Assembly: GCA_002069125.1 (NCBI GenBank)
Contig: MVZN01000014.1
Coordinates: 1 to 58,138 of the forward strand
From: Spirochaetes bacterium ADurb.BinA120
Lineage (GTDB): Bacteria; Spirochaetota; UBA4802; UBA5368
Direction of reading: 5' to 3'
DNA length: 58,138 nt
The notes below the pieces were generated by a model that made no database searches, was not told where the DNA came from, and worked only from the letters and a program-made list of their open reading frames with translations. Below, one piece after another: positions 1 through 58,138 of the stretch. The position numbers and the translations under genes were made by a program. The number at the start of each line of letters is the position of its first letter. Within the stretch, counting starts at the first letter, position 1.

Positions 1-780
1 ACGATAATAACGCCGGAAAAAATCAAGGAAAAAATCACGGCAATGCTTTCGGCCGCCGACATACCTCTTCGCGCCACCGAATTTATGGCAGGCGTTTTCT
101 TTCTTTCCACGGTTCCGCTAATAATTGTCTGCCTGCTGTTAAAAAGGCTCGCCCTGGGACTTATGATATCGGCCGTTTTCGGTTATGCGCCTTTCATATG
201 GGTCGCCATGAAAAAATCAAAAAAACGCCAGCTATTCGCGGGGCTGCTATTAGACACCCTCGGCATCATATCTAACGCCCTGAAAGCCGGTTATTCGTTC
301 ATGCAGGCCATAGAACTCATAACCAGGGAATCGCCATATCCGATTTCCACAGAGTTCAAGAAAGTCCTTCGCGAAAACGCCGTAGGCGTCCCGCTCGAAA
401 CGTCTCTTGAAAACATGGCGCAAAGGCTCGAAAACGATGATTTCGACCTGCTGGTCACGGTCGTTCTAATTCAAAGGGAAGTCGGCGGAAACCTCGCGGA
501 CGTGCTCGACCAGATTTCAGAAACCATAAGGGAACGAATTAAAATAAAAGGGCAGATAGTAACGCTTACTTCCCAGGCGCGAATGGGCGGCTACGTCATA
601 ACGGGCCTTCCTATTTTCCTGGGATTCGCGATATTCGCCTTGAACCCCGATTATTTCGTCAATAAATTTCTGCTCGCCGACGTCAACGGCTTTAAAGGCT
701 GGTACACGCTGGTATTTTGCGGAATGATGATGGGCTGCGGCTCCTTTATAATAAAAAAAATTACCGACATAGACGTATAA
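1..780 (+). CDS. tadB: TadB-like inner-membrane protein of a Tad/type II secretion system (5' truncated)
   Basis: The frame is open from base 1 (Thr-Ile-Ile-Thr-Pro...), so the N-terminus lies outside the window; the first internal ATG is at 43. About 259 residues remain, against roughly 300 for TadB. Two hydrophobic segments lie near the N-terminal end of what remains and two at the C-terminus. Between them is the helical GspF/T2SSF domain, with the typical stretch Gly-Tyr-Ser-Phe-Met-Gln-Ala-Ile-Glu and the later motif REVGGNLADVLDQI. TadB and TadC are the platform proteins around which the TadA ATPase works in the inner membrane. TadC follows 26 nt downstream, so the pair is co-transcribed. 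The function rests on the family match and this pairing. Confidence 0.85.
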   Translation, partial: TIITPEKIKEKITAMLSAADIPLRATEFMAGVFFLSTVPLIIVCLLLKRLALGLMISAVFGYAPFIWVAMKKSKKRQLFAGLLLDTLGIISNALKAGYSFMQAIELITRESPYPISTEFKKVLRENAVGVPLETSLENMAQRLENDDFDLLVTVVLIQREVGGNLADVLDQISETIRERIKIKGQIVTLTSQARMGGYVITGLPIFLGFAIFALNPDYFVNKFLLADVNGFKGWYTLVFCGMMMGCGSFIIKKITDIDV

Positions 781-806
781 CCGAGCATTAACGGAGGAAT
801 TCTAAC

Positions 807-1742
807 ATGGATTTAACTTCCCTCATTTTAGTAGGGGCTATAATTTTAGCGGGCGTGATGTTTTTCATGCCGTCGCAAAAAAACGTCGTCGTTTCGCGCC
901 TCGAAGAATTTTCCGGCAAAAAAGAGGAAGGCGCAGGCCCTAAAGGCCAGCCGTCGATAGAAGACGAAGAACTGCAGAAATCTTTTTTCGACAGAATTAT
1001 AAAACCGATTTTGACGGGCGTAGCTAACGCGTTAAGCAAAAGAAACAAAGCCGATACCGCCTCGCAGCTAAAAAAAGAGCTGGCGCAGGCCGGAAATCCG
1101 GGCGGCCTTACGCCTACGGAATTCAACGTGCTTAAAATGCTGCTGATAGCAATCCCCGCGCCTCTTTTCGGGATTTTAGGTTTTTTTCTGGGCGTTCCGG
1201 TTAAAAACCTCGCGATCGGATGCCTGGTGATATTCATTCTCTGTTTCCTCGGCCCCCGTATATACGTTCAGCGGCTCGTTGAATTCAGAAAATATATGAT
1301 ACAGAAATCGCTTCCCGACTGCCTCGACCTTCTTTGCGTATCGGTAGAAGCGGGCCTCGGGTTCGACATAGCCCTGGCCAAGCTCGTCACCAAGTTCAAA
1401 GGCCCTCTGGGTGAAGAACTTAAAGCAGTCCTTCAGGAAATGCAGATGGGCCGCAGCCGCCGCGAGGCATTCAAAGCCCTTTCCGATAAAATGGAAGTCG
1501 AAGACCTCTCGGCTTTTATTTCGGCGCTTATACAGGCCGATCAGCTGGGCGTTTCGGTGTCTAAAATTTTAAAAATACAGTCGGCGCAAGCCCGTTTGAA
1601 AAAAAGGCAGCGCGCGGAACAGCTCGCCATGCAGGCGCCCGTCAAAATGCTTTTTCCGATGGTCGGCTGCATATTTCCGACTATAATGGTCGTTCTGCTC
1701 GGCGGCGTCGTGTTCGAATTCATTAAAAATTTCCCTAGATAG
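807..1742 (+). CDS. tadC: TadC-like platform protein, type II secretion F domain
   Basis: This 311-residue protein starts at an ATG preceded by GGAGG. An N-terminal hydrophobic helix is followed by a charged cytoplasmic stretch, two more hydrophobic segments around residues 115-150, the T2SSF domain (about 165-290; Cys-Leu-Asp-Leu-Leu-Cys and GLGFDIAL motifs), and a C-terminal hydrophobic helix. The length is normal for TadC. With TadB it forms the inner-membrane platform of a Tad pilus. It is followed within 15 nt by a DUF192 gene and then by a CpaE-like gene, as in tad loci. The TadA ATPase and Flp pilin are not in the window and probably lie upstream. Confidence 0.86.
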   Translation: MDLTSLILVGAIILAGVMFFMPSQKNVVVSRLEEFSGKKEEGAGPKGQPSIEDEELQKSFFDRIIKPILTGVANALSKRNKADTASQLKKELAQAGNPGGLTPTEFNVLKMLLIAIPAPLFGILGFFLGVPVKNLAIGCLVIFILCFLGPRIYVQRLVEFRKYMIQKSLPDCLDLLCVSVEAGLGFDIALAKLVTKFKGPLGEELKAVLQEMQMGRSRREAFKALSDKMEVEDLSAFISALIQADQLGVSVSKILKIQSAQARLKKRQRAEQLAMQAPVKMLFPMVGCIFPTIMVVLLGGVVFEFIKNFPR

Positions 1743-1756
1743 CAGGGTATTATAAA

Positions 1757-2104
1757 ATGCTTAAAATCGAAAAATCTGACGGAACTATAATTTCAAACAG
1801 AATATCGAACTGTGATTCGTTTTTTAAAAGGGCGATGGGACTCATGTTTAAAACGCGGCTCGAAGATTGCGACGGAATCCTTCTTACGCCCTGCTCATCG
1901 ATACATACGTTCTTTATGAAAATGGAAATAGATTGTTTTTTTTTAAGCAGGGAAAATAAAATTTTAAAAATTATCCGACGGATGGGGCCTTCAAAATTAT
2001 CCGGTTTTATAAAAGGCTGCCATAGCGTGCTCGAGTTTCCGAGCGGCTTCTCCGGCGCGCAATCTCTTACGGAAGGCGAAAATTTGAAAATAAATATAAG
2101 TTAA
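1757..2104 (+). CDS. DUF192 family protein
   Basis: This 115-residue protein matches the DUF192 fold. It has the characteristic RAMGLMF motif near residue 25, followed by a stretch ending in His-Thr-Phe-Phe-Met-Lys (the usual signature is HTFFMR/W). The pattern is conserved but the biochemical role of the family is unknown. Many members are secreted, but this one has no signal peptide. It sits between tadC and the cNMP-CpaE fusion with gaps of about 14 nt each, so it is translated within the tad operon. DUF192 genes are often found next to tad genes, which hints at a role in pilus assembly or its control. Confidence 0.8.
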   Translation: MLKIEKSDGTIISNRISNCDSFFKRAMGLMFKTRLEDCDGILLTPCSSIHTFFMKMEIDCFFLSRENKILKIIRRMGPSKLSGFIKGCHSVLEFPSGFSGAQSLTEGENLKINIS

Positions 2105-2118
2105 CATAAGGAGTTATT

Positions 2119-3333
2119 ATGGATTTAAAACAAATTCCTATTTTTTCAAGCCTGAACGACAGCCATGTTGAAAAAATCAAGGAGATCGTCGAAGAGATAA
2201 GCATGCCGAAAGGCGCCTCCATATTCAAACAGGGCGATTTCGGCGACGCGTTTTATATAGTAATCAGCGGAAAAGTCAAAATATCCAAAATAGAAGACGG
2301 CGAAGACAAAACGCTCGCGGTCCTCAAAGAAGGCGAATTTTTCGGCGAAATGGCGTTGCTCGAAGAAGCGCCCCGGTCGGCTTCGGCAAGCTGCGCCGAC
2401 GATTGCAAGCTCTATAAAATAACCCAGAAGAACTTCGGCTATATAATGCTTTTAAATCCGGCTATATCGCTGAAAATAATGCGCTTTATGAGCGACCGCG
2501 TCAGAAAATCATCCGTAGCGGCTACGGTGGCGGAAAAAGAAGGAAAGATCATCTCGTTTTTCGCGCCCAAGGGCGGAGCCGGCTGCTCCACTTTCTCGGC
2601 CAACTTCGCTTACGGCCTTTCCATGAATAAAGACCTCCGGGTCCTGCTGGTAGATCTCGATCTCGAATTCGGCTCGCTGGACATGATTCTGGATTCAAAA
2701 TACGATAAAACCATCGCCGACATTGTCAAAGAAGTCGAAATCAAAAACTACGAAAACATATCGCAATTTCTCGCGCCCACGGGCGATAATCTCAAGCTTA
2801 TGCTCGCGCCTAAAAAACCCGAAGAGGCCGAACTCGTCAAAGTAAAAGTCGTCAAGGAAATTCTCGAAGTTTTAAAAGGGTATTTCGATTATATAATAAT
2901 CGACACTCCTTCTTCTTTCACCGATCATACGCTTATGTCTCTCGACGTCGCGTACCGCATAGTCGTGGTGATAAATTCCGATATCCTCTGCCTCAGAAAC
3001 ACCCGCAAATGTTTCGAGGTTATGAAAAGCCTCGAATATCCAGAAAATAAAATAATCACCGTGCTCAACCGCGACGACAATCTTTCCTCGATGCCGCCCG
3101 AAGAAATCGAAAAATTCATTAAAACCAAGGTTTCGCATACAATTCCCAACGAATATATAACTATGCGCAAATCCACGGACATGGGAGTTCCTTTCCTTAA
3201 AAACGCTCCGGCTTCGCCCGTAACTTCCAAATTCCTGGAAATGATAAATAAGATAGCGAACCAGAGCCTTCAGGTGCCGAAAGCTGAAACGAATTTCTTC
3301 GACTCGCTGAAAAATCTTGTAATGGGAAAATAA
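2119..3333 (+). CDS. Cyclic-nucleotide-binding domain fused to CpaE/TadZ-like ParA ATPase
   Basis: This is a 404-residue fusion. Residues about 1-130 form a CAP/cNMP-binding domain (GDFGDAFYIV, then GEFFGEMALL followed by an Arg-Ser-Ala-Ser phosphate-cassette-like segment), but without the helix-turn-helix of a Crp regulator. Residues about 140-375 form a ParA/MinD-type ATPase with a deviant Walker A loop (KGGAGCST, 151-158) and a Walker B region (LLVDLDLEFGSLD). CpaE/TadZ proteins localise Tad pilus machinery at the pole. Here the usual receiver-like N-terminal domain is replaced by a cNMP sensor, which suggests ligand-dependent placement or activity. The start ATG has AAGGAG upstream. Whether it binds cAMP, cGMP or something else cannot be told. 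Confidence 0.82.
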   Translation: MDLKQIPIFSSLNDSHVEKIKEIVEEISMPKGASIFKQGDFGDAFYIVISGKVKISKIEDGEDKTLAVLKEGEFFGEMALLEEAPRSASASCADDCKLYKITQKNFGYIMLLNPAISLKIMRFMSDRVRKSSVAATVAEKEGKIISFFAPKGGAGCSTFSANFAYGLSMNKDLRVLLVDLDLEFGSLDMILDSKYDKTIADIVKEVEIKNYENISQFLAPTGDNLKLMLAPKKPEEAELVKVKVVKEILEVLKGYFDYIIIDTPSSFTDHTLMSLDVAYRIVVVINSDILCLRNTRKCFEVMKSLEYPENKIITVLNRDDNLSSMPPEEIEKFIKTKVSHTIPNEYITMRKSTDMGVPFLKNAPASPVTSKFLEMINKIANQSLQVPKAETNFFDSLKNLVMGK

Positions 3334-3353
3334 CAGTCTGGAATATTGCCGTA

Positions 3354-4505
3354 ATGCATTTATACATACATATACCCTTCTGCCTTAAAAAGTGCTCTTA
3401 TTGCGACTTCGCCTCTTACGGCATCGATTATTTCAACGGCGTTCCGCCTCTTTCGGATTACTTCGAAGCGCTCAGGATGGAAATCGATTTAAGGACGGCA
3501 TCTTTTGAGGCAAAGCCCGCGGCGGAAACCATATACTTCGGCGGCGGCACTCCGGGCGTCGGCGGAATAGAAAACATCGTTAAAACGCTGGATCTTTTAA
3601 AGGATAAATTCATAACGGACGAAAGCTGCGAAATAACGGTAGAAACCAATCCCAGAATTTTCGACGCGGCCGGCTACGGCAAACTTCGCGAAGCGGGTTT
3701 CAACCGGATATCCATAGGCATGCAGAGCGGCGACGATAAAGTTCTCGCGCTTCTCGGCCGCGTCCACGACGCATCCGAAGCTTTAAGGGCCCTCGCGCTG
3801 GCCCGAGAGGCCGGGTTTAAAAATATAAGCGCCGATTTTATGACGGCGATTCCATATAAAAAAGGCGAAAATTATCAAAAATCCGACTTTGCGGCCATAG
3901 GCGAGCTTCAATTAGATCACGTGTCGATTTATCAGTTTTCGGTATGCGAAAACACGCCGGTGCATTCCATGGTAAAAAGCGGCGAATTAATCGAACTAAG
4001 CGACGAAGAGGCCGCCGAAGAATATTTAAGCGTTTGCTCGCAACTTTTAAAAGCCGGTTTTATACATTACGAAGTCTCCAATTTCGCCAGAAACCGTAAT
4101 TTCATTTCCAGGCACAACCGCTCTTACTGGCGGAAAGAAGACTATATGGGATTCGGGGCCGGAGCGGTTTCCACGCTCGGCGCTATAAGACAGCAAAATA
4201 GCGGCGGGGTTTTTGAATATATCGGCGGGGTCGGAACTCAAAATTATTACCTGCTCGAAACATTGAGCGGGCCGGATCTGCTGCTCGAAACTATAATGCT
4301 GGCGCTAAGAACGGACGAAGGCCTTAGAAAAAACGCCATTACGCCTGAAATTTTCGATAAAATCCATGGCGACCCCAAAATTATCTCTCTGGCCGAAAAC
4401 GGATTATTAATACTAAAAAAGGAAAATATAGCATTAACCGATGCGGGTTTTCTGGTAATGAATAAAATCGCTTTAATCGTCGAAGAAATAGCGGTTTTAA
4501 AATAA
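3354..4505 (+). CDS. hemW: HemW-like radical SAM protein (haem chaperone)
   Basis: This 383-residue protein has the radical SAM CX3CX2C cluster at Cys10, Cys14 and Cys17 (IPFCLKKCSYC), then YFGGGTPG, a SAM-binding GGGTP motif. It also has SIGMQSGD and the late HNRSYW motif, typical of HemW/HemN-like proteins. True oxygen-independent coproporphyrinogen oxidase HemN is longer; the HemW branch is thought to carry haem to respiratory enzymes. The upstream SD is weak. It lies 20 nt after the cNMP-CpaE gene with no visible terminator, so it may share that transcript, without an obvious functional link. Confidence 0.9.
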   Translation: MHLYIHIPFCLKKCSYCDFASYGIDYFNGVPPLSDYFEALRMEIDLRTASFEAKPAAETIYFGGGTPGVGGIENIVKTLDLLKDKFITDESCEITVETNPRIFDAAGYGKLREAGFNRISIGMQSGDDKVLALLGRVHDASEALRALALAREAGFKNISADFMTAIPYKKGENYQKSDFAAIGELQLDHVSIYQFSVCENTPVHSMVKSGELIELSDEEAAEEYLSVCSQLLKAGFIHYEVSNFARNRNFISRHNRSYWRKEDYMGFGAGAVSTLGAIRQQNSGGVFEYIGGVGTQNYYLLETLSGPDLLLETIMLALRTDEGLRKNAITPEIFDKIHGDPKIISLAENGLLILKKENIALTDAGFLVMNKIALIVEEIAVLK

Positions 4506-4532
4506 AACGCCCGCAAAAGGATATCGGTTAAT

Positions 4533-4573
4533 AAAAGGAGTTTTTATGCTCGATAAAAAAAAGGAGTTTTTAT
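4533..4573 (+). repeat. Direct duplication of a Shine-Dalgarno/start segment
   Basis: A 15-base segment (AAAAGGAGTTTTTAT) occurs at 4533-4547 and again, identical, at 4559-4573, a period of 26. The first copy provides the ribosome site and ATG of the TPR gene. The second copy lies inside the first codons of that gene and reads ATC where the first has ATG. It looks like a small tandem duplication of a translation-initiation region. Confidence 0.8.
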
Positions 4574-6081
4574 CGCTTCCGGCTGGCGCGATAATGGCTT
4601 TTGCGCTCTTCGCCGCGGCCGGAGGGGCCGTTTTGTCTCCGCAGACGGCCGCCGTGTGCCGCGCGGAAACCGTCACGCTGACCGATAACGTTTTTTTAAA
4701 TCTGGTCAAATATTACGCCAAAAACGGCGATATCGAAAGAGCGATGCTCGAGCTCAAAAAGCTCAGGCAGATGAGCCCCGAAAACGTCGAATATAAAAAA
4801 TTCGAAGAGGTCCTCAGGGCCGAAAACGAAAAATGGAGCCAGGCCGTTCCGTCGCCGGAATCCACGGCGGACGGGCGCGGGGCCGCCGAAACGCCGGCGT
4901 CTCCCAGACAGCTTCCTGCCTCTAATTTTACCGCCGAAGACGATCTGCCCAGGGAAGTCGTCGAAAAAAACGCCCTGCTGGCAAAAGGCCGCCTCAGATA
5001 CGTCTACGAACTCATAGGCCGCGGCGAACAAACGCAGGCTATTTCAAAGCTTCGCGAAATCACTTCGGCGGAGCCGCGTTTTTATGAGGCCAACAGCCTC
5101 CTCGGCGATTTATACCTCGGCAGAAAAAATTACGAAGACGCGCTGCGCGCCTTCCAGAATGCTATAAACACCAGGCAGGACGCCGAAACTAATTACAAAC
5201 TCGGCGTCTGCTACAAAGCCCTCAACGATATAGACAACGCCATCATCCGTTTCGACACGGCCGTACGCATGAAGCCGCTGCACGAAATGGCTAACTTAAA
5301 TCTGGCCAATATCTGGAGGTTCCGAAAAAACTTCAAGCTGGCTAAAGGCTATTACGAACAAGCGCTTAAAGCCAACTCCCGCCTGGCCGAAGCGCACCTG
5401 GGCATGGCCGACTGCATTTACAACGAAGGCAATATAGACGAAGCCACGCGGGCTTACGCCTTTATCGTAACCAATTTTCCGGGCGAATACAGTGGATACC
5501 TCGGCCTGGCAAGGATTCTCATACACAACGGCCAGCACAAGGAGGCTAAAGTAGCCATCCTCAAAGCCCGTGAAATCGCGCCGCAGAACTCGCAGATTTA
5601 TGAAATGCTCGGAATTCTCGCTTACAGCCAGAAAGACGGAAAAACCGCCGTGGAAAATTTTAAAAGAGCCGTGATGCTCGATTCTAACAGTATAACGGCC
5701 TATCAGAGCCTCATAAACATATTAATCGACGAGAAAAAATTCGAGGAAGCCCTTACGCAGATAAAAAACTGCCTGGTTAAATTTCCGGCCAACCCGAGAT
5801 TATATTATCTGGCCGGCATAATTTATTCAGGCTTCAAAAACGACGAAATGGCTTTAAAAAATCTTATGGAGTCTTATAAACTGGACCCGGAGAATATCGA
5901 GGTAATCCTCGCCCTCGCCATTTTACAGGAAAAAAAGTTCCGCTATAAAGAGTCCCTCGAAAAATACCGCGAAGCGCTTTTAATAGCTGAAGAGAACAAA
6001 GATATGCGCTACATTAACAATATCCACGAACGGATCGATTCCCTGGAGAAACAAGTTGAAAAGTACTCTGAAAATAAATAA
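4546..6081 (+). CDS. Secreted or membrane-anchored TPR-repeat protein
   Basis: This protein has 511 residues. The N-terminus is a Lys-rich start followed by a hydrophobic Ala/Gly stretch (about 13-33), then a small-residue region resembling a signal peptidase site before Ala-Glu-Thr. Residues about 50-90 and 155-500 are tetratricopeptide helices with the usual Ala/Gly/Pro spacing (for example YKLGVCYKALNDIDNAI, AYIVTNFPGEYSGYL). About nine repeats can be counted by eye. Such proteins are periplasmic scaffolds; no enzymatic motif is seen. Its last 26 nt overlap the next gene, suggesting translational coupling. The start ATG at 4546 has AAGGAG seven bases upstream. A role in envelope or pilus assembly is only a guess from the locus. 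Confidence 0.75.
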   Translation: MLDKKKEFLSLPAGAIMAFALFAAAGGAVLSPQTAAVCRAETVTLTDNVFLNLVKYYAKNGDIERAMLELKKLRQMSPENVEYKKFEEVLRAENEKWSQAVPSPESTADGRGAAETPASPRQLPASNFTAEDDLPREVVEKNALLAKGRLRYVYELIGRGEQTQAISKLREITSAEPRFYEANSLLGDLYLGRKNYEDALRAFQNAINTRQDAETNYKLGVCYKALNDIDNAIIRFDTAVRMKPLHEMANLNLANIWRFRKNFKLAKGYYEQALKANSRLAEAHLGMADCIYNEGNIDEATRAYAFIVTNFPGEYSGYLGLARILIHNGQHKEAKVAILKAREIAPQNSQIYEMLGILAYSQKDGKTAVENFKRAVMLDSNSITAYQSLINILIDEKKFEEALTQIKNCLVKFPANPRLYYLAGIIYSGFKNDEMALKNLMESYKLDPENIEVILALAILQEKKFRYKESLEKYREALLIAEENKDMRYINNIHERIDSLEKQVEKYSENK

Positions 6082-6583
6082 CCGGACGCGCCTGCTGGTG
6101 GAATGCTCGCTGGCGTGCGCCATGGGATACGTGCTCTCTTACATAAGAATATTCACCATGCCGCAGGGCGGTTCGGTGACTCTGGCCCCCGTTCCGATAC
6201 TGGCGTTATCGATAATTTCCGGAATAAAACCCGGAGCGGCCGCCGGGTTCGCTCTGGGCGTACTAAAAATCATTACCAGCGGCCATGTAATAGGCTGGGT
6301 TCAAGCCTTTATCGACTACCCGGCAGCCTACGCGCTTCTTTCGGCCGTAGCGCTCGCTCCCCGAAAGGACGTTTTGACGCTGGTAGTTTTTTCTATAGCG
6401 GCTTTCTGCTTAAAAACCGGCGCGCACGTTTATTCGGGATATCTGTTTTTCGGAGGAAGCCTTAAGACTTCCCTGGTTTATAATCTCTCATATTCTCTGC
6501 CGGAGCTGGCGCTATGCGTTCTGGCGCTTTACGCGCTCATCAAAAACGGCGCGGTATTCAGCGGGCGCATGAATAAAAATTAA
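6056..6583 (+). CDS. thiT: ThiT/YuaJ-like thiamine ECF transporter S-component
   Basis: This is a 175-residue, nearly all-helical membrane protein with about six hydrophobic segments. It contains the ThiT signature PQGGSVTLAP, which lines the thiamine site in characterised ThiT, and a later WVQAFIDYPAAYAL segment. S-components bind the vitamin and need the EcfA/EcfA'/EcfT module, which is absent here and probably shared from elsewhere in the genome. The start is a TTG with GGAG eight bases upstream. It overlaps the preceding TPR gene by 26 nt. No TPP riboswitch-like leader is visible, as expected for a gene translated from within an upstream CDS. Confidence 0.82.
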   Translation: MKSTLKINNRTRLLVECSLACAMGYVLSYIRIFTMPQGGSVTLAPVPILALSIISGIKPGAAAGFALGVLKIITSGHVIGWVQAFIDYPAAYALLSAVALAPRKDVLTLVVFSIAAFCLKTGAHVYSGYLFFGGSLKTSLVYNLSYSLPELALCVLALYALIKNGAVFSGRMNKN

Positions 6584-6604
6584 AAAGCCGATGGAGGTAA
6601 ATAA

Positions 6605-9493
6605 ATGCCTGCAGACCTGGATTATTTACTGCTTCAGTTAAATTCCACTAAAATTTCCGAAAAAAAGAAGGCCGTCGACGCTATCGAAAAAAGCGCATGC
6701 GTTCAGGCCGCGCCCGCGCTTATCGAAATCCTGGCATCCCACGGCGACGAACCTCTGAAAGCGCTCGCGGCGAAGACTCTCGGCTCGCTCAACTGCCTCG
6801 AGGCTGAAAGCGCGCTTTTAAACGCCATGGCAAGCGGCTCGGACGAAGTCTCTTATTTCGCCTCCCATTCCCTCGCCGCCATCAACCCCGACGGATGCGC
6901 CGAAAAAATTTACGGCCTCATGAAATCCAATGACTCCTTAAACGAAAAAGCTTTTTACTGGTACGCTCAAACCGTTGCGCGAATAGGCGGAAACGGGCTT
7001 TCTTATCTCGTGGACCTTCTGGAAGTTTCTTCATGGACCAAAAGAAGGATCATAGGCGATATTCTATCTGCGAATAGCGAGAGCGCCGAAACTTTTTTGA
7101 TAAACGGCCTCGGCGCGGGTAATCCCGACAGACGCTTCTGGTGCGCCAGCATACTCGGAAAGCTCGCCACGCGCGAAGCCGTCGAAGCGCTCGTAAAATA
7201 CGTCGACGACGAAAACGGCGACGTAAGGACCGCCGTAATAACATCGCTGGGGGAAATAGGCAGCAAGCAGGCTATCGAAGCGCTTAAAAAGAGCCTTAAA
7301 AGCCCGAGAAAAGAAGTAAGGCACAAATCCATAGAAGTTCTCGGGCGTTTCGGGGAAGAAATAATCGAGTCGCTCATAGAATCGCTGAGCGACGATTACT
7401 GGTATGTAAGGGACTGCGCGTGCAAAGCCCTCGCCAAGCTCGGCAGAAAAATCGTCCCCCACCTGGCGAAAGCCTACCGAAACGGCAACGAAGACATTAG
7501 AATATCGGCCATAAAAGCGCTTTCCGAAGCGGGGCTGGATTCTCTCGAAGTGCTTATCACGGCGCTTTCCGACGGTTACGAACCGATATGCAAAAAGGCG
7601 GCGGACGCCGTCGCCAAAATTGGAAAACCGGCCATGGAAAGGCTTATCGAAATTTACTCCGGCGCCGCGAGCTCCCAGCAGGTAAAAAGATGGGCCGTTT
7701 ACATAATGGGCGAAATAAGTTCGCACGGCCCTGAAAAAGCTATGACGCGCGCCATAATCGACGCCCTCTCGTCGAGGGAAATAACCATGAAATATACCGC
7801 GGTATGCGCTTTGAAAAACATAAGGGACGCCGCGACCATAGAAATTTTAATAGACCTGCTGGCGGACATCCATGAGGAAATAAGGGAAAAAGCGGTCGAA
7901 AATCTTTTGCATATGTCCGATTATTCCCTTCAATTTTTAATTAAATCATTAAATCACGAAAACTGGGTGGTCAGAAAAAATGCGGCTTACGTTCTGGGCC
8001 AGTTCGGCCCTGCGGCGATAGACGAACTTATGAAAGTGCTCGAGCACGGAAACGAAAATTCCCGCTATTGGGCTATAAAAGCTCTCGGCCAGATCGGCGT
8101 GGAGGCTTCTGCGCCTCTTTTAAAATCGCTCAACGATCCGGATTGGCAGGTGCGCAAAAATTCCGCCGATTCGCTCAGCGAAATAGGTTCCCAGGTCGTG
8201 AAGCCTCTTATAAACCAGCTTTTAAAAACTCTTCCCGAAGCAAATTCGAACCTTTTTTACTGGTCGAAATACGTTCTTATCAATATCGGCGAACAGTCGA
8301 TACCGTCCATCGCGAGGCTTCTTCAGACGCCCAGCGCACCGCTCAGGCTTCTGGCCGTGGGCGCGCTCGGAAAATTCACCAAAAAACGCGAAGCTTACCA
8401 GCTGATAAAAGAGGCCGTTTACGACGAAAACGGAGAAGTCGCCAGAAAAGCCGTAGAATGCCTGGGTGCGTTCAATGAAAACGAAGTGGCTTCGCTCCTT
8501 CTGAGCGTAGCCGAAAAAACCCCCGAAGACGACGAAATGAACCTGGCGATAGTCAACTCGCTTTCCAAACTCGAAGCCGAAGGCATTCTGGAATATCTTT
8601 ACAAAATGCTCAAATCTTCGAGATGGGTCATACGCCATAAAACTATAATCGCCCTGAACAACCTCACCGAAAAGCAGCGCGAAAAAATTGAAATAGACAG
8701 GTTAATCCCGGCGGCCGCCGACGAGGTGACCACGGTGGCTTCCGCCGCATCTTCTTTTCTGGCTTCGCTGGCGGGCGAAAAGGCCCAAATAGCCGTAGTG
8801 AGGCTTCTTAAAGAAAAAAAATTCGTGGAGCCGATCCTGGATTCGCTCATGCGCAATCCCCATTTCAAAAGCAAAGACCTCATTTTTTCTTTCATGAAAG
8901 ACAGGGAAAAGAAAATAAGGGCGAAAGCCGCCGCCATCATAGGCATTATCGGCAATAAGGGCGATATGCAGGCGTTGACTTCGGCGCTGGGCGACGACTT
9001 CGCCGAAGTCCGCATGGCCGCGCTTCATGCGATCAACATGATCAACTCCAGGCACTCGGAGCTTCCCGGAGCGCCTTTCGGCGCTTCTTCGAAAGCGGCC
9101 GTAATAGAAGAAACCGCCCCCGCCGGCGAAGCCGCGCAGTTTTATAAAGCCGGCCTGCATTACGCCAGGAACGGCGAAACGGAAAAAGCCATCATGGCTT
9201 ATCAGAAAGCTATTTCCATCGACCCGTTTTATGTGGAAGCTTACTGTAAGATCGGATTATTGCTCGAAGAAAAAGGCTATTACGAAAAAGCGTCGGTATT
9301 TCTAAAAAAAGCCATAGAGATTTCACCGGACTTCCCTCTGGCTCACCTTTATCTGGGCATCGTGCTGAGCATGATGGGACGCAATTTCGACGCGGTCGGG
9401 GAGCTGAAAAAAGTCGTCAAGCTCGATCCGGGATCGGAAATGGCCGAAACCGCGAAAAAAATAATTGAAAAAATCAAGAAAAATATAAGGTAA
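6605..9493 (+). CDS. Large HEAT-repeat protein with C-terminal TPR domain
   Basis: This protein has 962 residues and no signal peptide, so it is probably cytoplasmic. Residues about 5-810 are tandem HEAT/PBS-lyase-like repeats of about 31 residues, with recurring patterns such as VRKNAAYVLGQFG, VRDCACKALAKLG and VRKNSADSLSEIG. The Arg/Asp and Ala/Leu/Gly spacing marks the helix pairs. Residues about 843-960 are three TPRs (YQKAISIDPFYVEAY and similar). It starts with ATG after GGAGG. Its stop codon overlaps the miaA start by one base. HEAT-TPR combinations act as protein-binding scaffolds; the partner is unknown. Two further HEAT proteins lie at 19,331 and 22,071, so the family is expanded in this locus. 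Confidence 0.85.
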   Translation: MPADLDYLLLQLNSTKISEKKKAVDAIEKSACVQAAPALIEILASHGDEPLKALAAKTLGSLNCLEAESALLNAMASGSDEVSYFASHSLAAINPDGCAEKIYGLMKSNDSLNEKAFYWYAQTVARIGGNGLSYLVDLLEVSSWTKRRIIGDILSANSESAETFLINGLGAGNPDRRFWCASILGKLATREAVEALVKYVDDENGDVRTAVITSLGEIGSKQAIEALKKSLKSPRKEVRHKSIEVLGRFGEEIIESLIESLSDDYWYVRDCACKALAKLGRKIVPHLAKAYRNGNEDIRISAIKALSEAGLDSLEVLITALSDGYEPICKKAADAVAKIGKPAMERLIEIYSGAASSQQVKRWAVYIMGEISSHGPEKAMTRAIIDALSSREITMKYTAVCALKNIRDAATIEILIDLLADIHEEIREKAVENLLHMSDYSLQFLIKSLNHENWVVRKNAAYVLGQFGPAAIDELMKVLEHGNENSRYWAIKALGQIGVEASAPLLKSLNDPDWQVRKNSADSLSEIGSQVVKPLINQLLKTLPEANSNLFYWSKYVLINIGEQSIPSIARLLQTPSAPLRLLAVGALGKFTKKREAYQLIKEAVYDENGEVARKAVECLGAFNENEVASLLLSVAEKTPEDDEMNLAIVNSLSKLEAEGILEYLYKMLKSSRWVIRHKTIIALNNLTEKQREKIEIDRLIPAAADEVTTVASAASSFLASLAGEKAQIAVVRLLKEKKFVEPILDSLMRNPHFKSKDLIFSFMKDREKKIRAKAAAIIGIIGNKGDMQALTSALGDDFAEVRMAALHAINMINSRHSELPGAPFGASSKAAVIEETAPAGEAAQFYKAGLHYARNGETEKAIMAYQKAISIDPFYVEAYCKIGLLLEEKGYYEKASVFLKKAIEISPDFPLAHLYLGIVLSMMGRNFDAVGELKKVVKLDPGSEMAETAKKIIEKIKKNIR

Positions 9494-10458
9494 TGAATTT
9501 TATGAAAGACCGCCACAAAAAACACGAAACGCAAACGGTTCCGGTTATCGTCGGGCCGACGGCATCGGGAAAAACCGCGCTGGCTATCAAAATAGCTCAA
9601 AAATTCGACGCGGAAATAATTTCGTGCGACTCCAGGCAAATTTATAAATACATGGATATCGGCACCGCGAAACCCTCGCGCGGCGAGCTCGACGCGGTAA
9701 ATCACCACCTTATCGACATAATTACGCCTGACCGTTCATTTTCCTACGCAGACTTCGCGGCCTGCGCCGCTGAAAAAATAAAGGAAATTACCGGCCGTAA
9801 AAAACTGCCTTTAATCGTCGGCGGAACAGGATTTTACCTGGACGGCCTGGTGAACGGCATATCGCAGATACCCGAAATGGATCCTTCGCTTACTTTAAAA
9901 ATGCGCGACGAGCTCGAATTGAAGGAAACGCCTTTTTTAGTGAGCGAACTTATGAAACTGGATATGGACTCGGCCGCCAGGATAAAATTCAACGACCGTC
10001 AGCGGCTTGTAAGGGCTATAATAGTGTCCAGGCTCTCCGGAGCTCCGTTTTCGTCATATAAAGATGTGCGTGAAAAAAACAACGATTATAATTATTTAAT
10101 TTTTGGATTGACAAAAACAAGGCAATTACTATATAATAATATAAACTCAAGAGTCGACGAAATGTTCGAAAACGGGCTCGTCGACGAAGTGGCGTTTCTA
10201 ATGAAAAAAGGGTATTCAAAACAGGCTCCAGGCATGAAATCCATAGGCTATCAGGAATGCATTGAATACTTGAACGGTTCGCTCACGTTAAGCGGGGCCG
10301 GAGATCTGATTAAGCAGAATACCCGAAACTACGCCAAAAGACAGCTGACATATTTTAAAAGGTTCAGCTTCGAAAAATGGTTTGAAAAAGACGATATTTC
10401 TATTAACGACTCCGGAGTTTACGAATCGATAGTAGCTGATATTTCTAAAAATATATAA
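9493..10458 (+). CDS. miaA: tRNA dimethylallyltransferase MiaA
   Basis: MiaA transfers a dimethylallyl group to N6 of A37 in tRNAs reading UNN codons. The 321-residue protein has the P-loop GPTASGKT (residues 21-28), the substrate motif Cys-Asp-Ser-Arg-Gln-Ile-Tyr, the DIGTAKPS motif, and GGTGFYLDGL, all diagnostic of MiaA. The length is normal (about 300-320). The start ATG overlaps the preceding stop by one base; an alternative in-frame ATG lies three codons later. hfq follows at once, the classical miaA-hfq order. Confidence 0.95.
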   Translation: MNFMKDRHKKHETQTVPVIVGPTASGKTALAIKIAQKFDAEIISCDSRQIYKYMDIGTAKPSRGELDAVNHHLIDIITPDRSFSYADFAACAAEKIKEITGRKKLPLIVGGTGFYLDGLVNGISQIPEMDPSLTLKMRDELELKETPFLVSELMKLDMDSAARIKFNDRQRLVRAIIVSRLSGAPFSSYKDVREKNNDYNYLIFGLTKTRQLLYNNINSRVDEMFENGLVDEVAFLMKKGYSKQAPGMKSIGYQECIEYLNGSLTLSGAGDLIKQNTRNYAKRQLTYFKRFSFEKWFEKDDISINDSGVYESIVADISKNI

Positions 10459-10474
10459 AGAGGTGCGGTTCATA

Positions 10475-10741
10475 ATGAGTAAAGTCAATATCCAGGATGT
10501 TTTTTTAAATGCTGTCAGAAAAGATAAGATTCCCATAACCGTCTATACCATGAACGGAGTCAAAATAATGGGCAATGTAATATCTTTCGATACTTTTACT
10601 GTTATGCTCAACACGAACGTCGGACAGCAGCTCATATTCAAGCACGCCGTATCGACGATCATACCTTCTAAAAACGTGAGCCTTTTAATAGACGACGACG
10701 CAAAAAAGACCGCTCCCGAAGGTGCGTCAGAGTCCAAATAA
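10475..10741 (+). CDS. hfq: RNA chaperone Hfq
   Basis: This 88-residue Sm-fold protein pairs small RNAs with mRNAs as a hexameric ring. Sm1 is visible around residues 24-45 (VYTMNGVKIMGNV..FDTFTVML) and the Sm2 motif reads FKHAVSTI, matching the canonical YKHAISTI with Phe for Tyr. The ATG at 10475 is chosen over an upstream in-frame GTG at 10463 because the purine-rich AAGAGGTG sits at the right distance and the product then starts like other Hfq proteins. The C-terminal tail is short and acidic/Lys-rich. It lies directly after miaA. Confidence 0.94.
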   Translation: MSKVNIQDVFLNAVRKDKIPITVYTMNGVKIMGNVISFDTFTVMLNTNVGQQLIFKHAVSTIIPSKNVSLLIDDDAKKTAPEGASESK

Positions 10742-10827
10742 GCCGTCGCGCCCGCGCAAAATAAGTTTTCGTTAAGTGCCAGAAACTTTATTGAGTAGCA
10801 TTAAGGGGGCTTAACATTTAATAAATT

Positions 10828-12600
10828 ATGTCAGAATTTTTAAGAAAAAAGAAAATCGGCCAGATACTCATAGAAATGGGTGTCATCGATGATCAGAAGC
10901 TCGAGTGGGCGCTGCAAAAGCAGCAGGAAACGAACCAGTTGCTCGGCCAGACGCTTCTGGGCGCCGGCTACATTACCGAAGACGATCTCGGAATAGCTCT
11001 CGCAAAACAATTCGACGTTCCTTACATAGACTTGAAAGACGTAACGGTTTCAGACGAAGCCAAAAGATCCGTTCCGGCAAACCTTTTACAGACCGGCGAG
11101 TTCGTTCCGCTCGAAATAGTCGATAAAACGCTTACCATCGCTATCAGCGACCCGACCAACTACGAATTAATAGACCGTCTTTCCACGGTGACCGGATACG
11201 AAATCAAATACGTCTTATCCACACAGTCGCAGATAAGGGCGTTTTTAGGGCTCGCCCCGGCGGGCGGTCCCTCTCAGGCCGGCGAAGGCGGCGGAGGCGA
11301 AGGCGGCGAGGGAGGCGAAGGCGCCCCGCAAAATGACGACCCTGTATCCGACGTCAACCTGGAGTTCGAAAGCGACAGCGAAGACGACGGCGGAAAGGCC
11401 GATATTTTAAAACAGCAGGCCGATCAAAAGCCTATCATCCTTCTCGTTAATAAAATAATATTAAACGCGGTCAACCTTCGCGTATCAGACATACACATCG
11501 AATCATGGGAAACGAAAGTCCTCGTGCGCTACCGTCTGGACGGCATACTCACCGAGCAGATGACGATAGCCAAAAAGGCCGGCCCCGCAATAATTTCGCG
11601 TATAAAAATCATGTCCGACCTCAACATAGCGGAGCGTTCGGTCCCGCAGGACGGCGCTTTTTCGATCAAATTAGGAAAAAAGACGGTCGATTTCCGCGTA
11701 TCCATAATTCCATGCGCCGAAGGCGAATGCGCCTGCCTTCGTATCCTCGCAAAAGAAAACCTCAAGCTCGACCTCAAAGCCCTCGGCTTCAGCGATATCG
11801 AATACGACAGGTTCAACCGCGCCATCAGAAGGCCTTACGGCATCATACTGGTTTCGGGGCCTACCGGATCCGGTAAAACCACCACTCTTTACGCGGCGCT
11901 CCAATCGCTCAACGACAGCGAAACTAAAATCATAACCGCGGAAGATCCAGTCGAATATAAGCTTGCCGGTCTCAACCAGATAAACGTCAAAATCAACAAG
12001 ACCGACCCGGACCGCTCGCTTACCTTCGGAAAGGCCCTTAAAGCCATGCTCCGTCACGACCCCGATATAATCCTCCTCGGCGAAATACGAGAACACGAAA
12101 CCGCGGACATCGCCATCAAAGCGGCGCTTACGGGCCACCTCGTTTTCTCCACGGTCCACGCCAACAACGCCATCGACGTTATAGGCCGTATGGCCGATAT
12201 GGATATAGACCGTTACCTGCTCGCGGCAGCTTTTATAGAAGTTATCGCGCAGCGTCTCGTTAAAACTATTTGTAAAAACTGCATTGAAGAATATACTCCG
12301 ACCGAAGACGATTTTAAATTCGCCGACCTCCATGAACCCGAACACAGGGAAATAAAGTATTATAAAGGCGCCGGCTGCAAAGCATGCGGCGGCAAAGGCT
12401 ACAAAGGCAGGGCCGCGGTTTACGAAATACTCGATATAGACGACGAAATACGCGCGATGATCGCGACCAATACTTCTCTTTACGATATTAAAAAAGTCGG
12501 CCTGGAAAAAGGCATGACCACCATACACGGTTCCACTCTAGCCAAAATAAAAAAAGGCGAAACGACCATACAGGAACTTATCAGAGTCAACGCCGCTTAG
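10828..12600 (+). CDS. pilB: Type IV pilus assembly ATPase PilB (GspE family) with MshEN domain
   Basis: This 590-residue hexameric ATPase drives pilin extension. Residues about 1-145 are an MshEN-type domain with the repeated IGQILIEMGVI and LGQTLLGAGYI patterns that bind c-di-GMP in related proteins; the usual first Arg is replaced by Lys/Ile here. A Gly/Glu-rich linker (about 147-172) leads to the ATPase core. The core has Walker A GPTGSGKT (344-351, Lys350), an Asp box, Walker B ILLGEIRE, and a C-terminal zinc site made by CKNC near 482 and CKAC near 518. The purine stretch AGGGGGC lies about 20 nt upstream of the ATG, unusually far. It heads the pil gene cluster and is followed by a terminator, so pilM may need its own promoter. 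Confidence 0.93.
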   Translation: MSEFLRKKKIGQILIEMGVIDDQKLEWALQKQQETNQLLGQTLLGAGYITEDDLGIALAKQFDVPYIDLKDVTVSDEAKRSVPANLLQTGEFVPLEIVDKTLTIAISDPTNYELIDRLSTVTGYEIKYVLSTQSQIRAFLGLAPAGGPSQAGEGGGGEGGEGGEGAPQNDDPVSDVNLEFESDSEDDGGKADILKQQADQKPIILLVNKIILNAVNLRVSDIHIESWETKVLVRYRLDGILTEQMTIAKKAGPAIISRIKIMSDLNIAERSVPQDGAFSIKLGKKTVDFRVSIIPCAEGECACLRILAKENLKLDLKALGFSDIEYDRFNRAIRRPYGIILVSGPTGSGKTTTLYAALQSLNDSETKIITAEDPVEYKLAGLNQINVKINKTDPDRSLTFGKALKAMLRHDPDIILLGEIREHETADIAIKAALTGHLVFSTVHANNAIDVIGRMADMDIDRYLLAAAFIEVIAQRLVKTICKNCIEEYTPTEDDFKFADLHEPEHREIKYYKGAGCKACGGKGYKGRAAVYEILDIDDEIRAMIATNTSLYDIKKVGLEKGMTTIHGSTLAKIKKGETTIQELIRVNAA

Positions 12601-12640
12601 TAAAAGCCGCGGACGCATCCGCTCGATAAAATATTTTATA

Positions 12641-12672
12641 AAAAGGGGCGCGTCGAGGCGCCTCTTTTTTTT
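12641..12672 (+). terminator. Rho-independent terminator after pilB
   Basis: The left arm 12641-12651 and right arm 12658-12668 form an 11-bp stem with one G-T wobble and a six-base loop (GTCGAG). The stem is GC-rich at the loop end and is followed by a run of eight T. It lies 40 nt after the pilB stop on the plus strand. Confidence 0.8.
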
Positions 12673-12681
12673 ATAAAAAAA

Positions 12682-12740
12682 ATCATCGGTTTTTCCTTTT
12701 TTTTACCGATTAATAAAATAGTGTAAAAATATCATCGGTA
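12682..12740 (+). promoter_or_regulatory. Possible promoter/operator region before pilM with repeated ATCGGT motif
   Basis: The hexamer ATCGGT occurs at 12685-12690 and 12734-12739, and inverted (ACCGAT) at 12705-12710; the direct copies share ATCATCGGT. A TAAAAT at 12714-12719 could be a -10 box between them. The arrangement resembles operator half-sites around a start of transcription, but AT-rich spacers produce such patterns easily. Confidence 0.3.
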
Positions 12741-12763
12741 AATTTATTTGTTGGAGTTATTAA

Positions 12764-13825
12764 ATGGCGAGGCCCACAGTTTGCATAGACCTTGGCTCGA
12801 AATATATTAAAGCCGCCGTGCTCAAAGCCAAGAAAGACGGCGATAAGCACCTGACTCTCGCGAAATTCGGAATGGTCGAAACACCCGAAAAATCTATGGT
12901 AAACGTTTTTTCGGACAAACCCATTTCGAAGCCCAAAGAAATGCAGGCTAAACTCAACGAACTCGTTTCCAAAACCGGAGTCAAAGGGTACGACGCGATT
13001 CTGCTCATTCCCGATTACCTGGCGGTCGCAAACTGGCTCAATATGCCGGTCAAAGCGAAAGACGCCATAGATAAATCGATTCCTTCGACGTTAAGCCCGC
13101 TGCTGCCTCTGGAACTCGACAAGTGGTTTTACGACTACCAGATAGTCGAAAACTCAAAAAAGCAGACTACCGTCGTCGCCCAGGCTATTTTAAAGAGCAA
13201 TCTTTTCGACCTCGGCGATCTTATCGCCAACGCCGGACTCAACATAGCTTCGATAGACACGACGTTTTTCAATCTCATAAACCTTCTTCATCCTTACTAC
13301 ACCGACGCCGAAGTAGAGAAGAAAAATATAGCGGTGGTTTACCTCGGACATGAAGCTACCAGCGTGGCGTTCTTAAAGGAAAGCGTAATAAAAAGCTCGC
13401 GTTCGCTTCCACTCGGCGGCGCCGCGTTCACTAAAAACATAATGGAAGCCAGGCGCTGCGACGAAGCGGCGGCCGAAAAAACTAAAAAAGAAGAAGAAAT
13501 ATTCCTCAAGGACAATCCCGACAAGCAGAATAAAGTAGAACTTTATAATATAATAAAGCCTTCTTTCGGCGAGCTGATTAAAGGCATATATAATTCCATA
13601 GACCAGTACCTGGCGCGTTTCCGCGAATTTAAAATACATGAAATCATTCTTTGCGGCGGAACTTCGAATTTCCGCAATATAAACAACGCCATGCAGCTGC
13701 ACTTAAACACCAAGACGGTCATGCTGTCGGAAATTATAACCATAGAATCCGGCTCGAAGGCCGTAATAAGCGAAGACGAAAAAAATTGCCTGCAGTGCGC
13801 CATCGGCGGCCTGCTCAGAAATTAA
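12764..13825 (+). CDS. pilM: PilM-like actin-fold pilus assembly ATPase
   Basis: This 353-residue protein has the FtsA/actin-like fold. The N-terminal phosphate loop reads CIDLGSKYIKAAVL, and a second phosphate-binding region VVYLGHEATSVAFL lies near residue 192. The late motif ILCGGTSNFRNI is the adenosine loop. PilM sits on the cytoplasmic side and binds the N-terminus of PilN. A charged insertion (KKEEEIFLKDNPDKQNK, about 240-256) is longer than in classical PilM. The start ATG follows TTGGAG. pilN begins about 83 nt downstream. The order pilM-N-O-P is conserved in type IV pilus loci. Confidence 0.9.
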   Translation: MARPTVCIDLGSKYIKAAVLKAKKDGDKHLTLAKFGMVETPEKSMVNVFSDKPISKPKEMQAKLNELVSKTGVKGYDAILLIPDYLAVANWLNMPVKAKDAIDKSIPSTLSPLLPLELDKWFYDYQIVENSKKQTTVVAQAILKSNLFDLGDLIANAGLNIASIDTTFFNLINLLHPYYTDAEVEKKNIAVVYLGHEATSVAFLKESVIKSSRSLPLGGAAFTKNIMEARRCDEAAAEKTKKEEEIFLKDNPDKQNKVELYNIIKPSFGELIKGIYNSIDQYLARFREFKIHEIILCGGTSNFRNINNAMQLHLNTKTVMLSEIITIESGSKAVISEDEKNCLQCAIGGLLRN

Positions 13826-13908
13826 TGCCATACGGCGGTAAAAATAGTGACATTTACGAACAATTTTAAATTCAATGAAAAACCGTTTAAAGAAAGGGGG
13901 AATACGCT

Positions 13909-14775
13909 ATGAAGATGAAGATGGATCTTCTTCCTTCTCAATATAAGTGCGTTCCCCGTGACTGGCGGGCGATATTCATATTAATCATAGTGCTTCTGGC
14001 CATACCCGGAATGTGGTTCGGCCTGAAAAAATATCACGACTACGCCATCGAAAAAATAGGCAAAGCCAACGAGGAAGAAATCAAGGAGCTCGGCGAGCGC
14101 ATAAATACTCTTACCAATGAAATCGCGCAGCTCGACAATCAGCTCGGCAAAGCCATGATATCTCGCGAAAAAATAAAAGAAATAAACGAAAGAATAGATT
14201 TTTTCAACCGAATTTATCAAAAATCCTTTTCATGGTATGAATTTTTCGATAAACTCGAAAAGCTTACGCCAAACGATGTATGGATAAGGGAAATCCATAT
14301 AGACGGCGACAGCCTGAAAGATCAAAAATTCAAGGTGGTATGCGAATCTAAAGAGCCTTACCACGCGCCCGAATTTTTGAAAAACCTTATGCTGAACCGT
14401 GAATTCGCGCCCCCGACGGACGACCAGAACTCCGTTTTTCTGCAGAAGGTTTCGATAAACAAGGATTTCGGTTACGAATTCAGCCTCGAATTCAAGTTTT
14501 TCCCGTTCAAAAAACTCATAGTCGAACCGGAAAATCTCTTAATGCACTTAAACGACCAGAAAGAAATAAAAGCTTTTATATTGAATATCGCCGAACAGAA
14601 AAAGCAACTCACCAACGGAACGTTTAACGTAGACGTAGTAAATCTCGACGGCGCGGCTGCTTATGATCAGATCAACGGAACGGTAAAGGCTTTAAAAATA
14701 GGAAAAGGGTTCATAAGGCTTTCGACGTCGGATAAAAAATACTCTGAAACCATAAACTACGAAATCGTTAAATAA
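13909..14775 (+). CDS. pilN: PilN-like inner-membrane pilus alignment protein
   Basis: This 288-residue protein has a short cytoplasmic N-terminus (MKMKMDLLPSQYK, matching the PilM-binding INLLP-type motif of PilN). It continues with one transmembrane helix (about 24-44), a coiled-coil stretch rich in Glu/Lys (about 50-90) and a periplasmic ferredoxin-like domain (about 95-200). An extra C-terminal beta domain makes it longer than typical PilN (about 200). The start is preceded by AAAGGGGG. With PilM and PilO it forms the alignment complex. Identification rests on order, topology and the N-terminal motif. Confidence 0.82.
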   Translation: MKMKMDLLPSQYKCVPRDWRAIFILIIVLLAIPGMWFGLKKYHDYAIEKIGKANEEEIKELGERINTLTNEIAQLDNQLGKAMISREKIKEINERIDFFNRIYQKSFSWYEFFDKLEKLTPNDVWIREIHIDGDSLKDQKFKVVCESKEPYHAPEFLKNLMLNREFAPPTDDQNSVFLQKVSINKDFGYEFSLEFKFFPFKKLIVEPENLLMHLNDQKEIKAFILNIAEQKKQLTNGTFNVDVVNLDGAAAYDQINGTVKALKIGKGFIRLSTSDKKYSETINYEIVK

Positions 14776-14777
14776 TT

Positions 14778-14805
14778 TTGAAACACCCGATTGTTGTGGT
14801 ATAAT
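14778..14805 (+). promoter_or_regulatory. Sigma-70-like promoter before pilO
   Basis: TTGAAA at 14778-14783 and a perfect TATAAT at 14800-14805 are separated by 16 bases, in the 45-nt gap between pilN and pilO. The pilO start lies 16 nt after the -10 box with AAGGGG between, so the leader would be very short. It may be an internal promoter of the pil operon. Confidence 0.5.
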
Positions 14806-14820
14806 TTATAAGGGGATAAC

Positions 14821-15486
14821 ATGCGCACCAGATCAGCGTCACTCGCGGAAAGAACCGCTATATACGTAATCATACTCATAGGGCTCGCCGCAAACGGCGG
14901 CATATGGTGGAAGCTTCATTCGGAGTTCGTCGTAAGACGCGCAGACGCGCTGGAAGCGCTCGCGAAGGCCGAAGAGGAGCGCGACAAGCTACAGCGGACA
15001 GTATCGGAAAAAACTTCGCTTTTAGATCAACGCCGCAGAGAAGTCGACGAGAAAAAACGCAAAGACGAAATCAAAAAGAAAGAGTTCGAAACCACTCTCG
15101 AAGTGCTGAATAAAACGCTCGTAAATCTTCCCCCTATAGACGTCTGGCCCGAATTGATCAAAAAAATAGAAATCCTGGCATCGGACCTCAAGGTAAAGAT
15201 ACCGACTTTCACGCCTATAGAAAATAAAGACCTGAGAGGGAATATAAAAAAAGATTTTACCGAATTTTACTTCACTCTCGACCTAGAAGGCGAATATTCG
15301 AAGATACTTGAATTTTTATGGCACCTGGAAAACTCGATACAGTTAAAACGTCCTGAAAGCACTACCGTATGGAAAGCTATAATAAAAGTCGTCGAGGGCG
15401 GGTTTAAAATAAAAAGCCTTATAACCCAGGACGACACCATGAAACTCGAACTTACACTTACCACGTTTTTCAGAGGGGCGCAATAA
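14821..15486 (+). CDS. pilO: PilO-like pilus alignment protein
   Basis: This 221-residue protein has a short basic N-terminus, one transmembrane helix (about 13-30), a long charged coiled coil (about 38-90) and a small globular domain to the end. This is the PilO topology. The coiled coil is Glu/Lys/Arg-rich. PilO dimerises with PilN through these regions in the periplasm. The stop codon overlaps the next ATG by one base (TAATG), so translation is coupled to the lipoprotein. Direct motif evidence is weak, as PilO sequences diverge; the call depends on position after pilN. Confidence 0.78.
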   Translation: MRTRSASLAERTAIYVIILIGLAANGGIWWKLHSEFVVRRADALEALAKAEEERDKLQRTVSEKTSLLDQRRREVDEKKRKDEIKKKEFETTLEVLNKTLVNLPPIDVWPELIKKIEILASDLKVKIPTFTPIENKDLRGNIKKDFTEFYFTLDLEGEYSKILEFLWHLENSIQLKRPESTTVWKAIIKVVEGGFKIKSLITQDDTMKLELTLTTFFRGAQ

Positions 15487-16577
15487 TGGTTAAAAAATAT
15501 CTCGCACTGCTGATAATAGCGGCTTTAATGTTCGGCCTTCTCATCGAAGGCTGCGGCAAAAAAGCCGAAGAAGGCGCAGAAGGCTCGACCGAAGAAGGCG
15601 CAGAAGGCTCCGCCTCAGAAGGCGGCGAAGGCGGCGACGTCCAGGAAGCTTCGCGCACCGCGCCTGCCCCTGCGGCCGCTCCACCGCCGGCCGCCGCGCC
15701 CGCCGCGGCGCCCAAGCCGCCGGCCCCTCCTAAAGGCGGCGCGCCTCAACAAAAGCAGGTCGCCATCAAATATAAACCCGTTCCCGAAGACCGTTTTCTG
15801 CCGATCGAATTCGACACCAAAGAAGCGGCGCTTGTTACAAGCGGGCAGACCTACGGCGGAAAAATCCGCCGCAATATATTCCGCGACATCAAATCTTCGT
15901 CAAAGCTTCGAAAAGACGCCGAATCGGCGATCGAACAAGCGAAAAAAATGGTAGAAAAAGTCAAAAATATGCCGCAGGGCACCTACAGTGAACCGCTTTT
16001 CAAGCAGGCCGACGAAAACCTGAAGCAGGCCGAAGCCGCGTTCAAAGACCAGAATTACTTCAAAGCCAAAGCTGTCGCCGAAAAAGCCTACGAACTCGCT
16101 AACGAAGCGCTTCCAAAGGCCGATAAAAACCAGGATAAGCCTGTCGCCGAGCTTCTTTATAAGGGATTTTACCAGCTCAGCGAAGAAAAAACCGCTATGC
16201 TCACAAAAAAAGACGCCGACACCGGGGCTGAAAAATTGTTTATGGTCCAGACCGGCAGCATCGTATCCGAAGACCTTCCCAATCCGGTAGTTATAGAACT
16301 GCCCGACGGAACGCAGAAAAAAATAACAAAAATCGAGTATAAAATCGAACAAATATCCGAAGATTTTCTCGTTATTACCAATATAACCGAAAACAAGCCG
16401 TCTTTTAATATAGCCATATCGAGGCCGGGCGATTCCAAAACGTCCGCCAAAGACGCCAAAGCCAAAGACGTAAAAGAAAAGGAACCCGCCGCCGAAAAAC
16501 CGTCTTTCCAATCCAACCAGACGCAAAAAACGGGTTCTACGCTCTCGGGAAATAAAATAGGCGGTCTTAATAAATAA
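15486..16577 (+). CDS. PilP-like lipoprotein with Glu/Gly and Pro/Ala linkers
   Basis: This 363-residue protein has a lipoprotein signal ending in Leu-Ile-Glu-Gly-Cys (Cys23). Next comes a Glu/Gly/Ala repeat stretch (about 27-55) and a Pro/Ala linker (about 60-90), so the anchor is separated from the folded part by about 70 flexible residues. A helical segment (about 135-215) carries repeated Gln-Ala/Lys-Ala patterns. A beta-rich segment follows (about 225-325), then a charged tail. Classical PilP is a lipoprotein that links PilN/PilO to the secretin; position and lipidation fit, but length (PilP about 170) and the helical insert do not. The PilP role is an inference from gene order. Confidence 0.6.
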   Translation: MVKKYLALLIIAALMFGLLIEGCGKKAEEGAEGSTEEGAEGSASEGGEGGDVQEASRTAPAPAAAPPPAAAPAAAPKPPAPPKGGAPQQKQVAIKYKPVPEDRFLPIEFDTKEAALVTSGQTYGGKIRRNIFRDIKSSSKLRKDAESAIEQAKKMVEKVKNMPQGTYSEPLFKQADENLKQAEAAFKDQNYFKAKAVAEKAYELANEALPKADKNQDKPVAELLYKGFYQLSEEKTAMLTKKDADTGAEKLFMVQTGSIVSEDLPNPVVIELPDGTQKKITKIEYKIEQISEDFLVITNITENKPSFNIAISRPGDSKTSAKDAKAKDVKEKEPAAEKPSFQSNQTQKTGSTLSGNKIGGLNK

Positions 16578-16648
16578 GGCTCTTTTTCGTTTGAAATAAT
16601 TTCCTATTAACGCCTGCAAAAAATTTTATTATATAATCAAAATTATAT

Positions 16649-16676
16649 TTTAAAATCGTTAATTTTATGTTATAAT
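16649..16676 (+). promoter_or_regulatory. Possible promoter before pilC
   Basis: A perfect TATAAT at 16671-16676 lies 16 bases after a weak -35-like TTTAAA (16649-16654) in a very AT-rich 117-nt spacer. It is 18 nt before the pilC ATG, so the leader would be short. The AT-rich background makes chance matches likely. Confidence 0.35.
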
Positions 16677-16694
16677 ACAGGCGGTGATTCAAAT

Positions 16695-17909
16695 ATGCCA
16701 GAATTTATTTATACCGCTATAAACGCTTCGGGCACCGAAGTAAAAGGTACCGTAGACGCGTCCAACGAACAAACCGCCCGCGAAAAGCTCGTTTCGCAGA
16801 ATCTTTCCGTCACTTCGCTTAAAAGAGAAGCCGAAATGACATGGGAAGAGTATTTTTCAAAAGGCAACCGCAAAATCAACCAGAAAGACATAATGATGTT
16901 CACCAAATATTTCGCGGTGCTTACCAAAGCGGGTATCCCGATCATCAAATCGCTCGTCATTCTAGAAAAACAGACTGAAAATTTGAGGCTTCGCAAAAAA
17001 ATAAAAAAAGTCAGAACCGGCGTAGAAGCCGGGTCCAACTTATACGAACAGTTTTCCCAGCACGACGACTGCTTTCCGCCGATGTATCTAAACCTTCTAA
17101 AAATAGGCGAAGAATCCGGTATGTTATTCGACATGCTCGAAAAATTAAACGGATTTTTGAAAAAATCGGCCGCTATGAAAGCCAAAGTCAAATCGGCCAT
17201 GACTTACCCCGCCGCGATTATGATCGTCGCCGGGCTCGTAGTCGTGTTTTTGATGGCGTTCGTTATTCCGCGTTTTTCGGCGATGTTCAAAAGCTTCAAA
17301 GCCACGCTGCCTCTGCCCACGCAAATAACCATTTTTATTTCAAACTTCATTAAAGACAATATAGTTCTCGAAATAGTCTCGGTAATAGCTTTCGTTTACG
17401 GCGTTCAGGCGTTTTATAAATGGCCTGTCGGGCGCCAGATATGGGACAAAGTATCCCTCAAGCTGCCCCTTATAGGCCAGCTGGTCATAAAATCCTCCGT
17501 AAACACTTTTGCGTCGAACCTCGCGGTTCTATTAAAATCGGGCGTTTCGGTCACCAAGGCGCTCGAAATAACCAACGGCTCGGTAGACAACTGCATACTC
17601 AGGGCCGAGTTCCATCAAATGAAAGTCAACGTAGAAGCCGGAATGAGCATAGGCGATTCGGTGTCTAAATCGCCGACCATCCCCGACATGGTCGCGCAAA
17701 TGATCGCGATAGGCGATCAAACCGGTACTCTGGAAAACATGCTCGAAAATATTGCCGCCTTTTACGAGGAAGAAATCGACCTTCTCGTCGACGCCCTGAC
17801 GTCTCTCATAGAACCGTTGTTCATAGTTTTCCTCGGCGGCGTCGTCGGCGGCATAGTAATATCGATGTTCCTTCCTATATTGCAGATGAGCAAAGCGGTT
17901 TCGCATTAA
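16695..17909 (+). CDS. pilC: Type IV pilus platform protein PilC (GspF family)
   Basis: This 404-residue protein has two T2SSF domains. The first is at about 68-190 (FTKYFAVLTKAGIPIIKSL), the second at about 270-395 (FASNLAVLLKSGVSVTKAL), each followed by hydrophobic segments. Motifs MIAIGDQTGTLENML and the C-terminal helix GGVVGGIVISMFLPI are typical. PilC is the inner-membrane platform on which PilB rotates. Length matches the family. A GGTGA precedes the ATG. It ends the recognisable pil assembly block; secretin, prepilin peptidase and PilT are not in the window. Confidence 0.93.
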   Translation: MPEFIYTAINASGTEVKGTVDASNEQTAREKLVSQNLSVTSLKREAEMTWEEYFSKGNRKINQKDIMMFTKYFAVLTKAGIPIIKSLVILEKQTENLRLRKKIKKVRTGVEAGSNLYEQFSQHDDCFPPMYLNLLKIGEESGMLFDMLEKLNGFLKKSAAMKAKVKSAMTYPAAIMIVAGLVVVFLMAFVIPRFSAMFKSFKATLPLPTQITIFISNFIKDNIVLEIVSVIAFVYGVQAFYKWPVGRQIWDKVSLKLPLIGQLVIKSSVNTFASNLAVLLKSGVSVTKALEITNGSVDNCILRAEFHQMKVNVEAGMSIGDSVSKSPTIPDMVAQMIAIGDQTGTLENMLENIAAFYEEEIDLLVDALTSLIEPLFIVFLGGVVGGIVISMFLPILQMSKAVSH

Positions 17910-17934
17910 AACAGCCGCCGAATGGAGAATTTAA

Positions 17935-19299
17935 GTGTCAAACGATAAGAAAAACGAAAATTACGAAAAAATATTAAACGGCGTAGATATGTCGAAAGCC
18001 TATGACATGCTTATAGATTACGTTACGGGCCTGCCTACGCTCAATTACATACTCGAAGAAATAAAAACCCTTTCGGTCAAAAATTCCGCGGCGGTAATTT
18101 CGGTAAATATCACTTCGCTCGTAAATATCGAAACCCTCTACGGCTGGAAAAATTATGACTCCCTGCTGAAAAAAACCGCAGAAACTCTCATTTCGATGAA
18201 AGGCCAGATATTCAGAAAAAGCGATTCCATAGCGGTTTTATTTCCGGCGAGCTCGAATTTCATCATTTTTCTATCGGCGCCGCGCAACAATCAGAGCATC
18301 AACATCGAAAACATAGATAAAATTTCGCGCAGGGTTTCCGAAAGCCTGAAAGCCAGCGTTTCGGCTTCAAGCGTAATCCCTTCGGAATACGTCAATTTCA
18401 ACACCGGCTTTGCGCTTATCAACGAAAATTCCATGCAGCGCGTCGAGCGGTCTTTATTTTCGGCCATACGCGAAGCGGAAATATCCGGCCTTAATCATGA
18501 GCTGGTAGAACGCCAGAAAATCAGCGAAGACATTAAAAATATCATAACGCACGAAGAAGTGCGAACCGTTTTCCAGCCCATCGTAAGCGTCAAAGATTCG
18601 GAAATACTTGCCTACGAAGCGCTGACGCGCGGGCCGAAAACGTCTAAATACGAGCTGCCCGTGGTGCTTTTTTCCGCGGCCGACGCGCACGGCTATGCCG
18701 AAGAGCTCGAGTGGCTTTGCATAGCCAAGGCCATAGTCAATTTCAACCTCAACACCAGTTTTATGAGAAAAGGCAAATTCGGCTCCCGCCCTTCCGAAGG
18801 CGGAATCCTGCTCTTTCTTAACGTAGACCCTAAAACCTTTCTGGAAGCCGGAATAATAGTGAGCCGTTTTTCGGAACTGGTGAAAAAATATAATCTCGAC
18901 CCCGGAAACATAGTTCTGGAAATCACCGAAAGAACCGCCATATCAGACTTCGATTCGTTCAAGAATATAGTGGACGAGTTGAAGAAAATGGGGTTCAACA
19001 TCGCCATAGACGACGCCGGGGCCGGATATTCAAGCCTCCAGGCCATAGCGGAATTAAAGCCGAAATATTTAAAATTCGACATGGTCCTCGTCCGCGACAT
19101 AGACAAAGACTTTATCAAGCAGGAACTGTTAAAAACGCTGCTCGATTTCGCCAATAAAACCAATTCGCTGGTTATAGCCGAAGGCATCGAAACGCAGGCC
19201 GAATATAACACGGTCAAAGCTTTAGGCGTTCACTACGCCCAGGGTTATTTCTTCGCCAGGCCGAGCCCTCAGTTCATCGAAATGATACAGATATTGTAA
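17935..19299 (+). CDS. Cyclic-di-GMP phosphodiesterase (degenerate GGDEF + EAL)
   Basis: This protein has 454 residues. Residues about 25-165 follow a GGDEF fold (DYVTGLPTLNYIL is the usual entry motif), but the GGDEF signature is replaced by Pro-Ala-Ser-Ser-Asn-Phe, so it should not make c-di-GMP. Residues about 195-450 are an EAL domain. EALTRG, the metal-site ITERT and DDAGAGYSSL, and EGIET are all present, so phosphodiesterase activity is expected. No transmembrane helix is seen. The start is GTG with TGGAG upstream. It lies 25 nt after pilC, so it is probably in the pil transcript. Together with the MshEN domain of PilB it suggests c-di-GMP control of pilus extension. Confidence 0.9.
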   Translation: MSNDKKNENYEKILNGVDMSKAYDMLIDYVTGLPTLNYILEEIKTLSVKNSAAVISVNITSLVNIETLYGWKNYDSLLKKTAETLISMKGQIFRKSDSIAVLFPASSNFIIFLSAPRNNQSINIENIDKISRRVSESLKASVSASSVIPSEYVNFNTGFALINENSMQRVERSLFSAIREAEISGLNHELVERQKISEDIKNIITHEEVRTVFQPIVSVKDSEILAYEALTRGPKTSKYELPVVLFSAADAHGYAEELEWLCIAKAIVNFNLNTSFMRKGKFGSRPSEGGILLFLNVDPKTFLEAGIIVSRFSELVKKYNLDPGNIVLEITERTAISDFDSFKNIVDELKKMGFNIAIDDAGAGYSSLQAIAELKPKYLKFDMVLVRDIDKDFIKQELLKTLLDFANKTNSLVIAEGIETQAEYNTVKALGVHYAQGYFFARPSPQFIEMIQIL

Positions 19300-19330
19300 A
19301 AAAGTAATCGCAGCCGGTCTTAACAATTTT

Positions 19331-21988
19331 ATGGCCAACAACGACATAACCGAATTATTATTTCATTTGTCTTCAAATGATTATAAAATCAAGATCAAAG
19401 CCGTTGACGATCTGGGAAAATCTTCGTCGATAGAGGCTTATGAAGCCTTAAAACTGCTTTTGAAAAAAAACGACGTCGTTTTAAGGCCTCATATCAAAAA
19501 CGCTATCGGCGAAATCGAAAGCTCTCTGAAAAAAAATAATCTCGACATTCTCGACAAAATCGGCGCGACGCCCGCCGGCGAAAAGAAAAGCGAAAACATC
19601 AACTACGAAGCGTTCAACAGGTTTATTAACGACGAAGAGCCCAAAAACAGAATCGCGGCTATATCGGCCTGTTCCAAACTGGGCCGCGACGAGCGCCTCG
19701 AGCAGATGCTTATCGACAGGCTCAGCGAAGAAAACCATCCGTTCGTTATCGCATCCATACTTATAAACCTCGGCCGGGCCGGAAGCGAAAAGTGCGCGGA
19801 TATTATCGCTTCATTTCTAACGCATCCTGACGCGCGCGTTCGGGCCAACGCGGTCGAAGGCCTCGACTATCTTCAAGCGCCGGCCGCCGTTCAGCATATA
19901 TTAAATTCGGCCGCCGACGGCGATCCCAGGGTAAGAGCCAACGTCGCGCGGGCGCTTTTAAGCGTAGATATAGATTACGTTGAAAATCTTCTTCTTTCAA
20001 TGATAAATTCCGGAGAACAAACGCAAATAGAAGCCGCCGGTTATGTAATCGATAAAATTAAATTTAAATTCAAGAAAACGCCCGTCAAAGAAGACGAATC
20101 CAGGATAAAATCCGGAGACGCTCTTCAGGAAAGGCCCGCCGACGCGACGCATCCCCGCGAACCCGTCAAAACGGCGCTTAAAATCGCTGACGCGCCGCCT
20201 GAAAAAAAAACCGCCGGTTTTCAAAAATATGCCGCGCTGTTCGCCGTTTCGGTTATGGCCGCCTTAATTTACCATTCTTACATAAAAAATGACGAAAGCT
20301 TTAAAACTTCCGGCAGTACGGCTTCGTCAGAATCATCGGCAAATTACGGCGCTTATGAAATCGAACTAAAATCTAAAATAGATTCAATCATCTCCGAGGC
20401 CGAACGCGCTATTGCGGCAAAAAATCCCCGCGACGCTTTTACCTCTTTGCTGCAGCTCAAAAAAGTCAGCCCCGATAATAATATAATTAAAATTTTAGAG
20501 GCCGAAATAAAAATTTTAGAGCAAAAATACCGCGACGCTTTGTCGGTTTTGAAACAAGTCCCCGCGGGCGCAAAAACTTCAAGATATTATTATTTGCTCG
20601 CGGCGTGTTATTTCACTCTAAAAAATTACAACGACGCCGCAGCTTTCGGCCAGCTGGCAATCAAAAACGAGCAAGGCGGAACGCACCGCGATCTCGCGAA
20701 CGCCCTTGTCGAAGAAATAAAAAAAATAAGGGCCGCTCAGCTAAAAGAGGCTTCCATACTTACCGAAAAGTCCCTCAATTTTTTTTATTCTTCCTTAAAT
20801 GACGAAGGCCCGAAAGTTTTAAGGCAATACTTTATTAATAAAAAATACTACGACCTTTTCGAATATTGCTGGCGTGTAGTCCTTTTAGAAGTCAAACAAT
20901 GGAAAATCGATTATCGTATCGTAAACCTGAGCGTTATAGAACAAAGAGGCGGCGAAAACAAGTTCAATGCCAAAGTGCTGGAAACATGGCAGTACCAGAA
21001 TTACGGCGGCATATGCTGGCTGGCGTATCATTACCGGGATTTTCACTTTATAATAACACCTCCGGACCACGCCTTTGATACAGGAAGCGTAAGGCTCGAA
21101 GCGGTAATAAGCGAATTGGAAGAAATTAACTTCAATCACGAAAAACCTGAAGAGTATGAGCGCAAATATAAAAACGAGCTCCTGCTAGCTAAAGCGGTAA
21201 ATCATTTTGCCGAAGACGCCACGGCCTCGGTGGATTTATTGAAAAAAGCCCGTTCGCAGGCGCCGGAATCGGCCGCGCTCATCCTTGAAACCCTCACGAA
21301 ACCCGGATTTTTCAATAAAAAGGAACTCGACGAACTTTATTCATCCATAAAAAAACGGTCCGCGAACGATAAATTTTTCGATTTTTTCTCGGGCGGAGAA
21401 AATTTAAAATCAACGCTGCTTAATCTCATCGCCAACTGCTATCTTGATTTAAACGATAAAGCCGCCCACGTCAAAATACTCGACGAGATCATTTCAGAAA
21501 ACCCTAAATTCGCCAATGCGCACTTCGAAAAGGCGGTTTCTTATTACAACGACTCAAATACAGAAAAATGCTCGCAGGCCGTCGCGAAAGCGCTTGAAAT
21601 CGAGCCGGATTTTCCCGCGCTGGATTCCTTTTTCTTCCCCGAGCAGTACAGGCTCAACAATGAAATAATGACGCGGGCGGAAGAAAATTTCGACCAGGGC
21701 CTTATCGACGATCTGGAAAAATTAATCAAAAATCATCCGGCTTATTGGCGGTCGTTATTCAACACGGGAAAATTGATGATGATGATCAACGCCGACGACA
21801 AAGCCGAAATTTTCTTTACAAGGGCTTTGAAGTTAAGCCCGGGCAACTGCTCGGCGCTCGCCAAACTGGCGCTTTGCTATTACCGGATGAAAGACCATAA
21901 GCGCGCGGCGGAAACCGCCGCGGCAGCCGAAAAACTCGAACCTTTCAATTTTCAGGTCAAGCGAACCCGCCTGCTCGTAAACAGGTAG
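19331..21988 (+). CDS. HEAT-repeat, single-TM, TPR protein
   Basis: This protein has 885 residues. Residues 1-250 are HEAT repeats (for example VRANAVEGLDYLQ and VRANVARALLSVD). A charged linker leads to one transmembrane helix at about 298-316. Beyond it are TPR-like helices (about 340-480), a Trp/Tyr-rich segment (about 515-600) and more TPRs (about 690-885). If the N-terminus stays inside, HEAT repeats are cytoplasmic and TPRs extracytoplasmic, making it a transmembrane adaptor. The HEAT part resembles the next gene (shared PFVIAS and RVRANA.EGL), so the two are paralogues. No SD is evident before the ATG. Partners are unknown; the pil locus position hints at pilus or envelope assembly. 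Confidence 0.78.
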   Translation: MANNDITELLFHLSSNDYKIKIKAVDDLGKSSSIEAYEALKLLLKKNDVVLRPHIKNAIGEIESSLKKNNLDILDKIGATPAGEKKSENINYEAFNRFINDEEPKNRIAAISACSKLGRDERLEQMLIDRLSEENHPFVIASILINLGRAGSEKCADIIASFLTHPDARVRANAVEGLDYLQAPAAVQHILNSAADGDPRVRANVARALLSVDIDYVENLLLSMINSGEQTQIEAAGYVIDKIKFKFKKTPVKEDESRIKSGDALQERPADATHPREPVKTALKIADAPPEKKTAGFQKYAALFAVSVMAALIYHSYIKNDESFKTSGSTASSESSANYGAYEIELKSKIDSIISEAERAIAAKNPRDAFTSLLQLKKVSPDNNIIKILEAEIKILEQKYRDALSVLKQVPAGAKTSRYYYLLAACYFTLKNYNDAAAFGQLAIKNEQGGTHRDLANALVEEIKKIRAAQLKEASILTEKSLNFFYSSLNDEGPKVLRQYFINKKYYDLFEYCWRVVLLEVKQWKIDYRIVNLSVIEQRGGENKFNAKVLETWQYQNYGGICWLAYHYRDFHFIITPPDHAFDTGSVRLEAVISELEEINFNHEKPEEYERKYKNELLLAKAVNHFAEDATASVDLLKKARSQAPESAALILETLTKPGFFNKKELDELYSSIKKRSANDKFFDFFSGGENLKSTLLNLIANCYLDLNDKAAHVKILDEIISENPKFANAHFEKAVSYYNDSNTEKCSQAVAKALEIEPDFPALDSFFFPEQYRLNNEIMTRAEENFDQGLIDDLEKLIKNHPAYWRSLFNTGKLMMMINADDKAEIFFTRALKLSPGNCSALAKLALCYYRMKDHKRAAETAAAAEKLEPFNFQVKRTRLLVNR

Positions 21989-22015
21989 CGGATAATATCC
22001 TTTTTATTATAAATC

Positions 22016-22044
22016 TTGACTTTTTAAGATAATTTTGATAGCAT
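22016..22044 (+). promoter_or_regulatory. Sigma-70-like promoter before HEAT gene
   Basis: TTGACT at 22016-22021 and TAGCAT at 22039-22044 are separated by 17 bases. The start codon of the HEAT gene follows 26 nt after the -10 box. Confidence 0.5.
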
Positions 22045-22070
22045 TAATAAACTAAAACAAGGAGCGCAAG

Positions 22071-23483
22071 TTGGCTTCGGTTAACCTCACAAGGGAAGAA
22101 ATAATAAACAATCTCAACTCCGGCGACGGCGCCGTCAGAAATAACGCCATCGTCGCAGCGGGTGAGATGTGCGATAACGAGATTAACCAGATGATCGAAA
22201 AGCTCTGTAACGCTTCAGATCCGGCCACACGCTATTTCGCGAAAAAAACGCTTAAAAAAATAAAAGATTCGCAGCAAAAAACCGAAACTGAAACCGGCAT
22301 CGCGCCTTCAGTATCCGGTTTCAATTTTGAAACCATTAAAACGCTTTTATCGAGCCCCCTGCCGGAAAACCGTCAGAGAGCCATGAAAGCGCTTACGGTA
22401 AATTTCAATCCGGCGGTCCTTCCGCTGCTGATTGAAATGCTAAAAAACGAAAAAGACCCTTTCGTTATAGCGAGCCTTGTAAAGCTGGCCGGAAAATACG
22501 GCGGAACCGAAATGGTAGAGCCGATAAGCGCCTTTTTAAATCACGATGATCCGCGCGTAAGGGCAAACGCTATCGAAGGCCTCGAATTCATAGGCACTGA
22601 AAAAATTATACCTTACATAGTGCCTTTTATTAACGACGTTGACAACCGAATAAAAGCGAACGCGGTTAAAGCCATATCCAGATTCAAATCAGACGAAATG
22701 ATCGAAGTTCTGGGTTCGATGATAAAGTCCGAGCAGCTATGGATGCGCGACTCCGCGATATTCGCCCTTCAGCAGATCGGAAGCGACCAGGCGGTAGATT
22801 TGCTGTGCCTGGCGGCTCGCGACATCGAAAAAAGCATATCCAACAACGCTTTGCAGGCGCTTGTAAGAATAGGATCGGTTTACGCGCTGAAAAAAGTAGA
22901 CGAACTCAGAAATTTGCAAAAAGAAAAAACGGCGGCGCCTATTATCAAAAAGATAATAAATTCTAACGAATCCGCTTCTGAAACGAAACCGGCGGAAGTC
23001 CAGACCGCTGAATTAAAAGCTGATGAAACCAAAAGCGAAAAAATCGCGCGAGAAACGCCCCGGCCCCAGGAAGCCGAAAACCGCCAGCCGTCTCACGGCG
23101 CCGAAACGAACGAAGTCCGAAACGCCGTAAAAAACCAGAAAAACGACGGCGCCTTTGAAAAATTAAAGGCAAATATCTCAAAAAAAGAAACGGCGCTAAT
23201 AAATATAATTAAAGAAGAAGACAGCGCCATTATGGCTAATTTTAAAATAGACCTGGACGATAACTTCACCAGTTACGTCAACGATATACAGTACGTGCCG
23301 CTGGCGCCGGCGCAGATTTCGGAAAAAAAGAAGCCCGCCGCCGAAAAACTTGAAGAAGACATAATGGCCGGGGCCGTAATAAAAACCGGAAGCGCTGAAA
23401 ACGCCGCAAAGCTAAGTAACGAAGCAAAAAAGAAGCTTCTTCTCGACAGCCTTAACAAACCGAAGGGCAAAACTAAAAAGTAA
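22071..23483 (+). CDS. HEAT-repeat protein, paralogue of the preceding one
   Basis: This protein has 470 residues and no signal or membrane segment. Residues 1-300 are HEAT repeats (VRANAIEGLEFIG, IKANAVKAISRFK, MRDSAIFALQQIG). Then comes a Glu/Lys/Ala-rich, probably disordered linker (about 300-370), and a C-terminal segment with no recognised domain. The start is a TTG with AAGGAG seven bases upstream; a TTG start is also used by thiT in this genome. Residues about 125-190 align closely with the HEAT part of the upstream gene, indicating tandem duplication followed by loss of the TM-TPR half or gain of it by the other copy. Function unknown; a cytoplasmic binding scaffold is likely. Confidence 0.8.
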   Translation: MASVNLTREEIINNLNSGDGAVRNNAIVAAGEMCDNEINQMIEKLCNASDPATRYFAKKTLKKIKDSQQKTETETGIAPSVSGFNFETIKTLLSSPLPENRQRAMKALTVNFNPAVLPLLIEMLKNEKDPFVIASLVKLAGKYGGTEMVEPISAFLNHDDPRVRANAIEGLEFIGTEKIIPYIVPFINDVDNRIKANAVKAISRFKSDEMIEVLGSMIKSEQLWMRDSAIFALQQIGSDQAVDLLCLAARDIEKSISNNALQALVRIGSVYALKKVDELRNLQKEKTAAPIIKKIINSNESASETKPAEVQTAELKADETKSEKIARETPRPQEAENRQPSHGAETNEVRNAVKNQKNDGAFEKLKANISKKETALINIIKEEDSAIMANFKIDLDDNFTSYVNDIQYVPLAPAQISEKKKPAAEKLEEDIMAGAVIKTGSAENAAKLSNEAKKKLLLDSLNKPKGKTKK

Positions 23484-23553
23484 AGCGGCGTGCCTTTCAT
23501 AAACGGAAAATTTATAAACAAACAAATAAAAAAATAAACGGAGGGTTTTAAAA

Positions 23554-24114
23554 ATGATAATCGACGCATCACAATTAAGAAAGGGAAACATTTTTAAAAT
23601 GAACAACGAGCTTTTCATGGTCGTAGCGTTTCAGCACCTGACACCCGGCAACTGGCGCGCCATGATGCAGACTAAAAACAAAAATTTACGCACCGGCTCC
23701 ATAGCGGAAAACCGCTTCAGGGCCCATGACAAAGTCGAAGTAATCGACCTCGAGCATAAAACCATGGAATATCTATATCAAAGCGACGAAGAATACCATT
23801 TCATGGACACGCAAAGCTACGAACAGGTAGTGCTTACCGAAAAAGACCTGGGCGACGCCATGCTTTATATGGTGCCGAACTCTCAATGCCAGATACAATA
23901 TTACGAAAATAAACCCATCGGCATAATTCTTCCGATAACGGTCGATCTTAAAGTCGAATACACCGAGCCCGGCGTAAAGGGCAATACCGTTTCCGGCGCC
24001 ACCAAAGTCGCGCGCATGGAAACGGGCCTTGAAATACAGGTGCCGCTTTTCATTAATCAGGACGAAGTCTTAAGAATAGACACGCGTACCGGCGAATATA
24101 TCGAAAGAGTATAA
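23554..24114 (+). CDS. efp: Translation elongation factor P
   Basis: This 186-residue protein has the three beta-barrel domains of EF-P, which relieves ribosome stalling at polyproline. The late signature of the family (PITVDLKVEYTEPGVKGNT) is intact. In the loop that reaches the peptidyl-transferase centre the sequence is TPGNWRA (residues 30-36). The residue that is Lys34 in E. coli, or Arg32 in the rhamnosylated type, is Asn33 here. The usual EpmA/EpmB or EarP modification would therefore not fit. The start ATG has GGAGG upstream. The neighbouring Pro-rich lipoprotein linkers are plausible clients. Confidence 0.93.
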   Translation: MIIDASQLRKGNIFKMNNELFMVVAFQHLTPGNWRAMMQTKNKNLRTGSIAENRFRAHDKVEVIDLEHKTMEYLYQSDEEYHFMDTQSYEQVVLTEKDLGDAMLYMVPNSQCQIQYYENKPIGIILPITVDLKVEYTEPGVKGNTVSGATKVARMETGLEIQVPLFINQDEVLRIDTRTGEYIERV

Positions 24115-24134
24115 GTTTTAATAAAAAACTTATA
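24110..24134. repeat. AT-rich perfect inverted repeat at the efp stop
   Basis: A 10-bp perfect stem (24110-24119 and 24125-24134) with a five-base loop overlaps the efp stop codon. It contains only two G-C pairs and no T tract follows directly on the plus strand, so termination is doubtful. Confidence 0.4.
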
Positions 24135-24186
24135 AAAAAATCAATACATATTTATTTTTTTACGAGCGCGCTTTATTTTTTTAATA

Positions 24187-26250
24187 ATGCGCGCTTTAAA
24201 AAAACGGGGGGACGACAGGTTGAAATTCGCTCAAGCAGGTTTTTTATTATTGCTTTTATGCCTTCCTTTGATGGTATATTACTTCAAGTTGATATTAAAA
24301 CTGGCTTTGAAACGGCGTGAAAAAATTTTTTCGAGCCGTAATTACTCCGCGCTTTCAAACTACCGGACTCAACCGAATTTAATGATTAAAATTACTCTTT
24401 ACCTCTCCGCCATGGCCCTGGTGTCCTTCGCCGCAGCCCGGCCGCAGGGCCTTGAAAAACCCGAAGAAATCGAAGCCAGCTCCATCGACATTTGCTTCGC
24501 TATAGACGTTTCAGAATCGATGAAGGCCCGCGATCTCGGGCGCGACAACCGCCTCGACATAACCCGCGCCGTAGTTACCCACCTCATAGATAATTTAAAA
24601 AGCGACCGGGTGGCGTTAGTCACCTTCGCCGGCGAAGCGAGCTGCATCTGCCCGCTCACTCTCGATCACGCTTCCGCCAAATCGCTTTTAATGCAGGCCG
24701 ACTTCGATCTGATAGAAAAAGGCGGGACCAGGCTCGAACTCGCCATCAAAACCGCCGTCGAACGCTTCAACAAAGACGATGAAGCCGCAAAAGTAGTGGT
24801 GATATTTACGGACGGCGAAGACCACGACGGCAGGCCCGTAGAAGCCGCGCGCGAAGCTTATAAAAACGGCGCGATCATACACTGCGTGGGAATAGGCTCC
24901 AAAAGCGGAGTAAAGATACCGGTTTCGCAGGACATATGGGGCGCGCCCGTCTATAAGAAATTTAACGGAAAAGACGTAGTGACCCGCCTTAACGAGCAAG
25001 TGCTCGTCGATATAGCAGCGGCCGCCGGCGGAGAATATTTTCACGTTTCCGACCAGAACAGCCTGGTTAAAATGATTTCCGGGCTGAAGAATATCAAAAA
25101 ACGAGCGCTCAGAGTATCCAGTTTCAATGTCCGCGAAGAGCTTTTCGCTTATTTTGCCGCGCTCGCGCTCATCTTCATTATCATAGACTCGATGATCCCT
25201 CAAAGAAGCCGTAAAAACGCCGGCATTATTCTATTTCTTCTTGCGGCTGTTTCCGTCGCTTCGTCTGCCGGGGCCGCCCGCGCAGAAATACAACAGGCCC
25301 CGCCTCCGCTTGCGGCCGAATACGATTCGCTGACGCCAAAAATATCGGCCCACTCGCAAAAAGGCAAAGAATTATACGACGCCGGCAAGTTCGGCGCCGC
25401 AGAATCCGAATTTCAGAGCGCGAAAATATTAAAGCCTTTCGATATCGCCGCCAATTACAATATCGGCTGCGCCAGGTATAAAAACCGCGATTATAAAGGC
25501 GCGATAGAAGCTTATGGCGAAGCCTTGAAAGCCGGCGGCGCAAAGAGCCGTTTCGAGCCTTTTTATAACATGGGAAACTCTCATTTCAAACTTCAGGATT
25601 ACGGCAAGGCCATAGAAAGTTATGAGCAGGCCCTCAAAATAAAACCGGACGACGCCGACACGCTTCACAACCTGGAGCTGGCTAAAAAGAAATTGGAACA
25701 GCAAGCCCAAAAAGATCAGCAGAACAAGCAAGATCAAAATCAGGGAAAAGACGGCGATAAAAACGGGCAGGGCGATAAAAAAGAAGGGGACGAAAATAAC
25801 TCCCAGAAAGGCGAAAACCAAAAAGACGGTAACGCCGGAGAAGAAAAAAAACAGGATGGTAAACAGGAAAATAACGGCGGACAAAAAGAGCAAAAAGCCG
25901 GCGAGTCCGGCTCTGAAAACGCCGAAAAGAAAGACGCGTCATCGGGCGGCGAAGGCAAAGACGGAAAAGAAGCCGTAAAAGACCTCGTAGATAAGCAAAA
26001 TGTAGAAAAATACAAAAACATCCAGGTAGATCCAAACAGGCTGAAGCTTTTTTTAAAGGACCTCGAAAACGACGAAGCCCGCGTACAGTATTTATATCAG
26101 CAAAACAAAAAAAGAATGAATAAAGCGGACGAGATGGACCCGTTCAATATGACGCCTGAACAGTTAAGACGGCAGATGCTTTTCGGCGAAGAACCCGATC
26201 CGGGCGAAAACAAAAAGCAAAAATCCGGCGGCGATAAAAAAGATTGGTAA
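24187..26250 (+). CDS. BatB/BatC-like VWA-domain protein fused to TPR and charged tail
   Basis: This protein has 687 residues. Two hydrophobic helices (about 15-38 and 60-78) precede a von Willebrand A domain (about 97-290) with a complete MIDAS: DVSES at 107-111, the GGTRLE Thr and FTDGED. Another hydrophobic pair (about 318-360) leads to two or three TPRs (about 390-510). A low-complexity Lys/Gln/Glu/Asn/Gly stretch follows (about 512-605), then a short ordered tail. This is BatB plus BatC of the aerotolerance (Bat) operon in one chain; MoxR, BatA and BatD are not next to it. The first ATG at 24187 has no SD. A TTG at 24220 follows a GGGGGGA run and may be the real start. Confidence 0.8.
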   Translation: MRALKKRGDDRLKFAQAGFLLLLLCLPLMVYYFKLILKLALKRREKIFSSRNYSALSNYRTQPNLMIKITLYLSAMALVSFAAARPQGLEKPEEIEASSIDICFAIDVSESMKARDLGRDNRLDITRAVVTHLIDNLKSDRVALVTFAGEASCICPLTLDHASAKSLLMQADFDLIEKGGTRLELAIKTAVERFNKDDEAAKVVVIFTDGEDHDGRPVEAAREAYKNGAIIHCVGIGSKSGVKIPVSQDIWGAPVYKKFNGKDVVTRLNEQVLVDIAAAAGGEYFHVSDQNSLVKMISGLKNIKKRALRVSSFNVREELFAYFAALALIFIIIDSMIPQRSRKNAGIILFLLAAVSVASSAGAARAEIQQAPPPLAAEYDSLTPKISAHSQKGKELYDAGKFGAAESEFQSAKILKPFDIAANYNIGCARYKNRDYKGAIEAYGEALKAGGAKSRFEPFYNMGNSHFKLQDYGKAIESYEQALKIKPDDADTLHNLELAKKKLEQQAQKDQQNKQDQNQGKDGDKNGQGDKKEGDENNSQKGENQKDGNAGEEKKQDGKQENNGGQKEQKAGESGSENAEKKDASSGGEGKDGKEAVKDLVDKQNVEKYKNIQVDPNRLKLFLKDLENDEARVQYLYQQNKKRMNKADEMDPFNMTPEQLRRQMLFGEEPDPGENKKQKSGGDKKDW

Positions 26251-26278
26251 TATAATAATAAAAAAAAGACACAAACAC

Positions 26279-26307
26279 TTGACAACAGCAAATATTTAAA
26301 GTATTAT
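26279..26307 (+). promoter_or_regulatory. Strong sigma-70-like promoter before STAS gene
   Basis: A perfect TTGACA at 26279-26284, a 17-base spacer and TATTAT at 26302-26307. The GTG start lies 39 nt downstream with AGCGGGGA between. It probably drives the STAS and pseudopilin operon. Confidence 0.65.
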
Positions 26308-26346
26308 GGTTATGCGTTCAATAAGCTAAAAAAGCGGGGAAATATC

Positions 26347-26808
26347 GTGGATAATAACAAAGATCCAAAAAGCCAGCATTCAAAACTTGGATCGTTTTCT
26401 ATAGAAACCGGCGTAGAAACGCTCACGCGCACGCTGCCCGGCGATAAAACCAATATCACGGAAAGCAAAGGCACCGAACAGGCCGGAGTGGTGACATTAA
26501 AAGTTTTCGGCACCATAGACCTGCTCACTTCGTCCGAATTTCAAAAGCACGCCATGGATTTTATTTCAAAAGGCTATAAATATATTTTTCTAGACTTTAC
26601 AAAGCTTGATTTTATAGATTCCATGGGCTTATCTACCGTACTGATGATATATCAAAAAATCTTCGAAGCGGGCGGCTCGCTTTCAATAATCAACCCGAAA
26701 CCCTCGATCATGGTAGTTTTAAAAATAACGAAAGTCAACCAGAAGATATTGGTTTTCAACACTATAGACGAAGCGAAAGCGTTCATTACACATGGAGAAA
26801 ATAAATAA
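26347..26808 (+). CDS. STAS-domain protein (anti-sigma factor antagonist-like)
   Basis: This protein has 153 residues. About 50 N-terminal residues are Ser/Thr-rich and unassigned. Residues about 52-150 form a STAS domain with the conserved phosphorylation motif DSMGL (Asp91, Ser92). In SpoIIAA/RsbV-type proteins this serine is phosphorylated by an anti-sigma kinase and dephosphorylated by a PP2C phosphatase; neither partner is visible here. The start is GTG with GGGGA upstream and a strong promoter before it. The 3' end overlaps the next gene by 17 nt, tying it to the pseudopilin operon, so it may set expression or assembly of the pilins. Confidence 0.85.
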   Translation: MDNNKDPKSQHSKLGSFSIETGVETLTRTLPGDKTNITESKGTEQAGVVTLKVFGTIDLLTSSEFQKHAMDFISKGYKYIFLDFTKLDFIDSMGLSTVLMIYQKIFEAGGSLSIINPKPSIMVVLKITKVNQKILVFNTIDEAKAFITHGENK

Positions 26809-27550
26809 AGATTTCAGCCTTAACAAAATAAAAAGAGCCAAATGCGCCTTTACGGTAACCGAAGTGCTTATCGCGGCAGCCATAATGTCCATGCTGCTCG
26901 GAGTTTTTTATCAGCTTTTCATCGCCGGTCATAAAAATTTTAACGCAGGCGTGTGGATGGCTAATCTCACTCAGGAAATAAACGTCGGGTTCCGCCAGTT
27001 TCAGGAAGATATCAAAAACACCGCCGTTATGGTGTCCACGGTTCCCGGCAATTACTATAAAACCAACGTCAAGCCCGAGCCCAACCACAATCCGGCATTC
27101 GATTTCTACTATAATTCCAAACTCTTATCGCCGGACGGCGCTCAACCGGGCGATAAGCTCATGCGCTTCAAAATGTGCAGAAGGCCGCAAAAAAAAGGCT
27201 TCGAAACCAAACTCGACAATCAGCCCGCTTTAATCGAAGAAGCCGAATTCAGCTTAAACGAAAAGGGCGAGCTTTTTTACGAAAAGAAATCGGCTTTATG
27301 GGACGGCGATCCGAAAAGCGTTCCGACTTTAAATCCTCCGGCCGACAAACTCGTCAACAGCCGCGTTTTAATACACGACGTCACTAACATCAGGTTCGTG
27401 CCTCAAAAAAATGCTACAAAAATTGAAAAAGGAAAAATGTTCGGAATAGAAATCACGGTAGCGCCCCCTAAAAATCAGGGACGCAACGTTAAGCCCCTTG
27501 TAAAAACAACCCAGGTGGTAATAAACGTAGAACCCAACGAAAGCCTTTGA
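26792..27550 (+). CDS. Minor pseudopilin-like protein (GspJ/PilW type)
   Basis: This 252-residue protein has a basic leader of about 20 residues followed by a type III (prepilin) signal: CAFTVTEVLIAAAIM, with the +5 Glu of the mature helix. The residue before the cleavage site is Ala instead of the usual Gly. The rest is a globular domain of about 200 residues with no known motif. Size and position (followed by two more pilin-like genes) resemble the GspJ/PilW minor pilin that primes pilus assembly. The ATG overlaps the STAS gene by 17 nt in another frame, so it is translationally coupled. Confidence 0.72.
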   Translation: MEKINKDFSLNKIKRAKCAFTVTEVLIAAAIMSMLLGVFYQLFIAGHKNFNAGVWMANLTQEINVGFRQFQEDIKNTAVMVSTVPGNYYKTNVKPEPNHNPAFDFYYNSKLLSPDGAQPGDKLMRFKMCRRPQKKGFETKLDNQPALIEEAEFSLNEKGELFYEKKSALWDGDPKSVPTLNPPADKLVNSRVLIHDVTNIRFVPQKNATKIEKGKMFGIEITVAPPKNQGRNVKPLVKTTQVVINVEPNESL

Positions 27551-27556
27551 TAAGGC

Positions 27557-28219
27557 ATGATAATCATTATGAAGCATAACCCTCGCAGGTCAAATATTAA
27601 ACGCATATTTTTCAATCGAAAAGCTATTTCGATTACCGAAATCATGGTCGGCATCGCTTTATTCGTTCTGGCCGCCATCCCTTCTTTCGGCTATCTCATG
27701 AGTTCGGTCAAGCAGACCGCGGCGACCGACATGGAAAACACCGCCGGGGTAATAGCCGGCAGCATACTGGACCGCATTTTAGACAACGTAGAATACGACC
27801 TGGTAGACGACACTCTCAAGCTCGACCAGATTTCCGGAATGACTGACGAAGACGGCAGCGACAATAATGAGCTTAAAATCAAATCCACTTCTTTCAAACT
27901 GGAACTCGAAGTTAAAACGATACCTAACGATCAAATAGAATTCGGCTTCAGAAAAACGCCCTACATAAAAAGGCAATCGTCCGACAGCGAAAACGCCGAT
28001 CCGGGAAACGACATAAACAGCATCAAAAACGACGCGAAACGCTGGAACACTCCCGTAAAACTCAAACTTTCACAGATAACCAAGCACAAAAACAAGACGT
28101 TCCTTAAAGAAATAATGCTCGTAATCAAATGGAAAGATCCCGTCAGCGGACGCGACAGGACCGAAAAATTCACGACCATGAAAGCTAATTTAAGCCTGGT
28201 CGAACAGCAGGGCGGTTAA
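27557..28219 (+). CDS. Minor pseudopilin-like protein (GspI/PilV type)
   Basis: This 220-residue protein has a basic leader (about 22 residues) and a prepilin-type helix AISITEIMVGIALFVLAAI. The +5 Glu is present and Ala occupies the -1 position, so cleavage would follow Ala. The remaining 170 residues are a polar globular domain. The overall shape fits a GspI/PilV minor pilin. There is an ATG at 27557 and another at 27569; neither has a strong SD, but the gene follows the previous stop by six bases and may use coupled re-initiation. Confidence 0.68.
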   Translation: MIIIMKHNPRRSNIKRIFFNRKAISITEIMVGIALFVLAAIPSFGYLMSSVKQTAATDMENTAGVIAGSILDRILDNVEYDLVDDTLKLDQISGMTDEDGSDNNELKIKSTSFKLELEVKTIPNDQIEFGFRKTPYIKRQSSDSENADPGNDINSIKNDAKRWNTPVKLKLSQITKHKNKTFLKEIMLVIKWKDPVSGRDRTEKFTTMKANLSLVEQQGG

Positions 28220-28222
28220 TTC

Positions 28223-28957
28223 ATGGATTTTTTCAGATGCCCTCAAAATAAATATAATTATAACCTAGCTGAATTAAAGCCAGCAAACAGGCGCGGCATG
28301 CTTATTCCAATGATCCTTATAGGCATGTTTATTTTCATAATGTTTTTTTTCACGCTCATGCGCTGGAACTCGTCAAACAGGCGCATGAATTATCAGGACG
28401 TATGGGGGCGCAAAGCGCTTTATCTCGCAAAAGGCGGCACGCAGCTGGCTCTTTTAAAAGTTTCGATGATGCCCACCGAATGTTACGATGCGCTCGCCAT
28501 ATCGCAGTTGAAAAACCCTTATTTTTCATTTAAAATCGCGGCCGAAAGGGTCGCCGCAGGCAAAAAGCCCGTAAACCCCAATCCCAAAGAAATCGACTTC
28601 AACCCCGGGCCTCAATATTTAACCGGCCCCGGAGATAACCGCGACGCGCTGCTTCAAGACCCGGCTTACGTGGGCACTAAAGAAGACCCGCTTTCGGGCG
28701 AGCTGAACGTATTTATAAAAGCGTTCACCGACGACATCAAGTTCGCCGGCCCCGATACCGATCCTATTACCGGCGAACGCACGGTCCCTTACAAACACGG
28801 TTTCGCTTCGACCAAAGTAAAGGTCCTCGCGGTCAAGGGGCAGCAGCTTTACAACAAGCAAACGGTAGAACTTACCGTTAAAGGCTGGGTTTACGACGGC
28901 ATGAATATAAAGCGTGAAAAAGAAGTCACAAAAATCGTAGAAGTCGAAAGGAAATAG
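28223..28957 (+). CDS. Minor pseudopilin-like protein (GspK/PilX type)
   Basis: This 244-residue protein has a leader of about 25 residues, then a long hydrophobic helix beginning RRGMLIPMILIGMFIF. It has Gly at -1 but no +5 Glu, as is common for GspK, which caps the pilus tip. The Lys/Pro/Asp-rich domain that follows has no clear homology. It follows the previous stop by three bases and precedes a secreted protein, so the three pilin-like genes and their partner form one block. The assignment is by order and topology. Confidence 0.62.
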   Translation: MDFFRCPQNKYNYNLAELKPANRRGMLIPMILIGMFIFIMFFFTLMRWNSSNRRMNYQDVWGRKALYLAKGGTQLALLKVSMMPTECYDALAISQLKNPYFSFKIAAERVAAGKKPVNPNPKEIDFNPGPQYLTGPGDNRDALLQDPAYVGTKEDPLSGELNVFIKAFTDDIKFAGPDTDPITGERTVPYKHGFASTKVKVLAVKGQQLYNKQTVELTVKGWVYDGMNIKREKEVTKIVEVERK

Positions 28958-28968
28958 CGGAATATAAA

Positions 28969-30035
28969 ATGAATAAAAAAAAAAACTTTTTAATCGCGGC
29001 GCTGATATGCCTTGCCATATCTCTTTTCGGACCGTTAACCACTAAGGCTTCAGCTCTGCCGGATCTTTCCACGCCGTTTACCCAGATATTCCCTCAAATT
29101 AAAATAAATAATTTATTCGACTCGAACGTCCCTATCCACCAGGGATTTTTATACACTTTCCAGTTCGCCAAAAACGATCTGGAGGCCGCGCTTACGGATT
29201 TATTGAGAAAAAAAGGGCGCGCGCTCAACATCGGAGAAGTAAACGACCTTCGCGCCCAGGTTATACGCGTAAATTCCGTCAAATGGATAATTTTGAATTT
29301 CGACGGCACAAAGGTAACGCTTCCCGACCAGATGCCCGAACTTGTAACAAATCAGGGCGCAGCAGGCGATATCGACACTTCTACGATGCGCTACGTTTTC
29401 GATACTCCCACCGACCCCATGGACGAATCGATGATTTTATGCGTCGTAGATTACGAATGGAACGCCTTTTTCGGCGCCGCGCCCCTGGGCGGCTGGCCCA
29501 AAACTCAGGAAGCGTGGGGAAAATTCGCTTTCACTATCGTCGACAGCGAGCCTCCGCATAACGCTCAGATATCGCCGAAATCAATTTATTCGACCTGCGG
29601 CGACAAAATCTCGGCTTTTAACGATATAATAAAAAAAGAAAATCTCGCCTCGAAATATCCGGCGAACGCCGATGACATAGTTATTACGGTAATCGACGAC
29701 AACCCTTTTGGAATAATAGACCACTCAAAGCTAAAGCATAATTTAAAAAACGTCGACGGATACGTCATGGTCGAAACATATACCGAAAAATACAGGCAAT
29801 ACGATTATAATAATCCGCCGAAGCAACTTTTGGCGGACCCTTTCGAATTAGATTCCACCATTTACGAATATCTCGACGATACCGCGCCTAATAACGGCAA
29901 ATTTTCATACCTCGGCCCGTTTCAAATTTCAAAAATACCCGGCGTTTCGATAAAAAACGTAAAACTGGTCAATAAAGTCAACGCAAAAGACAACGTAGCA
30001 TACGTGATAAGCGTCCCGCTGGCGGGCCTCGAAGA
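28969..30035 (+). CDS. Secreted protein, 3' end cut by the junction
   Basis: A signal peptide (MNKKKNFLIAALICLAISLF...) with a small-residue site near residue 28 is followed by about 325 residues of mostly beta-type sequence without a recognised domain. It contains two segments with VTLP/DPMDES and NNPPKQ patterns. The apparent frame continues to 30438 but becomes Arg/Pro/Ala-rich and GC-rich after about 30030, which is foreign DNA read out of context. The native C-terminus is lost. It is the last gene of the pseudopilin block, so it may be a pilus-associated or exported component. The true end is not visible; 30035 is approximate. Confidence 0.6.
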
Positions 30036-30045
30036 CGGCTCGGGG
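30010..30045. other. Junction between two unrelated genomes (probable chimera)
   Basis: Base composition, codon use, gene orientation and taxonomic signal change at this point. To the left are moderate-GC plus-strand genes of a pilus-bearing bacterium. To the right are very GC-rich, planctomycete-like genes. One gene on each side is cut: the secreted protein on the plus strand and a gene on the minus strand that overlaps the HIT stop. No integrase, tRNA, IS or direct repeat is visible. The exact base cannot be set by eye. Confidence 0.85.
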
Positions 30046-30069
30046 CGGAATGTCGCCCGGCTCGCTCAT
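30019..30069 (-). pseudogene. Start of a gene truncated at the junction
   Basis: On the minus strand an ATG at 30069-30067 overlaps the HIT stop (ATGA). About 17 plausible residues follow (beginning MSEPGDIPPRAVFEAR) before the reading frame enters the other genome. ATGA overlap supports a real co-translated gene downstream of the HIT gene, of which only the first codons remain. Family unknown. Confidence 0.45.
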
Positions 30070-30635
30070 GGTCTGGGCCCGGCCTGCCCGCCGGTGCGGG
30101 CCAGCAGCAGGCCCAGATCGTCGGCGGCGCGGCGCATGGCGGCGAAGGTCTCCTGGATGGACTGGGGGATGACACGGACCTGGCCGAGGACGGCCATGAA
30201 GTTCGTATCGCCCGCCCAGCGGGGCACCACGTGGATGTGCAGGTGTCCGGGCAGGCCCGCGCCGGCGCATCGCCCGACGTTGAGCCCGATGTTGTACCCG
30301 TGGGCCTTGAGGGCCCGGTCCATGACCGCCTGGAGGTCGCGGACAGCCTGCATCATTTCCACCAGCGTGGCCGTCTCCAACTCGCCGAGCTGCCCCACGT
30401 GGTCCAGCGGGGCGACCATGGCATGCCCGCCGGTGTAGGGGAAGCGGTTGAGCACCACGAGGCTGCGTTCCAGCCGGGTCAGGACCAGGTTGTGCGGGTC
30501 CTGGTCGACTGGCGCCTCGCGGTAGCGGCAGAGGAAACAACCCTCCTCCTGGCCTCCCAGCGAATCGATGTACTCCATCCGCCAGGGGGCCCAGAGGTTG
30601 GTGTTGCGCTCGGCGCTTCGGTTGTCGGCGTCCAT
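30066..30635 (-). CDS. HIT-family nucleotide hydrolase/phosphorylase
   Basis: This 189-residue protein has the histidine triad HLHIHV (His131, His133, His135), where the middle residue set forms the AMP-binding active site. The N-terminal LWAPWRMEYI motif and a Cys33/Cys36 pair match the AP4A phosphorylase-like branch. Substrates in this branch are diadenosine polyphosphates or adenylated nucleotides. It lies downstream of an NHL-type lipoprotein, with 7 nt between, on the minus strand. The next gene starts inside its stop codon but is cut by the genome junction. Confidence 0.9.
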   Translation of the reverse strand: MDADNRSAERNTNLWAPWRMEYIDSLGGQEEGCFLCRYREAPVDQDPHNLVLTRLERSLVVLNRFPYTGGHAMVAPLDHVGQLGELETATLVEMMQAVRDLQAVMDRALKAHGYNIGLNVGRCAGAGLPGHLHIHVVPRWAGDTNFMAVLGQVRVIPQSIQETFAAMRRAADDLGLLLARTGGQAGPRP

Positions 30636-30642
30636 GGAGGGG

Positions 30643-31737
30643 CTACTTCTTGGGGATGATCGTCAGCGTGTACGGCTTGTCGAACGCGTTGCCCGCCAGG
30701 TTGAGGTCGATGTTGGCCACGTAGATCCAGTCGCCGCGGATGCAGACCTCGCTGCACTTGTCGAGCAGGCCGTTGGCGCCGTTGGTGTTGGGGTTCTGGG
30801 CCAGCGTGGTGACCTTGCCGGTCTTGGCGTCGACCTTGTGGACGGCGTTGCCCAGGAAGTCGGCGATGTAGACGTTGCCCTCGTCGTCGACCTTCAGCCC
30901 GTCGGTGGACTGCATGCCCTGCTTCTCGGCGAAGACCTTGCCCGCGCCGACCGGCGCGCCGTCCTTCATCTGGTACTTCAGGAGCTGGGCGTCGCCGAAG
31001 TTGCAGACGAACATGTTGCCGGCCTTGTCGAAGCCCAGGCCGTTGGCCCCGACGCCCCAGTCCTTGTTGACGGTCTTGAAGGTGGTGATCAGATGCTTGT
31101 CCTTGCCGCCCGGCGTGACCTGGACGGGCTTGTCCGCCTTCAGCTCGGACATCTTGAAGCGGTACACGCCGCTGACCACGGGCGAGGCCTTGGCGTCCAC
31201 CTGGGAATCGCAGACGTACACGCTGTCGCCGTTGCAGGCCAGGCCGTTGGCGAAGTTGATGCCGCAGGCCAGCACCTCGACCTTGGACGCCTTGCCTTCC
31301 GCCAGCACCACCCGCAGCACGCGCGACTTGTCGGGGCTTCCCTTGCGGGGCTCGCCCACGTTGGGCACCTCAAAGGCCTGGCAGTCGGCGATGTACAGGT
31401 TGCCGTCGGGCCCCTGGTCGATGCCCAGCGGGCAGACGCGGTTGGTCTCCGGGTGCACCGGCAGGGTGCAGACCTCGCTGACGAGGTTGTTGGCGTCGAT
31501 CTTGAGCAGCTTGGCCGGATAGGCGGGGTCGTTGAAGTTCGGCATGCACAGGTAGATGTTCCCGTCCTTGGCCAGCGTCATGCCGTCGGGCGTGTTGTAC
31601 TTGGCCGGCAGGGTGATGAAGGCGTGCCCGCCCACCGAGGCGGGAACCAGCCGGGCAACCTGCGGGCCGGACTGCTCACAGGCGGGCAGAATCAGGGCGA
31701 CCAGGACCAGCGACAGAATCAGTGAACGAGTCATCAT
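30643..31737 (-). CDS. NHL/SMP-30-type beta-propeller lipoprotein
   Basis: This 364-residue protein has a lipoprotein signal ending in LILPAC (Cys20). The rest repeats blades of the six-bladed propeller type, with Asn-Gly-Leu/Asp-Gly and DEGNVYIADF, PDGNLYIADC patterns (residues about 55-355). Such domains bind ligands or hydrolyse lactones; no clear SMP-30 catalytic residues can be confirmed. The start at 31737 is preferred over a longer ORF start at 31800 because GAAGGAGA lies just before it and a signal peptide follows. A promoter lies at 31789-31817. Confidence 0.78.
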   Translation of the reverse strand: MMTRSLILSLVLVALILPACEQSGPQVARLVPASVGGHAFITLPAKYNTPDGMTLAKDGNIYLCMPNFNDPAYPAKLLKIDANNLVSEVCTLPVHPETNRVCPLGIDQGPDGNLYIADCQAFEVPNVGEPRKGSPDKSRVLRVVLAEGKASKVEVLACGINFANGLACNGDSVYVCDSQVDAKASPVVSGVYRFKMSELKADKPVQVTPGGKDKHLITTFKTVNKDWGVGANGLGFDKAGNMFVCNFGDAQLLKYQMKDGAPVGAGKVFAEKQGMQSTDGLKVDDEGNVYIADFLGNAVHKVDAKTGKVTTLAQNPNTNGANGLLDKCSEVCIRGDWIYVANIDLNLAGNAFDKPYTLTIIPKK

Positions 31738-31788
31738 GTTCTCCTTCTCAAGACACAGGCAAAAGGTTCCGGTGATGAGCGGCCTGTA

Positions 31789-31817
31789 GTTGTACGCCAT
31801 CGGGAGGGGAAGATCAA
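31789..31817 (-). promoter_or_regulatory. Promoter for the NHL lipoprotein gene (minus strand)
   Basis: On the minus strand TTGATC (31817-31812), a 17-base spacer and TACAAC (31794-31789) precede the lipoprotein start by about 50 nt. The -10 box is imperfect. Confidence 0.4.
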
Positions 31818-31876
31818 GGTGGTAGCCGGCAGCCTGTGATCCGTTTGCGTCCTGGCTGCGGGCGACAGGCTACAGA

Positions 31877-32695
31877 CTACAACACGGGGGCGAGCAGCTC
31901 GCTGACGAACGCTCCGATCCTGGCAGCCAGTTCCGCGGGGGGCAGGTCCTTGTGCTGCTGAATTCGATGGACGATGGCCGAGCCTACGATCGCCCCGTCG
32001 GCGACGCGGCACACCTCGGCCACCGTGGCGGGATTGGACACGCCGAAGCCCACGCAGATGGGCAGGTCCACGTGCGTCCGCAGTTCCGCCACCGCCGCCA
32101 GCGTGGCCTCGCTCAGGCGGTCGCGCTCGCCGGTGATGCCGGCGATCGAGACGTAATAGACGAAGCCCGTCGAGTGGCGGGCGATCTCCAGCCGCCGGGG
32201 CGGCTGGGTGGTCGGGGCGATCAGCATGACGTTGGCCAGGCCCCTGGAGCGGGCGAGCTTCTCCACCTCGCCGGCCTCGTTCAGCGGCAGGTCGGGGATC
32301 AGCACCGCGTCCACGCCCGCCTGGCTGCACTGGTCCAGGAACCGCTGGACCCCGTGCCGGAAGACGATGGAGTAGCTCACCATGGCGGCCAGGCCCAGCT
32401 TGCCCCCGCCCTCGCGGTACTCGCGGACCATCTCCAGCACCTGGTCGGTCCGCTGGCCGCTCGCCAGCACCTCGGTGTACGAACTCTGGATGACCGGCCC
32501 GTCGGCGATGGGGTCGCTGAAGGGAATGCCCAACTCAGCCACCCGGACCCCGCGGGCCTCGAAATCCTCCAGCATCGCTCGCGTCCCAGCCAGGTCCGGA
32601 TACCCGGCCGTCAGGAACGGAACCAGCGTCTTCTTCCCGGCCGCTCGCAGCTCGGCGAAAGCCTGGACCAGCCGATTTGTCTTCAGATCATTCAT
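31877..32695 (-). CDS. trpA: Tryptophan synthase alpha chain
   Basis: TrpA cleaves indole-3-glycerol phosphate to indole and glyceraldehyde-3-phosphate; indole passes through a tunnel to TrpB. The 272-residue TIM barrel has the signature LGIPFSDPIADGP, with catalytic Glu54 and Asp65 (equivalent to Glu49 and Asp60 of Salmonella). A glycine-rich phosphate site lies near the C-terminus (VGFGVS). trpB is immediately upstream on the same strand, 33 nt away, so they are co-transcribed. Confidence 0.96.
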   Translation of the reverse strand: MNDLKTNRLVQAFAELRAAGKKTLVPFLTAGYPDLAGTRAMLEDFEARGVRVAELGIPFSDPIADGPVIQSSYTEVLASGQRTDQVLEMVREYREGGGKLGLAAMVSYSIVFRHGVQRFLDQCSQAGVDAVLIPDLPLNEAGEVEKLARSRGLANVMLIAPTTQPPRRLEIARHSTGFVYYVSIAGITGERDRLSEATLAAVAELRTHVDLPICVGFGVSNPATVAEVCRVADGAIVGSAIVHRIQQHKDLPPAELAARIGAFVSELLAPVL

Positions 32696-32728
32696 GTTCT
32701 TACAGGACCCATGCCCGGCTACCGGCTA

Positions 32729-33940
32729 CTAGATCTTCACGCCCTTGCGCTCCAGGATGGAGGCGATCTCGTTGCAGTCCTTGTCGCCTCGCCCGGAGAG
32801 GTTGACCAGCAGGATCTGGCCTTTCTTCATCTTGGGGGCCTGCTTGATCGCCTCGGCCACCGCGTGGGCCGACTCCAGGGCGGGGATGATCCCCTCGGCC
32901 CGGGAGAGCGTGACTACCGCGTCGATGGCTTCGTCGTCACCGCAGGTGGTATAGCCGACCCGCCCGATGTCCTTCCAGTAGGCCAGTTCGGGCCCCACGC
33001 CGGGGTAGTCCAGCCCGGCCGAGACGCTGTGCACGTCGGCGGTCTGTCCGTCGGCGTCCTGGAGGATGTAGCTGAGGCTGCCGTGGAGCACCCCGGGCCT
33101 GCCCAGCGAGAGCGAGGCGGCGTGGTCGCCCAGGTTCAGGCTCCGCCCGCCGGCCTCCACGCCGATCATGCGGACCGAGGCGTCGGCGATCATGGGGGCG
33201 AAGATGCCCGCGGCGTTGGACCCGCCGCCCACGCAGGCGACGATCAGGTCGGGCAGGCGCCCTTCGGCCGAGAGCATCTGCTTGCGGGCCTCGCGCCCGA
33301 TGCACGACTGGAACTCCCGCACCATGGCCGGGAAGGGATGAGGCCCCGCGACCGTGCCGATGATGTAATGCGTGTGCTCGACGCTGCCCATCCAGTCGCG
33401 CATGGCCTCGTTGAGGGCGTCCTTGAGCGTGCACTGGCCGCTCGAGACGCCGATGACGCGGGCCCCCATGAGCCTCATGCGGAAGACGTTGAGGCTCTGG
33501 CGGCGGATGTCTTCGGTGCCCATGTAGACGTCGCAGTCGAGCCCGAAGACGGCTGCCGCCATCGCGGTGGCCACCCCGTGCTGCCCGGCGCCGGTCTCGG
33601 CGATGACGCGCTTCTTTCCCATCCGCAGCGTCAGCAGGGCCTGGCCCAGCGTGTTGTTGATCTTGTGGGCCCCGGTGTGGTTCATGTCCTCGCGCTTGAG
33701 GTAGATCTTCGCTCCACCGAGCGCCTCGGTCAGGCGGCGGCAGAAGTACAGCTCGCTGGGCCGGCCGGCGATCTCGCGGTAGCAGCGGTCCAGATCGCCG
33801 CGGAAGCCCGGGTCGCCCATTGCCTTGTCGTACTCGGCAGAGAGCTGCTCCAGGGCGGCCATCAGGGTCTCGGGAACGTACTGTCCGCCATAGGGGCCGA
33901 AGTAGCCCGCGCGGGTCGCGTTGTCGGAGGCGGTAGTCAT
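32729..33940 (-). CDS. trpB: Tryptophan synthase beta chain
   Basis: TrpB is a PLP enzyme that joins indole and serine. The 403-residue protein has HTGAHKINN with PLP lysine Lys93, the phosphate-binding [10 protein letters not shown] segment, and the C-terminal LSGRGDKD. These are all standard for the TrpB1 class, which works with TrpA. It is preceded, 10 nt upstream, by an aminotransferase gene. Other trp genes are not in the window, so the rest of the pathway lies elsewhere. Confidence 0.97.
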
Positions 33941-33950
33941 GGTCGCGGCC

Positions 33951-35246
33951 TCATTGCAGGTACTCCCGGATGGCGTCGGCCAGGGCCTGGAAGGTCCACT
34001 TGCGCTTGGCGTCGTCGCACTCCAGCAGGGTGATGCGGAAGCCGTCCCGCTTGCAGCAGAAGCCGCTGAGGGGCACGACGCAGATGCCCTTGGAGCCCAT
34101 GAGGTAGTAGACGAAGCGGGAGTCGTTGGGCACGCCGGGGATGAGCCCTTCGACGATCTCGCGGGCCTTGGGGTTGTCGATGGGCAGGGTCTGGCGGTTG
34201 TTGAGCACGCCGTCCTCGAACATCACGGTAACGTAGAAAGCCCCGCTGGGCTTGTTCACCGTTACGCCCGGAATGCCGCTGAGGGCGTCGTAGGCTTCCT
34301 GGGCCCGGGCCTCGAAGGTCGCCGCCCTGTCCCGCAGGTGGGCCGGGTAGCGGCTGTCGCCGACCACCCGCGGAATGGACATCTGCGGCATGGTCGTCGA
34401 GCAGACCTCCAGGCGCTTGCTGGCCAGCAGCGAGTTGACGTACGTGCCGAACATGGGGTCCTTGTCGCGGTTGAGGACCTCGACCCAGCCGCACCGCGAC
34501 CCGGGCCAGGGGTATTCCTTGGAGATGCCCCGCATGGACAGCCCGCAGACGTCGCCGATCACCTCCGACAGGTGCAGCGTCTTGTTGCCGTTGTACACGA
34601 TGTGGGTGTAGATCTCGTCGCAGATCAGGATGCAGCGGAACTGGCGGGCGATCTCGACGATCTCCTCCAGCACCGGCCGGGGATACACCGCCCCGGTCGG
34701 GTTGTCGGGATTGATCAACAGGATGCCCGCGATCGAGTCGTTGTACTTGACCTTCATCCGGATGTCGTCCACGTCGGGCATCCAGTTGTTGTGCGGGTCC
34801 AGTTCGTACGTCAGGTGCTCATAGCCGCTGTGGGCGGCCTCGGCCGACGAGTGCGTCGAGTAGGCGGGGGTGGGCCCCAGCACGCGGGCCTCGCGCCGCA
34901 GGAAGCCGTACACCTTGGCCACCGCGTCGCCGATGCCGTTGAAGAAGATGATGTCGTCCGCGGTGATCTGCGTCCCGCCGCGGATGTTGACCTGTTCGGC
35001 CAGGAACTCCCGCGTCTCGGAGATGCCGGCTGTGTCGCAATAGCCCCAGGAGGTCTCCTGGTCGACGATCTCGTGAAGGATGTCGCGGATCCAGGGACGG
35101 ACCTTCTCGCCCTTCTGGATCGGGTCGCCGATGTTCTCCCAGGTCATCTCCACGCCCGCCTGACGCAGGCGATAGCCCACCTGGACAATCTCTCGAATGG
35201 CGTACGTCAACGACTTGGCGCCGCCATGCACAATATCGCGTCGCAT
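33951..35246 (-). CDS. PLP-dependent aminotransferase (class I/II)
   Basis: This 431-residue fold-type I aminotransferase has NPDNPTGA (Asn183 of the PLP ring stack), Asp210-x-x-Tyr213 and the Schiff-base lysine region [14 protein letters not shown] (Lys243, then Arg for substrate carboxylate). It is longer than AspC by an N-terminal extension of about 30 residues. Substrate is not clear; neighbours trpB and trpA suggest aromatic or alanine/aspartate transamination, but this is only context. The minus-strand start at 35246 has AAAGGT-type purines upstream. Confidence 0.88.
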
Positions 35247-35358
35247 CTTGCTACAACCTTTCCCTTCCGGCCATGTACCGGCAAACTGTCATTTGTACCG
35301 CGCGGGGCGGTATCGGCCAAGAATATATTCGGCACAACAGGGGGGCTGGAACCAGGGA
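35247..35358. other. Spacer before the palindrome
   Basis: This is the first part of a 334-base gene-free stretch between the divergent aminotransferase and metallophosphatase genes. It should hold the aminotransferase promoter, but no clear -10/-35 pair is seen. No RNA structure is recognised here. The rest of the gap is described under the next three entries. Confidence 0.5.
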
Positions 35359-35380
35359 ACCTGCCTGCCGGCAGGCAGGT
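35359..35380. repeat. Perfect 22-bp palindrome (CTGCCTGCCGGCAGGCAG core)
   Basis: The sequence ACCTGCCTGCC/GGCAGGCAGGT is a perfect inverted repeat without a loop. In translation it gives the Leu-Pro-Ala-Gly-Arg-Gln peptide often seen in metagenomic contigs, which marks a dispersed palindromic repeat. It may be a REP-like element. Confidence 0.8.
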
Positions 35381-35395
35381 GGGGACCGGACAACA

Positions 35396-35493
35396 GGGAC
35401 TAGGGACCAGGGTGCAGGGACTAGGGACTAGGGAGCAGGGACCAGGGAAAAGGGACGAAGGAAGAGGGACAGGGGACGGGAGCGAGGGAACAG
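35396..35493. repeat. Degenerate heptamer repeat array (AGGGACY-like)
   Basis: About a dozen copies of a purine-rich unit near AGGGACT/AGGGACC follow each other for about 100 bases, with scattered substitutions and unit-length variation. It is G-rich on the plus strand, so it may form unusual structures, and it is too degenerate for a CRISPR array (no spacers). Confidence 0.75.
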
Positions 35494-35523
35494 GTGACCA
35501 GGAGATAGAGGGGTGGCGGCATG

Positions 35524-35557
35524 GTCACTTCAGTGACCCATGTCTTTCTGGTATAGT
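35524..35557 (+). promoter_or_regulatory. Possible promoter with operator dyad before the phosphatase gene
   Basis: GTCACT-TC-AGTGAC (35524-35537) is a perfect dyad, and TATAGT at 35552-35557 could be a -10 box, placing the dyad over the -35 region. The gene starts 23 nt later. This resembles a repressor operator but no regulator is known. Confidence 0.4.
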
Positions 35558-35580
35558 CCACGGTGACAACGGAGAGTTCA

Positions 35581-36687
35581 ATGACGATGCGTAGTCGGTT
35601 ACGGGCCCGGACAGGTGGACTGGTCTTTGCTCTTGTCTGCTCGGCGGTCTGCGCCGCCTCCGCGGCGCCCGCCTCGCGCCCGGGCGGACACGCGCCCAGC
35701 GACAAGGCCGTCCGCGTGACCTTCCTGCACATCAACGACACCCATGGGCAGATCGAGAGCTATGAAGGGCGAGGAGGCTACGCCCGGCTGGCGACGGCCG
35801 TGGAAGAGGCCCGCCGCCTGGACCGCTCTGCCGGGGTCGCCCGTACGTTCCTGGTGGACTGCGGCGACATCCTCAGCCGCGGCGACGAGCTGACCCGCCG
35901 CACGCTGGGCTCGGCCAACTTCGAGCTGATGAACCTGCTGGGCTTCGACGCCTACGTGCCGGGCAACGGCGACTATTACGACGGTCTGGTCGTCCTTCGC
36001 GCCCGCATGCGCCAGGCCCGGTTCCCCACGCTGACCTCCAACGTCACCTTCGGGCCCAAGGTCCCCCCCGCGCAGGACTCCAAAGCCCACGGAAAGCCTT
36101 CCGTGGGCATTAGCGGAGAGGCGCCCGGGGAAAAAGCCCACCCTTCAGAGGTGGGCTTTGACGGCCGGGCCGTGCTGGGCAAGGAGTACCTCATCGAGCG
36201 GGCCGGGCCCGTGCGGATCGCCCTGCTGGGCCTGTGCACCGTCCGCGAGCCGGAGCGGCTGATGGGCGTCGAGGACGGCGTCGCCAGCGTGAAGCGGTTG
36301 GCGCCGGCCCTCCGCGAGCAGGCCGACGCGGTGGTGGTGCTCTCGCACCTGGGGCTGCGCCGGGATTTCGAACTGGCGACCTCCGTCGGCGGGATCGGGG
36401 TCATCCTCGGCGGCCACACGCACGCCACGCTGCCTCAGGGCATCACCATGCCCGCCCCGGGCGGCGGGAGGGTGCTGCTGGCCCAGGCGGGCGAGCAGCT
36501 CAACTTTCTCGGACGGGTGGACCTGGTCTTCGAACCCGCGGCCGAAGGCTACAGGCTCGCCTCGGCCAAGGCCAGCCTCATCGAGTTGGGCCCCAAGCTC
36601 CGCGAGGACCCGCAGGTAAAGGCCAAGATCGCCCGTCTTTCCGGCCTGGGCGCCACCCGGCCCGCGCTCCAGCCGGCGGGGCAGTAG
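35581..36687 (+). CDS. Secreted calcineurin-like metallophosphatase (5'-nucleotidase type)
   Basis: This 368-residue protein has a signal peptide (hydrophobic to about residue 30), then the metal motifs Asp53/His55 (HINDTHG), Asp96 (DCGDILSRGDE), SHLGLRRD and GGHTH. The usual GNH[DE] motif reads GNGD (129-131), so the His that normally acts beside Asn is Gly. Only the metallophosphatase domain is present; the C-terminal substrate domain of UshA-type 5'-nucleotidases is missing. An Ala/Gly/Glu-rich insertion at about 168-193 is encoded by two stem-loops. The start ATG is chosen for the upstream GGAG; an ATG at 35563 is also in frame. Activity is uncertain. Confidence 0.78.
   Translation: MTMRSRLRARTGGLVFALVCSAVCAASAAPASRPGGHAPSDKAVRVTFLHINDTHGQIESYEGRGGYARLATAVEEARRLDRSAGVARTFLVDCGDILSRGDELTRRTLGSANFELMNLLGFDAYVPGNGDYYDGLVVLRARMRQARFPTLTSNVTFGPKVPPAQDSKAHGKPSVGISGEAPGEKAHPSEVGFDGRAVLGKEYLIERAGPVRIALLGLCTVREPERLMGVEDGVASVKRLAPALREQADAVVVLSHLGLRRDFELATSVGGIGVILGGHTHATLPQGITMPAPGGGRVLLAQAGEQLNFLGRVDLVFEPAAEGYRLASAKASLIELGPKLREDPQVKAKIARLSGLGATRPALQPAGQ
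36085..36159. repeat. Two in-frame stem-loops of GCCCAC type inside the phosphatase gene
   Basis: First: a 10-bp perfect stem with a four-base loop (36085-36108). Second: a 10-bp perfect stem with a seven-base loop (36133-36142 and 36150-36159). Both have AAAGCCCAC on the 5' side. The second stem matches the core of the terminator-like hairpin at 46741-46771. They fall in the reading frame without a stop and add a low-complexity loop to the protein, so they look like a mobile palindromic element inserted in the gene. Confidence 0.75.
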
Positions 36688-36720
36688 GGCCGCTCACGCG
36701 AGCGTCGCGACATGACCCCA

Positions 36721-36779
36721 GACCCTGCCCGGGCGGGCACACGACAGCCGCCCGGACAGGCCTTGAAAACCTCAGGGTC
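36721..36779. terminator. Hairpin between convergent genes
   Basis: An outer 7-bp stem (GACCCTG 36721-36727 with CAGGGTC 36773-36779) and an alternative long hairpin (36724-36760: 4 bp plus 8 bp with one mismatch) lie in the gap between the plus-strand phosphatase and the minus-strand cytochrome. There is no T tract, so a bidirectional terminator is possible but unproven. Confidence 0.4.
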
Positions 36780-36826
36780 ACTGGTGCTCTTGGAGGCGGG
36801 CGCCGGCCGCCGATCGGGCTGAATGA

Positions 36827-38242
36827 CTACAAGGCCCGCATGAAGGCGACCAAGGCCTGTTTCTCCTCCGCGGTCAGCTTGAGTTCCTGGATGAGGTTGA
36901 AGAACTCCACCGTGTCCTCGAGCGTCAGCAGCCTGCCGTCGTGCAGGTAGGGCGGGCTGTCCTTGATGCCCCTCAGGGGGAAGGTCTTGATGGGCCCGTC
37001 GGCCGACGCCATCCTCCCGTTGATCATCCTGGGCTTGTAGAACCGCTCGGTCCGCAGGTTGTGCATCAGGTTGTCGGTGTAGTAGGGGGCCGGGTGACAG
37101 GCGCCGCACTGGGCCTTGTTGAAGAACAGGTCCTGCCCCCGGAGTTCCTGCCTGCTGGCCTTTCTGGGGTCCAGCTTGCCCATGATGTTCAGCTTGGGCG
37201 CCGGCGGGAAGTCCATCAGGGCCATGAACTCGCTCATGAAATGGACTTGGCTGCCGCGGTCGAGGATGTTGATGCCCTTCTTGGCGGCGATGACGTGGTC
37301 GCCGTCGAAGTAGGCGGCCCGCTGCTCGAACTCGGTGAAGTCCTCGACGCTCTTAAGTCCGCGCTGCGATCCGAACAGCCGCTGGATATTCACCCCGCGA
37401 AGGGACGGGGTGTCCAGGCGATGGCGGAATTCCTGCGGGCGGATGTCGCCGACCAGGTGCGTGGTGGCGTTGGTGTGCCCGTTGACGTGGCAGTCGAAGC
37501 AGGTCACGCCCAGGCTGGGACGGGCCGACCGCCGGTCCTCGGTGGGGTTGAACTGCTGCTGGGGGAAGGGCGTCACCAACAGCCGCAGGCCCTCGATCTG
37601 CTTGGGATTGAGGATCCCGTTGAACAGCTCGTGGTAGTTGTCGCTGGTGATCACCTTGCCTTTGGACACGTCGCCCAGGTCCAGACGGGTGGTCAGGAAG
37701 ACGGCCGGCGGAAACTCCGGCAGCAGGTGATCCGGCAGGTCGAAGTCCAGGTCGAAGCGGGTCAGATCCCGACCGGTCTGTTTCTTGATCTCGTCGATGT
37801 GGGCCTGAGGGAAGACCATCCCGCCCTCGGGGTGGTTGGGGTGGGGCAGCGGGTAGAGCCCGGCCGGCCAGAGGCCCTTCTCGCGGACCTCCTCGGGCGA
37901 CAGGGCGGCCAGGTCGTCCCAGGTGACGCCGTCGGGCAGCTTGACGCGGACGCCCTCCTGGACGGGCTTGCCGCGGGACATGGCCGCCCCCTTGGCCGGG
38001 CGGTCGGCCAAGTCGTAGCGCTGGCGGAGCAGGTCCATGTGGATCTTCATGACCTGCTCCTTGGCCGTGGACATGCGGGCCATGGTCTTCTCGAACGGTT
38101 CCTTGCTGACCACCGGGGCGTAGCTGGATGGCGGGGCTTGGGCCGCGTCCTGGGCCCAGGCGGCCAAGGCGGTCAGCGCCACAGCGCCCAGCAGGACCAG
38201 CGGCCATCGCTTCGGTGCGAATGGACTGGGGGGTCGGCGCAT
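36827..38242 (-). CDS. Di-haem cytochrome c peroxidase/MauG-family protein
   Basis: This 471-residue protein has a signal peptide (to about residue 32) and two c-type haem motifs, CFDCH (248-252) and CGACH (379-383). The spacing of about 131 residues is like that of bacterial cytochrome c peroxidases. An N-terminal extension of about 200 residues before the first haem is much longer than in CcpA and has no clear domain. It is expected in the periplasm. The start at 38242 is preferred over an upstream ATG at 38335 because of GAAGGAGA and the following signal peptide. It is transcribed on the minus strand. Confidence 0.85.
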   Translation of the reverse strand: MRRPPSPFAPKRWPLVLLGAVALTALAAWAQDAAQAPPSSYAPVVSKEPFEKTMARMSTAKEQVMKIHMDLLRQRYDLADRPAKGAAMSRGKPVQEGVRVKLPDGVTWDDLAALSPEEVREKGLWPAGLYPLPHPNHPEGGMVFPQAHIDEIKKQTGRDLTRFDLDFDLPDHLLPEFPPAVFLTTRLDLGDVSKGKVITSDNYHELFNGILNPKQIEGLRLLVTPFPQQQFNPTEDRRSARPSLGVTCFDCHVNGHTNATTHLVGDIRPQEFRHRLDTPSLRGVNIQRLFGSQRGLKSVEDFTEFEQRAAYFDGDHVIAAKKGINILDRGSQVHFMSEFMALMDFPPAPKLNIMGKLDPRKASRQELRGQDLFFNKAQCGACHPAPYYTDNLMHNLRTERFYKPRMINGRMASADGPIKTFPLRGIKDSPPYLHDGRLLTLEDTVEFFNLIQELKLTAEEKQALVAFMRAL

Positions 38243-38400
38243 CGTGTTCTCCTTCTCGCGTGGGGATGAGGTATTGTTCGTCGAGGGCGCCGCGCCCTCG
38301 ACAGATAAGGATAGGCGAGCAAGGGGCTGATTCACACACGGCGATCACACACACGCGGAAATGTTCCCCGCGACCGCTTGGACGGCGTCTCGGGGCCCCG

Positions 38401-39447
38401 TCAGTCGAGTGTGCCCGGGCGCTGGGGAATGGACGTCAACTGCTTCAGCCGGGCATACACCACCGGGTCGTCCTTGGGCCCGGTGAACTCGAACGGGACG
38501 TACTGGTTGAGCTTGCTGAGCATCAGCCCGTACGAGGCGCCGTTGGCGACGCAGGCTTCTGCCGCCCGGGCGGCCTCGGCGCCTTGCTTGTCGTCCTCGT
38601 TGCAGACGACGGGCTTGGCGTGCTTCTTCAGCGCGGCGATGCGGGCGGGGATCTGCCCCACGTCTGTCCCGTTGAAGTGGATCAACAGGAAGTCGCTTGC
38701 CCGGGCCACCTCGTCGTCCAGCCGCCCGTTGCCCACGCCGCTGGTGGAGACCAGCAGTTCCGGCCAGGTCCGCTTGGCCAGGCGGATGAGCTCCGCCTCG
38801 CCGGCAGGCGACTTCAGCCGGCGGTGCTTGAACCCGCCGTGGGGGTACTCATTGGCGATCTCCAGCACGACGTTGGCGTACCGCTTGCGCCGCACCCAGT
38901 TGACCGCGTTGACCACGCCGGCGCGGATGGCCGCTTCGTCTTTGAGCACGCCGGACTGGCGCTGGTAATAGCAGCCCAGGATGACGGCGACGCCGTTTCG
39001 GTCGCAGGCGTCGATCGCCCGGCCGACGCGGGCGAGGTACTCCTCTCGCAGCGATCCGTCGGCCTCGAAGGCCGAGTTGAGCGCGCCCTCGTAGCCGGGC
39101 ATGCCCCCCTGGAGATTGAGCGTGAACGCCCGCACCCCCGAGGCGGCGTAGCCGGGGATCTTCGCGATGAACCGCTCGGTGTTGGCGTCGGCGTCGAAGT
39201 CGCGCTTGTTGCGGTCCTCGAAGGTGCTGTTGACCATCCGCACGTTCATCAGCAGTCCCTCCGCCCGCGTGCCGGCGTAGGTGACCTTGCCGTTGATGTG
39301 CCACTTGCCTGCGACGATGGCCACGCGGGTCGGCGGCCCGGGCTGCGTCTGTTCCGCCGCCCGGGCAGGCAAGCCTGGCTCGACCGAGAAGGCTGTCAGG
39401 GCTAGGAGGATTGCCATGTTGCGCCGCCGGAGGGAGGAACGGTTCAT
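38401..39447 (-). CDS. Secreted TIM-barrel protein resembling clan GH-A glycosidases
   Basis: This 348-residue protein has a signal peptide (about 1-30). A TIM-barrel fold is indicated by beta/alpha alternation. The motif EIANEYPHG carries the Asn-Glu pair typical of the acid/base in clan GH-A (GH5-like), and VCNEDD has a late Glu that could be the nucleophile. Substrate unknown; polysaccharide use fits the planctomycete context and the neighbouring DUF4838 protein. The start ATG has AAAGGACG upstream. Confidence 0.7.
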   Translation of the reverse strand: MNRSSLRRRNMAILLALTAFSVEPGLPARAAEQTQPGPPTRVAIVAGKWHINGKVTYAGTRAEGLLMNVRMVNSTFEDRNKRDFDADANTERFIAKIPGYAASGVRAFTLNLQGGMPGYEGALNSAFEADGSLREEYLARVGRAIDACDRNGVAVILGCYYQRQSGVLKDEAAIRAGVVNAVNWVRRKRYANVVLEIANEYPHGGFKHRRLKSPAGEAELIRLAKRTWPELLVSTSGVGNGRLDDEVARASDFLLIHFNGTDVGQIPARIAALKKHAKPVVCNEDDKQGAEAARAAEACVANGASYGLMLSKLNQYVPFEFTGPKDDPVVYARLKQLTSIPQRPGTLD

Positions 39448-39543
39448 GGGACGTCCTTTCGATGTGGATAGACTGTACCTCCGGTCCCGGCCTACGGAAA
39501 GAGCCTACAGCCCATGCCGCGGGTTCTGTACAATGCAGGACAG

Positions 39544-40218
39544 ATGACGGACGACCCGGCCAACCAGAACCCGCCCCCCCCGCCAGACCCGCTTCCGGCT
39601 GGGCCGGCCAATACGGCTGCGCCCGCGGGCCCCCTGACGGGCGAGCACCTGCAGGCGCTGGCGTCGGCCAATCAGCGCGGCAAGAAGATCCGCAGCGCAG
39701 CCGGCGTGGCCCGCTTCAACGGCGTGAGCATGGGCGTATTCAGCGGGCTGTCGCTGCTGGTGGCGATGGGGATGGCGGCGTTCGGCGAGTTCGACTGGAT
39801 CGCCTGGGTCATGGGGGCCGGCCTGGGGGCGCTGGCCTGGAACGAGTTGCGGGGGCGAAGGCTGCTGCTGCGGTTGGACCCTCGCGGTCCGGTCGTGCTG
39901 GGCTGGAACCAACTGGCGCTGCTGGGGCTGGTCTTCGCTTACGCAGCCTGGATGCTGTGGTCGGGGCTCGTGGCGCCCAGTCCGTACGAGGAGGCCATGC
40001 GGACCGAACCCATGCTGAGGCAGATGCTGGGCGATCCGGACAACCTGTACAGAACCCTGACCCTGGGCATCTACGGTTCGCTGATGGTCGTCACGGTGAT
40101 CTTCCAGGGATTCAACTCGCTCTACTACTTCACCCGCGGGCGCGTCCTGCGCGGCTACCTGGCCCAAACGCCGGCCTGGGTGGTGGACGTCCAACGCTCC
40201 CAGGCGCCAGGTCAGTAG
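39544..40218 (+). CDS. Membrane protein of unknown function
   Basis: This 224-residue protein has a Pro/Ala-rich cytoplasmic N-terminus (about 1-50) and three or four hydrophobic helices: about 62-98 (probably two), 118-142 and 168-195. No known domain is seen. The ATG at 39544 is preferred to an upstream ATG at 39514 because AGGAC lies just before it. It ends one base before the convergent DUF4838 gene on the minus strand. Function unknown. Confidence 0.6.
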   Translation: MTDDPANQNPPPPPDPLPAGPANTAAPAGPLTGEHLQALASANQRGKKIRSAAGVARFNGVSMGVFSGLSLLVAMGMAAFGEFDWIAWVMGAGLGALAWNELRGRRLLLRLDPRGPVVLGWNQLALLGLVFAYAAWMLWSGLVAPSPYEEAMRTEPMLRQMLGDPDNLYRTLTLGIYGSLMVVTVIFQGFNSLYYFTRGRVLRGYLAQTPAWVVDVQRSQAPGQ

Positions 40219-42207
40219 TCACTCCATGCCGAGTTCCCTAAGCTGCTTGGGCTTGATCTTCGGGTTTGGGTGTTCCGGGTGCAGGCCGAGCATGCGGTCG
40301 GTTCCGGGGCGCAAGGGGCCCCAATTGAGGGCGTAGGGGTGTTCGCGGCAGAGGGTCTCGATCGCCTGCCAGTTCTTGCGGACCTGGGCGGCGATCGCGT
40401 CGTCCGGCTTGAGCCAGTAGCGCAGCATGAGCGTCGCGTTCTGGGTCTGCAGGCGCGTGTAGGCCAGCCCGGCGCGGACGAACTCAACGCGGCGGCGGTA
40501 GATTTCCGCCCCGGCTGCGGCGGCCTTGGCGGCCTGGTCCAGGTGGGCCTGGGCCTGGGCCAGTCGCTGGGGCGCGTACAGGCGAGGCAGACTGAACAGG
40601 CCGGCCTCGTGCCCGTACTGGGCGACATAGGCGGATCGGGCCTGTTCCCACAGCTCGAAGTATGTGCGCACCGCGTCGGCGGCCGGTCCGAAGCCGCGGC
40701 GGTAGTAGTCGGCCAGCAGGGCGGCGGGGTCCTGCCGCGGGTCCCAAGCGAGCTGGGCCATCACGTAGTATTGCGGCCCCTGGGTGGCCCAGTGCTCCCA
40801 CACGCTGTCGACGAAGATGCCGACGCACCCGGAGGCGGCGACGTGCTGAAGGTCCTGGGCGGTCTGCGAGATCGTCAGGTCCGGTAGGCCCTGCTGCCAG
40901 CCGCCCGGGCTGCCCGTGTTGGGGCGCCACATCATCCGGCAGCCGAGTCTGGCCCAGGCGTCGAACTGCTGGCGGTAGGTCTGCCCCGTCGTCGAGCCGC
41001 GGTCCACCAGGCCCGTCCGCCCCAGGAAGTTGGCCACGCTGGAGATGATGACGTTGTCGGCAGGGCGGGCGGCGACCGGGGCGGGGCGCGAGTGCCCGTA
41101 GCTGTTCATCAGGACGCGGTAGTCTTTGCCGGGGTATCGCTGCTTCAGCAGCCCTGCCAGGCGGTTGGCGAAGGTGACGTCGCGGTCGCTCAGGGCGGGC
41201 CGCTCGGCCCGATGCCCCCGCCAGATGAACAGCCGCTTCTCGCCGTCGGGGTGGTCCCAGGCGGAGCACTTTTCGCACACGCAGTGCCCGCTGGCCCAGC
41301 CGTCGTTGGGCGAGGCGTTGAAGACGGTACGGGTGGGGTCTTTGGCGAGCTGGTCCTCGACGCCCTTGAGCCACAACTCCCACACCTTGGGATTGGACTG
41401 GCAGAGCTTGGCCGTGCGGGCGCTGGCGAAGCCGGTCCGCGTGCCATCGGGCTGGAGGGCGAAGATCTCCGGATGCGTCTTGCTGTAGCGGTCCCACCAG
41501 TCGGCGAACCCGTGCCCGCCGTCCAGGTCCAGCGAGTGCAGTTGCAGCCGCTGGAGCCTCGCCCAGTCGTGGGCCCGCCCGTAGCCCTTGTTGCCCAGCG
41601 ACGAGAAGTGCAGCAGCCCGCCCCGGCTGCGGATCTGCGGGTGATAGCGATACTCGAACGGAGCCAGACGGATCGTCGGTCGCTTCGGGACGTCCTCGCC
41701 CAACTCGTCCGGCCAGAGCCAGCGGACCTCCAGCTTGTCCTGAAGGAAGGTGTAGACGGCGTTGATCGTGCCGTACTCCTGCTGCTTGCCCTTGACTATC
41801 CCGTCGCGAGCCTGCACGTCCATGTGTTGCGGGTCCCATCGGTCGCGCCCGGCGATGACGAGGTGGCGACCGTCGCACGCGAGCAGGATCTCCTCGGGGT
41901 GCTGAAAAGCGAGGTCGAGCCTGGGCAGCAGCTTTCGCACCGCCGGCTGAGCGCCCACCCAGACCGCTCGCGGCGGGATCGACTTCGGCTCGCCCTCGAT
42001 CAGTTCCGGCCGGGCGCCGCTGATCTTCTCGATATAGTCGATCAACTCCCCGGCTGCGGCGCGCGTCCGGGGCGGAGCGTTCTTGGACACGACGACGGGC
42101 GCTGGATTCGAGCCATTCTCCACCAGGACGAACTCGCCGGCCTGACCTGGTCCGGCCAGGCAGGCCCAGACCCAGGCGCCGATGAGGAATAATCGCGGGG
42201 TGCTCAC
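40219..42207 (-). CDS. DUF4838 family secreted protein (alpha-glucuronidase-like N-terminus)
   Basis: This 662-residue protein has a signal peptide (about 1-23). The N-terminal part (about 30-130) resembles the glycoside-hydrolase-associated domain of alpha-glucuronidases: A-x-G-E-L-I-D-Y-I-E followed by VWVGAQPAV. Residues about 180-480 form the DUF4838 domain, a TIM-barrel-like module with a Cys-rich motif (HCVCEKC) and a HxxRPAP segment. Activity is unknown for the family. Its start overlaps the stop of the upstream DUF1570 gene by four bases (ATGA), so they are co-translated. Confidence 0.82.
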   Translation of the reverse strand: MSTPRLFLIGAWVWACLAGPGQAGEFVLVENGSNPAPVVVSKNAPPRTRAAAGELIDYIEKISGARPELIEGEPKSIPPRAVWVGAQPAVRKLLPRLDLAFQHPEEILLACDGRHLVIAGRDRWDPQHMDVQARDGIVKGKQQEYGTINAVYTFLQDKLEVRWLWPDELGEDVPKRPTIRLAPFEYRYHPQIRSRGGLLHFSSLGNKGYGRAHDWARLQRLQLHSLDLDGGHGFADWWDRYSKTHPEIFALQPDGTRTGFASARTAKLCQSNPKVWELWLKGVEDQLAKDPTRTVFNASPNDGWASGHCVCEKCSAWDHPDGEKRLFIWRGHRAERPALSDRDVTFANRLAGLLKQRYPGKDYRVLMNSYGHSRPAPVAARPADNVIISSVANFLGRTGLVDRGSTTGQTYRQQFDAWARLGCRMMWRPNTGSPGGWQQGLPDLTISQTAQDLQHVAASGCVGIFVDSVWEHWATQGPQYYVMAQLAWDPRQDPAALLADYYRRGFGPAADAVRTYFELWEQARSAYVAQYGHEAGLFSLPRLYAPQRLAQAQAHLDQAAKAAAAGAEIYRRRVEFVRAGLAYTRLQTQNATLMLRYWLKPDDAIAAQVRKNWQAIETLCREHPYALNWGPLRPGTDRMLGLHPEHPNPKIKPKQLRELGME

Positions 42208-43394
42208 CGTGATGGCTCCGTAGCATTCTGTCGCGGTTTGGCCGGCGTCTTGGTCGGCGGCTTGATGTCCACGTCGGTCTTGATCTTTCCTTTGGTGACC
42301 GAGAACGAACCTCTCAGGACCGTGCCGTCGGTCAGTTCGAGGACCAGGGCGGGGGTCTGGCGCTTGGTGTCGAGCGTCCAGGGCGAGTGGGCGGCGGCCT
42401 TCTTGAGCGTGCGCTCCAGGAGGCTGGGCGGCAGCCAGGTGTCGGGCTTGTTCTCGATCCGCCCGGCCCGGGCGGCGGCGAGAAAGTCATCGGCGGTCTG
42501 GAACTCAAGGCCTTGGAGGTGCGCGCGGGCGAGGTAACTGGTGAGCGTGGCGACCATGGCCTTTCGCCACAGAAGCCGGCCCGTGCCGGCGTCCTGCGCC
42601 TGCCACCATTCGTCGTAGCGCTTGTGCAGGATGGGGAGGTTGGGCAGGTTGCCCGTCCAGGCGGTCTTCCAGTCGCGGCCTCGCCCCAGCGAGTCGATGA
42701 ACGCCGAGAAGCCCGGCTGAAAGCGCCCTTCCATGCCGTGCACCAGGAAGTGGACCATGGACCAGGCCTGGTCATAGTGGAGGGTGTCGCGCCGGTTCCT
42801 CCAGTCGGTGTTGCTGAGGGTAAGCATCTTGTCGAATGACAGGATCTGCCCGGTGCGGAGGTAGAACTTCACGCGGGCGACCTTGTCGGGGGGCATCCAG
42901 CCGGTGACAAAGCCGTCGCCGGTCCACTGGGCCACGCCGAAGTACTCGGCCAGGCCCTCGTTGAGCCACAGCGGCACGTCCTCGCCGATGACCTGGTGGA
43001 CGAACTGGTGGAAGCCCTCGTGCTGGATGATGTACCACAGCAGGTCGCCTCGGCTGACCGCCAGCACCAGGAGTTTACCGTCCTTGCCCTGCCCGACGTA
43101 CATGCCGGGCGAGCCGGGCCTGCCTCCGGCGGCCTGGTAGTCCTGCGGGCGGGCGAAGAGATAAAAGTCGAACTTCTTGCGAATGGAGCCGGCGAAGCTC
43201 TTGGTCCGCTGGTGGTATTCCTCGGCCATGGCCGTCACTCGGGCGGCCGCCTCGCGGGCCAGGTCCTCATCCAGGTCGCTGCGGATGACGTAGTAGGGGG
43301 TGGGGTAGACGCGCAGCTCGCCGCTCCCCGCGGCGCCGGCGAGCGAGGCGGACAGGATGAGGGCGGTCGCGACCCGGAGGAGGCGGCAGGTCAT
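42204..43394 (-). CDS. DUF1570-like secreted metalloprotease (gluzincin)
   Basis: This 396-residue protein has a signal peptide (about 1-22) and a zinc site HEGFH (His125, Glu126, His129) followed by NEGLAEY (Glu146/Glu150), typical of the DUF1570/peptidase MA-like gluzincin fold. The protein is longer than the core peptidase by a C-terminal helical part (about 215-360) and a Lys/Thr/Pro-rich tail. It has no obvious inhibitor neighbour. Its stop overlaps the start of the DUF4838 gene, making an operon of two secreted proteins. The target is unknown. Confidence 0.82.
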   Translation of the reverse strand: MTCRLLRVATALILSASLAGAAGSGELRVYPTPYYVIRSDLDEDLAREAAARVTAMAEEYHQRTKSFAGSIRKKFDFYLFARPQDYQAAGGRPGSPGMYVGQGKDGKLLVLAVSRGDLLWYIIQHEGFHQFVHQVIGEDVPLWLNEGLAEYFGVAQWTGDGFVTGWMPPDKVARVKFYLRTGQILSFDKMLTLSNTDWRNRRDTLHYDQAWSMVHFLVHGMEGRFQPGFSAFIDSLGRGRDWKTAWTGNLPNLPILHKRYDEWWQAQDAGTGRLLWRKAMVATLTSYLARAHLQGLEFQTADDFLAAARAGRIENKPDTWLPPSLLERTLKKAAAHSPWTLDTKRQTPALVLELTDGTVLRGSFSVTKGKIKTDVDIKPPTKTPAKPRQNATEPSR

Positions 43395-43556
43395 CGTGCG
43401 CTCCCGGCGGGCCGGTCCGCCCGCCTGGGCGCCAGTCTAGCAAAAAAAACCGTGCATCGGGAAGCGATTACGGTATCTTTCTGTCAGCCGCGGAGGGGCA
43501 CCGGCCGCAAGGACGCGGGCCGGCCGACCGCGGGCTGGCTGCAGACAGGAGCGAGC

Positions 43557-44390
43557 ATGAAGTCCATTCACGTTGTCGAAGACCTTCTCCCGCTGGCCTG
43601 GGAGCGGGCGGTGATCGCCTGCTGGGAGCAGGGCGAGAGCTTCCCCACCGAGTACGACCGCCCGGGCGACCCCAACAGCCGGGACGTGACGGCCTTGATC
43701 CACGTGAAGCGGCCCTTCGACGAGCCGCGGATCCACCGCAACTTCCCCGGCGGGCTGGAAGACCTGGAGAAGTACCGCAGCGAGGTGCTCTACGGGGTGC
43801 ACGATCATTGGATCGACCCGGCGGCGGGCAAGTGGGAGTACACCTACCACGAGCGCCTGTTCGAGTATCGCGTGGGCGAGCGGGTGTTCGACCAGATCGA
43901 CGCGGTGGTCCGCAAGCTGAAGGCCGTGCCGCACACGCGCCGGGCCCAGGCGGTGACCTGGCAGGTGTGGAACGATCTGGAGATCGACGACCCGGCCTGC
44001 CTGCAGCGGATGTGGTTTCGCATCAGCGGGGGCAAGCTGCACCTGAACGTGCACTTCCGCTCGAACGACGCGTTCAAGGCCGCGTTCATGAACATCTACG
44101 CCTTCACCGAGTTGCAGCGGGAGGTGGCGGCGAAGGTGGGCGTCGAGCCGGGCGAGTACATCCACCTGGCCGACTCGTTCCACATCTACGGGAGCTACTT
44201 CGACGAGTTCGAGGGGTTCCTTGCGAGCGTCCGCTCTCGAAGTTTCGAAGAGCGGGTCTATACCGAAGCGTTCGCCCGCGAGATCTTCGTCGAAGGATGC
44301 GACATGTTGCTCGCGGAGCCGGACATGCCCGAATCCAAGAAGCAACTGGTCCGCCGGCGGCGCGAGGTGCTGCTGGGCCCGGGGGCATGA
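43557..44390 (+). CDS. Thymidylate synthase family protein (divergent)
   Basis: This 277-residue protein aligns with ThyA at its key residues with a constant offset of two from E. coli: Cys148 (C146), Arg168 (R166), Asp171 (D169), Asn179 (N177), His209 (H207) and Tyr211 (Y209). The upstream phosphate-binding Arg pair is Arg128/Arg129. ThyA methylates dUMP to dTMP using methylene-tetrahydrofolate. The PPCH motif is PACL, and the C-terminus lacks the usual Pro-Val-Ala-Ile end, so it may act on another nucleotide. The ATG has ACAGGAG upstream. No dihydrofolate reductase is adjacent. Confidence 0.82.
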   Translation: MKSIHVVEDLLPLAWERAVIACWEQGESFPTEYDRPGDPNSRDVTALIHVKRPFDEPRIHRNFPGGLEDLEKYRSEVLYGVHDHWIDPAAGKWEYTYHERLFEYRVGERVFDQIDAVVRKLKAVPHTRRAQAVTWQVWNDLEIDDPACLQRMWFRISGGKLHLNVHFRSNDAFKAAFMNIYAFTELQREVAAKVGVEPGEYIHLADSFHIYGSYFDEFEGFLASVRSRSFEERVYTEAFAREIFVEGCDMLLAEPDMPESKKQLVRRRREVLLGPGA

Positions 44391-44426
44391 AGCTCCCTCG
44401 GGTCGAGCGACCCGTGAGAGATGCGT

Positions 44427-45077
44427 CTATTGCAGCCTGGCCAGTTCGTCGCTCACAGCCCGCCGGATATCGCGGGTGATGCGGTTGGCCAGGGCCCGGT
44501 CCTGGGTGATGACTCGCCCGGCGGGCTTCTCTTCCTTGCCACCGGCTTCCTCTTCAGGGATGCGTCCGAGCTCTTGCAGGTGGTGCCGGGCGCTCTCCTC
44601 CCGTCCTGGCAGGATGAACATGTTATAGCCGTCGATCGTCTCGGTGATGGAGATCTCCTCGCCCTCGCGGGCGACGACGACCTCCACGCTGAGGCGGTAT
44701 CCCCTCGGCGGGGCGGGCTGTGTGGTGGGCGCAGCCGCCGTGGCGGGCTGCTCGGGGGCGATTCGGACGCGGGCGCGCCGCGTCACGCCCTGAAGCGATC
44801 CCTCGGCCAGGTCGTAGCCCGTGACGGCGTCCTTTCGCCAGAACTCGAACCACTGTTGGGCGGTCATGGGGAAGGTCTCGATGACGCCCGCCCGGCGGTC
44901 GGTGCGGTCAATGACGAAGCGGTAGCGCTGGAGGGTGTGGAGGCTGGCCTGCCAGAGGGCCTCGAAGTCCTTCTCCGCGGGCGACAACTGGGCGCGCGGG
45001 GCGATGGGCGTGGTGTGGCGGGCACAGCCGCCCGCCAGGAGCATGGCCAGACAAGTTGAGGTCAGCACGGTTCGCAT
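44427..45077 (-). CDS. Small lipoprotein of unknown function
   Basis: This 216-residue protein has a lipoprotein signal ending in LLAGGC (Cys18). The mature part is mostly polar, with a beta-like middle section and an Ala/Pro/Thr linker around residues 113-125. No domain is recognised. The start at 45077 (AAAAAGGA upstream) is preferred over a longer ORF. A TTGCAC-TACAAT promoter precedes it. It faces the plus-strand thymidylate-synthase-family gene, with a 36-nt gap between stops. Confidence 0.65.
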   Translation of the reverse strand: MRTVLTSTCLAMLLAGGCARHTTPIAPRAQLSPAEKDFEALWQASLHTLQRYRFVIDRTDRRAGVIETFPMTAQQWFEFWRKDAVTGYDLAEGSLQGVTRRARVRIAPEQPATAAAPTTQPAPPRGYRLSVEVVVAREGEEISITETIDGYNMFILPGREESARHHLQELGRIPEEEAGGKEEKPAGRVITQDRALANRITRDIRRAVSDELARLQ

Positions 45078-45127
45078 GGTGATTCCTTTTTCGCGGCCAA
45101 GAGCGGGCCCGGTTGCCCGCGACTCGT

Positions 45128-45155
45128 ATTGTATCGTAGCTTGAAGGCAGTGCAA
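45128..45155 (-). promoter_or_regulatory. Promoter for the lipoprotein gene (minus strand)
   Basis: On the minus strand TTGCAC (45155-45150), a 16-base spacer and TACAAT (45133-45128). The start codon follows about 50 nt later. Confidence 0.5.
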
Positions 45156-45201
45156 GAGACACCCGCAAGCTGGCCCGCACGGGCCCAGCACCAATGCCCC
45201 T

Positions 45202-45238
45202 GCCCCGGGATTCACCCACTCCCGGGGCATCCTTTTTT
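45202..45238 (+). terminator. Orphan plus-strand terminator
   Basis: A 9-bp perfect GC-rich stem (45202-45210 and 45220-45228, loop of nine) is followed by CC and six T. No plus-strand gene lies nearby upstream except the thymidylate-synthase-family gene, 810 nt away. It may end that transcript or a small RNA from the intergenic region. Confidence 0.6.
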
Positions 45239-45275
45239 CTATTGCGGATTGCGGAGTCCGCCTTCCGCAATTGGA

Positions 45276-45303
45276 TTGTCACGCCCGCCCGGGCCGGTAT
45301 AAT
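45276..45303 (+). promoter_or_regulatory. Promoter for malic enzyme gene
   Basis: TTGTCA at 45276-45281 and a perfect TATAAT at 45298-45303, spacer 16. The ATG at 45342 lies about 38 nt downstream with AAGGAT before it. Confidence 0.65.
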
Positions 45304-45341
45304 GCCCGATTCCGGCTGCGCCACAGAATAAGGATACCGCC

Positions 45342-46727
45342 ATGGGTTCATTGCAGGCATTGCAGGATCGGTTTCATCGTCCGTTGGCCTACTCGCTGAA
45401 GGTCGCCCTGGGCGACACGGGCGAGGCGTTGGCCAAGGCTGTCTCGGCTGTCTGCCAGAGCGGCGCCCGCGTGGGCGAGCTGGCGCTGGCCAGCCTGGAG
45501 GCCGACCGGACGGTCGTATACGATCTGCGGGTCTTCGCCGCCAACGACCAGCAGATGGCCCAGGTCCGCCAGGACGTTCAGGCCGCCGGGGCGAAGGTGC
45601 TGGGCGTGCTGGACCTGGCCATGGAGAGCCATCGCGGCGGCTCCTGCGAGATGCGCTCGCGGACGCCCATCCGTTCCAATACCGACCTGCGGATCGTCTA
45701 CACTCCCGGCGTGGCCCGCGTGTGCAAGGCCATCCAGGCCGACCCGTCGCTGGCCCGCGAGTACACCGGCGTGGCCAACAAGGTCGCCATCGCCACCAAC
45801 GGGACCGCCATCCTGGGCCTGGGCGACATCGGCTGCCTGGCCGGCCTGCCCGTCATGGAAGGCAAGAGCGCCATCTTCTGGGAGTTCGTGAAGCTGTCGG
45901 CTGAGCCGGTCCTCATCGACACCCACGACGCCGACGAGTTCATCTCGATCATGGAGAAGTTGGCGGTGGGGTTCGGCGCGGTGCAGATCGAAGACGTCGC
46001 CGCCCCCGCCTGCTTCAAGATTACCCGCGAGCTGGACAAGCGGCTGAAGATCCCCGTCATGCACGACGACCAGCACGGCACGGCCACCATCGTCACCGCG
46101 GGGCTGCTGTCCGCCCTGCGCAAGACCGGGCGGAAGATCGGCGACCTGAGCTGCGCGATCAGCGGCGCGGGGGCGGCGGGGACGGCCATCACCGAACTGC
46201 TCCAACTGGCCGGCATCGGCGACGTGGTCCTCGTGGACCGCGCGGGCCTCATCTATCGCGGGCGCCAGGAGAACATGAACGCCGAGAAGGTCGCCCTGGC
46301 CGAGCGGACCAACAGGGACAACATCCAGGGCGACCTGGCGGCGGCCATGCGGGGACGCGACCTGTTCATCGGCGTCAGCCAGCCCAACATCGTCAGCCAG
46401 GAGATGGTCCGCAGCATGGCCAAGAGCCCGATCGTCTTCGCCCTGGCCAACCCGATCAGCGAGATCAGCATCGCCGACGCGTACGAGGCGGGGGCGGCCA
46501 TCGCGGCCGACGGGCGGATGATGAACAACGCCCTGGCCTATCCGGGCATCTTCCGCGGGGCGATGGACGCCGCGGCTGAAGACATCACCGTGCCGATGAT
46601 GATGGCGGCGGCCGACGCGCTGGCCGGCCGGGTCAGCGGCGACGACCTGCTGCCGGAGATGATGGACCCCGCCACCCACCAGGGCGTGGCGGCGGCGGTG
46701 CGGGCTGTGGCGGATGGTTCGAAGTAG
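45342..46727 (+). CDS. Malic enzyme with N-terminal ACT-like domain
   Basis: Malic enzyme decarboxylates malate to pyruvate with NAD(P). In this 461-residue protein, residues 1-95 form an ACT-like regulatory domain. The catalytic part follows: VYTPGVA (malate), NKVAIATNG with the general-base Lys region, VMHDDQHGTA (metal), and the nucleotide-binding GAGAAG segment near 270. The N-terminal ACT type is common in anaerobes and Planctomycetes, where it may bind an amino acid. The cofactor preference cannot be told from the sequence. It is a single-gene unit: a promoter precedes and a hairpin terminator follows. Confidence 0.92.
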   Translation: MGSLQALQDRFHRPLAYSLKVALGDTGEALAKAVSAVCQSGARVGELALASLEADRTVVYDLRVFAANDQQMAQVRQDVQAAGAKVLGVLDLAMESHRGGSCEMRSRTPIRSNTDLRIVYTPGVARVCKAIQADPSLAREYTGVANKVAIATNGTAILGLGDIGCLAGLPVMEGKSAIFWEFVKLSAEPVLIDTHDADEFISIMEKLAVGFGAVQIEDVAAPACFKITRELDKRLKIPVMHDDQHGTATIVTAGLLSALRKTGRKIGDLSCAISGAGAAGTAITELLQLAGIGDVVLVDRAGLIYRGRQENMNAEKVALAERTNRDNIQGDLAAAMRGRDLFIGVSQPNIVSQEMVRSMAKSPIVFALANPISEISIADAYEAGAAIAADGRMMNNALAYPGIFRGAMDAAAEDITVPMMMAAADALAGRVSGDDLLPEMMDPATHQGVAAAVRAVADGSK

Positions 46728-46740
46728 AGAGCGACCCAAG

Positions 46741-46771
46741 ACAAAGCCCACCCCTGAGGGGTGGGCTTTGT
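46741..46771. terminator. Hairpin terminator after malic enzyme
   Basis: A 14-bp perfect stem (46741-46754 and 46758-46771) with a three-base loop TGA, containing AAAGCCCACC/GGTGGGCTTT. It sits between convergent genes and could serve both. Its stem is nearly identical to the element inside the phosphatase gene at 36133-36159, so it belongs to a repeat family. Confidence 0.75.
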
Positions 46772-46797
46772 CGTCGACGCAGATTCTACAGAGACCG

Positions 46798-47682
46798 CTA
46801 GGCGAAGACCACGGACGCGTAGCCGATGGTGGTGTCGTCGGTCTGTCCGGGGTAGAGGTGCTGGAGCACCTCGTGGCAGTTGGTGTATTCGAGGAGGATG
46901 CCCTTGCGGGCGCCCATCTGGGCGGCGGCGGCGATGGTGGCGGCGATCGCGCCGGCGCCGCAGGCGTTCATCCGCTCGTGGGCCTCGGGGACGATTCTCT
47001 CGGCCTGCATGGCCTCGACCAGGTCGATCATGCGGCGGTCGTTGGCGACCGTCCAGCGGACGCCCTGCTCGCCCCGCCCGCCGGGGGCGGGGAAGCGCCC
47101 CCCGCCGTGGTGGGTCAGGTCGGTGCTTCCGACCACGACGGCCCGGGGGAAGCGTTCCGCGATCACCCGTCCGACAGCCTGACCCACGCGGACCGCCAGG
47201 TCGGCCGGCGGGACCGCGATGGGCAGGACCTTCGCCCCCGCGCAGGCCATCTGCACCAGCGGGATCTGCACCTCGATGGAATGCTCCTGGTTGTGGGCCC
47301 GGGGGTTGACCCGAAGGGACTCGTCGGCCTGCAATACGGCCGCGGCCAGCTCCTCGTCGATGGCGACTTCCCCCAGCGGGCTTTGCCAGACGCCCGAATC
47401 ATACACTTCCCCCGCCCGCACGCCGGGGTGGTGGACTGCCCCGAACAGCACCACCGTGCCCACGTCGCCTTGGCGGGCCAGTGCCTTGAAGGTCATGGCC
47501 GCCAGCCGGCCCGAGTACACCCATCCCGCGTGGGGCACCAATCCGCCGCAGAGCCGCTCGGGCAGGTCGTCGGGCAGTTCGGCGGCGTCCAGGAGCTTCT
47601 GGACGTGGTGGCGGCAGGAAGTGGGGGAGGCCTCGTAGAACCCCTCGAAATCGCGGGCATAGACAGGCTGGCGGATGTTCAT
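46798..47682 (-). CDS. MEMO1/AmmeMemoRadiSam B-family protein
   Basis: This 294-residue protein has the MEMO fold related to extradiol dioxygenases. Conserved metal-site motifs are PHAGWVYSG, GAVHHPGV and HNQEHSIEVQIP. In the AmmeMemoRadiSam system MEMO is found with an AMMECR1 protein and a radical SAM enzyme; neither partner is in the window. The start at 47682 is preferred over the longer ORF because homology begins there (MNIRQP). Function is unknown in bacteria. Confidence 0.88.
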   Translation of the reverse strand: MNIRQPVYARDFEGFYEASPTSCRHHVQKLLDAAELPDDLPERLCGGLVPHAGWVYSGRLAAMTFKALARQGDVGTVVLFGAVHHPGVRAGEVYDSGVWQSPLGEVAIDEELAAAVLQADESLRVNPRAHNQEHSIEVQIPLVQMACAGAKVLPIAVPPADLAVRVGQAVGRVIAERFPRAVVVGSTDLTHHGGGRFPAPGGRGEQGVRWTVANDRRMIDLVEAMQAERIVPEAHERMNACGAGAIAATIAAAAQMGARKGILLEYTNCHEVLQHLYPGQTDDTTIGYASVVFA

Positions 47683-47766
47683 GCGGGCACCTGCTGTAAA
47701 ATGCTGTAGCCAATCCGGCCGATCAAAGGTAGTATGGGCGCACCTTATTGTTTCACGAGGAAGGCC

Positions 47767-48357
47767 ATGGCTCAAGAAGATAAACGGTCGATGAACGCGG
47801 ACGCACTGGCATCGCTGGCCTCGGGCGGCCCGGCCCCGCTGGCCGGGCAGGACGCGCCGCAGACCCCGCCCGCGGAGGCCGGTGATCCCCCGGCGGCGCC
47901 GGCGGACCCGGGTGATCCGTTCGCGGCGCTGCTGTCGGCGCCTGCGCCCGCGGCGTCGGACCCGCAGGCGGTCGTGCCGGCCATCCCGGACCTGGCGGGC
48001 TCGGCCTCGATCTCGCCGGCAGCCAAGAAGGCCCGCGCCGCTCAACTCCAGCGAAAGGCCCAGCAGCAGCACGGGCATCACTTCCGCCAGGTCGCAATCC
48101 CCCTGCTGCTGGTGGTGGGGGCCATCCTGTTCGTGATGGCCACCGTCGTCCTGGTCAATCTGCCCAAGGAGCCCAGCGAATACCCGATGGGCCTGATGGA
48201 GAGCCCCTTCGCCCCCTGGCTGGTGGTCGCGGCCTACCTGGTCGGCGCCGTCCTGTTCCTGGGCGCGTTCCTGTTCCACATCGAGGTCAAGCAGGCCAAG
48301 CTCAAGGCCAAACGAGCCGAGAACCGCGCCGCCCAGGAAGCCCAGGAAGACCAATAG
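47767..48357 (+). CDS. Small two-helix membrane protein
   Basis: This 196-residue protein has an Ala/Pro/Ser-rich, probably disordered N-terminus (about 1-88), then two transmembrane helices (about 115-137 and 157-178) with a short loop, and a charged tail. No domain is recognised. The ATG is chosen for its GAGGAAGG upstream. Function unknown. Confidence 0.6.
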   Translation: MAQEDKRSMNADALASLASGGPAPLAGQDAPQTPPAEAGDPPAAPADPGDPFAALLSAPAPAASDPQAVVPAIPDLAGSASISPAAKKARAAQLQRKAQQQHGHHFRQVAIPLLLVVGAILFVMATVVLVNLPKEPSEYPMGLMESPFAPWLVVAAYLVGAVLFLGAFLFHIEVKQAKLKAKRAENRAAQEAQEDQ

Positions 48358-48443
48358 TCCGGGTTCGCGCGGCGGATTGACTTGACGGCGGGGCTAAGAA
48401 ACTCCTTGTCCGCTCGTTGACATCTGTGGCGAGAGGATCGCGC

Positions 48444-49121
48444 ATGGACCGCCAGAGCGAACAACCCGCCCGACCACGCCCCGCCGGCCAGAAGCTGATG
48501 ACCTGGCGGATGCTCAACTGGCCCAATCGCATCAGCCTGCTGCGACTGCTGCTGGTGCCTTGCTTCCTGCTGCTGCTGATGCAGCAGGACCAGTGGCCCT
48601 GGGCCCGTCACGCGGCCCTGGGCGTGTTGATCGTGATTGGCGCGAGCGACTTCCTGGACGGCCTGCTGGCCCGGCGACTGAACCTCCGGACGCGCCTGGG
48701 CGCCATCCTGGACCCGCTGGCCGACAAGGTGTTGATCATCTCGGCCAGCCTCGCGCTGACCCTGCCGGCGACGGCCGTGGCGGGCGCCCGCCTGCCCGGC
48801 TACGTGGTGGTGGCGGTGGTGGGCAAGGACCTGTGGGTGATCGGCGGGTTCGTGATCGTCCACATGGTGACCGGGCAGTTCCGCGTCCATCCGACGGGGT
48901 GGGGCAAGGCCCTGACCTTCGCCCAGATCGTCATGGTGCTGGCGGTGCTGCTCAGCCCGGACCTGGACCGCCTGGCCAACGGGCTGGGCGGCAGCCTGGC
49001 GAGGGCGATGGAATGGATTGTGACGGCCTTTTGCCTGGCCGCCATCATCAGTTATACTAGGCTGGGGCTCAGCTTTGTGCACGAAGGGCAACAGCCGCTG
49101 GACGGACCGCCCGGCCGGTGA
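48444..49121 (+). CDS. CDP-alcohol phosphatidyltransferase (PgsA-like)
   Basis: This 225-residue membrane protein has the complete family motif: DFLDGLLAR followed, eight residues on, by GAILDPLAD (D-x2-D-G-x2-A-R-x8-G-x3-D-x3-D). It transfers a phosphatidyl or similar group from CDP-diacylglycerol to an alcohol such as glycerol phosphate, in membrane lipid synthesis. The exact acceptor cannot be assigned, though PgsA is the likeliest. The ATG has GAGAGGA upstream. The following ribBA gene begins 37 nt later, so they may be co-transcribed. Confidence 0.88.
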   Translation: MDRQSEQPARPRPAGQKLMTWRMLNWPNRISLLRLLLVPCFLLLLMQQDQWPWARHAALGVLIVIGASDFLDGLLARRLNLRTRLGAILDPLADKVLIISASLALTLPATAVAGARLPGYVVVAVVGKDLWVIGGFVIVHMVTGQFRVHPTGWGKALTFAQIVMVLAVLLSPDLDRLANGLGGSLARAMEWIVTAFCLAAIISYTRLGLSFVHEGQQPLDGPPGR

Positions 49122-49158
49122 GCGGCGAAGGCAAGCCGCCCGGCAGAGGCCAAGAAAC

Positions 49159-50391
49159 ATGAACGCAAGCATCGACGAAATCCTGGACGACTTTCGCGCG
49201 GGCAAGATGATCGTGTTGACGGACGACGAGTCCCGCGAGAACGAGGGCGACCTGACCTGCGCCGCCGAGCTGGTCACGCCCGAGACCATCAACTTCATGG
49301 CCAAGCACGCGCGCGGGCTGATCTGCATGCCCATGAGCAACGCCCGGGCCGACCAGTTGGCCCTCTACCCGCAGACCCAGGAGAACACCGCCCGCTTCGC
49401 GACGGCGTTCACCGTCAGCGTGGACGCGGCCACCGGGGTGACCACGGGCATCTCGGCCGCCGACCGGGCAAGGACCATCCAGGTGGCCTGTCGCGACGAC
49501 GCCAAGCCGGGCGACCTGGCCCGCCCGGGGCACATCTTCCCGCTGCGGGCCCGCGACGGCGGGGTGCTCGTGCGGGCCGGGCAGACCGAGGGCGCCGTCG
49601 ACCTGGCCCGACTGGCGGGGCTCAAGCCCATGGGCGTGATCTGCGAGATCATGAACGATGACGGCACGATGGCCAGGCGAGAGGACCTGGAGCGGTTCTG
49701 CGGCGAGCACCAGATCAAGATGATCAGCGTGGCCGAGCTGATCCGCTACCGCCTGCGGAGCGAGCGGCTGATCGAGCGGGCGGTGGAGATCGACCTGCCG
49801 CTGGAGTACGGCACGTTCCGCCTGATTGCCTACACCAGCGTGGTGGATCCCGAGCCGCACCTGGCGCTGTGCATGGGCGGGGTGGGCACGCTGGACAAGG
49901 ACGGCAAGCCCGTCCTCCACGAGGAACCCGTGCTGGTCCGCGTGCACAGCGAGTGCCTGACCGGCGACGTGCTGGGCAGCCTGCGCTGCGACTGCGGACC
50001 GCAACTCCACACCGCCCTCAAGGCGGTGGCCGACGCGGGCAAGGGCGCGGTCATCTACGTCCGCCAGGAAGGGCGCGGGATCGGGCTGATCAACAAGCTG
50101 CGGGCCTACAAGCTCCAGATCGAACAGGGGATGGACACCGTCGAGGCCAACGTGCACCTGGGCTTCGAGGCCGACCGGCGCGACTACGGCATCGGCAACC
50201 AGATCCTGCGGGACCTGGGGCTCACCCAGTTGCGGATCATGACCAACAACCCGCGGAAGATCTACGGGCTGGAGGGGTTCGGGCTGCGGATCGTCGAGCG
50301 CGTGCCCGTGGAGATCCCTCCCTGCGACGGCAACCGCGAGTACCTCCGCACCAAGAAGACCAAGCTGGGACACATGCTGGACAACCTGTAG
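49159..50391 (+). CDS. ribBA: RibBA: DHBP synthase / GTP cyclohydrolase II
   Basis: This 410-residue bifunctional enzyme supplies both precursors of riboflavin. Residues about 1-200 form the RibB domain ([11 protein letters not shown] acidic motif, GHIFPLRA). Residues about 205-410 form RibA, with a zinc site from Cys in SECLTGD and RCDCG, and the GTP-binding EGRGIGL. Full length and all key motifs are present. The ATG has AGAGG upstream. RibD, RibE and RibH are not in the window. Confidence 0.96.
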
Positions 50392-50552
50392 GCGCGGCGC
50401 GTCGGTTGCGAGTTACGCCGCACGCAGGGGCGCAGAGATAAGATGTTCAGCGGGCGAGCTTGCCCGCGGGGGCGACTGAATCGTACGGTTTCGCTGGACG
50501 CCGCCTTGCCCGTGCGGGCGTGGCCGGGAGGTTCCTATCCAGCGAGGACCGT

Positions 50553-50720
50553 ATGGAGTGCGTTAAGCACCGTTGCCCGAACCCGAATTGCCGCGTGATC
50601 CTGGCCATCCCACGCCAACCCAACTGGCACCGCGTCCGCTGTGCGGCGTGCGGCAGCAAGGTCACCATGCCCCCGACCCTGCGCCGACAATCCCTGCCCC
50701 TGGCCGCCCAGGCAAGCTGA
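50553..50720 (+). CDS. Zinc-ribbon miniprotein
   Basis: A 55-residue protein with Cys pairs CPNPNC and CAAC spaced about 20 residues, like a small zinc ribbon. Similar miniproteins are common in Planctomycetes. The ATG follows GCGAGGA. A longer in-frame start at 50460 has no SD. Function unknown. Confidence 0.5.
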   Translation: MECVKHRCPNPNCRVILAIPRQPNWHRVRCAACGSKVTMPPTLRRQSLPLAAQAS

Positions 50721-50990
50721 CCCGGCCGCGGCTGTCCGCTCCTGAGTGAACCCGTTCTCCCTGCGCCTGCGGGACAGACTCTCCCGGCGATCTTCCTTTG
50801 GCCCCCACACCCGTACTCGTGCAGGAATTTGCGCGAAATGTGCGTTTGGGGCTTGCTGGACGCCGGTCGGTCGGTGAAGAATACGGCATAATCATATACG
50901 CGGGCCGGTAGGGCCGGGCAGGGTGAAGGTGGCTCTGCTGCCATGCCGATCATTTCGTTTTCGGCGGCCCGGTGGCCAAAGGAGCCAGCC
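50721..50990. other. 270-base spacer before the giant gene
   Basis: No ORF or RNA gene is recognised. It must hold the promoter of the giant gene, but no convincing -35/-10 pair was found; a CATAAT at 50887 lacks a matching -35. Confidence 0.4.
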
Positions 50991-53900
50991 ATGAAGCCAG
51001 ACGCGCCGATCGCCGGCAGCTTCCGTCTCGTGTCGTTCCAGGAGCTGGAGCCGCGACTGTTATTGGCTACGTATTACGCCGTAACGGACCTGGGCACGCT
51101 GGGAGGCGACTACTCTCGGGCACTGGGTCTCAACGACGACGGCCTGGTGATCGGCTATGCCGCGCTGGCCTCGGGGGACGGCCGGGCGTTCGTGTGGGAA
51201 AGCGGCTCGATGACCGCCCTGCCCACCGCCACGTACGGCGACACCAGCGCCGCCTACGACATCAGCGGCGAGGGCCGGATCGTCGGGCGGATGGACCACG
51301 ACGCCGCCGGGGGCAACCGCGGGTTCCTGTACAACTCCTCGCTTCAGGAGATTCCCCCGGTGCTGGCGGGCTACACGTCCCTGGCCCGCGGAGTCAACGA
51401 CAGCGGGCTGGTCGTCGGCTACACCACCGACTCGTCGGGCAACTCCTACCCGTTCATCTGGGACGCCGTCCACGGCTCGCTGCTGCTGGAACTGGACAAG
51501 GGGACCGCCCTGGCGGTCAACGAGGTGGGCACCATCGCGGGCAAGCTCCAGGCGGCCTCGGGCTACTATCACCCCACGATCTGGAAGTGGAACGTTCCCA
51601 CCGACCTCACACCCAGCCTGTCGGGGCACGGGGAGGCCCTGGGCGTCAACGACTACGACGTGGCCGTGGGGTGGCATCACACCGGCGTGGGCCAGCGGTA
51701 CACCGCGTTCCGATGGAGCGCCCAAGGGGGCATGACGGACCTGGGCACGCTCGACGACGACATCCGCTCCACCGCCTGGGCGGTCAACAACGACGGACAG
51801 ATCGTGGGCTCGTCGGCCAGCCTGTCCGAGACGCGGGCGTTCGTGTACGACGCCGGGCAGATGTACGACCTGAACGGCCTGCTGGGGCCCGACTCGCCCT
51901 GGTGGCTGGAATGCGCCTACGACATCAACGACGAAGGGCAGATTGTCGGCGGGGGGTACGTCTCGGGCTCGGCCAACGAGCACGCGTTCCTGCTCACGCC
52001 CGATCACCAGGGCCCGTCGGCGGTGCTGACCGCGGCGAACGTCACCATCGCCGGGGGCGACAGCCACACGTTCAGCGTCACCTACAGCGACGCGGTGGCG
52101 GTGGACGTCTCCACGCTGGACGACATCGACATCCGCGTCACGGGCCCGGGCGGCTTCAACAGGGCCACCGTGCTGGTGGGCGTGGACGTGGGCAGCGACG
52201 GCAAGGTCCGCACGGCGACCTACCGCGTGACCGCCCCCGGCGGGAGCTGGGACGCGGGCGACAACGGCCTCTACAGCGTCATGCTGGCGGCGGGGGAGGT
52301 CCGCGACATCGCAGGCAACGGCGTGGCCGGGGGCAGCCTGGGCACGTTCGCCGTCTCGCTGGCCCCCACGCCCACCGCGGAACTCGCCCTGCCGCCTGAC
52401 GGGTCGAGCCTTCCGCTGGCCGTCGTCAACGCGGGATCGGGCGGCAAGGGACTCATCGAGGTCACCTACTTCGACCACAGCGGCGCCGGGTTGAACGCCG
52501 CCAGCATCACCGACGCCGCCGCCGAGTTCACCCTCACCGGGGCCGGCGCCGCGGGCGCGACCGCCAACACCGCCCCCGTCGCCATCGGAGGCAACACCTA
52601 TCGCTACACCCTAAGCGGGCCGCTGGGCGTCGGGCCCGTCACGGTGAACTTCCAGGCCGGCACGTGGGCCGACAACACCGGCGCCCTCAACGCCGCCCAA
52701 GCCCAGTCGTTCACGGTGATCCTGTCCGACAGCGACGGGCCCCGCGTCGTCACCCAGTCGCCCACCGCGGCCGCGGGGAGCCTCTCCTACGTCGACCTGA
52801 CGTTCAACGAGCTGATCAAGGCCGACACGTTCACCCCCGCCGACGTGTCCATCGTGAACCCGTCCGCCTCGCCCGTGGCCGCCAGTTCCGTCACCCGCCT
52901 CCAGGGCAGCACGTACCGCATCGCGTTCGCCTCCCAGAGCGAGGTGGGGGTCTACGCCCTCCGCGTCGGGCCCGCCATCCAGGACCTGTCGTCCAACGCC
53001 ATGAACCAGGACGCCGACGGCACGAACGGTGAGGCCGTCCAGGACGTCTTCGCCGGGCAGTTCGAGCTGACCGCGAGCGACTTGGCCGTCATCGAACACC
53101 TCCCGGCCGGGACGGAGCAAGGGCAGGTCGAGCACGTGGACGTGACCTTCACGCAGGTGCTCGATCCGACCACGTTCACGCCCGCCGACGTGAGCCTGTA
53201 CGGCCCGGCCGGCCGGGTCGACATCATCGACGTGAGCCTCGAGGGCCTCACGACGTGGCGGATCGACTTCGACCCGCAGCGACAGGCGGGGACGTACGCG
53301 CTGGTCATCGGCCCGGCCATCTGCAACCAGGCCGGCGAGTGGATGAACCAGGACGGCGACCGTTTCGCCGGCGAGGCGGGCGAGGACGTCTACACGGGCG
53401 ATTTTTCCATCGCCCGCTCCACGCTTCAGGTCGTCTCTCACCAGCCCACCGGCTGGCAGTCCTCGGGCGTGGACCACGTCGACGTGACGTTCAGCGAGGC
53501 GATCTCGGCGGCCAGCTTCACCGTCGACGACGTGACGATCACCGGCCCGGGCGGCGCGGTGTCCGCCACGTCCATCCAGCACGCGGGCGGCGAGACCTAC
53601 CGCGTCCTCTTCCCCCAGCAGACGGCCGACGGGATCTACAACGTGTGCGTCGGTCCGGACATCCAGACCCCGCTGGGCGAAGGGATGAACCAGGACCTGG
53701 ACGCCTTGCCCGGCGAGGCGGGCGACGACGCGTACGCGGCGGCATTCGGAATCTCCACGCTGTCGCTGGACTACACGATGGTCGACGTGGGCGTCCTGCC
53801 GGGCGGCACGTGGAGCTACGCGTACGGCCTGAACAACCAGGGGCAGGTGGTGGGCGTGTCGGGAACGGCCAGCGGGGCTCACGCGTTCCTCTGGCAGGAC

Positions 53901-56900
53901 GATCAACTCATCGACCTGGGCACGGCAGGGGGGGATTATTCCGCCGCCTACGCCATCAACGACGCGGGGCAGATCTTCGGCCTCTCGCGCGACGCGGGCG
54001 GGACCGACCACGCCGTGATCTGGAACGCCGGCCCCGGCTACACGGACCTGGGTGCGGTGTCGATCTCGCTGGGGTCCATCAACGCCGGCGGCGACATCGT
54101 GGCCGGGGCGTACTTCGGCCTGAGCCTGACGCCCTTTTCGACGGTCTTCCCCGGCGGGACGGACCAGTGGCACAACGTCAACGGGCTGGACCTGGGCGAC
54201 GGCGGGACGATCGTGGGCTACGCCGTACCCCCCGGCAGCGTGCAGAACGAGGTCGCCGTCACCATCAGCGGCACGTCGATCCAGCAGCTTGCGGGCCTGG
54301 GAGGTACGCGCAGCCGGGCCCAGGGCTCCAGTGCGTCGGGGGCGGTCATCGCGGGCTACGCGGGCACGCCGACCAGCGACGCCCACGCCTGCGTGTGGAC
54401 CGACCCGCCGGACGACACCCGCAGCTACGCCAACGACGCCAACGACGCCGGCTGGGCCGTCGGCAAGCGACAGGGCGGGTCGCTGGGCTACTACGCCTTC
54501 GTCTGGGACGGCCTGGAGATGAAGACCCTCTTCAACGACACGTTCTACCGCAGCGACGCGGGATGGGGCGCGTGGTACACCTTCATCGAGGCCATGGACG
54601 TCAACAACCTGGGCGAGGTGGTCGGCACGGGGCAGGTCCGCTCGGGCAGCCAGACGCACGGCTTCTACCTGCGCCGGGCGGTGGCTCCTCAGCCGACGGC
54701 GGAACTGACCGACCCCGCCGACAACGGGAGCATTCTCCGCGCCACGCTGAACCAGCGGGGCTGGGTCACGGTGACCTTCCTCGACGACGCGGGCGTGGGC
54801 ATCGACAAGTCCACCATCACCGACGCGGGCGCGGAGTTCCGCTTCACGGGCCCCGCCGCCGGGGGGGTTCAGCTTGCCGGCGCGCCGGAGCTGGTCAGCG
54901 AGTCGTCAGCCGGCGTGACCTACCGCTACCGCTTCACGGGTTCGTTCGCTCCGGGCCTGGTGGACGTGGAGTTCATCGACGGCGCCTGGGCCGACACGTC
55001 CGGCTCGCCCGGTCAGGGCAGCGTGGACAGCTTCACCGTCGGCCTGGACCCGGACCAGTGGGACCTCCAGGCGCCCTACGACAACACCGACGCGACGGCC
55101 ACGGTCATTGTCACCGACGGCACGGTCCAGACGCACAACCTCCACACCGCCGCCGACGTGGACTGGGTGACCTTCACACTGAACACCAGTTGCGGCGTGG
55201 TGATGCAGGCGGCTACCTCCGGCCTGATCCGCATGACGCTCTACCAGCGGACAGGCCCCAGTACGCTCCGCGACCTGGGCTCGTGCGTCGTGACGGCCGA
55301 CACGAGCTATCCCAGGATCGCCCGTCTCCTGGATGCCGGCACGTACCTGTTGAAGATCGAGGAGTTCGGCAACAACGTGAGCGTGCCGTCCTACGACCTG
55401 TCGGTGACGGCGAGAAGCGCTCGAAATCACGCGATCCTGTTCGCCGGCGGCGTAGACGCGATGAACAACCACAGCCGCTACTACGACCGGGTCAAGGGCC
55501 TCTATGAAACGCTGGTAAACGTTTGCCACCTCGACCCGGCGAATATCTACATCCTCTATGCCGACGGGACCGCCGGCGGGGTGGACCGCTCCGACGGGCA
55601 GAACTCCGACATGAGCTTCGCCACCCTGCTGGGCACCACCGTCCTGCCCGGCACCCAGGAGTCGCTCATCTCCACCATTACCCTTCTGGCCGACCCGTCC
55701 AAACCCAACTGGGTCGGGCCGTTGGATCACTTCCTCTTCTGGTCGTTCGACCACGGCGACGGAGACGAGGATCCGACAGCCCACGTCGAGGCGGAACTCT
55801 GCGGCTGGGGCTCGGACATCCCCGGCACAACCGTGGCCGTTCAACTCAACCGCATCCACGCCGCCCATTCCACCTACATCCACGGGCAGTGCTTTTCCGG
55901 GGGCATCCTGGACTTCCAGACGCCGCTGGACGCGGGCGAGTTCGGCGCCGCGGCCTGCCGGTACTACGAGGTGAGCTACGGCGACGGCTTCGTGTGGGGG
56001 TTCGAGACGGCGCTGGCCTGGGGCTTCAACACCACGCACTGGGCGTTCCGATTTGCCCACAACCTGGACCCCCATGCGTGGCTGTACAGGGAGCATCCCT
56101 GGATGATCGGCCCGGACTTCCCCATCTTCCTGGACATGGCCAACGTCGCCCCGGTGATCCACAACGTCGCCCCGATCGTGCCGCAGGCCGGCGCGGGCGG
56201 CTCCAACGCCGTCATCACCTACGACATGCTCAAGGCGGCGGCGCGGGTGGAGGACGGCGACGGCGACGCGGTAAGCTTCGTCATCGAGTCCGTCACCACC
56301 GGCTGGCTGACCAAGGGCGGCTTGCCCGTGATCGGCGGGCGCACGACGCTGAACTTCGGCGAGAGCCTGGAGTGGGTCCCGCCGCCCGGTGCGTCGGGCG
56401 ACGTCGAGGCCTTCACCGTCACCGCCTTCGACGGCCTGGACGATTCGCCGGCGCCGGCAGGCGTGACCGTGCGCCTCGACGCACAGGCCGGAGCCCCCGA
56501 CGCGGTCGCCGACACCATCACCATCGACGAGGACGACGCCGACGTGCCCATCAACGTCCTGGCCAACGACAGCGGCCTGGGGACGCTCAGCATCGTCGCG
56601 CTGGGCACGCCGCTGCGGGGCCTGGCCGAGATCGTCGGAACGCAGATCCGCTACACCCCCGCGGGCAACTACTACGGCGAAGACATCTTCTCCTACGTCG
56701 TCACCGACGGCTCGGGCCTCACGGACATGGCGTCCGTCCGCGTCATCGTCGAGCCGGTCGAGGATGCACCGGAGGCCACCGGCGACTCGGTCACCATCGA
56801 CAACGACGGGACCGCCCACCTGATCGACGTGCTCTACAACGATCGGGAGTACGACGGCCAGCCCCTGACGCTGACGGCGGTGGGGCCGGCCCAGCGCGGG

Positions 56901-58138
56901 ACGGCCGTCCTGGCCGGCTCGCAGGTCCAGTACACCCCGCCGGACGAATGGGCGGGCCTGGACAGCTTCACCTACACCATCTCCGACGGACAAGGCAACA
57001 CCGACACCGCGCAGGTGCTGGTGACGGTGACGGGCGACTTCGGCACGACGGTGCTGGTCGGCACGGGCGGGGCTGGGTCGTTGACGTTCACCGACGCCGA
57101 CGGCACGAAGGTGACGGTGCGGCTGGTTGGCGCGTCGGCCAACGTGGTGCTGGGCGGCGCGGGCATTACGGTAGCCCAGGACGCTCGCGGGGCGATGGTG
57201 ACCGGGCAGGCTACGGCCTCGGGCCAGGACGTGAAGATCGCCGACATCCAGCTCCTGACCGGCGGGGCGACGGCCATGCTGATGATCACCGGCTACGGCG
57301 GCGACCGGCGGATCACGGTCGACAGGATCAGCGGCAGCGTCCTGCTGAGCATGCTCAACGCCCGCTCGGCCGACCTCACCGGCGAGGGCATCGCGCTGAC
57401 CGGCGACGGGGCGATCCGCACCATCTACGTGGGCGACCTCCTCAACGGGGCCGGCATCGCCGCCCCCGGCGCGGTCACAGGGTCGGTCACCGTGATGGCC
57501 GGCCAGATCGGCGCCAACAGCGACATGACCTTCGGCTCGCCGCTGGGCCTGCTGTCGATCCCCGGCTGGGCGGGCCCGGGCACGCTGACGGCCCCGTCGG
57601 CGGGCACGATCATGTCCCGCGGAGACTTCGGCGCCGACGTGAACCTGACAGGCGCCGGCGCCACCGGCAACAGCGTGAACGTGTTCTACTGCCTGGGCAG
57701 CCTCAACGGGGCCGATCTGGCCTTCGCCGGCGCCGCCGGCACGATCATGGGCAACGCCTGGACCGTGGGCAGCCTGACGGCCCTGCGGGCGGCGACGGTG
57801 ATGATCCGCGGCAACATGGGCGCCAACGTCACGATGACCGGGCAGAACACGGCCGGCACGAGCCTGAACATGCTCTACGCGATGGGCAACGTGGTTGGAT
57901 CGGTGCTCAACCTGGCCGGCGCGGCGGGCGTGATCTACGCCGGCTCGTGGACGGGCGGGTCGATCCAGGCGCTGTACATCGGCTCGTTGCTGACCACCCG
58001 CGGGGCGTTCAGCGCGGACGTGAACCTGACGGGCGCCAACGCGGCCGGCAACTCGCTGAACCTGCTGTCGTCGGCGGGGACGGTGAGTTCGGCCTCGATC
58101 GTGCTGGCGGGCGGGGCGGGGTCGATCATCGCCCCGGC
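50991..58138 (+). CDS. Giant mosaic extracellular protein with clan CD protease domain (3' truncated)
   Basis: The reading frame starts at an ATG with AGGAG and stays open to the window end (2,382 residues and counting). Residues about 19-25 are LEPRLLL, the planctomycete LEPR-XLL motif. A HAF-repeat module (about 30-340; LGTLGG and IVG patterns) is followed by several Ig-like domains (about 340-920), a second HAF module (about 927-1235), an Ig-like and a PPC-like domain (about 1350-1475), then a caspase/legumain-like domain (about 1478-1690) with His1588 (DHGDG) and Cys1634 (GQCFSGG). Cadherin-like tandem repeats (about 1837-2030) and a Gly/Ala-rich solenoid repeat end the visible part. It is predicted to be secreted; the C-terminal anchor is outside the window. 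Confidence 0.9.
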   Translation, partial: MKPDAPIAGSFRLVSFQELEPRLLLATYYAVTDLGTLGGDYSRALGLNDDGLVIGYAALASGDGRAFVWESGSMTALPTATYGDTSAAYDISGEGRIVGRMDHDAAGGNRGFLYNSSLQEIPPVLAGYTSLARGVNDSGLVVGYTTDSSGNSYPFIWDAVHGSLLLELDKGTALAVNEVGTIAGKLQAASGYYHPTIWKWNVPTDLTPSLSGHGEALGVNDYDVAVGWHHTGVGQRYTAFRWSAQGGMTDLGTLDDDIRSTAWAVNNDGQIVGSSASLSETRAFVYDAGQMYDLNGLLGPDSPWWLECAYDINDEGQIVGGGYVSGSANEHAFLLTPDHQGPSAVLTAANVTIAGGDSHTFSVTYSDAVAVDVSTLDDIDIRVTGPGGFNRATVLVGVDVGSDGKVRTATYRVTAPGGSWDAGDNGLYSVMLAAGEVRDIAGNGVAGGSLGTFAVSLAPTPTAELALPPDGSSLPLAVVNAGSGGKGLIEVTYFDHSGAGLNAASITDAAAEFTLTGAGAAGATANTAPVAIGGNTYRYTLSGPLGVGPVTVNFQAGTWADNTGALNAAQAQSFTVILSDSDGPRVVTQSPTAAAGSLSYVDLTFNELIKADTFTPADVSIVNPSASPVAASSVTRLQGSTYRIAFASQSEVGVYALRVGPAIQDLSSNAMNQDADGTNGEAVQDVFAGQFELTASDLAVIEHLPAGTEQGQVEHVDVTFTQVLDPTTFTPADVSLYGPAGRVDIIDVSLEGLTTWRIDFDPQRQAGTYALVIGPAICNQAGEWMNQDGDRFAGEAGEDVYTGDFSIARSTLQVVSHQPTGWQSSGVDHVDVTFSEAISAASFTVDDVTITGPGGAVSATSIQHAGGETYRVLFPQQTADGIYNVCVGPDIQTPLGEGMNQDLDALPGEAGDDAYAAAFGISTLSLDYTMVDVGVLPGGTWSYAYGLNNQGQVVGVSGTASGAHAFLWQDDQLIDLGTAGGDYSAAYAINDAGQIFGLSRDAGGTDHAVIWNAGPGYTDLGAVSISLGSINAGGDIVAGAYFGLSLTPFSTVFPGGTDQWHNVNGLDLGDGGTIVGYAVPPGSVQNEVAVTISGTSIQQLAGLGGTRSRAQGSSASGAVIAGYAGTPTSDAHACVWTDPPDDTRSYANDANDAGWAVGKRQGGSLGYYAFVWDGLEMKTLFNDTFYRSDAGWGAWYTFIEAMDVNNLGEVVGTGQVRSGSQTHGFYLRRAVAPQPTAELTDPADNGSILRATLNQRGWVTVTFLDDAGVGIDKSTITDAGAEFRFTGPAAGGVQLAGAPELVSESSAGVTYRYRFTGSFAPGLVDVEFIDGAWADTSGSPGQGSVDSFTVGLDPDQWDLQAPYDNTDATATVIVTDGTVQTHNLHTAADVDWVTFTLNTSCGVVMQAATSGLIRMTLYQRTGPSTLRDLGSCVVTADTSYPRIARLLDAGTYLLKIEEFGNNVSVPSYDLSVTARSARNHAILFAGGVDAMNNHSRYYDRVKGLYETLVNVCHLDPANIYILYADGTAGGVDRSDGQNSDMSFATLLGTTVLPGTQESLISTITLLADPSKPNWVGPLDHFLFWSFDHGDGDEDPTAHVEAELCGWGSDIPGTTVAVQLNRIHAAHSTYIHGQCFSGGILDFQTPLDAGEFGAAACRYYEVSYGDGFVWGFETALAWGFNTTHWAFRFAHNLDPHAWLYREHPWMIGPDFPIFLDMANVAPVIHNVAPIVPQAGAGGSNAVITYDMLKAAARVEDGDGDAVSFVIESVTTGWLTKGGLPVIGGRTTLNFGESLEWVPPPGASGDVEAFTVTAFDGLDDSPAPAGVTVRLDAQAGAPDAVADTITIDEDDADVPINVLANDSGLGTLSIVALGTPLRGLAEIVGTQIRYTPAGNYYGEDIFSYVVTDGSGLTDMASVRVIVEPVEDAPEATGDSVTIDNDGTAHLIDVLYNDREYDGQPLTLTAVGPAQRGTAVLAGSQVQYTPPDEWAGLDSFTYTISDGQGNTDTAQVLVTVTGDFGTTVLVGTGGAGSLTFTDADGTKVTVRLVGASANVVLGGAGITVAQDARGAMVTGQATASGQDVKIADIQLLTGGATAMLMITGYGGDRRITVDRISGSVLLSMLNARSADLTGEGIALTGDGAIRTIYVGDLLNGAGIAAPGAVTGSVTVMAGQIGANSDMTFGSPLGLLSIPGWAGPGTLTAPSAGTIMSRGDFGADVNLTGAGATGNSVNVFYCLGSLNGADLAFAGAAGTIMGNAWTVGSLTALRAATVMIRGNMGANVTMTGQNTAGTSLNMLYAMGNVVGSVLNLAGAAGVIYAGSWTGGSIQALYIGSLLTTRGAFSADVNLTGANAAGNSLNLLSSAGTVSSASIVLAGGAGSIIAP
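57579..58138 (+). repeat. About 64-residue tandem repeat at the end of the giant gene
   Basis: Three units (57579-57770, 57771-57959 and 57960 to the window end) share the pattern RG..GA.V.LTG....GNS.N....G........AG.AG.I. A more degenerate unit precedes them. The repeat is Gly/Ala/Asn/Thr-rich, like a beta-solenoid, and its end is not seen. No known family matched by eye. Confidence 0.75.

Follow-up and report, generated by a model that had tools for sequence, protein, structure and literature searches.

How does a contig binned with a spirochaete come to be built of two halves that resemble neither each other nor their host? The window analysed here is the whole of contig C14 (58,138 bp), one of 216 contigs in a 3.51-Mb MAG that is 95.8% complete and 1.1% contaminated. 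An earlier note, made from the letters of the DNA, had read it as two unrelated genomes joined in the middle, with a chimeric assembly as the simplest account. We find that both halves are foreign to the binned organism and that C14 is almost certainly a metagenome misassembly that was then mis-binned, with no real gene transfer involved.

The break and the gene that it cuts

The earlier note saw GC content, codon use, gene direction and taxonomic signal shift together, and they do. Within the window, GC stands at 0.457 over 28-30 kb but at 0.664 over 30-32 kb, with means of 46.5% for the left half and 68.3% for the right; GC3 steps from 0.56 to 0.92, genes switch from the plus to the minus strand at the join, and the lineage changes. 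In fact, the contrast in codon use and composition holds over the entire length of each half. Each side is also internally consistent, as had been claimed: in a check run on 5-kb pieces, tetranucleotide profiles correlate with their own half at r 0.94-0.98 and with the opposite half at 0.03-0.23, grouping perfectly by half, and the correlation between the two halves is 0.11. Two segments of unlike composition and lineage meet at a single point.

Where does this point lie? The maximum-likelihood GC change point falls at 30010 (2-lnL interval 30001-30017), within the 30010-30045 given by the earlier note and as sharp as it suggested, but left homology does not stop there: in the nucleotide alignments of 4/4 Wallbacteria-type relatives it ends at 30033/30034. 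The change point precedes this end by about 20 bp, since left homology closes with 20 GC-rich bases. Judged by these alignment ends, the break can be placed to within one or two bases. The four relatives were found by scanning species genomes with the gene cut by the join and are all of Wallbacteria type (records JAKPTH010000438.1, MGFH01000236.1, DIVV01000240.1 and MWBZ01000090.1; by name JPNA_metabat.86, Wallbacteria GWC2_49_35, UBA6123 and ADurb.Bin243).

Genes are cut on both sides of the join, again as first noticed. On the left, a secreted-protein gene of about 685 codons breaks off after 355, where unrelated sequence takes over. The gene is full length in the three relatives that contain its start; the fourth contig (L041) begins inside it and holds only the 3' part. 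In 4/4 relatives it reads past the position of the join into sequence unlike the right half, and right-half proteins had no match in the Wallbacteria flanks. Left homology stops abruptly inside a gene that is intact in relatives. On the right, a minus-strand reading frame that starts at 30069, in ATGA overlap with the stop of the HIT gene, runs into the join.

The boundary itself is bare. Searches there for an integrase, repeats of note, a tRNA, an Rfam match or an N came back empty, in line with the earlier remark that transfer machinery and direct repeats are lacking, and no relative has the same insertion; the marks that a genomic island or a horizontal transfer tends to leave (an integrase, repeats or a tRNA at the flanks, a shared insertion) are missing. 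The junction has no match in plasmids, and its exact word does not occur in IMG/VR. A related genome with the same join would, by the reckoning of the earlier note, have spoken for real DNA; the join is absent from all genomes searched.

Table 1. Features of the window around the junction and in its two halves.
Feature	Coordinates	Strand	Basis and remarks
Left segment, Candidatus Wallbacteria-type	1..30033	+	GC 0.465; homology over 10034-30033; 1-10033 from composition only
Left gene content			Type IV pilus/secretion cluster, hemW, miaA, hfq, HEAT-repeat proteins, efp, VWA/TPR protein
Secreted-protein gene, 5' 355 codons, cut by the join	28969..30033	+	685-686 aa in three relatives
GC-rich 20-mer TCCCGCTGGCGGGCCTCGAA	30014..30033	.	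Candidate shared word that may underlie the join
Assembly junction (probable)	30033..30034	.	Alignment ends of four Wallbacteria-type relatives
Right segment, high-GC, planctomycete-like	30034..58138	.	GC 0.683, GC3 0.92; Pfam/NCBIfam matches; low identity to host phylum
HIT-domain protein, first complete gene right of the join	30066..30635	-	PF01230, E 7e-14
Right gene content			HIT, SGL, trpA, trpB, aminotransferase, cytochrome-like, DUF4838, DUF1570, thymidylate-synthase-like, malic enzyme, Memo, pgsA-like, ribBA, large HAF-repeat/Big_9 surface protein

Provenance of the two halves

The left half is 91% and 96% identical to its two nearest Wallbacteria-type genomes. The 20 kb left of the join (10034-30033) are covered, piecewise, at 87-91% identity by G393, the genome of JAKPTH010000438.1, and are collinear with the single contigs G394:C236 (from the GWC2_49_35 genome, which holds record MGFH01000236.1) and G395:C229. 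Genomes of this type that match the left genes measure 3.7-5.0 Mb. Nucleotide-level agreement of this kind, collinear and with a genome named as Wallbacteria, points to Candidatus Wallbacteria as the source of the left segment. The housekeeping genes first listed for it are there: miaA and efp are recovered by profile and an hfq-like ORF (10463-10741) by eye. In Candidatus Wallbacteria GWC2_49_35 (MGFH01000236.1) and JPNA_metabat.86 (JAKPTH010000438.1), gene order and sequence agree with the left half as far as 30033; there both genomes continue with the intact gene and then their own sequence, whereas the window carries the right half instead.

On the right, the best match of the HIT protein among 393 host-phylum genomes reaches 46% identity, and TrpB is 58% identical to that of a congener of the host. 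Of the housekeeping genes that had been assigned to this side, ribBA and the pgsA-like gene are found by profile, as is the malic enzyme, and trpA and trpB are in its gene list. The composition and domain content suggest a planctomycete-like chromosome; Planctomycetota is a candidate phylum, which we treat as a lead, not a result. The HAF-repeat and Ig-like surface protein contains ELEPRLLLA near its N-terminus, and the LEPR-XLL model gives it 12 bits (E 0.13), below the 17-bit cut-off. DUF1570 was considered as a planctomycete marker and dropped as not specific, being present in 6 others of 198 host-phylum genomes and in one control. Naming the half through plasmids was likewise abandoned: these returned only weak HAF-repeat matches from many phyla. 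Viral contigs gave nothing for the right half, and no right-half relative turned up in the collections searched, in particular none that reads leftward through the join.

Two right-half proteins may be described in their own right. The surface protein (50943-58136, plus strand) is open-ended, at least 2398 aa long and cut by the contig end. The protein with a thymidylate-synthase fold (43560-44387, plus strand; PF00303, E 4e-18) is possibly divergent.

The spirochaete bin and its own genes

FlaA, the flagellar sheath protein, is an established spirochaete marker. It is present in 20/20 genomes of the MAG's group vs 0/14 control genomes, which identifies the binned organism as a member of Spirochaetota. 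Over 36 sampled pieces of host contigs, 698 kb in all, GC is 57.5% (sd 1.8), and C14, averaged over its two halves, comes close to it at 57.1%. Averaging acts on tetranucleotides too: against the host mean, the left half correlates at 0.54, the right half at 0.74 and the entire contig at 0.87, with host pieces at 0.93-0.99. The first 20 kb of host contig C1, kept outside that set, stand at 0.886, a value near that of C14 as a whole. They looked odd in composition, but the part from 7.7 to 20 kb matches congeners at 71-84%, and the stretch belongs to the host.

The window copies of efp, miaA and ribBA duplicate copies that the bin already has, and they diverge from the bin's relatives. Host efp (C1) is 91% identical to that of a congener and 42% to the window copy, and host ribBA (C40) 92-95% to congeners and 59% to the window copy; a host miaA fragment at a contig end (C53) is 73-84% identical to congeners and 48% to the window copy. 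The only trpB1 of the MAG lies on C14, which could be taken to mean that the right half is host-derived. We rejected this reading: the gene is 58% identical to congeners, and host contig C69 is collinear with the trp region of a congener but stops about 0.8 kb before the trp genes. Thus, a host trpB1 is missing elsewhere because the trp region falls in the assembly gap where C69 ends.

How the contig may have arisen

To explain these results, we propose that a contig of a Wallbacteria-type genome was fused at 30033/30034 to a contig from an unrelated, GC-rich, planctomycete-like chromosome, the most likely link being a short GC-rich word of about 20 nt that both shared in the k-mer graph. The candidate word, TCCCGCTGGCGGGCCTCGAA, is 75% GC, a value equalled by only 3.9% of left 20-mers; it is identical in L041, hence native to the left lineage. 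The minus-strand reading from the ATG at 30069 keeps the codon preference of the right lineage down to about 30015. The word fits both the left lineage and right codon use, so a shared stretch of about 20 bases could have made the join. Such a word would be enough for a false path in a small-k graph, and k-mer graphs can hold paths that match no real sequence (Jorg paper, PMC8172020). We regard both the right breakpoint and the shared word as tentative. The chimera would then have been binned with a spirochaete from the same sample whose mean composition it matched; plausibly, the averaged composition explains the mis-binning. Three firm findings underpin the whole account: left homology ends at an exact position, each half is foreign to the bin, and housekeeping genes of the bin are present in duplicate. 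It is also the reading that the earlier note preferred, and it is upheld by the relatives, since the cut gene runs on in 4/4 of them and their flanks contain no right-half matches.

Misassembly and mis-binning are expected computational sources of error in MAGs; misassemblies are relatively rare compared with mis-binning, which counts against our account (PMC8201837). The chimeric contigs described for GUNC (PMC8201837) and Jorg (PMC8172020) are similar in that fragments of different organisms were joined and binned with a third, and, like them, C14 barely affects the marker-gene estimate of contamination. It differs in that distant lineages, not near-identical strains, contribute about 30 kb each and neither half comes from the binned organism.

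Could the join instead be real? It would then record a recent and very large transfer, in which a Wallbacteria-type genome gained 28 kb or more of planctomycete-like chromosome inside a coding gene, or the reverse, and only the binning would be wrong. The contig is indeed continuous, without Ns, and illegitimate recombination requires no repeat. Yet the boundary lacks an integrase, a tRNA, repeats or any other signature of transfer, and in 4/4 relatives the gene is intact with no right-half homologues nearby. The cargo, moreover, would be ordinary housekeeping chromosome of fully unadjusted composition that extends to the contig end. We therefore regard this course of events as very unlikely, and the claim that the join is real DNA, left by a transfer of housekeeping genes on a chromosome scale between the Wallbacteria-type bacterium and the planctomycete-like one, as extremely unlikely.

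That the spirochaete acquired both halves, by two inter-phylum transfers side by side, gains some appeal from the high completeness and low contamination of the MAG and from an assembly with no other trpB1. However, the latter is accounted for by the gap in the host trp region, the host already owns an efp, a miaA and a ribBA, and 58 kb hold no host DNA, with halves that depart from host composition in opposite directions; the chance of such a double event is vanishingly small. We give just as little credence to a single genome whose GC changes strongly within it, be it through an island or a compositional domain. Genomic islands also show sharp boundaries, but here the two halves contrast in codon use and composition from end to end, the left genes are 87-91% identical to those of Wallbacteria-type genomes of several megabases in which no right-half counterpart is adjacent, and the cut gene continues in all four relatives.

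Read as a misassembly, C14 is biologically unimportant but a useful warning about MAG contigs: two foreign genomes on one contig entered a MAG of 95.8/1.1 quality, plausibly since their averaged composition equals that of the host. The contig gives the spirochaete false assignments of trpA, trpB and other genes and could pass for an inter-phylum transfer. It should be split at 30033 and taken out of the bin.

The host contigs also contain dispersed repeats. One of about 170 bp on C1 (L002:141-320), absent from the window and with no Rfam match, has copies 83-88% identical on other host contigs and many copies in congener G003. Short hairpin-like repeats of the type CTCACCCCCTCTCCC...GGAGAGGGGG are also dispersed across host contigs (L097:13854-13983; C1, C27, C136 and others of G000).

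Follow-up and report, generated by a model that had tools for sequence, protein, structure and literature searches.

A giant, repeat-rich protein, encoded at the right-hand end of the 58,138-base stretch of DNA analysed here (the window), probably carries, in residues 1478-1710, an exported cysteine peptidase domain of the clan CD (caspase/haemoglobinase) fold, which is rare, belongs to a subfamily outside all Pfam models and is likely active. The domain would form a module within its giant carrier, in which His1588, predicted to close strand 3 and followed by Gly, would activate Cys1634 at the end of strand 4, with the cysteine then attacking the peptide bond. It would most likely cut proteins outside the cell or in its own matrix, and possibly its own carrier too. 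Activity, export, substrate and the role of an acidic loop (e.g. calcium binding) are features that we infer. Clan CD is best known for enzymes of cell death and maturation; if the reading is true, it adds to this clan an exported branch outside the named families, and provides a two-residue test of whether such giant repeat proteins are proteolytically active.

Predicted catalytic motifs and family searches

The caspase/legumain-like domain was first proposed from the motifs AILFAGG (starting at residue 1481), DHGDG (1587, containing His1588) and GQCFSGG (1632, containing Cys1634), all of which lie exactly where the initial annotation had placed them. His precedes Cys and Gly1589 adjoins His1588, in keeping with the His/Cys dyad with Gly beside the His that is described for clan CD enzymes in PMC4357240. 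That source gives His-Cys spacings of 42 in caspase-7 and 46 in PmC11, and the spacing in the domain is 46. At E<=10 the domain matches no Pfam family, including PF00656 (Peptidase_C14) and PF01650 (Peptidase_C13), and no NCBIfam peptidase model, and by sequence no solved peptidase in the PDB was matched. Furthermore, no relatives were found among plasmids and phages by tblastn, and no close relative among viral contigs.

The giant protein and its flanking repeats

The window is the entire contig MVZN01000014.1, so that the end of the contig truncates the gene and the C-terminus of the protein is missing. A length of more than 2,382 residues had been proposed and holds, as the frame that begins with the ATG at 50991 stays open throughout the remaining bases of the window (2,382 residues), and a further in-frame ATG is located 48 bases upstream (Table 1). 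The sequence ELEPRLLL near the N-terminus, which follows the LEPR-x-LL pattern of LEPR-XLL proteins, agrees with the designation first given to the protein; no NCBIfam model for LEPR-XLL fired on it. The HAF, Ig-like and cadherin-like repeats described as flanking the peptidase domain were likewise recovered with family models, the HAF repeats by TIGR02913 (nine stretches; E 5.3e-46) and the bacterial Ig/cadherin-like repeats by Big_9 (1.4e-31), Cadherin_5 (3.7e-18) and Big_5 (6.2e-6). The PPC-like domain was not confirmed: the beta-rich segment concerned has no Pfam match at E<=10 and no PDB sequence match, its NCBIfam match to FDP_fam (E 0.0075; 16.7 bits) falls below the cut-off of 29, and PPC-like is used here as a label by appearance only.

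Table 1. Features of the giant gene and of the contig that carries it (positions in the window)
Feature	Position	Strand	Remarks
Probable chimeric junction	30001..30045	.	Inside ORF 28969-30438; GC and tetranucleotide step
Whole open frame	50943..58138	+	First ATG 50943; 2,398 residues; runs off contig end
ELEPRLLL, LEPR-XLL-type N-terminal sequence	51042..51065	+	Starts at residue 18
First HAF-repeat block	51375..51938	+	DUF3466 best stretch, residues 129-316
Big_5 Ig-like domain	52728..53009	+	Residues 580-673; Pfam
Second HAF block	53820..53933	+	Best single HAF stretch, residues 944-981
Beta-rich PPC-like segment adjoining the peptidase domain N-terminally	55077..55415	+	Residues 1363-1475; assignment weak
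Predicted clan CD caspase/legumain-like peptidase domain	55422..56120	+	Residues 1478-1710
Predicted catalytic His1588	55752..55754	+	In FWSFDHGD
Predicted catalytic Cys1634	55890..55892	+	In QCFSGG
Big_9/cadherin-like repeat	56763..57026	+	Best of 3 stretches, residues 1925-2012
Glycine-rich C-terminal repeats	57578..58064	+	189-192 bases (63-64 residues)

The LEPR-XLL-type N-terminus, together with the PEP-CTERM signal of a relative from Zoogloea, points to a location at the cell surface or exterior, and the giant protein is probably exported or surface-bound. Many of the domains linked to metacaspases also look extracellular, according to PMC3501461. The architecture is unusual and was not found in the literature on LEPR-XLL and HAF repeats, giant proteins, clan CD, C13 with PEP-CTERM, caspase homologues, or legumain and caspase domains in planctomycetes, a coverage outside which most subscription papers fall; no literature was found in it on LEPR-XLL together with planctomycetes.

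A single close relative in Zoogloea

One scan of a collection with one genome per species (84,980 species) yielded a single relative, a protein encoded on the Zoogloea MAG contig JAKLLM010000260.1 (L004:115-876), which shares 31% identity with the domain, retains FWSFDHGD and QCFSGG unchanged and carries a PEP-CTERM signal (Pfam E 2e-4). Within the 176 aligned columns, identity is found in 14/18 columns located at most four residues from the His or Cys, as opposed to 42/158 elsewhere (Fisher p 3e-5), and on the sequence evidence this conservation of the motifs is not due to chance. Eleven acidic residues are common to the two proteins, eight of which fall between domain positions 52 and 119, close to the His and to the loop that follows strand 2. 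Calcium binding is known in clostripain and some metacaspases, and a calcium site at these acidic loops would be no more than a reasonable guess.

The domain profile finds one copy in the Zoogloea genome, as well as six weak matches which cover the C-terminal columns of the profile only and of which five extend into the PEP-CTERM region. Across the order of this genome, the domain is found in one of 379 genomes, namely the Zoogloea genome itself. The first strand of the relative is either in another frame or lost at the contig edge. The start of the gene (L004:1-141) apparently lies in another frame, and the gene may be frameshifted, a pseudogene or the product of an assembly error.

The Zoogloea protein also bears on the possibility that the domain is a self-processing module, cutting its own giant protein at the adjoining linkers and thereby releasing or maturing the flanking repeat blocks. 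Autoprocessing cysteine peptidase domains occur in some other large secreted proteins, and the domain does sit in one long chain between the PPC-like and the Ig/cadherin-like blocks. Many clan CD enzymes are furthermore self-regulated, as described in PMC4357240. However, neither a cleavage site nor a cofactor site was identified, and the Zoogloea relative shows no giant carrier in its readable piece, suggesting that the family does not need one. We consider self-processing rather unlikely.

Profile-level relationship to Peptidase_C14

A two-row profile (A1) was built from the domain and the Zoogloea protein, and as such rests on one relative. Searched over the 392 genomes of the phylum of the assembly, it matched, besides itself, 15 places at E<=0.01, fourteen of which are ORFs with (S/A)GHG...(C/A)C(F/Y)SGG in caspase-type sequence, while the remaining one resembles, as labelled from its sequence, a 3-dehydroquinate synthase. 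A Pfam scan of four of these ORFs identified all four as Peptidase_C14 proteins (2.7e-17 to 4.4e-20), and by sequence the C14 group of matches is related to solved metacaspases (2.8e-12). When A1 was aligned by hhalign with nine of the fourteen, the His fell on the His and the Cys on the Cys (Prob 95.8; score 63.4), as compared to a maximum score of 25.6 and a maximum Prob of 5.7 among 200 column-permuted controls (199 shuffled, one reversed); this comparison with the Pfam C14 group shows that the domain is homologous to an established family of clan CD. Because the nine were chosen as A1 matches, the Prob is not independent of the A1 search, and with the domain of the giant protein without the Zoogloea relative it is 34. 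The independent part of the evidence is the presence of 14 caspase-type ORFs among 15 matches in unselected genomes.

The fourteen phylum genomes concerned (L006-L013 and L015-L020) harbor ORFs with a C14-type domain and a length of ~500-600 residues. By eye, most of these have a hydrophobic N-terminus, and they may represent an exported caspase family of their own.

Structure models

The comparison of a predicted structure with C13/C14/C25 peptidases had been proposed as a check in the initial annotation. An AlphaFold2 model derived from two rows without caspases failed (pLDDT 32.5), its search returning nothing at E<=0.001 and a metacaspase in first place at E 0.12. A second AlphaFold2 model was made from seven rows, five of which are caspase-like sequences from viral contigs that favor a caspase fold, and it is weak (pLDDT 52; pTM 0.58; TM-scores about 0.4). 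It comprises a strand at 6-13, a helix at 22-38, strands at 46-52 and 105-115 (ending on His115) separated by a helix at 83-94, a helix at 139-146, and strands at 151-161 (Cys161) and 177-182 followed by a helix. This order of strands and helices fits that of the clan CD core described in PMC4357240, albeit in a model of pLDDT 52 with caspase rows in its alignment; in the caspase/haemoglobinase fold, the His and the Cys close strands 3 and 4 of a parallel 2-1-3-4 sheet with three helices. With Foldseek against the PDB, GPI transamidase and metacaspase make up its first seven matches (E<=0.001), and with VIA-align the first 28 rows are clan CD structures, including legumain (Z 8.2-9.3), with unrelated Rossmann-like enzymes close behind (Z 8.1). 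Given its low confidence and the caspase rows, we count the seven-row model as agreement only; the conserved relative, the profile searches and this weak model then all agree with the caspase/legumain-like domain first proposed.

The Rossmann-like folds just below the clan CD matches, and the weakness of the models in general, would also suit a pseudo-peptidase, or a Rossmann-like (flavodoxin- or short-chain-dehydrogenase-like) binding domain in which the His and Cys motifs are coincidental. On the same side, PMC3501461 reports that no more than 64% of the metacaspases of planctomycetes conserve both catalytic residues. The caspase-type character of all but one of the profile matches and the concentration of identity at both motifs argue against this alternative, however, and we regard it as improbable. 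Since the His, Cys and Gly are present and the dyad is conserved in the Zoogloea relative, an active peptidase appears likelier than a dead one.

Comparison with known clan CD systems

With Peptidase_C14 of the bacterial metacaspase/orthocaspase type (e.g. the ORFs L008, L009, L015 and L019), the domain shares profile homology and a paired His and Cys. It differs in lacking a PF00656 match, in having FWSFDHGD in place of YFSGHG, in its giant carrier and in an additional loop rich in Asp that follows strand 2. Legumain and GPI transamidase (C13) are the structures that the weak model matches best and share the order His-Gly then Cys-x-Ser-Gly, whereas PF01650 is matched neither in the domain nor anywhere in the host assembly. 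The likeness to the gingipains (C25) and clostripain (C11), which are secreted clan CD proteases of bacteria, consists of clan CD logic, probable export and a multidomain context (in part PMC4357240), and no sequence relation of these enzymes to the domain is detectable. The Zoogloea PEP-CTERM protein is the only close sequence relative found, with both catalytic motifs identical, and differs in being short and PEP-CTERM sorted.

The profile-level relation to C14 proteins could also be read as indicating an intracellular cell-death caspase (orthocaspase). The LEPR-XLL-type N-terminus and the PEP-CTERM signal of the relative, however, point outward, and no death-associated domain was found in the giant protein with Pfam, making this very improbable. 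More tentatively than for the peptidase assignment itself, we suggest that the domain may belong to a clan CD family of its own, thinly scattered and marked by the signature FWSFDHGD...QCFSGG together with an acidic loop that might bind calcium, which would serve as an outward-facing module on unrelated surface-sorting systems (LEPR-XLL-type giant protein and PEP-CTERM) and have moved between phyla; this broader proposal is possible but doubtful.

Probable chimeric nature of the contig

The contig is probably chimeric at ~30.0 kb. Its GC content is 46% up to this point and 68% thereafter, with an abrupt step within 29990-30060, and the tetranucleotide patterns of the left and right halves correlate at 0.08. 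The end of ORF 28969-30438, past the GC switch, reads antisense through a gene which is presumably of the HIT type, as named from its HLHIH motif. Eighteen other contigs of the assembly were sampled for tetranucleotides, four of which were all N; the 14 readable stretches correlate with the left half at r 0.68-0.87 and with the right half at 0.07-0.27. The assembly's own RibBA, on contig C40, is 95% identical to that of a same-genus genome and 73-82% to those of seven others of the order. By contrast, the right half encodes a RibBA that shares 57-60% identity with each of the nine other RibBA loci compared. The mismatch of both composition and RibBA with the rest of the genome suggests that the right half, including the giant gene, probably derives from another lineage. 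A large transfer, rather than misassembly, could also be the source of the right part, but the genes found there (trpA, trpB-like, ribBA, malic enzyme and thymidylate synthase) are ordinary chromosomal ones. As the contig probably mixes organisms, the assembly under which the giant gene is filed should not be taken as its source. The same chimeric join could be taken to suggest that the giant ORF is itself an artefact assembled from two genes, but GC by codon position is uniform across 51001-58138 without a frame shift, and we consider this scarcely credible.

Within the right half, positions 42204-44390 encode a DUF1570 protein on the minus strand and, on the plus strand, a thymidylate-synthase-like ORF. 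DUF1570 and the LEPR-XLL-type start are presumably associated with planctomycetes, and from these two features a planctomycete origin of the right half is plausible. A protein search recovered one of the 392 genomes of the phylum and the profile one of the 46 genomes of the class, in each case the genome of the window itself; absence from the kin of the assembly was considered as a sign of rarity and dropped, because the right part probably lies outside that lineage.

The left half would be expected to be native to the assembly. Its composition agrees, but its PilB-like gene (T2SSE) is divergent, at about 39-42% identity to relatives over its length and up to 51% over shorter stretches, with another PilB-like/T2SSE copy present on contig C33, and none of the seven other genomes of the family contains a match to the junction ORF. 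Membership of the left half in the assembly is thus also uncertain. Positions 1-30000 encode, in addition to this T2SSE protein, two T2SSF proteins and PilM (type II secretion/type IV pilus-like), HEAT/TPR proteins and a cNMP-binding AAA protein.
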